Below are positions 1-45,752 of a DNA stretch of 45,752 nucleotides, in pieces (position 1 is the stretch's first letter; the number at the start of each line of letters is the position of its first letter). Where the stretch lies: the IMG/VR virus record IMGVR_UViG_3300020207_002598, positions 1 through 45,752 of that record; one strand, 5' to 3'. Source of the stretch: a virus. A model generated the notes under the pieces. It did not search any database. It was not told where the DNA came from and worked only from the letters and a program-made list of their open reading frames with translations. A program made the position numbers and the translations under genes.

Positions 1-15
1 AGTCCAAACGACCCA

Positions 16-2577
16 ATGTCAGATTTCCCACTTGCTAATCCCTCACGCAACAGTAATATGAATAACACCTCTTCGCCTGAAGTGATGCAGACCGTATCGC
101 CAGTAGTTTGGGCCCCTGCATCGGAGCCTCCAACGAAACTAGCAGTATTCGATATTGATGATACGCTACTCGATACGTCACAACGAATGCGGTCCGCTAT
201 TCGCATGGGCTTATTTGACCCGCGAGAGAAAGGGAAGAAATCCCATCCAAAGGGCGTACAGGCATTCCGTGATTTCTTTTACAGTCCAGAACGGTTCAGC
301 CTCGACAAACTTATCCCCGGTGCGCTGGATTTGGTTAACAGTCTTCATCAGCAAGGCTATACTATTGCATACTGTACTGGTCGTCCACGCCGTATTTTTG
401 AAGCAACCAAAAACCAACTTCGTCAACACGGATTCCCGATTATGCGCGATAAGAACGGATTTGAACTACTTGCCATGAAGCCTGATACAGATGGTAAGAC
501 TACTTCATACAAGTTCAACGTACTTCGCGACTTACAACATCGTTACGATGTTCGCATGTTTTTCGACAATCATCCCGGCAATCTTGCAGAAGCCCAGAAA
601 CTCGGAATCCCCGGCCTCTATATATCGATTGACCAGTACGCAGGTATCCAAGGACTTGCAGACCGTTTCAAGCAAGACAAGCGCAAGGTAATGGATGATA
701 TCAAGCGTAACCCAGTTGCCTTCCCAATCCCTGAATCCTACAAAGAACGTCTAGCAAAACAACTAGGCGAAGAAATGACCTCAGAAGGCTATACGCCCTT
801 AAATGTTCAAGAGCATTTCATCGATAGCGGAGCATATCATGGAAACAAAAGCAACTTCGATTACGTACAAGGAGAATACCAAGAACTACTCGATGAAATC
901 GAAGCCCAAGACTGGGATGAAGCGTATGCCGAATATAGCGACGTCGAAAGTCATCTCGCGTACTACATGTACACCAACTATGGCATAAGTATGCCCGTTT
1001 ATACGCACCGCCACATTCGAGGCGTTCTGTTCCGTGTAAAACTCTTTGAAGCCGTTATGAAGCACTTCAAACTTAAGTTCCATCCAAAATACTTGGTCAA
1101 CGGTTCCAACTACAAGAAGGTCTTCAAGGTCCGTACTGCACTTGAACTCGCGGCAAAAGACCAGAACAAGAAATTGCCAAATCTTACAGATGAGAAACTG
1201 ATGGCCGTAGTCAATTCAAAACTTGAAGAAGTTAAGGAAAATCCACCACAGTCGTTCACCAAGAGCAAAGTAAACGATTCTGTCAAGGGAACCAAGATTC
1301 AGAAGAAACCCGACCCAGAAACAGGTAACAACTGTCATAACTGTGCATATTGGAAACCTATTGGTGTAACTGATGATGCTAGTAAGGAAATTGGTCTTTG
1401 TAGTCTATGGAGTGATAAAGTCAACCGCGAAGTCCTCGCGGCTGATACCTTCTATTGTCAAGGATGGAAACCCGAAGCACGGGACAATCCCGGCGAAGTC
1501 CCTTCAAACCACAGGGAAGCCGCAGGTGTACTTGTGTTCCGAGATGGTAAACTCCTAATCCTCCAACGTTCATCTAAGGAAACCTCGAAGCACGGCCTAT
1601 GGGAACTTCCCGGCGGTAAAGTCGAAGAAGGCGAAACCGCAGAAGAAGCCGCAGTAATTGAAGCCAAGGAAGAAGCAGGGCTTGATGTTACACTAGGTCA
1701 GTACTTGGGTCCCCACCACGACTATAACAAAAAGAAAACTTATCACGGATATGTAGCCACTGCTCCTAGTGGTCAGCCAGTGACTTTGTCGGAAGAACAT
1801 TCAGCGTACAAGTGGGCAACCCTTGACGAAATCTCCGCAATGCCCAATTCAAAGGTAAGCCATCATCTACTATACTTCTTGGACACGCTGGGGACACTTC
1901 CCAATCCCAACTACGACCTCCCATCTAAGACCCCGCTTAGTGTAGGCGGAGATATGTCATACGAGCAATTGGTTGGCCGTACAAATCCTCTTCCTAAGCC
2001 CAAGAAAGGCATGAAGAAGCCAGAAAAGTACGTTGAGTACTTGATGGGTCATACTAAGATGCGTACTGAATTCCCAGACCGTCGTCAACGCTATGCTGTT
2101 GCTCTTTCACTAGTTGAAAAGAACATGGAATCTGGCCGAAATTGGGCACGCCATCGCGGACTCAAGAAAACGGTCCAAAAGAAGCAACTGAAGCGCCTGA
2201 AGGGAACTGCCGAAGCACTAAACAATCCCGGCGGTGATGCAATTGAACTATACGAATCGTTCAACGGACAACCGCCTGACATCGTAAAGAAAACAACAAT
2301 CGGAGTACCAAGTACACTAGTCCGTATTGGAGAAGGTGGTTGTTGGAGCGTAGGATATCGTTCCGATAAAGAAGGTCACGGCGAAGACCAAAAGTACATT
2401 CATAACTTTGGGGACTTCGGTAGGTTCCCGAAGAAAAAACCAAAGGACGGAAGAAAAGAACCCGACCTTTACGCGGCAATGGATGAAAGCGGTAATGTTC
2501 TATATCTGGTCATCATGGGAGGAACGTTCAGCCTCGAAACGGACCCGGACTCAGGAGTAAATTGGTTGGTGGGATGA
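16..2577 (+). CDS. Multidomain polyvalent protein: HAD phosphatase, MazG-like, Cys-rich, Nudix and C-terminal modules
   Basis: An 853-aa string of small enzyme modules. Residues 41-220 are HAD-superfamily (DIDDT at 46-50, CTGR at 120-123, late acidic FFDNHPGNLAEA). Residues 280-320 show a MazG-like ExxE/ExxD pattern (EYQELLDE ... EAYAEYSD). Residues 438-484 form a Cys module (CHNC, GLCSLW, CQGW). Residues 498-625 are Nudix: the box from G534 to L556 keeps the Glu ligands, but the usual Arg of the RExxEE core is Ile. A basic module with FPDRRQRYAVALS (686-698) and a C-terminal module beginning IELYESFNGQPP (743-754) follow; similar end modules occur in many phage proteins as I recall them. Asn-Pro motifs sit at 8, 232, 409, 491, 630, 657 and 737, close to module borders. 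Likely role is clean-up of damaged or non-canonical nucleotides, perhaps delivered with the virion. Domain calls are firm for HAD and Nudix, weaker elsewhere. Confidence 0.8.
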   Translation: MSDFPLANPSRNSNMNNTSSPEVMQTVSPVVWAPASEPPTKLAVFDIDDTLLDTSQRMRSAIRMGLFDPREKGKKSHPKGVQAFRDFFYSPERFSLDKLIPGALDLVNSLHQQGYTIAYCTGRPRRIFEATKNQLRQHGFPIMRDKNGFELLAMKPDTDGKTTSYKFNVLRDLQHRYDVRMFFDNHPGNLAEAQKLGIPGLYISIDQYAGIQGLADRFKQDKRKVMDDIKRNPVAFPIPESYKERLAKQLGEEMTSEGYTPLNVQEHFIDSGAYHGNKSNFDYVQGEYQELLDEIEAQDWDEAYAEYSDVESHLAYYMYTNYGISMPVYTHRHIRGVLFRVKLFEAVMKHFKLKFHPKYLVNGSNYKKVFKVRTALELAAKDQNKKLPNLTDEKLMAVVNSKLEEVKENPPQSFTKSKVNDSVKGTKIQKKPDPETGNNCHNCAYWKPIGVTDDASKEIGLCSLWSDKVNREVLAADTFYCQGWKPEARDNPGEVPSNHREAAGVLVFRDGKLLILQRSSKETSKHGLWELPGGKVEEGETAEEAAVIEAKEEAGLDVTLGQYLGPHHDYNKKKTYHGYVATAPSGQPVTLSEEHSAYKWATLDEISAMPNSKVSHHLLYFLDTLGTLPNPNYDLPSKTPLSVGGDMSYEQLVGRTNPLPKPKKGMKKPEKYVEYLMGHTKMRTEFPDRRQRYAVALSLVEKNMESGRNWARHRGLKKTVQKKQLKRLKGTAEALNNPGGDAIELYESFNGQPPDIVKKTTIGVPSTLVRIGEGGCWSVGYRSDKEGHGEDQKYIHNFGDFGRFPKKKPKDGRKEPDLYAAMDESGNVLYLVIMGGTFSLETDPDSGVNWLVG

Positions 2578-2960
2578 TGGCAAGAAAAAAACTATTCGGT
2601 ATCACTGAAACAGGATGGAAGGCCATTGATATTACATCTATTGGTCTAATCCTTGCTACTACTATTGCAGATACAGCGCAAAAGAGCAAGAACCGCAAAG
2701 TGAAGAAATTCAGTCGCCTTGGAATGACCCCCAAGGCATTCAAAACTACCAAACAAATTTCTAATGGGGTTCTAATCTTCGTTCTAACACGAAACTTCAT
2801 CGACACACTGGAAGAATACAACATTCTTGTAAAGAAAGACGCTATCTTCCCGGGCCGTGGCGTTCTTACAGAAACCGCAACGACGGCAGTACGAAAACTG
2901 AAACCGATTGGAAACGCACCTATGCCTCTTGATGGCGATGGTGTGCGCAACGTATTTTGA
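2577..2960 (+). CDS. Small two-helix membrane protein, basic
   Basis: About 127 aa, overlapping the stop of the upstream polyvalent gene (ATG at 2574 or 2577 inside GGATGATGG), so translation is probably coupled. Two hydrophobic stretches (IDITSIGLILATTIA and ISNGVLIFVLT) flank a strongly basic loop with many Lys/Arg. The layout, short basic protein with two membrane helices, recurs at 27579, 41245 and 41735 and suggests a family of virion-membrane proteins. No recognised domain. Upstream in-frame codons back to 2562 are possible but lie within the preceding gene. Confidence 0.65.
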   Translation: MARKKLFGITETGWKAIDITSIGLILATTIADTAQKSKNRKVKKFSRLGMTPKAFKTTKQISNGVLIFVLTRNFIDTLEEYNILVKKDAIFPGRGVLTETATTAVRKLKPIGNAPMPLDGDGVRNVF

Positions 2961-2970
2961 GGTAAATTAC

Positions 2971-3471
2971 ATGGCAGGATATTTTGAAGAAGACACAATG
3001 ACGCCCGGAGAAAGGGAAAGGTTCCGAGCATACGGTACTTTCCTTCTCGGTGCAGGTGGACTTTACCTTTGGGCAACCTCTCGTAAAGGACAACCAACAG
3101 TAGTAACGACAACAGGAACAGCAAAACTATCCAGTGTGCTAGTAACTCAAACATCTGGGTTTGGTGTACCAACAGATAAAAAAGTAAACCTAAACGGCAC
3201 AACAATCGAAGCACGGTCAGTTAGTGGATTCAATATGGACCTCAATATTGGTATCATCGTAACTGGACAAGGGTCGCTTTCAGCCAGTGCCTCAGCAAAT
3301 TACAGCGACGGTACTTCAAGTACAACTAAGCAATTGTCTGGTACAGATGCATTTACCATTTCTAAGGGCGACTTTATCGAGGCCAACAAGTCCATTAACT
3401 CATACACTGTGGCTGTAACTGCGAAGGATGGTAGTGCCGTAAGCGCAACCACCTTCTCGGTCGGTGCATGA
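2971..3471 (+). CDS. Single-pass membrane protein with Ser/Thr-rich ectodomain
   Basis: 166 aa from ATG 2971, which has GAGGT eight bases upstream (overlapping the stop of the previous gene). An earlier in-frame ATG at 2908 lies inside the upstream gene and gives an unlikely N-terminus. Residues 15-35 form a membrane segment (YGTFLLGAGGLYLWATS), followed by a beta-rich Ser/Thr/Gly ectodomain that resembles a bacterial-Ig-like or spike domain (repeated short strands, GTDAFTISKGDFIEA). Probably displayed on the virion or cell surface. Function unknown. Confidence 0.65.
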   Translation: MAGYFEEDTMTPGERERFRAYGTFLLGAGGLYLWATSRKGQPTVVTTTGTAKLSSVLVTQTSGFGVPTDKKVNLNGTTIEARSVSGFNMDLNIGIIVTGQGSLSASASANYSDGTSSTTKQLSGTDAFTISKGDFIEANKSINSYTVAVTAKDGSAVSATTFSVGA

Positions 3472-3472
3472 A

Positions 3473-6400
3473 ATGGGCGCAACAACATCGCAAGGATTCA
3501 TTTCAGTGCCCAAGAAAGGGGCAAAAGGAAGTGTATCACTTGACCTCGCCAAAGGTTTAGCAGTATCCGGTGCAAGCAACATTGGAAAGTTTCATGAAAT
3601 GCATTATGCGATGGTCCGAGATTTTTCAGAATTTGACGAAGGACGTTCACTAGTAACTGCACACGACCATGTTCATTACCACGTCTATGGCGACTACCGA
3701 CTTAACTTGTCTGAACTGATTGGTCCTGACTTTGAAGAACTAAGTACAGTTGAAGTTCGCGATTTATACAGCGCACAAGGTCCAGAACTTCTAAACATCT
3801 TGGACATTATAGCAACAGAATATCAAACGGTTCCATCAGTAATCACACGAATGGTACAATCTGGCGGCAGTTCTCAATACCTCCCAATTCCCATGCTACG
3901 CTTCAAAGTAGCAGATTACAAAACAGACGTAACAAGAAGCACAGCAATCGAAACAGATGACGTAGGTGGAAGCACATTCTTGCGAGTTCCACGGCTTAAT
4001 GCACACCTCCAATCGGAAGGGCATTCTGTTCGTACCAACTTTATACATCCGGTACGTCCGGATTCTAATGGGTGCGACAAACTTCATGGGTTTATCGACG
4101 CAGGAGCAGATACAGGCGACTTTATTCGCGTAGCCCGAGAACGACTTACAATTGAACCTCGTTTATCCCGTTGGTCTAACAATCAACTGCATTCGGGAAC
4201 ACAGGCTACTCGATTCTTCCTACCAAGCCTTGGGACTATTCTTGTTTCTGGTGAACGTATTGATGGTCTAAAGGATTACGTCGGAGGACGGTTAGAATAT
4301 ATTGAAGAGGAAGTCACCGAAGGACTAACCGATAACAAGTACGACCTACTACCAGAATTTCATTACCATTCAGTTGCAAACTTAAACACAAGGTACGCTG
4401 GAGGTATTGGAGGAGATTTGAATTCTATCGTTAACCGACAAGACGAATTAAATCCAGACATGGAATACATCGCGGTGTTCTTTGAATGGGCAAAAGCAAT
4501 TATTACCCATCCAGATTACCTCAACTATCTTGAAGTAACGCTCGGAGAAGACCTCAACGCAGAAAACGAAGCAATCATTACGTTCTTCGGGGGAACTCTT
4601 CCAGAACGAAGATTTGGGGATGGCCGTGGTAGTCTTCGTAACACGGCCATTGCTAACCCAGTGCTTCCACGAAGAATTTTGCAAATCGCGGTACAAGCAA
4701 CATTCCGAAGTGAATCTGATGAATTTGAAGACGGATTATTCGATGCAGGTAAGCACTTCATGAATCAACTGATGAATGAAGGACGCGACAGCATCTTACC
4801 GGGAACTGCTGTTAAACTAACCAATACGGGACGAATCCGGCTCCGTGGTTCATTAGCCCAATTAGATGAAGATGATGAAGACGATGGTGGCGATGCAGAA
4901 ATCTTAGACGATATCGACGAAGAAGATACATTCTACATCAATGAAGTACAAGGCGACCGATTCCAATTAAGTTACACTTTATCCAATGGTCGAACAGTAC
5001 TTTTCCCGTTGACAATAGGCGGAGTCGAACAACGCGATACCAACGTATGGTTTAGACGTGCAGACTTTACAGTATTCGACGAAGATAAGAATGAAGAACT
5101 CGACGAAGAAACACTTCAAGAAGAAGGATTCAAAGGACAAATCAATCCTATTCATCGTGTATTCCTTCGCATTGTAATGGATTGCTACATGACTATCGAA
5201 ACATATGTAGCACTGCTTACAGGGAACATTACAACAAAGAAAGCAAACAAATTCAGTCGTCCGAATCAAGACCCAAACATGGTACAACTAGCCGCACGCG
5301 AAGCAGGCGGTGGAGGCGGAGGCCGTAATCAAAAACAAGGAAAAGGCAAGGATAAACCCGGATGCGCTGAAAAACTTGCAGAACTCCGAACAGAACTAGC
5401 ACTAGGTCAGTTAGCATCAACTTATGCAACAACGCGCGGGGACTACACGAAGATTCAAGACTTTTACAATCAAGACCTGACAGGCGCAGAAATTCTATGG
5501 TTGTCCAATTCTATTTCAGATTTTAACCCAAATCTAGTTTCCAAAACACCCAGCAGTTATCGCAATCAACTTGCACAACCCGTATACATTCCTCCCCAAA
5601 ATGCTACGCAATATGTAACAGGAACAGAAACCAGTCGAGAAAAAATTGTTCTCCACCGCGCAGACCCCTACGGCGTACTTGGAGGGGTTCCACCAAATCA
5701 AGTAGTAGGTACATCAGTTACAGTGCCTACAACAAAAGACTTCGCTCAAGAAGTACCATATGCATACGAACCAATAAAGCCAACAGTAATCTTCCTTCGA
5801 CTAGATAGCGCTTTACTGCGAGATATTTTGATTGAATATGTCCGCCAACATAACCTATTCGTAGTCGAAGTTGCTCGTAGTGCAACTCGTAAGAAAGGCA
5901 AGAAACGAGGAGGCAACCAAAAGAAAGGTAACGAAAATAAGAAAGCCTCATCTATCCTTCCTACTATGTGGATGCTTACCAAACAAATGGCTGGTCAAGT
6001 TCTGTACTTAGATGACCAAAAACCGCACATACTGTGGAACCATCTTCTTGATGGAGTAGAACGGTATCGACAAAACCAAAACATGCAATACCCAATGATT
6101 CCAGAACATTGGGCTCAAACTTTTACCGTAGCAACACTCCGCAAAGACCCAGAACTAACCGGTGAAACAGTCGACATGGAAGAACAATCAGCACTACTAA
6201 CAGAATACATGCAGTTCCTTGAAAGTACATATTATCAATCATTCAACATGATTGCGGAAATTGTAACATCACTAGACATTGCACGTATTGAAATGATTAG
6301 CGACCTTGATGCGTTAAAGCGATACTTCGTCGAACGGATTCATGAAGATACAAAGTCAAGATTCCTTGACCGCGCATATTGGAATGGATACCAGTCCCTT

Positions 6401-6610
6401 ATCTATATTATGCGGACTTTTGCAGACATCCCTCCAGAATTGCGCGGAGAATATACTGCGTCGCGGTTCGATGAAGACGCCATTCAACAAATGCGTCAAC
6501 AAGCAAGCGAAATGGGAACACAATTGCGAGAACCCGTTTATGGACAAATTGAGGATGTAAGCCCAAGATTTATGCGCGAAGGACAGGTATATCGCCCACC
6601 CGGGTTCTGA
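3473..6610 (+). CDS. Large protein of unknown function, probable virion or assembly protein
   Basis: About 1045 aa with no domain I recognise. ATG 3473 follows the previous stop by one base; a GTG at 3464 in the same frame would overlap it. The middle has an acidic tract (DEDDEDDGGDAE, near residue 470), a Gly-rich plus Lys-rich linker (GGGGGGRNQKQGKGKDK, near 615) and a second Lys-rich patch (RKKGKKRGGNQKKG, near 805). No membrane helix is evident. Mixed alpha/beta regions separated by low-complexity linkers suggest a scaffold or internal virion protein, but size and position alone support this. RBS-coupled to the primase-ligase gene, nine bases downstream. Confidence 0.7.
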   Translation: MGATTSQGFISVPKKGAKGSVSLDLAKGLAVSGASNIGKFHEMHYAMVRDFSEFDEGRSLVTAHDHVHYHVYGDYRLNLSELIGPDFEELSTVEVRDLYSAQGPELLNILDIIATEYQTVPSVITRMVQSGGSSQYLPIPMLRFKVADYKTDVTRSTAIETDDVGGSTFLRVPRLNAHLQSEGHSVRTNFIHPVRPDSNGCDKLHGFIDAGADTGDFIRVARERLTIEPRLSRWSNNQLHSGTQATRFFLPSLGTILVSGERIDGLKDYVGGRLEYIEEEVTEGLTDNKYDLLPEFHYHSVANLNTRYAGGIGGDLNSIVNRQDELNPDMEYIAVFFEWAKAIITHPDYLNYLEVTLGEDLNAENEAIITFFGGTLPERRFGDGRGSLRNTAIANPVLPRRILQIAVQATFRSESDEFEDGLFDAGKHFMNQLMNEGRDSILPGTAVKLTNTGRIRLRGSLAQLDEDDEDDGGDAEILDDIDEEDTFYINEVQGDRFQLSYTLSNGRTVLFPLTIGGVEQRDTNVWFRRADFTVFDEDKNEELDEETLQEEGFKGQINPIHRVFLRIVMDCYMTIETYVALLTGNITTKKANKFSRPNQDPNMVQLAAREAGGGGGGRNQKQGKGKDKPGCAEKLAELRTELALGQLASTYATTRGDYTKIQDFYNQDLTGAEILWLSNSISDFNPNLVSKTPSSYRNQLAQPVYIPPQNATQYVTGTETSREKIVLHRADPYGVLGGVPPNQVVGTSVTVPTTKDFAQEVPYAYEPIKPTVIFLRLDSALLRDILIEYVRQHNLFVVEVARSATRKKGKKRGGNQKKGNENKKASSILPTMWMLTKQMAGQVLYLDDQKPHILWNHLLDGVERYRQNQNMQYPMIPEHWAQTFTVATLRKDPELTGETVDMEEQSALLTEYMQFLESTYYQSFNMIAEIVTSLDIARIEMISDLDALKRYFVERIHEDTKSRFLDRAYWNGYQSLIYIMRTFADIPPELRGEYTASRFDEDAIQQMRQQASEMGTQLREPVYGQIEDVSPRFMREGQVYRPPGF

Positions 6611-6619
6611 GGTGATTAA

Positions 6620-9600
6620 ATGGATAGGGACTACAAGTATGTTTATCGTGAATTCGATAAGTACGTTCGTATTCTAGAAGCCGAAGGTATTTATCCACCA
6701 TCAATCAACAGCATCGAATTCTTTTGTAAAGAAATGATTACAAAGAAGTTTTGGTATTATCCACCTACTCGCGGAGGAATCAAATCTGTAATGATTTACG
6801 GAACTCTTGCACGGGACCAACTTACAACAGATGCTATTTTAGACCGTTCCGATGGAATAGAAAATCAAGAACTATTTAATGAAATGCGGCAGAAATTGAT
6901 TGACCGCGTCGAAGAAATGTACGGTGTAACAGGAAACGAAGAACGAGCCCGTAGTTGGGCACCAAATCCATTTTCTGTCGACGACCGTGCTTTTGAATAC
7001 GCTTTAATGGAAAATATCAGCGAGGAAGAATGGGGCCGCATGGAACCATTAGAACGTCAACAAACAGTAGCATACCAAAAAGCAGTTGCTGATTCAATTT
7101 ACGTCAAGAACCGTTGTAGTGAATATTTCCAAACCGTAGGACCATTCATGCTCCGCAAAACAATGCACCATCCAATTATGAGTATCTATTTTTCATTCTC
7201 AGCGTCTGCATTAGATGGACGCAATTCAACATTCCTCGCTAGAAAGCGTGACGGAGAAGTGTCGGTCGATTCTGAAGATGATATTCAAAAATTCATGACC
7301 GAGCGAGAATACGATGACATTCTTTCTATGGGTAACGATGCGTTTCGTGGCCTTTGGTTTGTACCTTCAACCACTGGACAAAATATCAAGATGGCTTGCA
7401 TTGACTTTGATAACCCAAGCATGGCCGCAAAAGATACTAAGATGAAAACCGCAGTACGAAACGTAGCAAAGAAATTAGAAGCGCAAGAAGTACCATACAT
7501 TATCATGTTTACAGGTAAGTCATACCAAATTTGGTTTGGCACCGAAGCAATAAACATCGACAATCAGTATGAAGCAAACCGCTATATTGAACAATTGCTA
7601 AAAGGCGTTGACGCGCTAGTAAGTGCAAAATCATCAGTAAGCGAAGCAGAACGGAATGAAGCAATTAAACGCGCAGTTCCGTTGATTGACAAGTCAGTTA
7701 ATACGAAAAACAAACCATTGGGTATGTTCTTTGGTATGCATTACAAACCGCAGAAATCCCCAACAGACGACCCCGGTACAGGATATGTCCGAGTACCAGT
7801 TCCACTAAAACAACTAACAACATTTGACCCTACAATAGAAGCACACCCAGAATATGTGATGAAAAACTTCAACGCGTTGTCATTACAAGTAGACCAGTGG
7901 TTTGATGAAGTAGGCATAGGGCAAGGATTTGGAGGAAAAGGAAACATCGAAACGCCACCGGAATGTTTCCGTAGCGACGATAACGAACCAGAATTTTCAA
8001 CAGTCAAGTTTGCCGAAGAATGGAAAAAAGGAAAGAAAGGATTCCCCGAATTCAACTTTGAAGATGGGCGCGCTGAAGCATCGCAATATCAAGAACTACT
8101 CATTACGCCTAAGTTTGATGGATGGCTTGGTGTTATTCATTATCGAAGCACTGGGAACTTTATTCTCAACAAAAAGCGATTAGTTAACCAGAAAGAACGT
8201 TCCACAAAAACAGGCAATGTAGTTATGACCGAAGAAGTACAATGTGTACTAGTTACACGTGGCGGAATCGTAATGTGGGATAATCACATTACACGCGAAT
8301 TCCAGCGAACTTGTGAACGCTTAGGTATCCGAGAAGCAATTTTAACTGGAGAACTAGTAACCTACAACGAGTATGGAAAGGTAGCCGGTCCTCAAGGCGT
8401 AACCGCTATCCTCAATCGCAAAGAACAAAAAGATGGGAATACTACACAAAACGAACGCCTATTCAATAATCTGCGCTTCACGTTAACAGACCTTATCAAA
8501 ATCGACGGCAAACAGTGGAACATCGACGACCCGTACGATGCAAAGCATGACCTTCTCAAACAATTTACTTCATTCCGAATTGACTTAACACCGTACTTCC
8601 GCCTTGAGCAACCATTTATTGAACGGTTCGACGCACTTTGGACACAAGTTACAGTTACTGATGGGCACGAAGGATTTGTTGTTTATGCAGACGGAAACCG
8701 CTTCAAAGTCAAGCGTCATAATACATTAGATGCTGTAATCATTGGCATCGATGCAACAAGCAAACGATGGATTGATGGAAAAGGAATCGGTTCAGCATAT
8801 GTAGCAGTAATGCACAACAGACCAAAGTTTGGACCAATGTATGTTTCACTTGGAAGAGTAGGAACAACAGGACTAACAGACGCACAAAGAATGGAATTAA
8901 CCGAGCGCGTACTTGGCGAAGATAACGAATTTGTAATCCCACTTAGTAAAGCACTAGGACAAACAGAAGATACAATGGGACTCGAAAATGTAGTTCTTGT
9001 TGAACCTACTACTGTTGTTGAAGTTGTATATGAAAAACTTAACGAAGGTCGTGAACCATCGTTTGCAATGTATCGTCAACAGCGCATGGGTAGGGGACGC
9101 ACTGCAAGTGTAAACTTCACCTTCGCTGATGTAATGTATTCTCGTCGTATGCGTAGTCCACGCATTGTAGGAATCCGAGATGACAAAAATCCGTTGAAGA
9201 AACTCGACATTGATTCTGCACAGGGCGACACATCTGGCGGATTTCAAATCGGAGCAAAGCCCAATCCACTGTTTAGTTTTCCGACAATCAGTTCGCTAAT
9301 CAAAGAGTTCAACCGAATCACATGGTCCCTTGAAAGCGCGAAGAAAAAGGAAGTGCCAGTTGTATTCCGCGACGACGAATTGGTACAACGCTCTTTCGTG
9401 GGAGAAGTAATTTCCGGACCTGAAGGCGTTGATGCATCCATTGACCTGTGGAGGAAACTTCACAAACTAATGGACAGGAACCGAGAATTCGCAGGGTATG
9501 TCAAGAACAATACCATGTACTACGGGTCTTCACACCGAAGAGGTGAAGTTATTCCAGAATTCACCGAAGAATTCAGTGGTTGTGATTTCATGTTCCACAC

Positions 9601-11062
9601 CCACCCATACCATCCACTACTAGGTCGGGAACTTGGTTTCATTAGTCCACAAGACATTGTAGTATCTATGATTGCCCGTATTGGCTACGGAGTAATGAAT
9701 CATGTAGTAAGCGAAACCTATGGGTTCGATGTAGTGACGATGAATATTAAGAAAGACAGTAAACTTGCCAAAGCAATTAAAGCAATCAACAAGGCAAAAA
9801 CCCCCGCTACCATCAAGAAATATACCAAAGAAATCAGTAGCATTATTACCAAAGAAGCAAAGATGATTCATGGTGAGTTTAGCAAGAAAACATCGGTTCG
9901 CAACAAATTAGTATCATGGCTAGTCAAAAACGAAATTGCGTTCACACCATTCGATATCAGCGCCGCTACTATCAATGAGTATGCAGAAAAATCAGAGAAC
10001 TTCGTGGTAAAATACCAAGTAATGCCGCTACCGTTGTACCAAGTTTCCTTCAAAGGACAATACCCACAACTGGAAGTCCTTGAAAATCCAATGTCGTTCT
10101 ATGGATTTGAACCAACACGTAACGTTGAGTATGTAGGATATCCCGGCGAAGAAGTATGGGGATTGAAAATTGAAGATGAATTCCGAAATGCATATGACCG
10201 TGCCTATGCATTTGATAAGCCACCCGGTACAGATAAAATGTACCTTACAGGTACATCATCAGGGCCCCAATCCCCTGCACCTATCAAAGTTCGTGGACGC
10301 AGTATTTACCTTGATGTTAGCAATCTCGACCAAGGAATATTCGCAACAGCAATTGATGACGACCTAATGGAAGGGCAAGACGCGGCAAAGATTCTTCCTA
10401 AGTATCAACCGGATAAGGAAGGAATTGAAGTGCCTAGGTCAATGTATGACATGGAACGAGGAATGTACCACAACGACGCCGAACAAAATGCAAGAGATTT
10501 GAAATTACAAGCAAAAGTATTCTTTGATATGTCCCGACCCAAGGACATGCTCAAATCTGAAAACAAAGATGAATACTTCAAAAAATGGTTTGAAATGATT
10601 GACGAATCTGGGGCGGTCCTCAAGGATGTCAGCAAAAAGAAAGGACTTCCAAAAGATGAAAAGAAGATTCTAGCAGAAGTACTAGAAGAAGAAATCATGA
10701 ACAACCCACAGTACATCACAAGTCTATGGGATGAGCGCATCGAGGGTTTTGTCGCAGAATACGAAGAAGCCTTACGAGAGTACGAAGCCGGGATTGCGAG
10801 TCATCCAGATGATAGGTTGCGCACTAAGTATCCCGAATGGGAATTCAATGCACTACAAAAAGCCCGTATGCTATTAATTGCAGAAGAAGAATATGGTTAT
10901 ACGCCATCAGAAATTAGCGCTATACAATCAGGATATCAACCGAAGGGCATAAGTCCATCATTGACGTCGGCTTTTTCAGACCTGTATGGACCGGGACTCC
11001 GGTTTGATGACCTTGATGACGAGGAGGATGAATTTGATGGAACCAACGCAGAAGACAATTGA
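6620..11062 (+). CDS. AEP primase-polymerase / ATP-dependent DNA ligase / JAMM metalloprotease fusion
   Basis: 1480 aa, start ATG 6620 with GAGGTGAT seven bases upstream. Residues about 180-420 look like an archaeo-eukaryotic primase: IDFD (261-264) as the catalytic DxD, a TGKSYQIWFG segment (298-307), a third Asp in PLIDKSV (354-360). Residues 485-830 are an ATP-dependent ligase: nucleophile Lys in KFDGW (498-502), TGELV (576-580), EGFVV (684-688) and FKVKR (695-699), then an OB-like region. The motif I Arg seen in most ligases is absent (KFDGWLG). Residues 900-1040 are JAMM-like: HTHP (993-996) then SPQD (1009-1012). The acidic C-terminal 330 residues are unknown. NP motifs at 116, 857, 881, 1156 and near 1394 mark borders. 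Probably primes, fills and seals the element's DNA; the protease may cut partners or itself. Confidence 0.85.
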   Translation: MDRDYKYVYREFDKYVRILEAEGIYPPSINSIEFFCKEMITKKFWYYPPTRGGIKSVMIYGTLARDQLTTDAILDRSDGIENQELFNEMRQKLIDRVEEMYGVTGNEERARSWAPNPFSVDDRAFEYALMENISEEEWGRMEPLERQQTVAYQKAVADSIYVKNRCSEYFQTVGPFMLRKTMHHPIMSIYFSFSASALDGRNSTFLARKRDGEVSVDSEDDIQKFMTEREYDDILSMGNDAFRGLWFVPSTTGQNIKMACIDFDNPSMAAKDTKMKTAVRNVAKKLEAQEVPYIIMFTGKSYQIWFGTEAINIDNQYEANRYIEQLLKGVDALVSAKSSVSEAERNEAIKRAVPLIDKSVNTKNKPLGMFFGMHYKPQKSPTDDPGTGYVRVPVPLKQLTTFDPTIEAHPEYVMKNFNALSLQVDQWFDEVGIGQGFGGKGNIETPPECFRSDDNEPEFSTVKFAEEWKKGKKGFPEFNFEDGRAEASQYQELLITPKFDGWLGVIHYRSTGNFILNKKRLVNQKERSTKTGNVVMTEEVQCVLVTRGGIVMWDNHITREFQRTCERLGIREAILTGELVTYNEYGKVAGPQGVTAILNRKEQKDGNTTQNERLFNNLRFTLTDLIKIDGKQWNIDDPYDAKHDLLKQFTSFRIDLTPYFRLEQPFIERFDALWTQVTVTDGHEGFVVYADGNRFKVKRHNTLDAVIIGIDATSKRWIDGKGIGSAYVAVMHNRPKFGPMYVSLGRVGTTGLTDAQRMELTERVLGEDNEFVIPLSKALGQTEDTMGLENVVLVEPTTVVEVVYEKLNEGREPSFAMYRQQRMGRGRTASVNFTFADVMYSRRMRSPRIVGIRDDKNPLKKLDIDSAQGDTSGGFQIGAKPNPLFSFPTISSLIKEFNRITWSLESAKKKEVPVVFRDDELVQRSFVGEVISGPEGVDASIDLWRKLHKLMDRNREFAGYVKNNTMYYGSSHRRGEVIPEFTEEFSGCDFMFHTHPYHPLLGRELGFISPQDIVVSMIARIGYGVMNHVVSETYGFDVVTMNIKKDSKLAKAIKAINKAKTPATIKKYTKEISSIITKEAKMIHGEFSKKTSVRNKLVSWLVKNEIAFTPFDISAATINEYAEKSENFVVKYQVMPLPLYQVSFKGQYPQLEVLENPMSFYGFEPTRNVEYVGYPGEEVWGLKIEDEFRNAYDRAYAFDKPPGTDKMYLTGTSSGPQSPAPIKVRGRSIYLDVSNLDQGIFATAIDDDLMEGQDAAKILPKYQPDKEGIEVPRSMYDMERGMYHNDAEQNARDLKLQAKVFFDMSRPKDMLKSENKDEYFKKWFEMIDESGAVLKDVSKKKGLPKDEKKILAEVLEEEIMNNPQYITSLWDERIEGFVAEYEEALREYEAGIASHPDDRLRTKYPEWEFNALQKARMLLIAEEEYGYTPSEISAIQSGYQPKGISPSLTSAFSDLYGPGLRFDDLDDEEDEFDGTNAEDN

Positions 11063-12818
11063 GATGGTCTTCGGGTTCCCCCGCCGAGGAGAAGTATACG
11101 GCACATTCGATGTACTGGACTCGAAAATTGACCCATCCACACAAAATTGGTCAGTGACTTTTGCAGAAGAAGTACCCAAAAAGTATGCAATCGAAGCACT
11201 TCGTACTTTTGTTGGTAAGCAGGCAATTTTCGCAATAGATAACATGGACTTTAGTGTTGAATTCCCAACCAAACCAGTCAATGTTGAAACAATAAGGGAT
11301 AATCCACCGGGAGCAGTACAAACTCGCGTTACCGGTTCTTATACGGTAAATGGCGCATTCCAAAATCCAATGTCACAAGAAGACTTTGATGCTGACATGG
11401 ATAAGATGACAGTATCCAATCCAAAGAAACACTTCCGTATATATCCAGCAGGTGAACTTCATTCTAAGAAATTCCGCGACCAATTGTTCAAATTCGTTAC
11501 ACGACGAGGGGAATCATACGGATGGGTAGCGAATGGAGAAATCTATCACCGCAAGGGTTCACTTGTTATGCCTTATGTTAAAATCAACAAACACATCGAG
11601 GGGTCAGTAGTTTCTTACCACACGCATCCATCTAAAGACGAACCGTCACTTACTAGCCCAGATGATATTCAATGGTACATGGACGCGGCATACAAGTGGG
11701 GAATCCGCCATTTCTATACGATTATGAAAGACCGATTAGACCACTTCGAATTCATTGTAAAAGGCGATACAGGACGTAAGCGGTATCTAAAAATGGACGA
11801 AGGGAAGTTTGTTGATGACCTCAGTAATTTGCTAGACAAATGCGAAAAAGAATACAAAGACCGTGATAACCTAAATGATTACGAATTCTGCGAAAAAGTA
11901 ACGCGTGCTTGGGTAAAAGAAATCAACAACAAGTTTAGCCATCTTGTCGAAATTAAATACCACCCGCACCTAAGACCCGGCGCACCTAAACTACCAAAGG
12001 GACCAATCCCGAACCCGGGAAGTGATACCCCTTTTCCCCACACGTCCAGAATCAAAGTGAACGACAAGTATTTATCCATCGCACTGAATGAATTGAAAGG
12101 CATTGACTACGATTGGATTCACTACGGCGGAGATGAGTTTAGCCACACAATGTATGTCTATTGGTGGTTGAAGTACCACTTCTTACCAAAGGCAGACAAT
12201 ACTGATAGGCTGTGGCTATGGGAAAAGAAAGGACTGGATGGGGACACTCGTGATAAAGTACGCACATATTTACAACAAGAAGTGGAAGATGGATGGACAA
12301 ATGCAGACTGTTTGCTAATGCTTGGCCTGTTCCACGACATTGCAAAGAAGCGTGAAAAAGAACAGAAGATTCACCATTCCATTTTGGGCGCAGATATGTT
12401 CAAGGAAGAAATTGCACCAGAACTTAAACTACCAACAAACCTAACAGAACGACTATATTTGATGTTACAATCAGATGTAGGTAGGAAAAACATTACCGAA
12501 GAACAGTTTCAAACAATTGCAGGGGACTTGTATCCAGTAGCAAAGATGTTCCACATGGCCGACAGAACCGCACATCATCCGTACATGTATACTATCGCGG
12601 CAAGGATGGCTCGACGCGAAGGTGTACTCAAGACCGGTGAATATGGTGATGCATATATCGAGATGGCTAACAAACACGACATTCTAGAATTGGTTCAATA
12701 TTTTCGCAACAAAGCGTTGCAAAACCCCCCGCCTAAAGTTCCAACGACTGTTACGTATTCTGCGTCATATGGGGTTGCGATAGACCCAGATACGGCAGAA
12801 TTCTTGTTCGAAGTATGA
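11037..12818 (+). CDS. JAMM metalloprotease plus HD phosphohydrolase polyvalent protein
   Basis: 593 aa from ATG 11037, nine bases after GAGGAGG and overlapping the upstream gene by 26 bases. ATG 11028 touches the ribosome site and is less likely. Residues 1-88 are unknown. Residues 130-245 form a JAMM/MPN-like domain with HTHP (195-198) and TSPDD (206-210), matching HxHP-x(n)-SxxD. Residues 357-525 form an HD domain: FSHTMYVYWWL (368-378), LFHDIAKK (431-438), HHS (446-448) and QSD (478-480). NP motifs at 89, 110, 128, 326 and 563 flank these modules. Known HD enzymes hydrolyse nucleotides or nucleotide second messengers; the substrate here is unknown. This is the second JAMM domain in the operon. 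Confidence 0.82.
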   Translation: MEPTQKTIEMVFGFPRRGEVYGTFDVLDSKIDPSTQNWSVTFAEEVPKKYAIEALRTFVGKQAIFAIDNMDFSVEFPTKPVNVETIRDNPPGAVQTRVTGSYTVNGAFQNPMSQEDFDADMDKMTVSNPKKHFRIYPAGELHSKKFRDQLFKFVTRRGESYGWVANGEIYHRKGSLVMPYVKINKHIEGSVVSYHTHPSKDEPSLTSPDDIQWYMDAAYKWGIRHFYTIMKDRLDHFEFIVKGDTGRKRYLKMDEGKFVDDLSNLLDKCEKEYKDRDNLNDYEFCEKVTRAWVKEINNKFSHLVEIKYHPHLRPGAPKLPKGPIPNPGSDTPFPHTSRIKVNDKYLSIALNELKGIDYDWIHYGGDEFSHTMYVYWWLKYHFLPKADNTDRLWLWEKKGLDGDTRDKVRTYLQQEVEDGWTNADCLLMLGLFHDIAKKREKEQKIHHSILGADMFKEEIAPELKLPTNLTERLYLMLQSDVGRKNITEEQFQTIAGDLYPVAKMFHMADRTAHHPYMYTIAARMARREGVLKTGEYGDAYIEMANKHDILELVQYFRNKALQNPPPKVPTTVTYSASYGVAIDPDTAEFLFEV

Positions 12819-12862
12819 CCCACGTAAAGTACCCGGCAATGATGGGAAAACTAGTGGGTCAT
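12815..12862. repeat. Perfect 9-bp inverted repeat before the 1281-aa gene
   Basis: ATGACCCAC (12815-12823) and its exact reverse complement GTGGGTCAT (12854-12862) are 30 bases apart. The left arm holds the stop of the JAMM-HD gene and the right arm ends two bases before ATG 12865. It could fold in mRNA to separate the two genes, or serve as an operator. Seen directly; function inferred. Confidence 0.55.
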
Positions 12863-12864
12863 TC

Positions 12865-15800
12865 ATGATGACTTACAGACAAGGACTGTATCTGAAAATG
12901 GTTCTTTCAGATGGATATGTTGCGTCTGCTACTCTTGGATTCAAGTATCCCGGCAATCTAAACATTACTGGTGTTCCTGTTCGCGATGACTTCGGTATGT
13001 CAGGTGCTAGAGAAGTATATGAGCGTGTAGGACAAGTACTAGAACAAGCATATGAAATAGAAGTACAATACGAAGAAGGTAAACCATTACAACCAGAAAC
13101 ATTCGATATAGTTCCTGCATCTGATGAAGATTCTGCATTACAACCACTTACTAACCCACGTCCAAACGGCGTAACAATCGTTCTTGCCGGCGCACACGGT
13201 TCTGGTCGTCGTGAAATTGCTAAGGAATTGCATAACATGGGAGGGTTCATGCTTTGCCCGATGCACACCACCGAACCAAGAAAACCGGGAAGACAACCAA
13301 ATCGTGATGCAGTAAATCATTCTCATAACTCGTTCAACAATGAAGTAACGACAGGCAATATGAGATATTGGACGATTGGTGCAGACGGACACAAATATGG
13401 ATATACCCAAGAACAACTACAACATCCAAAATCCGTAATGTATACAACACCTCAAATGGCTATGAAGATGAAAGAATCAATGCCCAACATTACTATCGTA
13501 TTCCTTGATAACAAAGATTCAGTAAAGCGACATACTAATCGCTTAGTACGACGTAACGGTGTAACATACAACATGGCCAAAGCCACAGCAAAGCGCAAAC
13601 ATACGTTACGCAATTCTCGACACAATTTTGACAAAGTCGTAAACGTACAGGATAACGATTACAAGAAAGCGGCAATCACGCTCATCAACCCACCAGTATT
13701 GAACAACCCGCAATTCGATATCGAAGGGGTTGACTTCTATGCTACAATTCCTCAAGTGAAGTACAAGAACCTCGGTGCGGTTTCTGCCGAAATTGAAGTA
13801 GACCGAAATATTCCAAAGGAACTTGTAGGAAACGTAAAGGACATTTTCTATGGTCTGATTCAAGACTATGAAAAGAAAACCGACAAGCGAGTAGCACTTG
13901 CAATTGCATTTGCTATTGACGAGATTACTCAAGAAGTAAAGAACCGGGGAGGTAATGGTGTCATTGGCTTCACGGTTGAAACTGGCGGTAGTCTTGGATT
14001 GCCAGTTGTTGAGTTCAATAAAACAATTCCAGCCGTCGTAATCGTCACTGGGGATGCGATAAAAACCAGAACGACACTCAAAAATCCTCGCACTCCCGGT
14101 GGAAAGAAGTTTCCAGACAAATATCTGAAGGGTCTTACGCCCCTTGAGAAGATGATTGCGGAAGACGAAATCGATAAGGGATACGAATACGATGTGGATG
14201 ACCCTAAAGCATACAAGTTCTGGAAATCCGATATCAAAGCAAAGGCCCGTGGAATGAAAATTGGGCCTTCAAAGCATCGTCTGAAGTATTACAAGATGTA
14301 TCGCAACAACATCGACCCAGACTACAAGCCGTCAGGCAAAACCCAGAAGGCAAAGTTCCTCAATCGAATTGTCAAAGAAACCGGCATCAAAAAGAAGTAC
14401 CTTGAAGAGATTTACAACAAAGGACTTGCCGCATGGCGCGTAGGCCATCGCCCCGGTGTGCAACAACACCAATGGGCCGCAGGTCGAGTCTATGCATTTG
14501 CAGTAGCCGCCGAATCTTCAACGGGTAAGGGAAAACCCGACCACAAACTTGCAGTGGAAGCAGGTGTAAGAAAGAACCCACCAGCATCCGACATCAACGA
14601 GGACTTTGAACGCATGAAGCAAATGGCTTACGAAGTGCGAACCAAAGAGATAGCCGGAGAACCAATCAACGGACGGGACTGGTGGAACCAACAAATCCCA
14701 CAAATCGAGGAAGCATATGGAACCGAACCGCTTAACGCGCGTTGGTTGATTCCTCTTGATACGACCGGCTTTGACCCGTCTGACAAATCACAGGAGTTCG
14801 ATGATGACGGGGTGAAACCGCTTCACTTCCTGAACCAACTCAAACGAATCCCTATGACGAAGCCACCAACTCCAGAACGTATCATGCAGGTCGCCCTCAA
14901 TATTGGACAGGGGCAAGTACATGGAATTATCCCTGAAGACTATGGGTTGGAAGACTTCATCGTCTTTGACAATCCACCAATAGAAGTCATGCCTCGCAAT
15001 AACGAATTAAACACTACTCGATTCATAAACTTGGAAACGGATGAAGACGTAACAGGCAAATTATTCGATGGGGCGATACTGAACACAAAAGAATATCCAA
15101 ATCTACACGTAGGTAAGGAACTTAATTTATCGAGCAAACTCCCTAATGGAATCCCTAAGAAACTCAACATTGCAAAAATGGGTAATGAGCGAGTTATAGT
15201 ATTCGATGGGGGAAGACTACTCGCAAAGAAAGTCAACATCGATGGACCTGTTTATCTCGAAACATCTCCGTTCAGTCGTAACGAACCATCAGGGTTCGTC
15301 GTAGCGACAGGTAGGGCGCATTATGACGAAAGTGCCTACACGGTTTCCGATGTACGAATAACACGGTGGGATGACAGTGTAATCCCAATGCTTAGACCAC
15401 CCTATTTCATCTATGACGAAGTAACAATACAAAGCAGTCCAGCAGTATACGGACCACTACCAAATCCATCACCATCAAAGCAACCAAAAGCATCATTCGA
15501 TTGGTTGGAGAAGTTCACAGCATGGGTCGAACTCGTTAACATGAAGAACAAGGAACTGATTGAATTCCTTGAATCAGACCCATGGGGCAAGGAAGCAGGT
15601 ATCAACAAAGAAAAAGCAAAGGAAGAAGGAATCAGTCGTGGACGCTTCTCCGCAAGCCGCATTCTCATCATGCGCAAGAAACTCGGGCTTACCGGCCCGA
15701 AGGACTACATCAAAGCCGGTCCAATGATTATTCGCAACTACTACGAACTCGCACAAAAGAAGTGGTCAGAAGCAGACTGGAATTGGTGCAGAAAACAAGT

Positions 15801-16710
15801 GAGTTTCAATTCACGCGCACGCGGACAATCTGGACCATACACAGATAGCAAAGGAAGACCAACTCGTAAATTAACCGCGCTTTGGGTATGGGGACACGAC
15901 CCATGGCGGTATGCACGCAAGATTGAGAAGCGTAAGACTATGCCCAAGTGTCCAGACGTACCATGGATTGGGCGTACAGAAAAGCGAATGTATGGTACTA
16001 CGCAGTACAAATATCCAGAAGTCAAAAGCAATCCATTTATTGGTCCATCGGATATACATGGAACAGGTACATTTGCAGACCAAGACTACACCCAAGGGGA
16101 AGTAGTTTTTGAAACACAAGAAGAATTCCAATACGTAAACCATTCAGATGTTCCAAACATTTCCCCTGAATACATGACAGACGGACAAGTACAAGGAATT
16201 GCAAACACCAACATTACAGAAGGGGAGGAACTACTCCTTGACTATGACGAACTCCGCGAATTAATCGGACTTCCGGAAAGCGATGGCCTACCAGAAGAAA
16301 TGTTCAACCCACCATTCCGTAGACCACGCCTGTATCACGGTTCTTCTATCAACAACTTGAAGATTCTCAAGCCACACATGAACAAGACTATTGGACGTGA
16401 AGTAGTGTTCGCTACGCCCAACTACGAGTATGCTTTGGCAATGTCAGTTCCATCTAGTAACAAGGACCTTGACATAGGATATGTCAATGGTCAATTTATG
16501 ATTGAAGAACAATATGAAGGTGCATTTGACTTGCTTAAACAGGCGGCTTACATTTACGAAGTTGATGCACAAGGATTCTATGAACATCCACAGTTCCCAG
16601 AAATGGAACGTATCATCGAAGTATCTGTACCAGTGAAGAAAGCAAAGCGAATTCCTAATGTCTATCAAGAACTCCGCAGGGTTGGGGCGGACCTAATTCC
16701 GTATTGGTGA
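12865..16710 (+). CDS. Nine-module polyvalent protein: guanylate-kinase-like, DUF5824-like, SET, ART-like
   Basis: 1281 aa, ATG 12865 or 12868, no clear ribosome site. NP motifs at 97, 275, 281, 407, 571, 703, 867, 1056 and 1148 divide it. 98-270: guanylate-kinase-like (AGAHGSGRRE at 109-118, HTTEPRKPG at 134-142), but the P-loop Lys is Arg. 285-400: possibly YbjQ/DUF74-like (RGGNGVIGFTVETGG). 408-568: DUF5824-like as found in phages and large viruses (AAWRVGHRPG, WAAGRVYAF). 868-1050: a viral-type module (SFNSRARG, ALWVWGHDPW). 1057-1136: short SET domain (HGTGTF, NHSDVPN, EGEELLLDYDEL), a protein-lysine methyltransferase fold. 1149-1281: ART-like (LYHGSS, VFATPNYEYALAM). Modules at 1-96, 572-700 and 704-865 are unknown. 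A set of host-modifying enzymes is likely. Confidence 0.8.
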   Translation: MMTYRQGLYLKMVLSDGYVASATLGFKYPGNLNITGVPVRDDFGMSGAREVYERVGQVLEQAYEIEVQYEEGKPLQPETFDIVPASDEDSALQPLTNPRPNGVTIVLAGAHGSGRREIAKELHNMGGFMLCPMHTTEPRKPGRQPNRDAVNHSHNSFNNEVTTGNMRYWTIGADGHKYGYTQEQLQHPKSVMYTTPQMAMKMKESMPNITIVFLDNKDSVKRHTNRLVRRNGVTYNMAKATAKRKHTLRNSRHNFDKVVNVQDNDYKKAAITLINPPVLNNPQFDIEGVDFYATIPQVKYKNLGAVSAEIEVDRNIPKELVGNVKDIFYGLIQDYEKKTDKRVALAIAFAIDEITQEVKNRGGNGVIGFTVETGGSLGLPVVEFNKTIPAVVIVTGDAIKTRTTLKNPRTPGGKKFPDKYLKGLTPLEKMIAEDEIDKGYEYDVDDPKAYKFWKSDIKAKARGMKIGPSKHRLKYYKMYRNNIDPDYKPSGKTQKAKFLNRIVKETGIKKKYLEEIYNKGLAAWRVGHRPGVQQHQWAAGRVYAFAVAAESSTGKGKPDHKLAVEAGVRKNPPASDINEDFERMKQMAYEVRTKEIAGEPINGRDWWNQQIPQIEEAYGTEPLNARWLIPLDTTGFDPSDKSQEFDDDGVKPLHFLNQLKRIPMTKPPTPERIMQVALNIGQGQVHGIIPEDYGLEDFIVFDNPPIEVMPRNNELNTTRFINLETDEDVTGKLFDGAILNTKEYPNLHVGKELNLSSKLPNGIPKKLNIAKMGNERVIVFDGGRLLAKKVNIDGPVYLETSPFSRNEPSGFVVATGRAHYDESAYTVSDVRITRWDDSVIPMLRPPYFIYDEVTIQSSPAVYGPLPNPSPSKQPKASFDWLEKFTAWVELVNMKNKELIEFLESDPWGKEAGINKEKAKEEGISRGRFSASRILIMRKKLGLTGPKDYIKAGPMIIRNYYELAQKKWSEADWNWCRKQVSFNSRARGQSGPYTDSKGRPTRKLTALWVWGHDPWRYARKIEKRKTMPKCPDVPWIGRTEKRMYGTTQYKYPEVKSNPFIGPSDIHGTGTFADQDYTQGEVVFETQEEFQYVNHSDVPNISPEYMTDGQVQGIANTNITEGEELLLDYDELRELIGLPESDGLPEEMFNPPFRRPRLYHGSSINNLKILKPHMNKTIGREVVFATPNYEYALAMSVPSSNKDLDIGYVNGQFMIEEQYEGAFDLLKQAAYIYEVDAQGFYEHPQFPEMERIIEVSVPVKKAKRIPNVYQELRRVGADLIPYW

Positions 16711-16714
16711 TGAC

Positions 16715-17197
16715 ATGGAATTCAAATCCGCAAAAGAACTTGTTCGCGGAAAAGATGGCACAGTAATCTATACTGTCGATTCTGCGGAATGGGATAAGTT
16801 CATTGCAGACATCATCAAAACTCAAGGTAGCGTTGAATGGTACATGCAAAAGCCATTCCTATGGATGAAAGAACATCTAAATGTAGGGTACAATGCCAAC
16901 GGAATCGGTGTACAACAAACAAAAACAATCCACATTCGTAAGGGCCGTGAAAAAGATGAATCCTTGCTTGTACACGAATACGGACATGTACTAGGATATG
17001 GACATACACATCCTCTAAATCCAAACGTAATGAACCCCGTTGACAACATGCGAATTACTGACGGCAACAAGATTACGGAACGTTTCAAGGAGAATTTCCC
17101 CGAATATTATGAAAAGGTACTTGTTCCATCCGAATCCCAACGAGTAATACCGGTAGCGATTGCGCTCGGCATTATTCTGTTTGGGGTCATGGGATGA
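16715..17197 (+). CDS. Membrane-anchored metzincin (matrixin-like) zinc protease
   Basis: 160 aa. HEYGHVLGYGH (87-97) matches the metzincin zinc site HExxHxxGxxH, with His87, His91 and His97 as ligands and Glu88 as the base, and Met106 (NPNVMNP) fits a Met-turn. A hydrophobic C-terminus (144-160, VIPVAIALGIILFGVMG) should anchor it in a membrane. Very short for a matrixin: only the catalytic half is evident. It starts four bases after the SET-containing polyvalent gene and overlaps the packaging ATPase by an ATGA junction. A virion-maturation protease that cuts the NP-linked proteins is an attractive but untested role; entry through the host surface layer is an alternative. Confidence 0.85.
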   Translation: MEFKSAKELVRGKDGTVIYTVDSAEWDKFIADIIKTQGSVEWYMQKPFLWMKEHLNVGYNANGIGVQQTKTIHIRKGREKDESLLVHEYGHVLGYGHTHPLNPNVMNPVDNMRITDGNKITERFKENFPEYYEKVLVPSESQRVIPVAIALGIILFGVMG

Positions 17198-17970
17198 AAG
17201 TAACTGGGAAGTTTTTAGAAAGCCTAGGAAAGCGTCATTCTGTAATTGTTGGAATGACACGTTCTGGTAAGACTTACTTTACAAAGCACGTCCTCAAGAA
17301 CCTACAACAAGAAGGGTATCATACTGTTTTCTTTGACCCAAAGCACGATGATGACTATGCAGATTTGGGGGTAATCTGTACAACCCCTATCGATTTCTAT
17401 GCGAAACTTCTGAAGAAGACCCCGTATATCGTTTACCGCCCAAGTCCAAAGAAAGATGAGCGAGCAGATGAACTAAGCCGTATTATCGAAATGATGTTTG
17501 CACTTTCTAAGAAACCCGGCTTCAAGCGTATGCGCAGAATCGTAGCCATTGACGAGATTCAGTTGATGGTCAAGAAGGGGACAAACGATGGCGTCGAGAT
17601 GCTTTGGACAATTGGGGCAGGTATGGGAATCGTTGGAGTTGCAATCACCCAACGCGTACAATTACTCAATGAAACCTGTTGGTCACAGTCTGAAAACAAG
17701 ATTCTGTTCAAAACAGACGACCGCCCAGATTACTTACGTAGCAGAAACTTGGACCACTATTCTGAGAAACGGGATTTCTTTTTGGACTCCAGTAACAAAT
17801 ACTACTACTATGCAACCACAGGAGATGGTCAATGGAAAACTAGGGAACCCGTATCCGACAATATTACCAGTATGAGAAACAAACCAAAAACAATCAAACC
17901 TAGTAAGAATAAAGGCAAACCAATAGGTAACCTCAAGACTAGACGCTTCATGGGATTGAAACGGTGGTAG
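17194..17970 (+). CDS. HerA/FtsK-type DNA packaging ATPase
   Basis: 258 aa. Walker A is GMTRSGKT (20-27), Walker B is RIVAIDEIQ (115-123), and ITQR (151-154) matches the sensor region of HerA-FtsK ATPases. Size and motifs fit the A32-like genome-packaging ATPases of tailless, membrane-containing viruses rather than a tailed-virus terminase (no nuclease domain). The start overlaps the metzincin stop (ATGA). The basic C-terminus is typical for DNA contact. A pilus or conjugation ATPase is a weaker alternative, since no relaxase or type IV secretion genes are seen. Confidence 0.85.
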   Translation: MKVTGKFLESLGKRHSVIVGMTRSGKTYFTKHVLKNLQQEGYHTVFFDPKHDDDYADLGVICTTPIDFYAKLLKKTPYIVYRPSPKKDERADELSRIIEMMFALSKKPGFKRMRRIVAIDEIQLMVKKGTNDGVEMLWTIGAGMGIVGVAITQRVQLLNETCWSQSENKILFKTDDRPDYLRSRNLDHYSEKRDFFLDSSNKYYYYATTGDGQWKTREPVSDNITSMRNKPKTIKPSKNKGKPIGNLKTRRFMGLKRW

Positions 17971-17971
17971 T

Positions 17972-18547
17972 ATGTTAATCATCACAGTCCCACATGCAAA
18001 GCAGAATCAAACAGAAAGCGTAGGGTATGATGCAGGAGCGATTGAATTCGTAGCATATCTTGAAACTTCACTCGAAAGTCGAGGCATCAAATATATTGTA
18101 CATGTAGGGGATTCTCATAGAGAACTTGTTGACCTGAATCGTCAAGAATCCTATTCAACCGATTATCACCAAGAATTACGAGCGTTGCTCAAACATGCAA
18201 CAGTACACATTGATTTACATTCATTCCCATACGTTCCAGAAGATGCATCAGATGAAGATGCGCTTACTAGTCTAGGTGATGATTTACGTTCTTGGTCTGT
18301 TCACGATGCAGTCATTTTAGAAACAGACGAAGTAAGTAGCCGAGAATTAATCAATACTATTCTCGATGAAATGGAATCACAATTTGACATGTCAGTAGTA
18401 GACAGTACAGTAGACAACTACATTACAGTAGTAGCATCAACACTGTTCAAAGTCCCTTCCGTTCTGATTGAGGTGAACGACCAAAGTGTGGAGGCATACC
18501 CATTGATGGCGTCTGCTCTCGCACAAGCCGTTGCTGATTTTGCATAA
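17972..18547 (+). CDS. N-formylglutamate amidohydrolase-like zinc hydrolase
   Basis: 191 aa. VPHA (6-9), GDSHR (46-50), DLNRQES (54-60) and DLHSFP (81-86) resemble the metal-binding and catalytic motifs of the N-formylglutamate amidohydrolase superfamily, which shares the zinc carboxypeptidase fold. In a virus it may act on a peptide or cell-envelope amide rather than formylglutamate. It begins one base after the packaging ATPase stop. Its last 101 bases overlap the 3' end of the convergent ribbon-helix-helix gene. Confidence 0.6.
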   Translation: MLIITVPHAKQNQTESVGYDAGAIEFVAYLETSLESRGIKYIVHVGDSHRELVDLNRQESYSTDYHQELRALLKHATVHIDLHSFPYVPEDASDEDALTSLGDDLRSWSVHDAVILETDEVSSRELINTILDEMESQFDMSVVDSTVDNYITVVASTLFKVPSVLIEVNDQSVEAYPLMASALAQAVADFA

Positions 18548-18698
18548 ACATATAGCCAATCATATTGATTGCATGACTACGTGATTGCCACCATCTATTC
18601 CGTATTCCCATTTCGATAAAATCAAACAGTTCTTTGTCAATCGTCACGGACACTGCGACCTTTTTGGACTGGTCTTGCTCATGCCTACGCCGCGACAT
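18447..18698 (-). CDS. Ribbon-helix-helix DNA-binding protein
   Basis: 83 aa on the minus strand. KVAVSVTIDKELFDFIEMGI followed by a second helix (SRSHAINMIGYMFMQ) is the beta-alpha-alpha pattern of CopG/MetJ-type repressors. The N-terminus is basic (MSRRRHEQDQSKK). ATG 18698 has an ATATTAA box at -31 to -25, suggesting a leaderless transcript. Placed divergently from the protamine-like gene, it may control that promoter and its own. Confidence 0.7.
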   Translation of the reverse strand: MSRRRHEQDQSKKVAVSVTIDKELFDFIEMGIRNRWWQSRSHAINMIGYMFMQNQQRLVREQTPSMGMPPHFGRSPQSERKGL

Positions 18699-18722
18699 CT
18701 AGTAACCCCACGACACACCTCG

Positions 18723-18729
18723 TTAATAT
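18723..18729 (-). promoter_or_regulatory. TATA-type box for the ribbon-helix-helix gene
   Basis: ATATTAA read on the minus strand lies 25-31 bases before ATG 18698. That is the normal archaeal TATA position if transcription starts at or near the A of the start codon. Confidence 0.5.
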
Positions 18730-18790
18730 GGTTCCTGCCAATCCATAACTTACAAGTATAGTATTGCATAGTATTCAATCACAGTATCCC

Positions 18791-18796
18791 TTATAT
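18791..18796 (+). promoter_or_regulatory. TATA-type box for the protamine-like gene
   Basis: TTATAT lies 23-28 bases before ATG 18819, in an AT-rich 120-base divergent intergenic stretch. It argues for ATG 18819 (leaderless or nearly so) rather than ATG 18801. Confidence 0.5.
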
Positions 18797-18818
18797 CTAA
18801 ATGCTTATTCGGGTAATC

Positions 18819-19865
18819 ATGGCCCTAACAGAAGTCATGCTAGTGAACCCTCCACGAAAAGGGAAAACCACACGACGCAAGAAGTCTGCACGGTCCAAAA
18901 AAGCAAATAGAGGTAATACTATGGCACGTCGAAGAACTACACGAAGAAAAACAACTGCAAAGCGACGCTCACCAGCGCGTCGCAAGACGACGACCCGTCG
19001 CCGCAAGGCGCCTGCTCGTCGTCGTAAGACCACAACCCGTCGTCGCAAGGCTAGCCCTGCACGACGCCGAACGACCCGTCGTCGCACGACCCGTCGTCGT
19101 AAGTCCCCTGCTCGCAGGAAGACTACGACCCGTCGTCGTCGCACGGCTCGTCGCAAGCCTACGACCCGTCGTCGTCGCACGACCCGTCGTCGTAAGTCCC
19201 CTGCTCGCCGCCGCAAGACTACCCGTCGTCGTAAGAGCCCTGCTCGCCGCCGCCGCACCGTCCGCCGCCGCTCAACCACTCGCCGCCGTCCAGCACGTCG
19301 TCGTAAGGCAACTTCCCGTCGCCGCACCGTCCGCCGCCGCAAGGCATCCGGAGCAGGTAAGCGCTTCAACATGAAGAACGCCTACAAGTGGGTCACCAAC
19401 CATCTCACCGCTTGGGAAACCATCGTCGCTACTGTCGGTGGTATGTTCCTTGGTGGCGCTTTGCCCGGACTTGTCCAATCTGGACTTAACAAAGTCACTG
19501 GCTACAACGCTACTTGGATGACCTCCGGTAAATACAGCCCATACCTCGCAGGTGCCGCTACTGGTGCCCTTGGTGCATTCGCGCTTTACAGCATCTTCGA
19601 TGTGAAGGCTTCAACCGCCTCCGCTGTCGCTGTTGGTGCAGTTGCTATCCAAGCCTACCGCTTGGCTGACAGCATGGGTGTCTTCAGCACCATCAAGTCC
19701 ACTCTCGGACTCGGTGGCTACCACGGTTACCTAGGTAACGCTGGTATGTACGCTGACGAAGGTCTTGACATGGGCAACGAATTCGGTGCCGCCATGACCT
19801 ACGGAACCATGGGACAACCTGATGAGATGCTCTTTGGCGGTTCCCGCCAAATGAACTTCTACTGA
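18819..19865 (+). CDS. Arginine-rich protamine-like protein with C-terminal membrane domain
   Basis: About 348 aa. Start ATG 18819 fits the TATA box; ATG 18801 and ATG 18921 (preceded by GAGGT) are alternatives. After MALTEVMLVNPPRKGK comes about 150 residues of imperfect tandem RRKTTTRRRK-type repeats (DNA 18921-19350), then a hydrophobic Gly/Ala-rich domain with two or three membrane helices (WETIVATVGGMFLGGALPG and LAGAATGALGAFALYSI), ending in an acidic/Gly tail. It should bind DNA through arginines and a membrane through the C-terminal part, condensing the genome under a virion membrane. Codons are GC3-rich (CGC, CGT, GGT, ATC) unlike most of the window, a sign of high expression. An N-terminal NPPR motif matches the NP linkers of the polyvalent proteins. 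Confidence 0.75.
   Translation: MALTEVMLVNPPRKGKTTRRKKSARSKKANRGNTMARRRTTRRKTTAKRRSPARRKTTTRRRKAPARRRKTTTRRRKASPARRRTTRRRTTRRRKSPARRKTTTRRRRTARRKPTTRRRRTTRRRKSPARRRKTTRRRKSPARRRRTVRRRSTTRRRPARRRKATSRRRTVRRRKASGAGKRFNMKNAYKWVTNHLTAWETIVATVGGMFLGGALPGLVQSGLNKVTGYNATWMTSGKYSPYLAGAATGALGAFALYSIFDVKASTASAVAVGAVAIQAYRLADSMGVFSTIKSTLGLGGYHGYLGNAGMYADEGLDMGNEFGAAMTYGTMGQPDEMLFGGSRQMNFY
18921..19350 (+). repeat. Imperfect tandem Arg/Lys/Thr-coding repeats
   Basis: Repeated CGTCGTCGCAAG, ACGACCCGTCGTCGT and CCTGCTCG blocks code for alternating RRRK, TTTRRR and SPARR units. The repeat phase varies, so it behaves as an expandable low-complexity tract inside the protamine-like gene. Confidence 0.7.
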
Positions 19866-19900
19866 AGTCCATCCCGACCATAGAAACCTCGCCTCCCTAG

Positions 19901-19930
19901 GCTGGGGATGACCTTCGGGTTGTCCCCAGC
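19901..19930 (+). terminator. UUCG-capped hairpin after the protamine-like gene
   Basis: GCTGGGGATGACC, then TTCG, then GGTTGTCCCCAGC: a 13-bp stem with two G-U pairs closed by a UUCG-type tetraloop, 35 bases after the stop. No long T-run follows, so it may stabilise the mRNA 3' end or slow readthrough into the gene at 19951 rather than end transcription outright. Confidence 0.6.
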
Positions 19931-19950
19931 CCTTCGGGGAATAAGGTAGG

Positions 19951-20256
19951 GTGTTTAGGTTGAGTATCAATAAGATTCTCTTGAGTCTGTCAGGATTACA
20001 ATTACTAATCATTGGCGGAATCGGGTACGGACTATATCGGGCCGGAAGAATGGCAGAACGCGAATACCAAGGTATTCGTGCTGATGCTAATGCGATACTT
20101 AGCGATGCACCTGAATTGGTTCAGCAAATTAGAAACATTCAACCTATGTTGAATGACCTTCAAACGATTCAACCTCAAGTCGTTGAAGTAGCAAATGATG
20201 TTGACCGAGCCTTAATCCTGCTTCAAGAAATTGAGCGTAGGGTCCCCCCATCTTAG
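19951..20256 (+). CDS. Small membrane protein with coiled-coil tail
   Basis: About 101 aa from GTG 19951 (GGTAGG just upstream); TTG 19960 is an alternative. An N-terminal membrane helix (GLQLLIIGGIGYGLYRAG) is followed by a helical, heptad-like tail (IQPMLNDLQTIQPQVVEVANDVDRA split by short turns). The layout fits a minor virion membrane protein or a spacer such as a holin-like or spike-base protein. No family recognised. Confidence 0.55.
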   Translation: MFRLSINKILLSLSGLQLLIIGGIGYGLYRAGRMAEREYQGIRADANAILSDAPELVQQIRNIQPMLNDLQTIQPQVVEVANDVDRALILLQEIERRVPPS

Positions 20257-20296
20257 TGCGGGCCAGTGTCCTCGGACACAAGCAATCCGGTAGTAG

Positions 20297-20428
20297 TTAT
20301 CTGAAGTATGCGGTCATTTTACCGCATTCAAGGCAGATGCTATTCCAGATTGTACCGTTTGCTGGATGGTCCATAAACTCGGTACAACCGCATTCGCATT
20401 CACGTTGTTTACTGATGGAGGCTATCAT
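20297..20428 (-). CDS. Tiny zinc-ribbon protein
   Basis: 43 aa on the minus strand. CECGC (11-15) and CLECG (32-36) form a two-knuckle zinc site. GAGG lies a few bases before the ATG. It is the third gene of a minus-strand set after the ribbon-helix-helix protein and another zinc ribbon. Probably a regulator or a transcription-machinery-binding peptide; short and easily missed by gene callers. Confidence 0.55.
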   Translation of the reverse strand: MIASISKQRECECGCTEFMDHPANGTIWNSICLECGKMTAYFR

Positions 20429-20460
20429 CGTCCTCAGCAGGTTTTACGAAAAGGTAGTAT

Positions 20461-20595
20461 TTAGTATGTTTCGTTAAAAGTGCCATTAATGTCCTCTATT
20501 ATACTACTTTCAGTGCATTCCGGACAAACCAAACGAACCCAATAGGTTCCTTCTCTATACACAATCAACTTGCATTTGCAAGTAGGACAATCCAT
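20461..20595 (-). CDS. Tiny zinc-ribbon protein
   Basis: 44 aa: CPTCKC (3-8) and CPEC (24-27) surround two short strands, as in TFIIB/TFIIS-type ribbons. Its ATG lies five bases after the stop of the ribbon-helix-helix gene, so the two are co-translated. Function unknown; the pairing of a repressor-like protein with zinc ribbons suggests transcription control. Confidence 0.6.
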   Translation of the reverse strand: MDCPTCKCKLIVYREGTYWVRLVCPECTESSIIEDINGTFNETY

Positions 20596-20600
20596 AGTAT

Positions 20601-20810
20601 TCACCGTAGTCCACGAGAACGAAGGTATGCATTCTTCGTATTATCCTTATCAGCAGGAACAAGTTCACCAGTAAGACGCATAACAGCACTACTACGAATA
20701 TAGTTACTAACAGTTTCACCACGCTTCTCGGCTTCTTCCTTTAGGAATTCCAATAGTTCGGGGTCAAAGCGAATAGTCACGGGTACCTTGCTTCGTTTCT
20801 GGTCACCCAT
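20601..20810 (-). CDS. Ribbon-helix-helix (CopG-type) regulator
   Basis: 69 aa from ATG 20810 (MGDQKRSK). KVPVTIRFDPELLEFLKEEA plus ETVSNYIRSSAVMRL is a clear CopG/Arc fold. An upstream in-frame ATG at 20858 adds 16 residues (MSLFGNLHNRVCPRNT) with a poor fit to the family. It is the first gene of the minus-strand trio with the two zinc ribbons and lies divergent to the capsid operon at 20975, which it may repress. Confidence 0.75.
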   Translation of the reverse strand: MGDQKRSKVPVTIRFDPELLEFLKEEAEKRGETVSNYIRSSAVMRLTGELVPADKDNTKNAYLRSRGLR

Positions 20811-20974
20811 GGTATTTCGAGGGCAAACTCGGTTATGAAGATTCCCAAACAACGACATATAGATTACAATGTCTTACACCGTATGACAAACTAATCACGT
20901 ACTTCATATAGTAGTGCTTAGTGAGGAGAATTGCCCACAACGGGCGAAACAAAACAAATAGGAAAGTGAATAAC

Positions 20975-21589
20975 ATGGAACTACGACCATATTACGACCG
21001 TCCAACGGCAATCCTTGCGGATTACCTTGCACGTATCGATACGAAAATTAAGGCAAACTACCCCCACTGGGGCTATGAGAACAAAGGCGTATGGCCAAAG
21101 GGCGAATACGGAAAAGGTGTGCTTCGCGCAGACCAATTCAGTATCCTTGGTACGTACGGGCAATGGCTAATCCCTTCTTCGGGAAGTAGCGGTAACCCAA
21201 CGTCCACTACCGTAGACACCTTCGGTTGGACACAACGTACGCTAGACTTCAAGACTTTGGAGGAGTTTTACTACCTCCTTATGGGAATCCAGTACCCGGT
21301 TACTCCTCTTTTGATTACTGAACACCAATGGCGTATCAGTGGTATCGAAACCCCAGTAATCGACCAACAGATTTTCGAAGTACTCGAAGAACCTTTCGTA
21401 TGGTACGAGGAACCCATTGTGATTGAACCCGAGAAGACCGTAGTCTGTGCCCACCGTGTCGTCGGTGGTGCCGCATCCTTCGGAAACGGTACTATCAGTG
21501 GCGCAGAAAAGTGGCGTGTCATCGGCTCCGTAGTCGGTCAGCACCACGAATTAATCCAACAGCGACAGTCCATTGGAGAGTTGTCCTGA
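20975..21589 (+). CDS. Probable virion structural protein
   Basis: 204 aa from ATG 20975, preceded by AGGAAAGTGA. A GTG at 20921 in frame is possible but gives a basic tail unlike the rest. No membrane helix; rich in Trp, Tyr and Pro with short strands (GVWPKGEYGKGV, FGWTQRTLDFKTLEEFYY), suggesting a beta-sandwich. Codons are biased to C-ending forms like the next gene, a mark of strong expression. First gene of a five-gene run of virion-like genes; a major or minor capsid or vertex protein is likely. Confidence 0.55.
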   Translation: MELRPYYDRPTAILADYLARIDTKIKANYPHWGYENKGVWPKGEYGKGVLRADQFSILGTYGQWLIPSSGSSGNPTSTTVDTFGWTQRTLDFKTLEEFYYLLMGIQYPVTPLLITEHQWRISGIETPVIDQQIFEVLEEPFVWYEEPIVIEPEKTVVCAHRVVGGAASFGNGTISGAEKWRVIGSVVGQHHELIQQRQSIGELS

Positions 21590-21590
21590 T

Positions 21591-21604
21591 ACCCTTTGGG
21601 GTAC
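21591..21604 (+). promoter_or_regulatory. Small hairpin between two virion genes
   Basis: TACCC-TTTG-GGGTA directly after the stop of the 204-aa gene and before the GGAGGA ribosome site of the next. It may set the ratio of the two products. Confidence 0.35.
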
Positions 21605-21623
21605 TCAGTAGGAGGAATCAAGT

Positions 21624-22553
21624 ATGTCAGGAATTGGCGGACTAGATGTATCTTACGGGGCTCGTCATCAAATCGTTCGTACCAACGTTGCAGTCGTCCA
21701 GACTGTTACAACGGCACCAACTGAGGCTCAAATGAAGTCCATTGCGGACCTTCTTGACCAAGGCCTCAGCCACACGATGCTAGCCCCCGACTTCGTGGTT
21801 GCAATGAGCGCGGCTGACACGCCTTCGCTCGCTACCACGGCTTTCCAAGTCGACACCACCGGCAACGGTAGCGTCGACTCGACCTTCGTCGCAAAGGGCG
21901 GACTTCTCCGTGATGCTCGGCAAACCCCGCTTGCCCGTGGTTCATCCACTGGTGCTAGCGCAGAATTGCCTGCAATCGGAACCACCTTGAGCGACCAAGC
22001 CGCAACCGCAACTGCACTTGCTACTGTTCAATCGGGCAACCTCGTCCTTGAGGCTGTCTTGAACGTTGGTGCGGCTCTCCTCAGCGGCACTGTTGGAACT
22101 GCTACCTCCGGTATCAGCGCCTTCAACGTCGGTGAAGAAAACTCCGGAGGTACAACTGCTTCCGGTGCCGCAAACGACGCCGCCCTCATCGGTGAATTGA
22201 CCCTTGGTGCTACCAGTGCATCCGGTGTTTACAGTGCCGCTCTTGCTAGCGCTGTCAGCCAGATGGACGACTCCGACGACTACAAAGTCGCCGGACACCC
22301 AGAAGGTCAAGTCGGATTGCTCAACCTTGGACCAATCGCTAACGCTATGCTCGACGATGTTACTGCTGTCAACATCGGCGGAAACCTTGCAACGGTTCTC
22401 AGCAACCATGCAACTTCCGGCCGTGCCCAAGCAGGCAGTACCACCAGCAACGCCGCTACCTTCACCAACTTGCTCAGTGCAACCAGCACCGCAAGCACGA
22501 TTGGTGGTGCTACCGGTATCATTTCGGCAATCAGCATTGCGAAGGTTCTCTGA
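21624..22553 (+). CDS. Candidate major capsid protein
   Basis: 309 aa rich in Ala, Ser, Thr, Gly, with a strong GGAGG site eight bases before ATG. Codon choice is the most biased of the window (GCC, ACC, AAC, GGT, CTC), as for the protamine-like gene, so it is probably the most abundant product. Alternating short hydrophobic and polar segments with several Gly/Ala helices (VLEAVLNVGAALLSG, IIGGATGIISAISIAKVL-like ends) could be membrane-associated or buried helices. It lies between other virion genes and ends before a highly structured spacer. No capsid fold can be assigned by eye. Confidence 0.5.
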   Translation: MSGIGGLDVSYGARHQIVRTNVAVVQTVTTAPTEAQMKSIADLLDQGLSHTMLAPDFVVAMSAADTPSLATTAFQVDTTGNGSVDSTFVAKGGLLRDARQTPLARGSSTGASAELPAIGTTLSDQAATATALATVQSGNLVLEAVLNVGAALLSGTVGTATSGISAFNVGEENSGGTTASGAANDAALIGELTLGATSASGVYSAALASAVSQMDDSDDYKVAGHPEGQVGLLNLGPIANAMLDDVTAVNIGGNLATVLSNHATSGRAQAGSTTSNAATFTNLLSATSTASTIGGATGIISAISIAKVL

Positions 22554-22560
22554 GCCTAGC

Positions 22561-22680
22561 AGTAGTCGGGAATCGACTCTCCACTGGGGGGTCGGCCTAC
22601 TTACCTAGCGTAAGCAAGGTCGGCCCCCACACGGGGGAGAGGTCTATCGATTATCGGTAGCGTTAATACCGACTACCGCA
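22561..22680 (+). ncRNA. Structured spacer after the candidate capsid gene
   Basis: Several nested complementary blocks: GTCG/CGAC; CTCTCC with GGAGAG; GGGGG with CCCCC; CTTAC-CTAGC-GTAAG; CGGTA with TACCG. The GTCGGCC block also occurs twice. Such dense pairing after a highly expressed gene suggests a stabilising 3' end, a terminator-like element or a processing site. Confidence 0.45.
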
Positions 22681-22731
22681 TGGGAGCAAACAGTACGAAC
22701 CCAGTACAGATAGAAATAAGGGATGAGTATT

Positions 22732-23730
22732 ATGGCAAACACAAATCAAGGAACAAGAGCAGGACAAGTCTTCGGACGATTAAATGGCGACGGGTTCGCC
22801 GGGAACGATTGGGAAAATGTGGTTCTAAAACCGGGCTACATTATCAAAATTCGTGACCGATTCGCACTCGTTGAAGCAGTGGAAGGACTAAGCATTGACC
22901 TTTACTTCAATGACGCCATCACGGTGTCAGGTACAGGTGCAGATGACGCTACATTGAATACAAGCATCGCAACAGATGAAACCCGTAAAGCCGCGGCTTA
23001 CGGTGCTGAATCTATGGGTGCGCTTATCGGTGTTAATCAAGCGGCTTCTAAGTCGTATCGAAGCACGGTTCTTTCACCAGACTATGATAGCGGATATACG
23101 GTATTCAATGACCTTGAACCATTCAAGGGCCACTTGTACCACCTGTGTCCTTCACTACCGGCACAACCCAAGTTTATGGGTCAAGCAGGGGACATGATTA
23201 CCCGTGACGGTGTACTACCAAGTGCAAGTACAACCGGAACTGGTATTCCAATCGGTTTCCCCGGTGCGGCAGATGGTCTTACCAGTAGTAAAGTACCAAC
23301 ATCATTTACACCAGTCGGTTCAGTATCACCAAAACTGTACGTCAAGCACCCTGCGGGTGTGCCGAAATTCGTACTTGACGAAAGTCCGGAGTCGGAATCC
23401 GGTAGTACCGCAAGCGGTAGCCTACTTGGATTGTCTGGATTCATCGATGCACAAATCAGCCCGGTGGAAGACCCAGACTGGTCCTACTCCATGTGGATTG
23501 AACACGGCGAAAACAACCTTCCGGCCTTCCGCGCAGTCGTCGACTGTGAAGAATACATCCTCGATGGACGTGTCCGTTTGCAAGGATGGAAGTATCGCAT
23601 CGTGGAACTGACCATGTCGCAACTTCGTACAATCCGTGAACGTAGCGGTGGACGCCTTGTCTTCAAGGTTATCAACCCTGCTGGACTACCTACTGCCGGT
23701 ACAATGTTGAGCGAATACTTTCCTCAATGA
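22732..23730 (+). CDS. Probable virion protein
   Basis: About 332 aa; ATG 22732 (MANTNQG) is preferred, ATG 22723 is nine bases earlier inside the GGGATGAG ribosome site. Beta-rich with a Ser/Gly linker (ESPESESGSTASGS, near residue 225). No membrane helix. It follows the candidate capsid gene and precedes the spike-like gene by about 20 bases with a GGTGATGTG site. Likely a capsid-associated, vertex or base protein. Confidence 0.5.
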   Translation: MANTNQGTRAGQVFGRLNGDGFAGNDWENVVLKPGYIIKIRDRFALVEAVEGLSIDLYFNDAITVSGTGADDATLNTSIATDETRKAAAYGAESMGALIGVNQAASKSYRSTVLSPDYDSGYTVFNDLEPFKGHLYHLCPSLPAQPKFMGQAGDMITRDGVLPSASTTGTGIPIGFPGAADGLTSSKVPTSFTPVGSVSPKLYVKHPAGVPKFVLDESPESESGSTASGSLLGLSGFIDAQISPVEDPDWSYSMWIEHGENNLPAFRAVVDCEEYILDGRVRLQGWKYRIVELTMSQLRTIRERSGGRLVFKVINPAGLPTAGTMLSEYFPQ

Positions 23731-23750
23731 TTAGACCGGTGGTGATGTGA

Positions 23751-25772
23751 ATGGCAGAAGGCGAACCAACACGAGTAATCGCGAGTAATATCGCGGATAA
23801 CGCACCGTATACGAAGACTAGAGCAGACGAGCGCTTCATTAGCACCCGTCAAGAAAACCTCGTCCTCGATTCTGGTGCGGAGTATGTGGTCCTTGACGAA
23901 ATGGAATCGGGTGAACTTCAGTCGGTTCGTGTAGTCGTGGATAACCCATACGTCCAAGTGTTGCTCCAATTGGATGAGTACCGCAACAAAGACCCCGATG
24001 GGGAATCTGCGGCGGAAATCATTTACAACGGTAACAGCGATACCGCCAACCGTGGCTTCAAGGTCATGGATGGTCAAGGTTCTGGTAAAGGATACGTAAT
24101 GGAATACCGGCCAGATGTGCCGGAGTCATACAAAGGTCGCGTACGTCTGGTTATCCGCAACCAAATCAAGCCAAGTGCCAGTGTCTATGGAATGGGTTTG
24201 TCCTATACTAGCCGTGGTTCACTTGCGAACCCTGCGGTGCCTGCTCACATGGCCGGTGGAACATTCAGCCATCCCGCGCTTCGTTCAGCCGACCTTGCGC
24301 AGATTGCTCAAATCATGACGAAGCCCGTTGGTGTTGAAGGATACTCGTCGAACCAAGTTTTCAACGAAGCAATCATCTTCAGCGACAATCCAATTGGTTC
24401 TGACCATCCGTATCAAGGAATCGCCGGTAAACCTACCTTCACGAAGGACGTCACTTCAGAAAACATCTTTGAAATTGCATCATTTATCTCCGGCGCTCAT
24501 AATCAATCAGTTATGGAAGGAGTACATGGCCATTATCGCCTTGTAGTACTTGACGAACCTGACGCATTCCCCGGAACGTCGAATTCTCCAAGTACAATGA
24601 AAATCATGATTGAATTCCGAGCGTCTTGGTCTGGAAATGCTACTGCAAATGCTACTACAATGAATTCAGGTTTGGCTTCTGTACCATGGCATGTGAAATC
24701 CACAGTACGCACAACGGACCTCCAATCAAAGGGACCATTCAACGATACTTACCCCGGTACAGATACATACACTCCATTTACAGGTGGAACATCACTAACA
24801 GGAGCAACACTACCATCAGCAGAAACTTGGATTGGTAAGCGCATGTTCTTCCGCCGTGGAGGTACAGTGTATTTCCCCGGTGTCATCAAGAGCATTACAA
24901 AGGCAATACCGGCACTTGCAGGGTTGAAACTTACGACAGGTAGCAATGACTTCACCATTCATGATAGCGCCGATGGTAGCACAGACCTTGGATTGGGATA
25001 CAATCTAGACACAGATTTCGATGCCTCAACAAATGATGCTCCCGTAAAGACTGGACTTTACACAACTGGTTCAGGGGCGGCACAACTCCCCTATGCAGTT
25101 TGCAACTACTTCCCCGGCTGGACAGATGCAATTCAAACTGAGTTGTCCGGCACTATTGACACAGTTACTGGTAGTGGAACCGATGCTGACCCTTGGACCG
25201 CACAAGTAACAGTAGCAAGTACAGCAGGACTAGTAGCAGGAATGTGTATTGTTCAACAAACAGCAGGTACAGGAACGTTCTGGGGCACTGCAAAACCATG
25301 GAGCCTCCTCATTACAAGTGTTGACGATGCAACCACGTTTACATTCAAGTCCGTTGCAGATACTGGAACAACAATTCCAGTAGCAGGGACTGTAACAGAC
25401 TTTGACGTCGGGCTTAACTCCGGACTTCCCCGTACTGCTAACAGTGGCCATCGGTTAGAGCAACACAATGACTCCGACTACAAATTCCTTGCAGGTACAC
25501 CGTGGACCTACATCATCGAGTTTGAACCCGGTGTTACCAATTCCCCAATCGACTTCGGAGCAATACCAGAAGCATCAGACTTGCCCGGTGCAGATGGGTA
25601 TGCAAGTTTTTCTGTACCATACCATTCCACAGGCGGTTTCAGCGACGGCGTTTCACCTGCTACGGACGAGAACTGTTGGGGATATGTTACGTCACAAGCA
25701 GACGATAACCCCCATGTATTGATAAAGGAGATTGAAGTCAAGCGAGCAAAGAAGGTGTCCTTCGACGGGTGA
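23751..25772 (+). CDS. Large beta-rich virion/spike protein
   Basis: 673 aa starting MAEGEPTRV at ATG 23751, behind GGTGGTGATG. The C-terminal half is Thr/Gly/Ser-rich with many short strands (SGTIDTVTGSGTDADPW, FTGGTSLTGATLPSAETW), typical of receptor-binding spikes or fibres. The N-terminal 200 residues have a compact jelly-roll-like pattern (EYVVLDEMESGELQSVRV). It sits between the capsid-like and small membrane-protein genes. Host attachment is the likely job. Confidence 0.55.
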   Translation: MAEGEPTRVIASNIADNAPYTKTRADERFISTRQENLVLDSGAEYVVLDEMESGELQSVRVVVDNPYVQVLLQLDEYRNKDPDGESAAEIIYNGNSDTANRGFKVMDGQGSGKGYVMEYRPDVPESYKGRVRLVIRNQIKPSASVYGMGLSYTSRGSLANPAVPAHMAGGTFSHPALRSADLAQIAQIMTKPVGVEGYSSNQVFNEAIIFSDNPIGSDHPYQGIAGKPTFTKDVTSENIFEIASFISGAHNQSVMEGVHGHYRLVVLDEPDAFPGTSNSPSTMKIMIEFRASWSGNATANATTMNSGLASVPWHVKSTVRTTDLQSKGPFNDTYPGTDTYTPFTGGTSLTGATLPSAETWIGKRMFFRRGGTVYFPGVIKSITKAIPALAGLKLTTGSNDFTIHDSADGSTDLGLGYNLDTDFDASTNDAPVKTGLYTTGSGAAQLPYAVCNYFPGWTDAIQTELSGTIDTVTGSGTDADPWTAQVTVASTAGLVAGMCIVQQTAGTGTFWGTAKPWSLLITSVDDATTFTFKSVADTGTTIPVAGTVTDFDVGLNSGLPRTANSGHRLEQHNDSDYKFLAGTPWTYIIEFEPGVTNSPIDFGAIPEASDLPGADGYASFSVPYHSTGGFSDGVSPATDENCWGYVTSQADDNPHVLIKEIEVKRAKKVSFDG

Positions 25773-25777
25773 TTAGT

Positions 25778-26368
25778 ATGGTATTTGGTGTAACAGAAGA
25801 AGAACGGTATGTTCCAAGAAAGATGTTCAAGAACGGTATTCTTGACTTTGCACATCGACGGCCTATCATTGCTTTCTTTGTAGTACCGATTCTTATTGAC
25901 GGTGTTGCTAAGGTATTCCAAGGCGGATTCCGTACTGTACGCTATGGCGATTACAAACTCGGTTCCGTTGCCGTAATGTCCGATGAGGAAGAAAACACTG
26001 CACTTTACGGTGGGGCTTCCCAAGACTACGACCTGTTTGGCTCCCTTACTAACAAGAACACCACTATCGGTGTCCCAGACCCAAACAGTGGTATCTTGAA
26101 AGGCGAGTTCTATCGGGACACTTCCCATCTTACTCCTGTTTCTCGTATTGGTGCTAATGGTGGGTCTGACCTTTACAGGGATACTCGTCATCGCACCCGT
26201 GCAAATTACAAACCCTATACTCCATCTGAATCCGGCTTTATTAGCCGTTCTACCGGGTCACGTCTTTCAGACGGCGCCATCAGTGGAAACAAAAAAGCCG
26301 ACCAGAACCTCGTTGACCTTGTAGGCACAGGTTTGTTTGCCGGACTTAGCGGAGCAAGGAGGCTATAA
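25778..26368 (+). CDS. Membrane-associated virion protein, unknown
   Basis: 196 aa from ATG 25778 (MVFGVTEEE) with GGGTGAT upstream. A GTG at 25769 is less likely. One hydrophobic segment (RPIIAFFVVPILIDGVAKVF, near residue 30) is followed by a polar Ser/Gly/Arg-rich tail. The stop lies one base before the next start. Belongs to the run of small membrane proteins behind the spike gene. Confidence 0.5.
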   Translation: MVFGVTEEERYVPRKMFKNGILDFAHRRPIIAFFVVPILIDGVAKVFQGGFRTVRYGDYKLGSVAVMSDEEENTALYGGASQDYDLFGSLTNKNTTIGVPDPNSGILKGEFYRDTSHLTPVSRIGANGGSDLYRDTRHRTRANYKPYTPSESGFISRSTGSRLSDGAISGNKKADQNLVDLVGTGLFAGLSGARRL

Positions 26369-26369
26369 A

Positions 26370-26702
26370 ATGAGTAATTGTTACCACGGATATGCAGGAT
26401 ACTGTCCCCAATGTAGTTCACATATGGGTCAAGCAGTATGTCCTCAATGCGCAGGCAAGGGTTGTCCTCATTGTCAAGGAAAAGGATACCACCTAGGATT
26501 TGTTACCATTAACAAAAACACAGCAACAGGAATCAGTATTGGTTCTGGTATTGCGGGTGCAATCCTTTATCCTATACTTACAGGACAGTTTTCGACAACT
26601 ACTAACACTAATCGTAAAATGACGGCAATGGGAATTGGATTCATCATTGGCGGAGTAATCGGTGGCCTCGGTTCTTACGCAGGTTACCAAATCCAAAACT
26701 GA
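26370..26702 (+). CDS. DnaJ-like zinc-finger plus glycine-zipper membrane protein
   Basis: 110 aa from ATG 26370, with AAGGAGG upstream. CPQCSSHMGQAVCPQCAGKG followed by CPHCQGKG shows four closely spaced Cys pairs like the DnaJ CxxCxGxG zinc centre, without a J domain. Two Gly-rich membrane helices follow (GISIGSGIAGAILYPILTG, GIGFIIGGVIGGLGSYAG). A membrane-bound folding or assembly factor is plausible. The protein encoded at 37984 ends with a similar CxxCxGxGCxxC, so the two may act together. Confidence 0.6.
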   Translation: MSNCYHGYAGYCPQCSSHMGQAVCPQCAGKGCPHCQGKGYHLGFVTINKNTATGISIGSGIAGAILYPILTGQFSTTTNTNRKMTAMGIGFIIGGVIGGLGSYAGYQIQN

Positions 26703-26711
26703 GGAATGTAC

Positions 26712-26903
26712 ATGGCTATGAGCGGAGTACATGGCCAGACGTTTAATACCAACTTAGGGTATTCTGCGCCAGTACAAATTCGACGCAATCCATTAGGACT
26801 ATCGACCCCAGCCATTTTGAATAACGTCGGTGTCCCCTTACTTGTAGCGGGGGGATTATTGGTTCTCGGACTTACGCTACTTACTTACAGAAAACGGAGA
26901 TGA
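26712..26903 (+). CDS. Small single-pass membrane protein with NP motif
   Basis: 63 aa from ATG 26712, six bases after GAGGA; ATG 26706 overlaps the spacing window. QIRRNPLGLSTPAIL precedes a membrane helix (VPLLVAGGLLVLGLTLLTY) and a basic tail (RKRR). The RRNP motif in front of the helix is like the NP motif of the polyvalent and protamine-like proteins. Probable virion membrane protein. Confidence 0.55.
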   Translation: MAMSGVHGQTFNTNLGYSAPVQIRRNPLGLSTPAILNNVGVPLLVAGGLLVLGLTLLTYRKRR

Positions 26904-26907
26904 AAAC

Positions 26908-27582
26908 ATGGGCATAATTCCTTCAAGACAAGAACTTAGTAAATTCTTTGACCATCATCCAATTCTTGGTACTTTCATTTTCATTAGTGCGGCATTTACT
27001 GGATTTGAAACCGTAAGGGCCATTACTGCACCAAAAGGACAAGGTCCGTTCTCGGGACTAGGTGGGTCTTATTCACCAAACTACATGACTCGTTCAACGC
27101 TATCTTCTATGGAGCAAGACGTTAAGTCTTTGCGAAATCGCATTGATACTAACGCAAAGGTACCAGATTGGGCCGAGTCTTACATCTATACCGCAGGCGA
27201 CCGAATCAACAGTGTTGATGATTATATGACCCATCGTAGCGGACTAGGCGGGTCCACATCAACTACCACTTCCACTAGCACTTCACACAGGGGCTTTCGT
27301 CGTCCTATGACGCAAGACATTATGATTCCACGGCAGATTAACGCATCTGATTTCTTTGGCGTTCCTACCCAAGCCCTTGCTAATCTAGGTTCCGCGAACC
27401 TGCCCCCCGCTATGCGTCGTCGGGTCAACCAGCGACAACGCGGAACTGCTTCGCTTGGCAATGCCGGTGTTCAGCCAATCGATGTAGCAGATAACATGGA
27501 CCGTAGCGGCTACAACAGTATGTCCGACCTATACGGTCTAAACGGTATCGTTCCTCAGCCCGGTAGCGGGTGGACGGAATGA
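26908..27582 (+). CDS. Membrane protein with Ser/Thr-rich linker
   Basis: 224 aa; CGGAGATG precedes ATG 26908. An N-terminal membrane segment (HPILGTFIFISAAFTGFETV) is followed by a long polar region with a Ser/Thr run (STSTTTSTSTS, near 115) and a basic segment (PAMRRRVNQRQRG). Ends in an ATGA overlap with the next gene. Virion or spike-base role likely; family unknown. Confidence 0.5.
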   Translation: MGIIPSRQELSKFFDHHPILGTFIFISAAFTGFETVRAITAPKGQGPFSGLGGSYSPNYMTRSTLSSMEQDVKSLRNRIDTNAKVPDWAESYIYTAGDRINSVDDYMTHRSGLGGSTSTTTSTSTSHRGFRRPMTQDIMIPRQINASDFFGVPTQALANLGSANLPPAMRRRVNQRQRGTASLGNAGVQPIDVADNMDRSGYNSMSDLYGLNGIVPQPGSGWTE

Positions 27583-27956
27583 ATCATCCATACGCAAAGA
27601 AGATTCCACGGCACCATCCACAGGTGCAAGACAGGACAATGTCCGTTGATGGATTTACCGACTTTGCGTACAAAGCATTTGACCCAAAGTACGAAAAGAG
27701 CGCGGCTCCGTTAAGTAAACGCAGAAATGGGATTGGACCGATTCATCACCAATTAGGAAATATCGTCATTGGCGAATCGGCAATGGCTACACGCTTTATT
27801 ATTGCCGCAGGCGGTATCGCACTTGTTACTGCGTACTCTTCGAAAATATCTAAGGTTTCAAAGTCTGCAACTAAAGAAACAAAAATGCTCCTAAACCGTG
27901 CAGGACGCAAGGGCGTATTAGCCGCCGCTACTGTTCTAGCGTTTATTTACAACTAG
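27579..27956 (+). CDS. Small two-helix membrane protein
   Basis: 125 aa from ATG 27579 (overlaps the previous stop). His/Lys-rich N-terminus, then two hydrophobic segments (ATRFIIAAGGIALVTAY and GVLAAATVLAFIYN) split by a Lys-rich loop. The C-terminal half is like that of the protein at 41245 (PVLIGAGLIYVGSG ... ASGLAILVAYGQLY), so the two may be distant paralogues. Ends two bases before the convergent minus-strand cluster. Confidence 0.5.
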   Translation: MNHPYAKKIPRHHPQVQDRTMSVDGFTDFAYKAFDPKYEKSAAPLSKRRNGIGPIHHQLGNIVIGESAMATRFIIAAGGIALVTAYSSKISKVSKSATKETKMLLNRAGRKGVLAAATVLAFIYN

Positions 27957-27958
27957 AT

Positions 27959-28147
27959 TCAAACTACTACTGGGTCAAGACCAGCAGGAGCAACGCTATC
28001 GCCACCAAGGCCTTGTGCCTTGACGAGAAGGGCGTCAAACTCTTGCTCAATAGCGTAGTCTGGTACCTCTTTGGTAAGGGTACCAACAACTACTCCATTA
28101 TTCAGTACGTTCACAGTAATCAGTGTCATTTGCTTTTCTTTTGCCAT
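27959..28147 (-). CDS. Small protein, unknown
   Basis: 62 aa from ATG 28147. A compact beta pattern (TLITVNVLNNGVVVGTLTKEV) then a helix and a Gly/Val tail. Last gene of the minus-strand cluster; its start lies just behind the stop of the zinc protein gene. No family recognised. Confidence 0.5.
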   Translation of the reverse strand: MAKEKQMTLITVNVLNNGVVVGTLTKEVPDYAIEQEFDALLVKAQGLGGDSVAPAGLDPVVV

Positions 28148-28152
28148 GTCAA

Positions 28153-28746
28153 TCAATCCTTTTTCTTTTTTGATTTGCGGAACTTTGGAAGTTGTTTTTC
28201 CTCTTCTGTCAATTCAAACTCCAAGGTACGTTCGCCTTCTGTTGGTTCCTCATCCCACACCACTTTACGTCTTGACCTATAAGTTTTCGATGAAAGTTTA
28301 GCATTTGGGTCATACTTTTCCTTTGCACCGCGAAGACCTACGGCCTGTTCATTACTCCATTGAATAGCGTGCTGTGTTTCTTTTGACTGTTTTTCTGGAC
28401 GCTTGAATCCCATTACTTCATCCCAAGGATTACCCAAACACGGATAATTCGCACGAGGGCCGCCGAAGTTAAACTGACAGGACATGCAACGGACAATAAT
28501 CAGATGTGTCCAAGGTTGCGTATCACCACGAGTCGAAGAGGCTTGACTTTCAACGCCCCCTACTTCATGGAAGATTCGAATATCAGTATGTCCACACTTA
28601 GGGCAAAACATAGGTTGGGTCTTTGCAGGGTCGTCAAATAGTTGTTCACCTTCAAGGTCAATATTACCATCAGCAATATCGGCGCAGATAGGACAACGCT
28701 TCTTTGCATCCCATTCTGAGTTTGTAATCTTCTCATCACTTGCCAT
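28153..28746 (-). CDS. Zinc-binding protein with Lys-rich tail
   Basis: 197 aa. Cys pairs CPIC (18-21), CPKC (48-51) and CMSC (about 87-90), plus a single Cys near YPCLGNPW, suggest two zinc ribbons. The C-terminus is very basic (KSKKKKD), as in nucleic-acid-binding proteins. Overlaps the preceding gene by 11 bases. Likely a transcription or nucleic-acid factor of the minus-strand cluster. Confidence 0.55.
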   Translation of the reverse strand: MASDEKITNSEWDAKKRCPICADIADGNIDLEGEQLFDDPAKTQPMFCPKCGHTDIRIFHEVGGVESQASSTRGDTQPWTHLIIVRCMSCQFNFGGPRANYPCLGNPWDEVMGFKRPEKQSKETQHAIQWSNEQAVGLRGAKEKYDPNAKLSSKTYRSRRKVVWDEEPTEGERTLEFELTEEEKQLPKFRKSKKKKD

Positions 28747-28960
28747 TTATTTCACCATCTAATACCGAGTTCTTTTCTTGCCATGTCATTACTTCCCACT
28801 GCACTTGTAGTGCTAGATAACCACATTGCTTGTAGTTTCCGAACATATGGACACTTGTTATTCCTTCGCCACCAATAGCCATAACGAATTCTGTAACACC
28901 GACTTCCTTTAATCGTGCCATTGTATCTTCAAGGATAGCCATTACTTGTTGGTTAGTCAT
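28736..28960 (-). CDS. Small protein, unknown
   Basis: 74 aa, MTNQQVMAILEDTM..., alpha-beta pattern with EFVMAIGGEGITSVHMFGN. Overlaps both neighbours (one base upstream, 11 bases downstream), typical of translational coupling. No motif recognised. Confidence 0.5.
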   Translation of the reverse strand: MTNQQVMAILEDTMARLKEVGVTEFVMAIGGEGITSVHMFGNYKQCGYLALQVQWEVMTWQEKNSVLDGEINGK

Positions 28961-29205
28961 TATTCTGCCTCCGGCACAACAACAATGTCATACTTCAAAC
29001 CAGATAGTTTGATTTGTTCTTCAATTTCTTTTCCATTAAGAGGACCAGTAAGGTTGCTGTCAATATACCAATCATAGTGACCACAATCGCATTCACCAAC
29101 ATCAAACCCACAACCCTGTTCAAACAACTTACCAAGAAGAATAAACATTTTCTTCATATCGGTATCTTCAGGATAGAACTGGACAATTGTACAAAGTTTC
29201 GTCAT
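28960..29205 (-). CDS. Small protein with Cys pair, unknown
   Basis: 81 aa, acidic, with CGFDVGECDCGHYDW in the middle (three Cys and a His that could bind one metal). ATGA overlap with the small zinc gene before it. Unknown function. Confidence 0.5.
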   Translation of the reverse strand: MTKLCTIVQFYPEDTDMKKMFILLGKLFEQGCGFDVGECDCGHYDWYIDSNLTGPLNGKEIEEQIKLSGLKYDIVVVPEAE

Positions 29206-29303
29206 TCTTCTTCGCCTCCTCGGAATTGCCTACCACATTCGATACACAAAATGTGATTTGTCGCTTCAAGTGGATATGTTCTCGCATTACATTTGCATTT
29301 CAT
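29202..29303 (-). CDS. Micro zinc-ribbon protein
   Basis: 33 aa: CKC (3-5) and CIECG (20-24) make a minimal zinc knuckle. Start and stop both overlap the neighbours by ATGA junctions, which supports translation of this very short frame. Too short for standard gene callers. Confidence 0.55.
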   Translation of the reverse strand: MKCKCNARTYPLEATNHILCIECGRQFRGGEEE

Positions 29304-29776
29304 TCTTCTTCACCTCGTTGTTCAGTAACAGCAATACGGGCAATTGAACGTAGGTCCGTTACCATAACACTTGCATCATCTGGTGGTGGTGGGTAATGCT
29401 TTTGTTTTTCAGAGAAGTCAAAGTAGTCCCAATCGGTAAGGAACTTACGAATTACAGGCAGATTGCTAAGTGGGTCAACAGACCAATCGTTCATCTTCTT
29501 CGTAAGGTAGCCTACGGCTTTCTTACGATTGTCCACCCAACAAGCATGACACATAACAGTGGCTTCGTTAAGACGGCGATACTTGATGATGTATTCTGCA
29601 TCTTCTTCGGGTTCTTCGCCTTTCTTGGCCGCTTGGTATTCCTCAAGGTCACGGAATACCTGTTCTTCGTATTCTTCGTAGTCTGGAATTTTCAAAACAT
29701 GGGACCTAGTACCTCTTCCACAGTCGGTACATTTTGCATAAGGAACATTGACTTCTGGCCGCTTGACTATCTTCAT
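29300..29776 (-). CDS. Zinc-binding protein, first gene of the minus-strand cluster
   Basis: 158 aa. CTDCGRG (16-22) and CHAC (about 76-79) form a split four-Cys site around an acidic helical insert. Starts at ATG 29776 with a TTTATG box 26-31 bases upstream, so the cluster transcript is probably leaderless. Four of six products in this cluster carry Cys pairs; they may be early regulators. Confidence 0.6.
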   Translation of the reverse strand: MKIVKRPEVNVPYAKCTDCGRGTRSHVLKIPDYEEYEEQVFRDLEEYQAAKKGEEPEEDAEYIIKYRRLNEATVMCHACWVDNRKKAVGYLTKKMNDWSVDPLSNLPVIRKFLTDWDYFDFSEKQKHYPPPPDDASVMVTDLRSIARIAVTEQRGEEE

Positions 29777-29865
29777 TATCCATTGGACTTACCATCTCGA
29801 CCATAAAGTTCGACCTTCTTACAGCCAAAAGGAATAATACCAAGTACTTCATCGCCAAACCATGG
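29776..29865 (-). pseudogene. Open frame without start codon upstream of the zinc cluster
   Basis: Between an in-frame TAG (29866-29868) and TAA (29776-29778) the minus strand reads PWFGDEVLGIIPFGCKKVEL followed by YGRDGKSNG, which looks like a real protein end, and its TAA overlaps the ATG of the next gene (TAATG). There is no ATG, GTG or TTG in the frame. It may be the 3' remnant of a gene cut by a rearrangement at the divergent junction. The promoter box of the zinc gene lies inside it. Confidence 0.35.
29802..29807 (-). promoter_or_regulatory. TTTATG promoter box for the zinc-protein cluster
   Basis: On the minus strand TTTATG spans -31 to -26 of ATG 29776; GGTAAGTCC follows at the place where other members of this promoter set have GTAAGGACC. 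Confidence 0.5.
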
Positions 29866-30482
29866 CTAAGGATGAGAATGTCCCGCCGGTAGTACCGCAC
29901 GTCCACACTGACCAGACTGGTGGTGCCGTATTACCGATTCGCGGAGTAAGTAACCCCGATTCACCAACCGCACGATTAGAAACAACAGATACAGGACGTA
30001 ACGAGTTTGCATACGAAGGTCCATTCGTTCCTTTGGAAATCATTACAGCAACACCAACGCCTACACTTTACGACTATGTAAAAGCGGCACTTCAAGAGTT
30101 TGTAGCATCTGGCGCAACCAAGTACAGTTCAGCAGATGAAGTAACCATTCGACGTGAAATCCAAGACGATATCCTTGCCCACCGTGGATTCCTTTTGAAA
30201 GCCGCCTTTACAAATACCGCGCCTATCTTCATTGGAAACAGGTTTACAGGAGCGGCGAATAATGGAGAAGTCAAAACCGCCGCCGAAACGCTACGACCAC
30301 GAGGAAAACTAGATGCCACGGTACTCGCAAAAACTAGCCGCGCCGAGTTCGATTGGGGAAGTACGACCCCAATGGGCTTCGCTCTTGACCCCGGCGAATC
30401 ACTTTTCATTGAAATTAACCGTGCGTCTAACATCTATTTGTACGCAGAAACTGACCAGAAGATGTATTGGCTTGCAGTCTAA
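29862..30482 (+). CDS. Probable virion surface protein
   Basis: 206 aa starting MAKDENVPP. The first 50 residues are extended and Pro/Thr-rich with a SNPDSP motif; the rest is beta-rich and includes an IEINRASNIYLYAETDQKMYW-type end, as in fibre-associated or head-decoration proteins. No ribosome site; an AATAAT box at about -29 would suit a leaderless message. Followed by the long fibre gene after 17 bases. Confidence 0.5.
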   Translation: MAKDENVPPVVPHVHTDQTGGAVLPIRGVSNPDSPTARLETTDTGRNEFAYEGPFVPLEIITATPTPTLYDYVKAALQEFVASGATKYSSADEVTIRREIQDDILAHRGFLLKAAFTNTAPIFIGNRFTGAANNGEVKTAAETLRPRGKLDATVLAKTSRAEFDWGSTTPMGFALDPGESLFIEINRASNIYLYAETDQKMYWLAV

Positions 30483-30499
30483 GCCGGAGGTGGCTTAGG

Positions 30500-32929
30500 A
30501 TGCCTTACACCGCAAAAGTATCGAATGCCGGGGTCAGTGTTGACACCAACAATGACGGCATTCCAGACGGTAGGGCCATTACGCTGAAGAACGCTGGAAA
30601 CTTCAATACCTTCTCATTAAGTAATGGCGTACTTACATTGGAAGGTCCAACAGGTGGCGCTGTGCCCGGTGGAAGCGATACACATGTTCAATTCAATGAC
30701 GGAGGCAGTTCATTCGGAGGAGAATCAACCTTCGTATACAACAAGACAAGTAACACCCTTACGGTTTCAAATATTGTAGTCAGTGGCGACTTGACTGTAA
30801 GCGGTACCACAACCACAATCAATACGGCTACCCTTGATGTTGCTGATAACATCATTACACTCAACAGTGACTACTCTGGTTCTTCCCCGACAGAAAATGC
30901 CGGTATCAAAGTAAATCGCGGTGGCGGTAGCGAGCCCGATGCAGAATTACTTTGGGATGAAACCAACGACCAATGGGATTTTGATACGTATGCACTTGGA
31001 AGCGTTGGCAAAGTGTATGCCGCCGGGTCTGGTGCAGTTTATACATTCACAAGCGATACCGATACAGGTATTGAACATACAGGTCTTGACCAACTTGGAT
31101 TGCTTGTCGGTAGTAATCGTGTACTGATGGTGAACGCCAATGGTGTTCACATTGACCCAACGGGTGCCAGTGGAGCAGGTTCAAATCAAGCACTCCTTGT
31201 GGACAACATTTCCATTGACACTAACACCATCGCATCTACCAACACCGACGGCAATATCGTTCTAGCACCGAATGGGTCAGGAGATGTACAACTAGATGCT
31301 GATACTGTTCGTGTTGGGGATTCTGGCGCTAATGCTACAATTACTACTAATGGTGCAGGGGACCTTATCCTAAACACAAATGCCGGTACAAATAGCGGTT
31401 CAGTTACGATTGAAGATGGGGCGAACAATGATATTCTCATCATGCCCGATGGTACAGGTAAAGTTGGTATCAACCAAGCCACACCAACCCACCGCCTTCA
31501 CGTTGATGGCGATGCACTAATCACAGGTGGACTAACTGTACAAGGAACTACAACAACTGCAAGTACAACAAACACATTAATTGCAGATTCTTTGATTACA
31601 TTAAACGAAGGCGAATCTGGTACAGGTGTAACAGGAAACATCGCTGGATTTGAAATTGACCGCGGAGCGGCTGGAGAAATTGCACGGTTTGTCTGGGATG
31701 ATAACGATGATTACTTCAAACCGCAAATCGAAACAGGTGCAGGAGCAGGGACTTACAACACTGCCAATCTGAAAGTCAATATCTTTGATGCGGCAGGTGC
31801 AGTTACAATAGCAGGAAATCTGACCGTTGACACAAATGTTCTCTATGTTGATACAACCAACAATCGAGTAGGTATCAACAAGACACCAACAGTAGCACTT
31901 GACGTTTCAGGTAGCGCATTAATCAGTACAGACTTAACAGTATCCGGCAATACAGAACTAACCGGAAGAACCCTAGCACATCTCGTTGCAAAGGTTGAGA
32001 ACGCAACCGTTAGTACAATTTCTAAAGGAACGCCTGTATATATCAGTGGTACACATGCAAGCGGTCGTCCGCAGGTCGAAGAAGCCGATGCAAACGGTTC
32101 GGGGACATATCCGTCTATTGGAATCGTGTTTGCAGATATATCCGCAGGTACCACAGGATATGTCCTCACATTCGGAACAATTGAAGATGTAGCCGCCGCA
32201 CGCTTTGTAGGTAGCGACCCATCTGCCGGCGATACAGTATACTTGTCAGAAACTGTTGGTAAACTCACCGTTGACCGCCCAACCGCAACAGGCAGTGAAG
32301 TACAGAATGTCGGACGTATTGCAAAAACAAACATAAGCGTATCCGGTGGAACGGGTACTGCTCACGTTCTCGTACAAGGACCCGGTCGTACCAACGACAT
32401 CCCCAATGATATTGGAGATGAAGACATTATTGCCGCCGCGTCCGCTACAAACTACACTCCTTCCGCATCAACGGTTGAAGGCCATCTTGCGGGCATTGAC
32501 ACCGCTCTTGGCTCGGTTGGTGGTGGTGGAGGAACACCATCCGGCGTGGCTGGTGCTATCCAATTTTCTGACGGTTCTGCCTTTGATGACGACGACGCAA
32601 ACCTGCATTGGGATGATGGGAACAACCGCCTTGGTGTTGGGACAAACACGCCAAGCGAAACGCTTCATGTGAACGGAACCATTCGCCAAACAGTAACGAG
32701 TGCAGTTCTCGTCGCTAACGGTAATGGTAACCTCGTTGCCGCAACCAACCTTACTGACACCGCTTACTCTACGACAGATACGACAGACGCGGCGGTTGAC
32801 GTTTATACCGCGAGCCCCGCCGCCGCCGCCGCTTGGCAAGCCCCTCCTCCCGCGACTGTCGCTGAGGCTCTTAACAGGCTTGCCCTCCATGTCGTCACGA
32901 TTCCGGGTGCCCCGCCAACGATTCCTTGA
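30500..32929 (+). CDS. Fibre / receptor-binding protein
   Basis: 809 aa from ATG 30500, behind GGAGGTGGC. Built from repeats of short beta-strand units with motifs such as GDLTVSGTTTTINTATL, VGINQATPTHRLHVDGDALI and RLGVGTNTPSETLHVNG, the G(V/I)GT-x-P-x-(R/E)LHV-type unit common in marine viral tail fibres. Ends with an Ala/Pro-rich tail. It should form a trimeric shaft for host attachment; its presence does not by itself prove a tail. Confidence 0.75.
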   Translation: MPYTAKVSNAGVSVDTNNDGIPDGRAITLKNAGNFNTFSLSNGVLTLEGPTGGAVPGGSDTHVQFNDGGSSFGGESTFVYNKTSNTLTVSNIVVSGDLTVSGTTTTINTATLDVADNIITLNSDYSGSSPTENAGIKVNRGGGSEPDAELLWDETNDQWDFDTYALGSVGKVYAAGSGAVYTFTSDTDTGIEHTGLDQLGLLVGSNRVLMVNANGVHIDPTGASGAGSNQALLVDNISIDTNTIASTNTDGNIVLAPNGSGDVQLDADTVRVGDSGANATITTNGAGDLILNTNAGTNSGSVTIEDGANNDILIMPDGTGKVGINQATPTHRLHVDGDALITGGLTVQGTTTTASTTNTLIADSLITLNEGESGTGVTGNIAGFEIDRGAAGEIARFVWDDNDDYFKPQIETGAGAGTYNTANLKVNIFDAAGAVTIAGNLTVDTNVLYVDTTNNRVGINKTPTVALDVSGSALISTDLTVSGNTELTGRTLAHLVAKVENATVSTISKGTPVYISGTHASGRPQVEEADANGSGTYPSIGIVFADISAGTTGYVLTFGTIEDVAAARFVGSDPSAGDTVYLSETVGKLTVDRPTATGSEVQNVGRIAKTNISVSGGTGTAHVLVQGPGRTNDIPNDIGDEDIIAAASATNYTPSASTVEGHLAGIDTALGSVGGGGGTPSGVAGAIQFSDGSAFDDDDANLHWDDGNNRLGVGTNTPSETLHVNGTIRQTVTSAVLVANGNGNLVAATNLTDTAYSTTDTTDAAVDVYTASPAAAAAWQAPPPATVAEALNRLALHVVTIPGAPPTIP

Positions 32930-32931
32930 TG
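32926..32931 (+). promoter_or_regulatory. Member of the leaderless promoter set (TTGATG box)
   Basis: TTGATG at -30 to -25 of ATG 32956, followed by ACCTACCTGTAA. It overlaps the stop of the fibre gene. Spacing equals that of the thermosome promoter. Confidence 0.55.
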
Positions 32932-32955
32932 ACCTACCTGTAATCTCGCCAATAC

Positions 32956-33414
32956 ATGGACGAGGAAATTACACTAGGGTTCAAGGAATTGATTGTCGAC
33001 TACGAAGAAGAAGCATATACGTCATCAGACCGTTTGGTACAATGGTTTGCATGGGAGGACGACAATCCCGAAGACGAGGTAAGAGCGTTTCTTGCCGTAA
33101 CGCTTACACCAACTGGCCGTATTCAAATTGGCGGCAAAGGACCGTTTATCGGATTCACTACAAGTAAGACCATACCGTTTGAACCTTCGTTGCAAGAGGT
33201 TGTCATTTCTGGCTCGGCTTTAGCCATTGGCGGCCCCAATGTTGGAATTGGTCCAGTTTTATTTGACAAAACAACTGGAATGCTTACGAAAAGAAAATTC
33301 CGGAGAAAGAAAGGCATTTCTATTCGATGTCTAGGGTTCCTCAAGGACCTCAAGGATTTACTGGTCAAACACCGGGGAGATGAAGAACTAGACCTGTATA
33401 GTGTGGTGATTTGA
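32956..33414 (+). CDS. Small protein, unknown
   Basis: 152 aa. Acidic N-terminal third and a beta-rich centre (FLAVTLTPTGRIQIGGKGPFIGF), then a basic patch (TKRKFRRKKG). No membrane helix and no recognised family. Its start is set by the -30 promoter box; the next gene follows at once. Confidence 0.55.
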   Translation: MDEEITLGFKELIVDYEEEAYTSSDRLVQWFAWEDDNPEDEVRAFLAVTLTPTGRIQIGGKGPFIGFTTSKTIPFEPSLQEVVISGSALAIGGPNVGIGPVLFDKTTGMLTKRKFRRKKGISIRCLGFLKDLKDLLVKHRGDEELDLYSVVI

Positions 33415-33420
33415 TTGGCC

Positions 33421-33711
33421 ATGGAAGGTAAATACGTAACCAAACACGGAATTACTTTGGAAAAGGCTTACCTCAAAGTAAGCGAAGCAACACTTCGTTA
33501 TGTTGAACAACGTCGAAGATGGTACATGGAATATACGGTATGCGTGTATGCAGACCGCGCTTCCAGACGGATGAAAATGCTACCTGTCTGCAAAGAAGTC
33601 TATGTGATGAAACTTGACCTTACTCGCGGTGATAACAAGAAAAACATCATTGAAACTTGTTATGCTAATTTTCACGAGCAGAACCCCGATTACGAGTTCA
33701 AAGATATCTAG
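33421..33711 (+). CDS. Small basic protein, unknown
   Basis: 96 aa from ATG 33421, ten bases after GGTGAT. A TTG at 33415 is possible but sits only four bases from the ribosome site. Mostly beta with many Arg/Lys (YVEQRRRWYMEYTVCVYADRA split by charged turns). Unknown function; co-transcribed with the gene before it. Confidence 0.5.
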   Translation: MEGKYVTKHGITLEKAYLKVSEATLRYVEQRRRWYMEYTVCVYADRASRRMKMLPVCKEVYVMKLDLTRGDNKKNIIETCYANFHEQNPDYEFKDI

Positions 33712-33716
33712 CCAAC

Positions 33717-33722
33717 TTTATG
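33717..33722 (+). promoter_or_regulatory. Promoter box of the thermosome gene
   Basis: TTTATG at -30 to -25 of ATG 33747, then TCCTACTTGTAAGGACC. This is the best-matching copy of the promoter family. No ribosome site precedes the ATG (AAAGGT only), consistent with a leaderless transcript. Confidence 0.65.
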
Positions 33723-33746
33723 TCCTACTTGTAAGGACCCAAAGGT

Positions 33747-35282
33747 ATGGCAAACGTAACCGATGCTAGCCAAAACAAAGTGAGAACCGCAGAAGAAGTG
33801 AATTTTGAAATTGCACGAGGAATGGCCGAAATTGTTCGCTCAACACTCGGACCATTGGGTCGCGACAAGATGATGGTTGATTCATCCGGTCGTACCGTAA
33901 TCACTAATGATGGCGCTACCATTCTCCGAGAAACAAACTTTGTACATCCAACCGCTTCTTTGATTGTAGGCGTCGCTCGTACTCAAGAAAGCGAATCATA
34001 CGATGGTACTACTTCAGCCATTATCTTGACAGGAGAACTAGTACAACAGGCAGAAGGCCTAATTCAGCGCGGAGTCCACACTACGCTTATCGAACGAGGA
34101 TACAATATTGCATTGAAAGAAGCACTTAACCACCTTGATTCCCTTTCTGTTAATATCGAATCAGATGAACAACTACTACAAGTAGCAAACGTAGCAATGA
34201 CTGGTAAGCAAGCAGAAGCGTACAAAGATACGCTTGGGCCTCTATGTGTTGAAGCCGCAAAGTCCACGCGTCCATCCAAGGTAAATATTCTCGTCCGACC
34301 CGGTGCAAGTGTTGAAGATTCACTGGCCACTACTGGACTAATGATTGACAAACAAATGATGAACCATGGTATGCCTAAGAAATTAGACAAAGGAAGCATT
34401 GCATTGTTTGATTGCGACCTAACACTACCTGCACATACCGCAGGGGTGAATGTCAACTTTGACAGTGGTGAAGCCGCTGACCTTTACGCCCAGAAGCGCA
34501 AAGAAGACATTTTGAAAATCGGGCAACATATTGTTGACATGGGAATTAATGTAGTGTTCTCAATGAAGGAAATTGACCCTGTACTGTCAGAATACTTTGC
34601 ACGCAACAACGTAATTGCATTCCGACGAACTAACAATTCATTGTTAGAACGAGTAGCAGAAACTACCAATGCAATGATTGTATCCAGTCTAGGCGACCTT
34701 GAAGCAGAAGACCTCGGAACCTGTGGAGAAGTCGTCGAAGTCAGTAATCCCGCATGGGACAAACCCATTATGCAATTGAATGATGTTGCAAACCCTGTCG
34801 GATATTCGATTCTTATTACTGGACCAACAGAACACGTTGCAAGTGAAATTGCTCGCGCTCTTGACGACGCAATCGGCGTTACATGGATTGCTCACAACGA
34901 AAAGGCCGTAGTCAATGGCGGGGGCTCAACACACGTAAACATGGCCATGCATTTGAAACAGTTTGCAAACAGTGTTGGTGGGCTAGAACAGTTGGCCGTG
35001 GAATCCTTTGCAAACGCATTAGAAGTCATTCCTGCTACACTAGCACAAAACAGTGGATTACAACCACTACCATCTATTATCGCACTACGCGCCGCTATTG
35101 CATCGGGAATTCCTCATGCATCACTTAATGTATTCAAAGGCGGAGTATGTACAGAAGAACTAGCGGTCATTGAACCAAAGAAAGTAGTCACAGTAGCACT
35201 TGAATCCGCAACAACAGCGGCCTCGCAAATCCTACGTATTGACAATATTATCCAAGCAAAAGAAGCAGAATTTATGGAGTGA
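33747..35282 (+). CDS. Group II chaperonin (thermosome) subunit
   Basis: 511 aa, somewhat shorter than cellular thermosomes (about 540-550). TLGPLGRDKMMVDSSGR and TNDGATILRE (51-60) form the ATP site; DGTTSA (about 90-95) is the second phosphate motif; LDDAI keeps the catalytic Asp of the usual SLHDA. The GGGAxE motif is changed to GGGSTH. It is an ATP-driven folding chamber acting in the cytoplasm. Magroviruses of marine archaea are known to carry such genes. Host-derived, divergent; it may fold virion proteins. Its own promoter separates it from upstream genes. Confidence 0.93.
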   Translation: MANVTDASQNKVRTAEEVNFEIARGMAEIVRSTLGPLGRDKMMVDSSGRTVITNDGATILRETNFVHPTASLIVGVARTQESESYDGTTSAIILTGELVQQAEGLIQRGVHTTLIERGYNIALKEALNHLDSLSVNIESDEQLLQVANVAMTGKQAEAYKDTLGPLCVEAAKSTRPSKVNILVRPGASVEDSLATTGLMIDKQMMNHGMPKKLDKGSIALFDCDLTLPAHTAGVNVNFDSGEAADLYAQKRKEDILKIGQHIVDMGINVVFSMKEIDPVLSEYFARNNVIAFRRTNNSLLERVAETTNAMIVSSLGDLEAEDLGTCGEVVEVSNPAWDKPIMQLNDVANPVGYSILITGPTEHVASEIARALDDAIGVTWIAHNEKAVVNGGGSTHVNMAMHLKQFANSVGGLEQLAVESFANALEVIPATLAQNSGLQPLPSIIALRAAIASGIPHASLNVFKGGVCTEELAVIEPKKVVTVALESATTAASQILRIDNIIQAKEAEFME

Positions 35283-35287
35283 ACAGA

Positions 35288-35494
35288 ATGACAGAAGAAG
35301 AACAACCAATAGAAACAAACGGACTACCAGAAGACTTAGTCAACGGACTAGCCCTGCTACACAAAACAGGGCTTAGATTCGTAACTGTGGTAGTACAGCC
35401 AAACGGAGAATTAACCCTGCACACAGCAGAAAACTCCAATAGAATCGAGATTGTCGGAATGCTTGAGGTGGCTCGCGATGCAGTTCGGTCCTGA
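35288..35494 (+). CDS. Small acidic protein, unknown
   Basis: 68 aa from ATG 35288 (MTEEEQPIE), behind the thermosome stop. A GTG at 35279 overlaps that stop. Central strands GLRFVTVVVQPNGELTLHT resemble a small beta-sheet domain. Overlaps the next gene by 17 bases. Possibly a chaperonin partner by position only. Confidence 0.5.
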   Translation: MTEEEQPIETNGLPEDLVNGLALLHKTGLRFVTVVVQPNGELTLHTAENSNRIEIVGMLEVARDAVRS

Positions 35495-36170
35495 TATGCC
35501 AATTCCTATGAATAACAACCGCGTGTTGAAGGCCCTAATGGCCACAGCACCGGACGACGAACCACCTGAATTGCAAGAATACCGCGAGCAAGTTCGTGAG
35601 AATGAATTGAACCTATTGGGTTCTATGTTGTTTCATGCCGTAGTGTTAGGAGCATGTATTCTTCTCTATACGAAGTGGGAATGGAGCCAGTTTGGTAGCG
35701 CATACGAATCTGCAACCTTCTATGCTCTTGCAGGATTCTTTGTACAGGCCGGCTTCTATTTCATGTGGCGAGCGGCGTTTGAAGATTCATCTGCACATCG
35801 ACGCAAGATGCGTAAGATGCGATTGAAGAATCGCAAGCGTATTCAAGGAATCAAGTATTCTGTTGAAGAAGCCCAACAAGCGGCGGCACTACAAGCACAA
35901 ATGTATGATTTGGAACGTCTTCTCAACAATACGATGGAAGACGACGTTGTTACTACTGCGGAGGGAAACGAGTTGTTGGTCCAATTACAAAAACTATCGC
36001 AGATGATGGGCCAATCTGTAACCCGTGGGAATACTACAAAACAAGTACAGCCACAACAATCTCCACAGGCAGTTTCATCAACAGTACAACAAATTCCCGG
36101 TCAAGCAGTGCAATCACAAACACTACAACCGGAAGGAGCGAAAGGCCACGTCCACAATCAACAAGTGTGA
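35478..36170 (+). CDS. Two-helix membrane protein with Gln-rich cytoplasmic tail
   Basis: 230 aa from ATG 35478, after GAGGTGG. Two membrane helices (SMLFHAVVLGACILLYT and ATFYALAGFFVQAGFYFMWR) are followed by a basic helical segment (RKMRKMRLKNRKRIQ), a coiled-coil-like region and a Gln-rich tail. It begins the operon that leads to the GTPase. A membrane scaffold for virion assembly or a docking site for the GTPase is possible. Confidence 0.55.
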   Translation: MQFGPDMPIPMNNNRVLKALMATAPDDEPPELQEYREQVRENELNLLGSMLFHAVVLGACILLYTKWEWSQFGSAYESATFYALAGFFVQAGFYFMWRAAFEDSSAHRRKMRKMRLKNRKRIQGIKYSVEEAQQAAALQAQMYDLERLLNNTMEDDVVTTAEGNELLVQLQKLSQMMGQSVTRGNTTKQVQPQQSPQAVSSTVQQIPGQAVQSQTLQPEGAKGHVHNQQV

Positions 36171-36197
36171 GGTGCGCCGGGATAACTAAAACCGGGG

Positions 36198-36236
36198 AAC
36201 AGTGTATGAGGAGGGTAACCGAAGAAACGCACTGTT
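36198..36236 (+). promoter_or_regulatory. Inverted repeat in the leader of the GTPase operon
   Basis: AACAGTG (36198-36204) pairs with CACTGTT (36230-36236) around TATGAGGAGGGTAACC, hiding a GAGGAGG site in the loop. A free GGTGAT site lies before ATG 36255. Could be an RNA structure or operator. Confidence 0.4.
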
Positions 36237-36254
36237 GGCAACACAGGTGATAAC

Positions 36255-36494
36255 ATGATTCCCGGTTCTAATCTAATTTTCCGTGACGCAAAAGACGAAC
36301 AACAAGAAGGGTTAATGGAAACCCTGTTTGTAGGTCAAACTTGGCAGATGCGTTATCTGAAAATCAAAGCCTACGTTTACGGTAGCATTGCTACTGCAAC
36401 AGGAATGGCAACAACGGCAACAGTCGATTACTTACTTGCCCGTTGGACTGATTACAATGGAATATTAGATTGGTTCTTTGCAGTGGTGATTTGA
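36255..36494 (+). CDS. Small membrane protein before the GTPase
   Basis: 79 aa with GGTGAT upstream. Hydrophobic segments at YVYGSIATATGMATTATVDYL and the C-terminal ILDWFFAVVI. The stop touches the GTPase start, so the two are co-translated. Possible membrane anchor or partner of the GTPase. Confidence 0.5.
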   Translation: MIPGSNLIFRDAKDEQQEGLMETLFVGQTWQMRYLKIKAYVYGSIATATGMATTATVDYLLARWTDYNGILDWFFAVVI

Positions 36495-37220
36495 ATGGGC
36501 TCGACTGAAATCGTATTTGCGCACACAGTAATTGCGCTAATCGATAAGACAAAGGAGTTCATGCGCTACGACGTAGGAATATATGGCCCCAGTATGTCAG
36601 GGAAAACTACACTAGACAAACAATTGACTACGCCCGGAATGATTAGGCCATTGGGAGAACAACAAAGAACACATCACAAAAAGATGTTCCTTAGTGAGAA
36701 ATATCGAATGCCTCCCGAATCAGCAAAGCGAATCATTAGTGATGGTGGTCTGAAAAAGACGATTGTTTCTCGCGATATCGGTGGGCATACACAATACCAA
36801 AGTATGTGGCTACGCGACATGTACCTACGAAAAATTCGAACTGTTATCATAGTGATTGACCATAGGCACTTAATCGAACCAATAAATACCGACAATCAAG
36901 TTGCCCTAGGGTATCTTGTCGAGGCGTTAAAGAAGAAAACTAAACCAAAAGGACTGGGAATAATCAAATCATTTACACGAAGAAAGTACCGTCCCCAGCG
37001 ACTTATTTTGTTAGCAAACAAAGCAGACGAATGGATGGATGATGAATCGTTTGAAATGTTTGACACAGGGATGATAGCGAACCATCCTATCTTTGATGCT
37101 TTTCGTGAGCATTTGTTCGCACTACAAGAAATGGCTATTCCAGTGCATATCGATGCAATTTCTGCAACGAAAAACTTCAACGTACAACAAGCACTGATGA
37201 AAGGAATGGGATTCCGATGA
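36495..37220 (+). CDS. Ras/Arf-like small GTPase
   Basis: 241 aa. G1 GPSMSGKT (31-38), G3 DIGGH (94-98), G4 NKAD (175-178) and G5 SATK (223-226) are all in order with proper spacing; the DxGGH form is like Arf/Sar/SRbeta-type GTPases. N-terminal 24 residues look amphipathic (TVIALIDKTKEFMRY) and could touch a membrane. It sits between membrane-protein genes and overlaps the next gene by ATGA. GTPases of this kind direct membrane traffic or polarity; here a role in assembling a membrane-containing virion is inferred. Confidence 0.8.
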   Translation: MGSTEIVFAHTVIALIDKTKEFMRYDVGIYGPSMSGKTTLDKQLTTPGMIRPLGEQQRTHHKKMFLSEKYRMPPESAKRIISDGGLKKTIVSRDIGGHTQYQSMWLRDMYLRKIRTVIIVIDHRHLIEPINTDNQVALGYLVEALKKKTKPKGLGIIKSFTRRKYRPQRLILLANKADEWMDDESFEMFDTGMIANHPIFDAFREHLFALQEMAIPVHIDAISATKNFNVQQALMKGMGFR

Positions 37221-37987
37221 CAGAAAACTACCGTGACCAAAGAATGCTAGAACTAATGAGCAACATGCCTCAGAATAGGGCGACTGAATTTAATGCAGTT
37301 GTACCCGTCGTTGAATTTAATTTTAGCGAACATGCTGACCCCGATAAAGCACGCCGACAAAATATCAAGCGTGCAATCAAAGCCCTTCGTCCTACAAAGA
37401 CATGGTATACACTACCGGGAACAGGTTGGCTACCATTTATTGGACGCGCTCGTTTCAAGTATTCAAATAGGCAAGAACCTTACATTTGCGTTATCGACGG
37501 TTGCGATTGTAGGCATTTAGATTATGGCGACTTATGGAGTACGTACTTTATTGACGCAACATCAGGAAAAGTCAGACCATATATGCCTTGGTCGGGCGTA
37601 CTACCTTCACGGGGAATAGAACTTTACGGAACATATTGTCCACAACATATGCAACTATACCACCTACTTAGTGATTGGATTCAACAAGAAGAATCGAATG
37701 ACCGCGGCTTCTTCAAGAGTATGAAAAAACGGGGAGTAGCATTCATTCCAGTAGTAAAGAAGCAGAATACCGACAACCAACATCCCCTTATATCTAAATG
37801 GAATCCGGTGTTTGAGGAGGCCCTCAAAGACCCGGGCATTGAGGTGATTCACTACAAAAATCCCACCACAGGAGAAAACGACATTACAACAATCGTCTTT
37901 GATAATAGAGTACTACAAACTACACCAATAAGAGGCAATTCACTAGATTCAGAATACATAATAGAACCACAGGAGGAAACACAATGA
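37217..37987 (+). CDS. Possible GTPase partner, Cys-rich, unknown
   Basis: 256 aa, overlapping the GTPase stop and the next start. CVIDGCDCRH (about 91-100) and TYCPQH (about 138-143) could hold a zinc ion. A basic, amphipathic middle and a polar tail. No membrane helix. Coupling to the GTPase gene hints at an effector or regulator. Confidence 0.5.
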   Translation: MTENYRDQRMLELMSNMPQNRATEFNAVVPVVEFNFSEHADPDKARRQNIKRAIKALRPTKTWYTLPGTGWLPFIGRARFKYSNRQEPYICVIDGCDCRHLDYGDLWSTYFIDATSGKVRPYMPWSGVLPSRGIELYGTYCPQHMQLYHLLSDWIQQEESNDRGFFKSMKKRGVAFIPVVKKQNTDNQHPLISKWNPVFEEALKDPGIEVIHYKNPTTGENDITTIVFDNRVLQTTPIRGNSLDSEYIIEPQEETQ

Positions 37988-38802
37988 CAAACAGATTTGG
38001 AACAAACTTAACACCACAAGGAACAGGCAATGCGGCGAATAGCCTTGCATCAGTATTTGGAGAAACGATGGCAGTTGCACAAAAAACTGGTATCGCTGAC
38101 CAAGCAATGAGCGCCGTACAGAATCAAATGGTGGGCGGTAATTTTGGTAACGAGCAACAAATTGGTGCATTTTACCAACTACTTGCTAGCCACCCGAATG
38201 AAGTCGCGCTATTCTTGCTATCGTATACCAATGACAAAGGCCAACCTGCTATTCTAGCCGGACTTGCAGAACTGATTGAAATTGTCATGAAAAAAACATT
38301 GTTTGAATGGTTCAACGGTGATGCATTCAAGGGCGACTACGTTGACCCTGCAAAGGCCGCAGAACTTGGATATTCAACTATTACACAGGAAAATATCGAT
38401 GTTGTAATCAGTAATATGGTTCCACTACAAAAAATTGCTATGGACGTACAAGCAGACGACCAACGTGCCATGCAAATTGTACAACAGGCACAGTTCCATG
38501 CAATGAGCGCGGAACAGCGTATGCAACATCAAGAACAACAAAGACAACAACAAATGCAACAATGGCAACAACAACAGGCCCAACAATTTTCACAACCACC
38601 TCAGCGCCCAAGTCTTGTAGGAAATATGCTACGACTTGGAGGGATTGTAGGCGCTGGAGCAGTTGGCGGTAGTGCCGCACAAAACATTGCATCAACCATG
38701 CTAGCACCACCATGTCAATACTGTAATGGAATGGGTTGTCAGATGTGTAGGCCACAACCTATGCAGAACACCTATATGCAGGGACAGGTTCCACCTCAAT
38801 AA
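37984..38802 (+). CDS. Gln-rich protein with C-terminal CxxCxGxGCxxC zinc motif
   Basis: 272 aa, GGAGGAAAC upstream. Helical N-terminal half, then a long Gln-rich coiled-coil (QQQRQQQMQQWQQQQAQQ, about 176-195), a Gly/Ala hydrophobic segment (GGIVGAGAVGGSAAQNIA) and CQYCNGMGCQMC near the end. The Cys block matches the DnaJ-type zinc pattern of the protein at 26370. Likely membrane-associated scaffold. Confidence 0.55.
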   Translation: MTNRFGTNLTPQGTGNAANSLASVFGETMAVAQKTGIADQAMSAVQNQMVGGNFGNEQQIGAFYQLLASHPNEVALFLLSYTNDKGQPAILAGLAELIEIVMKKTLFEWFNGDAFKGDYVDPAKAAELGYSTITQENIDVVISNMVPLQKIAMDVQADDQRAMQIVQQAQFHAMSAEQRMQHQEQQRQQQMQQWQQQQAQQFSQPPQRPSLVGNMLRLGGIVGAGAVGGSAAQNIASTMLAPPCQYCNGMGCQMCRPQPMQNTYMQGQVPPQ

Positions 38803-38813
38803 GGTGAACCATT

Positions 38814-41240
38814 ATGAGCGAGTCATATCCACCAAAAGGATTTGACCCTCTTACTGCACCAAAGGTAAATCCATCACCTAGCCAAAGCCTTTGGCAAGCA
38901 GAATTGATTGCTTCTGCTACGGCTCGTAGGAATATGGAATCCGTAAAAACGATGTTTCAGCAAACCTATGGACCGTACATACAGAAACTGCGCGGTCGAT
39001 TTGGCGGTGATATTAGCACAGGCATTCTTAGAGAAACAGGATTACTTCCTTCGGATTCAGTAGGTTCTCCTCGATTTAGAAAGGCAGTAATGCTACTTAC
39101 GAAAAAGACCCAGATTCCGCCAGAAACCTGTCAAGGAATTCTAGAGGCCGTTCTTACAATGTATACAGAAGAAAGGAAAGTAAAGGAATCCGAACGCCGT
39201 CTTCTTCGACACAATTTCAAATCTATATTTTCAGGGGATGTACCAATTCCCGGTCAATTTGAAAGTCTTCGCTTAATTATGAAGCATCCATTAGATATGG
39301 GGGCTACTTCAGATAACCCAGTAGCATGGGTAATGGATACCCGTATTAGTACGGCCATTCCGCGTGCAATTGCATGGGACCCTCGATACGGATTGCGTGA
39401 TAAAAATTGGTACAATCCATATATGCAATATCTGGAAAAGAATCCTCCACTACAACCAGACCAAGATAAAATGGAACTTCTCAAAAACTTCCAAGGTGGG
39501 AAGTATTGGCAAGAATTTGGGTCGTTTGTAAAAGTAAAGCCAGATGAAAAAACCATGGAGTATAGTCTAAGCAAGCATCCAATGGGAATAGCCGCGTTAG
39601 ACCATAATTTGTATCAACTAACAGGAACATTACCAGATGCAACAGCAGGAAGAGTAATTCCAAAGAATCGTAGTCAAGTCAGTATTCTTTCACTTGCAAA
39701 GCCAAATGTACACGAAGGCGCATTCCTACAACCACTAATTTTCTTTTATGCTAAAGCGTATGGAAGAAATGAACCAACAGGGAATTATTGGAAAGTCAAT
39801 GCATCGTATAGGCTACAATCATTACAGGAATCTGAATTTGGTGTTTGTTATCTTGTTCCTGTTAATCCTCTTACTGGTGGGGCTCTTGCTCCGGGTATTC
39901 CAGTAGTGCGCGTTAGGGGAACGGCTAGTGATGCTATACTGTATGCTCGCAAGTACTATCCGCATGTTATGTCAATCACCGAGGGTGAAAATCCAAATCT
40001 CCACCCAGAATTGCTAAAACAATTCGGGGGTAGTGGTGCTACCAATTTCAAACAAGATTGGGAGGTTGCACCAAGCGACTTCCGTACCAGCCAACGGTTT
40101 GCAGTTGTTGTACGCTCAACATGGGCATGGCCAGATACTACACTGTTCCGTGACCCACATTGGGAAGTATTCAGTCCTAATCACATAGCAAGCGGATTGA
40201 ATAGCGAGCAAATGCGAATGCTACAAGTAGCCAGACTACAAGCAGAAGTATCTGCAACCGAATCTCCCGGCAAAATCCCAAGGCGCACTTCTTCTATTGC
40301 AACATCATTACTTGATGGAAACCCAGTTCCATCAAATTCACACAGTACAAGTCTAGCCGAGGTATACATCGTCGACCAATCTGCTGAAATTTTCATGAAG
40401 AATGCAGTACGTGAAATTCAGAAGTATATGTTGAATGCGGCTAGAAATCTTGAAAAAATTCATCCCGAGGAAAGAAAGTTCCACATGAAACAATTCAATC
40501 ATGCGCAAAACGTAGCACTATGCGCGTTTGGTATGCTAAATTCGTCGCTATGGATTCAAACCGGTTCTTTAACAGGGCCATCAGCAATCCCAGAAGTGGA
40601 ATCAACTTACGGAGTATACGGTGGCTTTACCAAGGAACAAGCCGCAGACGCTCACCGCCTTCTATCACCTGTTATGTCCGGAGTCCAGACAAGATTAGCA
40701 CTGAAAGTACCGATTACCGACATAGAAGACATTGGTATTGTCATGAAGCAGTTCACCGGGCAATACGGTACAATGCCTGAATTGAAGATTCCAGACATGA
40801 CACCTTACAAAATCGTGGACAAGACTGGTAGGTCTTGGAAACCTACTTCCGTGGGTGCTACTTTGATTACAGACCTACCGAGCAAAACCGGAGATGCAGA
40901 TTTCTTCAATGTAAAAATGAAAGCGATTCGCCCATGCCATCCATACCATGTGTATTCACCCGGCATGACAGTTCCCGGAGAACAGGGCAATTTAGTCCAA
41001 ATGAACAATGTATGGTCTACTAACGTATCACGAAGATTACCATTACAGGCAAGGGGATTATCAGGAAAAATGTACGGCAAAAAGCGAACAACTGCTAATA
41101 CATTTGAATTCGTGGATGCAAACCTTGGCGGTTTCGGTAATGTAAGCCCCGCCGAAGGCTTTGAAACAGATAACAGCATCGGACTATCAAAGGCCAGCGT
41201 AGTTGCCGCTGTGGTAGGGATGCTTGCACTAAGGAATTGA
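38814..41240 (+). CDS. Large C-terminally anchored protein, probable virion component
   Basis: 808 aa behind GGTGAACC. An NPSPSQ motif lies at 20-25 and other NP sites at KNPPLQ, ENPNLH and VNPLTG. No enzyme motif found; several beta-rich segments (FGVCYLVPVNPLTGG, IPVVRVRGTASDAI). The last 16 residues (ASVVAAVVGMLALRN) are hydrophobic and suggest a tail anchor. Second largest product of the right half; perhaps a minor capsid or vertex protein. Confidence 0.55.
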   Translation: MSESYPPKGFDPLTAPKVNPSPSQSLWQAELIASATARRNMESVKTMFQQTYGPYIQKLRGRFGGDISTGILRETGLLPSDSVGSPRFRKAVMLLTKKTQIPPETCQGILEAVLTMYTEERKVKESERRLLRHNFKSIFSGDVPIPGQFESLRLIMKHPLDMGATSDNPVAWVMDTRISTAIPRAIAWDPRYGLRDKNWYNPYMQYLEKNPPLQPDQDKMELLKNFQGGKYWQEFGSFVKVKPDEKTMEYSLSKHPMGIAALDHNLYQLTGTLPDATAGRVIPKNRSQVSILSLAKPNVHEGAFLQPLIFFYAKAYGRNEPTGNYWKVNASYRLQSLQESEFGVCYLVPVNPLTGGALAPGIPVVRVRGTASDAILYARKYYPHVMSITEGENPNLHPELLKQFGGSGATNFKQDWEVAPSDFRTSQRFAVVVRSTWAWPDTTLFRDPHWEVFSPNHIASGLNSEQMRMLQVARLQAEVSATESPGKIPRRTSSIATSLLDGNPVPSNSHSTSLAEVYIVDQSAEIFMKNAVREIQKYMLNAARNLEKIHPEERKFHMKQFNHAQNVALCAFGMLNSSLWIQTGSLTGPSAIPEVESTYGVYGGFTKEQAADAHRLLSPVMSGVQTRLALKVPITDIEDIGIVMKQFTGQYGTMPELKIPDMTPYKIVDKTGRSWKPTSVGATLITDLPSKTGDADFFNVKMKAIRPCHPYHVYSPGMTVPGEQGNLVQMNNVWSTNVSRRLPLQARGLSGKMYGKKRTTANTFEFVDANLGGFGNVSPAEGFETDNSIGLSKASVVAAVVGMLALRN

Positions 41241-41244
41241 TACC

Positions 41245-41730
41245 ATGCACAATACTTCTTCTCAAAACCAATCCATGGTAATGCGTAGGCGAATGGGAAG
41301 CCATCTTAACGGTAGTATGCCCCCTTACCATCCATCATTGGGTAAAGCATTCAGTGGTTCTGCAAACAGATTTAACTTAGGTAATATTGTAAATGAGTTC
41401 TATGCTGATGGCGTAGTCGAACCAATTGTACCTGCACCCGGCAAGTCGGGTTATCTTCGACAACCACATCTTGAAGACAATTACAATTTCATTGATTACA
41501 CCGATATGCGTGCAAGTGATTTCGAAGGACTACTCCCTTCTTTTGAAAAAGCAAACCTACCCGTATTAATCGGAGCCGGATTAATCTATGTCGGTTCTGG
41601 TGCGCCCGGTTACAAAGCGGTAGTAAAACAAGCAAAGAAGATTATTAACAAACCAGAAAAGTATGTACGAACTGCGGCTATGGCGTCCGGCCTTGCAATT
41701 CTAGTAGCATACGGACAATTATACAGGTGA
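41245..41730 (+). CDS. Small two-helix membrane protein
   Basis: 161 aa. A polar N-terminal hundred residues, then PVLIGAGLIYVGSGAPG and TAAMASGLAILVAYGQLY as membrane helices around a Lys-rich loop. Same plan as the protein at 27579. Four bases after the large anchored protein. Confidence 0.5.
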   Translation: MHNTSSQNQSMVMRRRMGSHLNGSMPPYHPSLGKAFSGSANRFNLGNIVNEFYADGVVEPIVPAPGKSGYLRQPHLEDNYNFIDYTDMRASDFEGLLPSFEKANLPVLIGAGLIYVGSGAPGYKAVVKQAKKIINKPEKYVRTAAMASGLAILVAYGQLYR

Positions 41731-41734
41731 TAAT

Positions 41735-42103
41735 ATGGTAACGCCACAACAAAGAGGACAAGTAGTCGTCAAGTCTATTGGCGACATTCAACGAGAAACA
41801 ACTGTACATGCCCGTAAGGCACGACCCGCTTCTGCGCCAAAAAGCAATCTTGGCCATAGTGCATATGTTCCTCCAATGATTGCAGGTCTTGGCTTACTCA
41901 ACAAGTATTGGAAACTTGCACAACATCCAGCACATACAGCGCTTGCAGGTATGTTTGTAGTAAATAGTAGTCCTGTTTCACTTAGTAAAGTAAGAACCTT
42001 TGGCGGTAAAACTGGCGCAGTAACTAAAATGGTTCTATACACACATCTTGGAGTTACCGCTGTTTCAACTGTTTGGAGTACATATAGAAGTTTGAGGAAG
42101 TGA
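41735..42103 (+). CDS. Small membrane protein, basic
   Basis: 122 aa with GGTGATA upstream. Basic N-terminus (HARKARPASAPKS), two weakly hydrophobic helices (VPPMIAGLGLLNKYWK and LGVTAVSTVWSTYR) and a Lys/Arg end. Part of the string of small virion-membrane candidates. Confidence 0.5.
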   Translation: MVTPQQRGQVVVKSIGDIQRETTVHARKARPASAPKSNLGHSAYVPPMIAGLGLLNKYWKLAQHPAHTALAGMFVVNSSPVSLSKVRTFGGKTGAVTKMVLYTHLGVTAVSTVWSTYRSLRK

Positions 42104-42107
42104 TATC

Positions 42108-42851
42108 GTGCGTCCAATGGCTCCTTCAACTAGCGAATTCCGTCAACTTCCTATGCGCCGTGAACCTACGGACATGGAAAAGACAATGCGCATTGGGCGC
42201 CGTAAGCGCAAGATGGCTTTAGACCGACTTGCTAACAAACAACCTGTTCCTACCTATGCTACCGATAGTTCGGAGCGAGTTAACAAAGTACAGATTGCTA
42301 AATTGCAAGGACTAGGTAGCACTTGGCCCTCCGCTAGCACAGTTGATAGTACACCCGGCGATGACCCTGCATTCCGTATTAAAGATGGCAAAACCGTTGA
42401 AACTTGGGCACGGCCAGAACCATCGCCCCAATACCAAGCAAACTACTTTGCATTGATGACAGAAATCGATAACAAATCAGCAGAAGCCGCGTTGCTTGAA
42501 CAGAAACTTCATCAAATCAACGGCGATATTATCGCTCTAGAAAACCAAGGACAACCAGTTCCTCCGGCTTTGAAAAGTGAAGGAATTAGTACATTCAACC
42601 AACTAGATACTATTCGCAAACAACTAGATTCATTGGCTAGACAAATTGATGACAAAGGATATGCACTTCGTAATCGCACCACATGGGGAAGTCGAATTGG
42701 TTACAGTAGCGGAGGCTTTGTCCTCGGCGCCGCCGCATTCTATGGACTATACCTTCTATACAACCGTCGTCTATCTGGTGGACGTCGAAGGTCCGGACGT
42801 GGTGCAGGAACAACTGACCCACTTGCCGCCTTCGGCAGAATCAACGGCTAG
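42108..42851 (+). CDS. Coiled-coil membrane protein with Arg/Gly tail
   Basis: 247 aa from GTG 42108, behind GAGGAAGTGAT; ATG 42117 is an alternative. A heptad-rich coil (IDNKSAEAALLEQKLHQING and more, about 125-190), one membrane helix (IGYSSGGFVLGAAAFYGLYLLY) and a basic SGGRRRSGRG tail that may touch DNA. A spacer joining membrane and genome is plausible. Confidence 0.5.
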   Translation: MRPMAPSTSEFRQLPMRREPTDMEKTMRIGRRKRKMALDRLANKQPVPTYATDSSERVNKVQIAKLQGLGSTWPSASTVDSTPGDDPAFRIKDGKTVETWARPEPSPQYQANYFALMTEIDNKSAEAALLEQKLHQINGDIIALENQGQPVPPALKSEGISTFNQLDTIRKQLDSLARQIDDKGYALRNRTTWGSRIGYSSGGFVLGAAAFYGLYLLYNRRLSGGRRRSGRGAGTTDPLAAFGRING

Positions 42852-42857
42852 TTTATG
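42852..42857 (+). promoter_or_regulatory. Promoter box of the SWIB gene
   Basis: TTTATG at -31 to -26 of ATG 42883, then ACCTACTTATACGG. It begins at the stop of the upstream gene. Same family as the boxes at 33717, 43515 and 45022. Confidence 0.6.
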
Positions 42858-42882
42858 ACCTACTTATACGGACGGATAAAAC

Positions 42883-43179
42883 ATGGTACGCGCTATTGAT
42901 ATGAAATATTACGCCCTTGAACCCCTGAACGAAATCCTTGGTAACAAGAAGATTACCCGAGGCCAAGCAATGAAGAAAGTGTGGGCGCACATTGACAAGT
43001 ACAATCTGAAGGGCGTTGAAGGCGACACGGCCAAGTACAAGGGGAAGACATACAAAGGCGGTCAAGTCATTTTCGTCGGAGATGACCCAATTCTAAAGGA
43101 AATCTGCAAAGGCAAAAAGAAAATTGTCATGTTTGAATTAACCGCTTACATGAACAACTACCTTGAAAGCGCTGAATGA
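42883..43179 (+). CDS. SWIB/MDM2-domain protein
   Basis: 98 aa, almost wholly one domain: LEPLNEILGNKKITR (12-26), the helix AMKKVWAHIDKYNLKG (29-44), an 18-residue Gly/Lys insert, DPILKEICKG (68-77) and VMFELTAYMNNYL (82-94). This follows the SWIB pattern L..ilG...itR.e..k.vW.yIk.n.L...D..Lk.i.g...v.mfel. SWIB domains are typical of eukaryotic SWI/SNF factors and chlamydiae, where they touch chromatin-linked proteins. Own promoter, leaderless start. Could work with the SET module and protamine-like protein. Confidence 0.75.
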   Translation: MVRAIDMKYYALEPLNEILGNKKITRGQAMKKVWAHIDKYNLKGVEGDTAKYKGKTYKGGQVIFVGDDPILKEICKGKKKIVMFELTAYMNNYLESAE

Positions 43180-43188
43180 GGGAACAAC

Positions 43189-43356
43189 ATGGCTAGGGTG
43201 AATACAGGCAAGGTAATGCACTTGCATGTACTCACGGGTGCTGAAAGAGATGCCCTTACTCCAACCAAAGGAATGATAATTTACAACAGTACTACTAACA
43301 AGTTGAACTTTTACAACGGCTCGAATTGGAGAGCCGTTGATGATAGTGCTGTCTGA
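43189..43356 (+). CDS. Tiny fibre-like peptide
   Basis: 55 aa starting MARVNTGKV, GAGGGAAC upstream, nine bases after the SWIB stop. GMIIYNSTTNKLNFYNGSNW (28-47) is the strand-loop unit seen repeatedly in viral tail fibres and their adhesin tips. Here it stands alone as a free peptide, perhaps a fibre cap or trimerisation tag. Confidence 0.6.
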   Translation: MARVNTGKVMHLHVLTGAERDALTPTKGMIIYNSTTNKLNFYNGSNWRAVDDSAV

Positions 43357-43410
43357 GGAAAGTTCATAACCAGTAGCATTATCCGAGAATTGCCCTAAGT
43401 ACTATGCACC

Positions 43411-43506
43411 GGGGCGAGGGTTAGCATCAAGTACGAAGGGTACGGGTTTTCGGTTGCTCGTGGACACCTCCTTTCTTCCAGTCCAAGCATTTCTCCCCCT
43501 CGCCCC
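43411..43506 (+). ncRNA. Candidate structured RNA upstream of tRNA-Arg
   Basis: GGGGCGAGGG (43411-43420) pairs perfectly with CCCTCGCCCC (43497-43506). Inside are GTAC-GAAGG-GTAC and TGGAC with GTCCA hairpins. The stretch has no reading frame with support and is GC-rich against an AT-rich flank. A packaging RNA, regulatory RNA or leader are possible; transcription itself is not proven. Confidence 0.45.
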
Positions 43507-43514
43507 ACCTATTC

Positions 43515-43520
43515 TTTATG
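43515..43520 (+). promoter_or_regulatory. Promoter box of the tRNA gene
   Basis: TTTATG at -31 to -26 of the first tRNA base, followed by ACCGACCTGAAGG. Because a tRNA has a known 5' end, this copy helps to fix the spacing of the whole promoter set. Confidence 0.6.
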
Positions 43521-43545
43521 ACCGACCTGAAGGTACCGTAAGGTT

Positions 43546-43622
43546 GGCCTTATAGTGTAATTTGGATATCACTCCGGCTTGCGGAGCCGGTAATCGGGGT
43601 TCAAATCCCCGTAGGGCCGCCA
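43546..43622 (+). tRNA. tRNA-Arg (anticodon GCG)
   Basis: Acceptor stem GGCCTTA/TAGGGCC, D-arm GTG...CAC, anticodon stem CCGGC/GCCGG with loop TTGCGGA (anticodon GCG, reads CGC/CGU), variable TAAT, T-arm CGGGG-TTCAAAT-CCCCG, discriminator G, and an encoded CCA (43620-43622). No intron. CGC and CGT codons are heavily used in the protamine-like gene, so the tRNA may support its translation. It also lies beside the recombinase operon and may be the integration target. Confidence 0.93.
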
Positions 43623-43641
43623 TATTCAACATGTAATTTGA

Positions 43642-43653
43642 TAAACTAGTTTA
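43642..43653. repeat. 12-bp palindrome next to the tRNA
   Basis: TAAACTAGTTTA is a perfect palindrome 20 bases after the tRNA. Could be an operator or part of a recombination site for the nearby serine recombinase. Confidence 0.35.
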
Positions 43654-43668
43654 ACGAATAACAAATTG

Positions 43669-43703
43669 CCCGGAAGCCTCCCGGGCCGGCGCGTACTTCC
43701 GGG
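43669..43703. terminator. Strong GC-rich hairpin downstream of the tRNA
   Basis: CCCGGAAG (43669-43676) and CTTCCGGG (43696-43703) pair perfectly around a GC-rich loop. It lies between the plus-strand tRNA and the 3' end of the minus-strand recombinase operon, so it may block transcription from both sides. Confidence 0.5.
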
Positions 43704-43745
43704 TAGGTCATCTTTCAGCCTCTCTCACCTTGCGTGCCGGTCCAC

Positions 43746-44042
43746 CTAATTCAAGAACACAGCGATAGCGCCGTTCACTACAAACCCGACTACTAACAGA
43801 TATTGCGTTATTTTCCAGCGGTATTCGATTTTTCGAATTGAATCCTGAACTAGGGGATTCAAATTATTTCTAAATTCTAAAAACCGCTTTTCTGTTATGG
43901 AATCTAGATTCTGTAAGATATTTTCCAAGTCTTCGCGCATCTCATCGGTCAAGGACACGTTCAGTGTAACTTCGGGTTTGAATGGCCCTGCGCCCTTCGT
44001 TGCACCTTTGGCGAACTCGCCCAGCAAGTCTTTCATGTCCAT
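43746..44042 (-). CDS. Small coiled-coil membrane protein of the recombinase operon
   Basis: 98 aa from ATG 44042 with AGGAGG ten bases upstream. A helical, acidic centre (LTDEMREDLENILQNLDSIT) is followed by a C-terminal membrane helix (ITQYLLVVGFVVNGAIAVFLN). A longer frame to 44117 gives an unlikely N-terminus. Function unknown. Confidence 0.6.
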   Translation of the reverse strand: MDMKDLLGEFAKGATKGAGPFKPEVTLNVSLTDEMREDLENILQNLDSITEKRFLEFRNNLNPLVQDSIRKIEYRWKITQYLLVVGFVVNGAIAVFLN

Positions 44043-44044
44043 AC

Positions 44045-44137
44045 TTATCTTTCCTCCTGATTCAGAATATGGAAGGCAACGAATCCGATAATCGCAAGTC
44101 CAAACAAGAAGTACCAAAATTCTTCAGAAGTGATTAT
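44045..44137 (-). CDS. Possible very small membrane protein with non-standard start
   Basis: Between the recombinase stop and the next gene the minus strand encodes SEEFWYFLFGLAIIGFVAFH plus ILNQEER, a clear membrane helix with a charged end. Its stop lies two bases before ATG 44042. The frame has no ATG or GTG; ATA at 44137 overlaps the recombinase stop, and a TTG gives only about 20 residues. Could be real with a rare start, or decayed. Confidence 0.35.
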   Translation of the reverse strand: MITSEEFWYFLFGLAIIGFVAFHILNQEER

Positions 44138-44997
44138 TCATTCCCCCATTGCATATCTTTTGGGAAGTACTTGAGCATCTTATCCCCATCCAATTCATCC
44201 TCATATACAGCATGTGTTACAATACGCTTCACCTGTTGAGGATACCAACTACCACCAGACCTAGTAGTATAACCACGAGCATTAAGATAAGTAGCAACAC
44301 CAGCATAAGAAGGATTCCTAGCATACTCGCGTAGTATTTCTAATACGATTTCTAGTTCTTGTTGATGGTAATGTAATTTACCTTTCTCGGCGTCATCTTC
44401 TTTTCTAGCGGCATACATACCATAGGGTGTTCTTCCTACCCATTCGTGTTCTTGCTCTTGAAGCCGTTCCATCGCAGTCTTGACTTTGATGATAACCTGC
44501 TTGCGTTCCATGTCATCCATCATGGACTTCATACGGAACATGGCTTCTTGCGTAGGGTCGTCAAGGTCGAGGTCCGGCATAGTGACAAAATGCACATTGA
44601 TGCCCAATGGCCCACGGATATGTTCCTCAACGAAATTGATAGCATCCACGAGGTTACGGCTTAGACGGCTTGGGTCATAGAAGATGACGTCCTTCACATC
44701 TGGGTTCTCCTTGAGGTAGGCCATCATTGCCTTGAACATAGGCCGTTCAAGGTTTTTGCCTGAAACGCCAAAATCACACCACATTGTCGGATATTGAATT
44801 GCCTTGTCAAATTCCTTTTTCGGAATAGCGTGGATTTCGGAAAACCCCTCTTTGTCAAATGGAGGAGGAATCAATTCGATTCCGTGCGTTTCGCATAACC
44901 TAGTAATTCCGAAAACTTGGGTGTCCAGTCCTTCTTCTTGCTTTTTTGTCGAAACCCTACCATATCCGATAGCGCGTGTGGGCCATGTCTTTGCCAT
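44134..44997 (-). CDS. Serine recombinase (resolvase/invertase family)
   Basis: 287 aa. AIGYGRVSTKKQ (9-20) holds the nucleophile Ser16; FYDPSRLSRN is the conserved Arg motif. A recombinase domain (WVGRTPYGMYAARK ... SYAGVATYLNARGYTTRSG) follows. It lacks the long zinc and coiled-coil part of large integrases, so it is intermediate in size. It cuts and rejoins DNA at short sites. Leaderless start set by a box at -30. The neighbouring tRNA and palindromes are candidate sites. Could also be a resolvase for multimers. Confidence 0.9.
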   Translation of the reverse strand: MAKTWPTRAIGYGRVSTKKQEEGLDTQVFGITRLCETHGIELIPPPFDKEGFSEIHAIPKKEFDKAIQYPTMWCDFGVSGKNLERPMFKAMMAYLKENPDVKDVIFYDPSRLSRNLVDAINFVEEHIRGPLGINVHFVTMPDLDLDDPTQEAMFRMKSMMDDMERKQVIIKVKTAMERLQEQEHEWVGRTPYGMYAARKEDDAEKGKLHYHQQELEIVLEILREYARNPSYAGVATYLNARGYTTRSGGSWYPQQVKRIVTHAVYEDELDGDKMLKYFPKDMQWGNE

Positions 44998-45021
44998 ACT
45001 ATGGGCTTAACACAAGTAGGA

Positions 45022-45027
45022 AATAAA
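45022..45027 (-). promoter_or_regulatory. Promoter box of the serine recombinase gene
   Basis: On the minus strand TTTATT at -30 to -25 of ATG 44997, then TCCTACTTGTGTTAAG. It shares the TCCTACTTGT core with the thermosome promoter at the same distance from the start. Confidence 0.65.
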
Positions 45028-45470
45028 GAAAGGGGTCTTTGTGTTAAGGGTATACGGGGTCAGATATACCTACAATCCTTGATTTGGGATTGTTATAAAG
45101 AAGGGACATACCTAGAAGCGCGTTCTAGGGCTTTCAGCGCATAAAGTGGGATAGTTACCCCCCAGACCCCCTACAAGGCCGTACAGGGCGTTTCTCGCAG
45201 TTTTTCCTGATTTACCCCTTCAAGTAGGGGGTATTTGGGGTATTTTTGCCAAAAGGAGCCGTTTCTTTGGTACGAAGAACCAATCGTCATCGAGCCAAGA
45301 GGATTTTCCTATCTAGTTTTCTAGAATCTTCTTTCCATATTGAAATCCTAGGTTTTTGAAAAAACCGTTGTCGTAGTATGGTCGTAGTTCCATACTGTTG
45401 CTAAATGAGGGGTTTTCGGAAATGACTAAATACTAGGGCCATCACAGGTCATTTTACCAAAGGGAGGATT
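45028..45470. other. Dyad-rich non-coding region, candidate origin or recombination site
   Basis: About 440 bases without a supported gene. It holds CCTAGAA-GCGCG-TTCTAGG (45111-45129), ACCCCCTAC (45166-45174) with GTAGGGGGT (45224-45232), GGTTTTT-GA-AAAAACC (45351-45366), and AGTATGG (45375-45381) with CCATACT (45390-45396), plus GTCGTAG twice around 45370-45387. Such clustering is typical of origins, att sites or operators; which one is not decided by the sequence alone. Confidence 0.45.
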
Positions 45471-45476
45471 ACGAAA

Positions 45477-45626
45477 ATGTATACTATCGAATGCTATCTA
45501 GAAAGAATAGGGGATTGGATTCCCTATGCAAAAGCAAAAACAGAACAAGAGGCAAGACAAAAGGCGGCAAATGCATTCCTTAAAACGCGTCATCTTTGTG
45601 TTAGAATCGTGGAGGTTTCACAATGA
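45477..45626 (+). CDS. Small protein, unknown
   Basis: 49 aa, MYTIECYLERIGDWIPYAKA then TEQEARQKAANAFL. Strong GGGAGG site before ATG 45477. A strand followed by an 'EQEARQKA' helix suggests a small alpha-beta fold. The next frame has a like ending (TKEEALAFKKAF), so the two may be paralogues. Confidence 0.6.
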   Translation: MYTIECYLERIGDWIPYAKAKTEQEARQKAANAFLKTRHLCVRIVEVSQ

Positions 45627-45630
45627 CGAC

Positions 45631-45752
45631 ATGGATGGTTCGGTATGGTATAACGCCTATGACGATGAGGATTTCATTGATGAAATGCCCAGCACCGAGT
45701 ATCATTTTCAAACAAAAGAAGAAGCCCTCGCTTTCAAGAAAGCCTTCAATGA
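45631..45752 (+). CDS. Partial gene at window edge, possibly frameshifted
   Basis: The frame MDGSVWYNAYDDEDFIDEMP then STEYHFQTKEEALAFKKAFN runs off the window. Its natural start should be ATG 45623 (GGAGG seven bases upstream, MTTWMVRY), but that ATG is in another frame. A one-base shift near 45646 would join MTTWMVRY to WYNAYDD. Either a sequence error, a programmed shift, or a start at 45631. Confidence 0.45.
   Translation, partial: MDGSVWYNAYDDEDFIDEMPSTEYHFQTKEEALAFKKAFN

Follow-up and report, generated by a model that had tools for sequence, protein, structure and literature searches.

Organization of the locus and related viruses

The window, which is the whole 45,752-base stretch analysed here and corresponds to the IMG/VR virus record IMGVR_UViG_3300020207_002598, contains in its left third giant open reading frames (ORFs) encoding 853, 1048, 1480, 610 and 1281 amino acid residues. 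They are followed by a small metzincin, a HerA/FtsK-type ATPase, an FGase-like protein, a protamine-like protein and further ORFs (Table 1). ORFs were called mechanically. A preliminary description, made from the DNA sequence, had reported the 610-aa ORF as a 593-aa protein, which is its length from an internal start instead of the first start codon; the names MazG-like, in the 853-aa ORF, and primase, for the part of the 1480-aa ORF that precedes the ligase, are also taken from it. That description treated the 593- and 1281-aa proteins as separate; both are parts of one continuous gene in G001, G002, G003 and G009. In the window (12780-12870), a frameshift near 12815 separates the two ORFs, which may stem from the assembly, be a genuine mutation or be programmed.

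Table 1. Giant ORFs, Asn-Pro (NP) joins and associated genes of the window
Feature	Position	Strand	Remarks
853-aa polyvalent ORF	16..2577	+	Pfam, module homologies, breakpoints; HAD phosphatase aa 42-183, MazG-like helical ~233-408, Cys-rich Zn-type ~422-489, Nudix 499-616, short module 658-735, C-terminal module 741-852
NP aa 232 (IKRNPV)	709..714	+	HAD / MazG-like join
NP aa 409 (VKENPP)	1240..1245	+	MazG-like / Zn-type join
NP aa 491 (ARDNPG)	1486..1491	+	Zn-type / Nudix join; left edge of Nudix-for-YbjQ swap
NP aa 630 (TLPNPN)	1903..1908	+	Right edge of Nudix-for-YbjQ swap
NP aa 657 (GRTNPL)	1984..1989	+	Module border
NP aa 737 (ALNNPG)	2224..2229	+	Precedes C-terminal module
1480-aa ORF	6620..11062	+	Pfam DNA_ligase_A_C, NHEJ ligase, JAMM signature; ligase aa ~540-856, JAMM-signature module ~890-1150, C-terminal part
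NP aa 882 (GAKPNP)	9263..9268	+	Left border, second JAMM-signature module
NP aa 1156 (EVLENP)	10085..10090	+	Right border, second JAMM-signature module
610-aa ORF	10986..12818	+	N-terminal module, JAMM-signature module, HD hydrolase module
JAMM/MPN+-type module, aa 147-343	11424..12014	+	NPs at aa 145 and 343 on either side
NP aa 580 (ALQNPPP)	12723..12728	+	After HD module
1281-aa ORF	12865..16710	+	Pfam, homology search of relatives; N-terminal module, guanylate-kinase-like 104-263, YbjQ 295-374, DUF5824 417-554, modules 571-703, 703-867 and 867-1056, SET 1080-1127, C-terminal 1148-1281
NP aa 97 (PLTNPR)	13153..13158	+	Before kinase-like module
NPs aa 275 and 281	13687..13710	+	Kinase-like / YbjQ join
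NP aa 407 (TLKNPR)	14083..14088	+	YbjQ / DUF5824 join
NP aa 571 (VRKNPP)	14575..14580	+	After DUF5824
NP aa 703 (VFDNPP)	14971..14976	+	
NP aa 867 (PLPNPS)	15463..15468	+	
NP aa 1056 (VKSNPF)	16030..16035	+	Left edge, SET module
NP aa 1148 (EMFNPP)	16306..16311	+	Right edge, SET module
Metzincin-type protein, 160 aa (HEYGHVLGYGH)	16715..17197	+	Directly after giant gene
FGase-like amidohydrolase, 191 aa	17972..18547	+	
NP in leader of protamine-like protein (MALTEVMLVNPPRK)	18846..18851	+	Likely start near 18819
RRNP of 65-aa membrane protein	26787..26792	+	Directly ahead of hydrophobic segment
NP near N-terminus of 808-aa ORF (APKVNP, aa 19)	38868..38873	+	

The window was compared with eleven related virus records. 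A seed search of viral contigs with the 1281-aa sequence gave no match; the relatives were reached via the packaging-type ATPase and via a 207-aa protein that is strongly conserved, and were then searched internally. They comprise G001 (3300012920_000030), G002 (3300028844_005067), G003 (3300020274_000001), G004 (3300012920_000028), G005 (3300020601_000007), G006 (3300025632_000015), G007 (3300020446_000001) and G008 (3300017746_000001) from IMG/VR, the GTDB contigs G009 (PAND01000026.1) and G010 (JAAZXA010000068.1), and L107 (3300025892_000024), found through the JAMM-signature module. The genomes are mutually related, so that the counts given below are not independent, an effect which the tests on held-out and representative genomes lessen but do not remove.

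Since G001 encodes archaeal/eukaryotic-type Rpb1, TFIIB and PolB, a group II chaperonin family is common to the window and G001-G008, and G010 was binned in a Euryarchaeota metagenome-assembled genome (MAG), archaeal hosts are likely for this group of uncultured marine dsDNA viruses. PAND01000026.1 (L079), a 101-kb relative, was binned in a Flavobacteriales MAG, probably wrongly, because its relatives carry archaeal-type genes. The Rpb1-type RNA polymerase large subunit is full length (1617-1664 aa) in G001 (L017:6498-11351), G002 and G003 (L027:4129-9123), with all five Rpb1 Pfam domains present in G001 and G003, something that one would not normally expect of a virus of prokaryotes. The ORFs scanned in G001-G003 included no Rpb2, and a literature search for archaeal viruses that carry both an RNA polymerase and polyvalent proteins found nothing specific. 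The chaperonin of the window (33747-35282) is of the thermosome type, and its family is kept in nine of the nine genomes compared, as is a 241-aa protein (36495-37220) with a Walker-A-like GPSMSGKT motif and no Pfam or NCBIfam match. The 207-aa protein (20966-21586) is 88.7% identical to that of G003, against 25-60% for most other proteins; it matched nothing in PHROGs, nor anything in the phage records by tblastn, and its conservation makes it the probable major capsid protein of a lineage not yet described. A tRNA-Arg(gcg) gene (43546-43622) lies close to a serine recombinase gene (44134-44997), a layout that could reflect integration.

Frequency of NP in the giant proteins

The dipeptide NP occurs seven times in the 853-aa ORF (aa 8 and the six positions of Table 1; 2.6 expected from composition), five times in the 610-aa ORF (aa 106 and 127 and the three of Table 1; 1.4 expected) and nine times in the 1281-aa ORF (all in Table 1; 5.2 expected). 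Six copies were counted in the 1480-aa ORF, with 3.2 expected. Altogether, the count of NP in the giant polyvalent ORFs of the window is about 2-3.6 times the value expected from composition, and in those of the relatives it mostly reaches 2-4 times the expectation. RNA polymerase, DNA polymerase and chaperonin ORFs show NP close to expectation, so the excess is not general to the proteins of these viruses. All NP positions quoted in the preliminary description, as well as its counts of seven, five and nine, its several copies in the 1480-aa protein, the NPPR near the start of the protamine-like ORF (as VNPPRK) and the RRNP of the membrane protein (63 aa there, 65 aa here), were found in the sequence.

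NP and homology breakpoints

Homology breakpoints were collected from 1009 ORFs of nine genomes. Within 10 residues of an NP lie 194 of the 598 unique breakpoints, versus 72.8 expected (z 15), and NP had the strongest association with breakpoints among the dipeptides tested. When the 1281-aa protein was used as query against the relatives, it gave separate matches ending at NPs (for instance 1-276, 407-570, 565-704, 873-1057 and 1148-1280), and the matched segments occur in differing order between genomes; in G003, the order of the modules is inverted across the NP571 join.

The NPs located at breakpoints show a preference for K (52 versus 9.3 expected), L (38 versus 11.6) or R at position -2, and often for V, A or P at position -3. 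The preliminary description had written the motif as xNP(P/G/R/S/x). Its recurrence holds; however, the most informative constant part lies upstream, as [VAPTI][KLR]x, and not in the residues P/G/R/S after NP. The extended motif [VAPTI][KLR]xNP was found in 185 copies versus 35.4 expected, while scrambled or substituted control patterns range between 0.7 and 1.9 times expectation, most of them around 1. In six representative genomes, within-protein shuffles gave 23 copies versus 119 observed, and the upstream signature is present on 47% of the NPs of giant ORFs, with 6% expected and 0-9% on other dipeptides. About half of the NPs of giant ORFs do not show the full motif, weak versions such as EMFNPP and VFDNPP are found at some joins, and there are a few matches inside RNA polymerase and DNA polymerase ORFs.

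As the first genomes had served to derive the motif, it was tested on three held-out ones, where it is found 15 (G009), 19 (G010) and 7 (L107) times versus 3.8, 5.5 and 1.1 expected; all seven copies of L107 belong to its two giant ORFs. The excess did not hold in two unrelated control phages, with 6 versus 3.7 in Pelagibacter phage HTVC008M and 4 versus 2.6 in halovirus HVTV-1. In the held-out genomes, 45% of the motif NPs lie within 8 residues of a breakpoint, compared to 11% of the other NPs and 14% of random positions; in addition, outside the held-out set the values near breakpoints are 51, 19 and 17%, respectively. NPs lacking the motif are therefore near the random rate, which indicates that the motif, and not NP per se, marks the joins.

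The ribosome-skipping peptide 2A has the motif D(V/I)ExNPGP. The giant ORFs of the window contain no NPGP and the motif here is [VAPTI][KLR]xNP, thus a 2A peptide was rejected.

Domain borders and exchange of modules

AlphaFold2 models of the 853-aa protein (mean pLDDT 57, with the Nudix domain also failing) and of residues 90-1281 of the 1281-aa protein (45.5) were too poor for a linker test. In the first, six of the seven NPs fall in low-confidence segments, a weak indication given that 46% of its residues have pLDDT below 50. Pfam envelopes were used instead. In 19 giant ORFs, none of the 107 motif NPs lies inside an envelope (22.7 expected), and only four of the 217 NPs overall do (43.8 expected), while DP, GP and SP are inside almost as often as expected. 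Furthermore, the median distance from a Pfam domain to the nearest NP upstream of it is 14 residues, versus 70 for random points. Breakpoints, Pfam envelopes and the comparison of free genes with fused modules together give strong support to a uniform linker that recurs at the module borders, as the preliminary description had claimed, and within the lineage NPs are commoner between the domains than inside them.

Relatives show that the modules are exchanged at these joins. G001 and G002 carry YbjQ in place of Nudix between NP491 and NP630 of the 853-aa ORF, and homology stops within two residues of both NPs. The C-terminal module of this ORF is a small separate gene preceded by NP in G007, G008 and G010. 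The FGase-like ORF (around 190 residues) is a free gene in eight genomes and is embedded in a giant ORF in the other two where it was located: in G007 at 1376-1547, flanked by NP1368 and NP1555, and in G010 at 853-1025, flanked by NP846 and NP1032. The preliminary description had proposed to look for the same modules as single NP-flanked genes; free genes do occur, together with their fused counterparts. The ligase lies in a separate ORF in the window and inside a giant ORF in G007 and G010, and motif NPs are found at both borders of the second JAMM-signature module also in G001, G002, G003 and G009. Equivalent modules joined without NP, the observation that the preliminary description had named as contrary to its proposal, were not seen within the lineage; outside it, HTVC008M has a DUF5824 module without NP at its join, which indicates that the linker belongs to the virus group and not to the module. 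In G010, a Csx3-like domain (Pfam Cas_csx3, E 4e-8; aa 1637-1688 of ORF 109355-115120, L097:7355-13120) is located beside the kinase-like module and is possibly a counter-defence against type III CRISPR signalling.

NP in putative virion proteins

The protamine-like protein has, in nine genomes, a short leader ending in (L/M/I)(V/L)NP, such as MALAELVMVNPPRK or LVLVNPPKGK; in G007, G008 and G010 this protein was recognised mainly by its NP leader. The motif, or a sequence close to it, is also present towards the N-terminus of the 808-aa protein, of the 65-aa membrane protein and of some others. We infer that these are virion proteins. By analogy with phage SPN3US and adenovirus, NP near the N-termini of such proteins would be the distribution expected for a virion-maturation protease.

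Candidate proteases

The signature of JAMM/MPN+ metalloproteases consists of a conserved E, HxHP and S-x2-D. A module with this signature is present in giant ORFs of all eleven genomes (window and G001-G010), lying at the N-terminal end in one part of them and closer to the C-terminus in the rest. An alignment of 16 copies from these genomes shows E..G, HTHP and S..D to be invariant, where only E..G is an independent test, as the copies were collected by their HxHP..S..D part. One copy gave a weak match to Pfam Prok-JAB (E 0.0025), and a search of solved structures (PDB) with the module sequence found no credible match; the signature and this Pfam match make the module a candidate JAMM enzyme. 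The metzincin was found in seven of the eleven genomes (window, G001, G002, G003, G005 and G009, and G004 by profile) and was not found in G006, G007, G008 and G010, which weakens it as sole protease. Pfam and PHROGs scans of a subset of the proteins showed no known capsid-protease family in that subset. By its distribution over the genomes, the JAMM-signature module is the leading protease candidate and the metzincin the second one.

Interpretation of the motif

The preliminary description had left the choice between a cleavage signal and a packaging tag. The sequence features lean towards cleavage, and on balance we consider it somewhat more likely than not that the motif is the cleavage site of a virion-maturation protease which separates modular polyproteins. 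The giant ORFs would encode strings of complete small enzymes and zinc modules, with HAD, MazG-like, Nudix, kinase-like, YbjQ, DUF5824, SET, PAP2, Ham1, HD, JAMM-signature and other cassettes; [VAPTI][KLR]xNP would be recognised by a virus-encoded maturation protease, which would separate the modules, most likely during capsid assembly, and would also act on the protamine-like protein, trimming its leader, and on certain other virion proteins. Because each module would end in a complete site, modules could be swapped, gained or freed without losing their processing, which would account for cassette exchange at NP. In favour of cleavage are the protease-like preferences upstream of NP, the short leader with which the protamine-like protein begins, and the presence of a JAMM-signature module in every genome examined. 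Against it count the NPs of giant ORFs that lack the full motif, the rarity of a proline at or beside the scissile bond of most proteases, and the fact that JAMM enzymes are known chiefly for the cutting of ubiquitin-like tails. As a more tentative proposal, these viruses might have a polyprotein economy of archaeal dsDNA viruses, in which ten to twenty host-takeover enzymes are kept as cassettes and cut by a JAMM-type protease that is itself a cassette.

It seems rather unlikely that the motif stays uncut and is instead a short tag for docking or packaging, with one copy for each module, to which a capsid or scaffold protein would bind so that the giant proteins are loaded into the virion. 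Its occurrence near the N-termini of virion-like proteins (the protamine-like protein, the 808-aa protein and the 65-aa membrane protein) is consistent with a tag, and short linear motifs in linkers often bind partners; however, one tag per polypeptide would suffice, whereas the motif is found at most joins and flanks exchangeable modules on either side. Still less probable is that NP, as a proline-rich and helix-capping sequence, makes a good uncleaved inter-domain linker at which domains are shuffled. The residues that follow NP are indeed proline-rich, and the dipeptide is mildly enriched in the control phages (1.2-1.6 times), but what stands at -3 and -2 makes a difference: NPs lacking those residues are found at borders no more often than by chance. 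Moreover, the breakpoint and motif pattern is faint or absent for PP, KP, GP and SP, and the leader of the protamine-like protein has the motif too.

The exact exchange of modules at NP would also suit joins that are DNA-level recombination sites, with NP merely encoded by that DNA. We regard this as very improbable and rejected it on codon usage: the Asn and Pro codons at the motif match the background, and the twelve-base stretches across NP share no common DNA (177 distinct among 185), which places the constraint on the protein level. Chance or a compositional artefact has a negligible probability, for although N and P are rather frequent in the giant proteins, the excess stands out against shuffles, scrambled motifs and control dipeptides and recurs in the held-out genomes and not in the control phages.

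Polyvalent phage proteins have been known since 2017, and a five-residue join motif gives a handle on their separation, delivery and exchange: it points to places where any cut ends should be sought, to residues to mutate and to a parsing of giant proteins into modules. It is also a practical way of delimiting new domains in largely unannotated viruses. If cleavage does take place at the motif, large dsDNA viruses of prokaryotes would join those that use polyproteins, and JAMM-type enzymes might gain a new kind of substrate.

Comparison with known systems

In RNA virus polyproteins, several functional proteins encoded by one ORF are separated by a common cleavage motif. The viruses described here differ in having dsDNA and, probably, archaeal hosts, and their modules are accessory enzymes that are freely shuffled.

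The head-maturation protease gp21 of T4 acts at LxE sites. Protease gp245 of SPN3US cuts after AXE, a motif common to many head and ejected proteins, and N-terminal propeptides occur there (PMC10052503). A short motif is found here near the N-termini of several putative virion proteins; it is a different motif, it would separate several enzymes within one polypeptide, and no homologous protease was found among the proteins scanned. In adenovirus, the precursors of capsid and core proteins, among them the histone-like pVII, are processed by the protease AVP at (M/I/L)XGG|X or (M/I/L)XGX|G (PMC4246237). The spacing of these sites is the same as in [KLR]xNP, and the protamine-like protein with its short leader offers a further likeness, although adenovirus is an unrelated virus with no counterpart of the enzyme strings, and no AVP-like cysteine protease was seen among the proteins scanned here.

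Polyvalent proteins of phages and conjugative elements are giant proteins that combine 2-15 effector or nucleotide-acting domains and enter the host together with the DNA; their processing by zincin-like metallopeptidases has been proposed, and DdrB and DarA of P1 are cleaved and packaged (PMC5512222). The giant ORFs of this lineage, with two or more distinct enzymatic domains (Pfam) in variable architectures of shuffled order, belong to the same class. In those proteins the zincin domain is inside the protein, whereas here a JAMM-signature module is carried by 11 of 11 genomes and a separate metzincin ORF by seven of 11. They further differ in that one lineage-wide motif is placed at most joins and coincides with the exchange borders; neither "linker" nor "Asn" appears as a word in the main text on polyvalent proteins (PMC5512222). 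Processing by metallopeptidases had thus already been proposed in general terms (PMC5512222), and what is new is the join motif together with the evidence that it delimits exchangeable cassettes.
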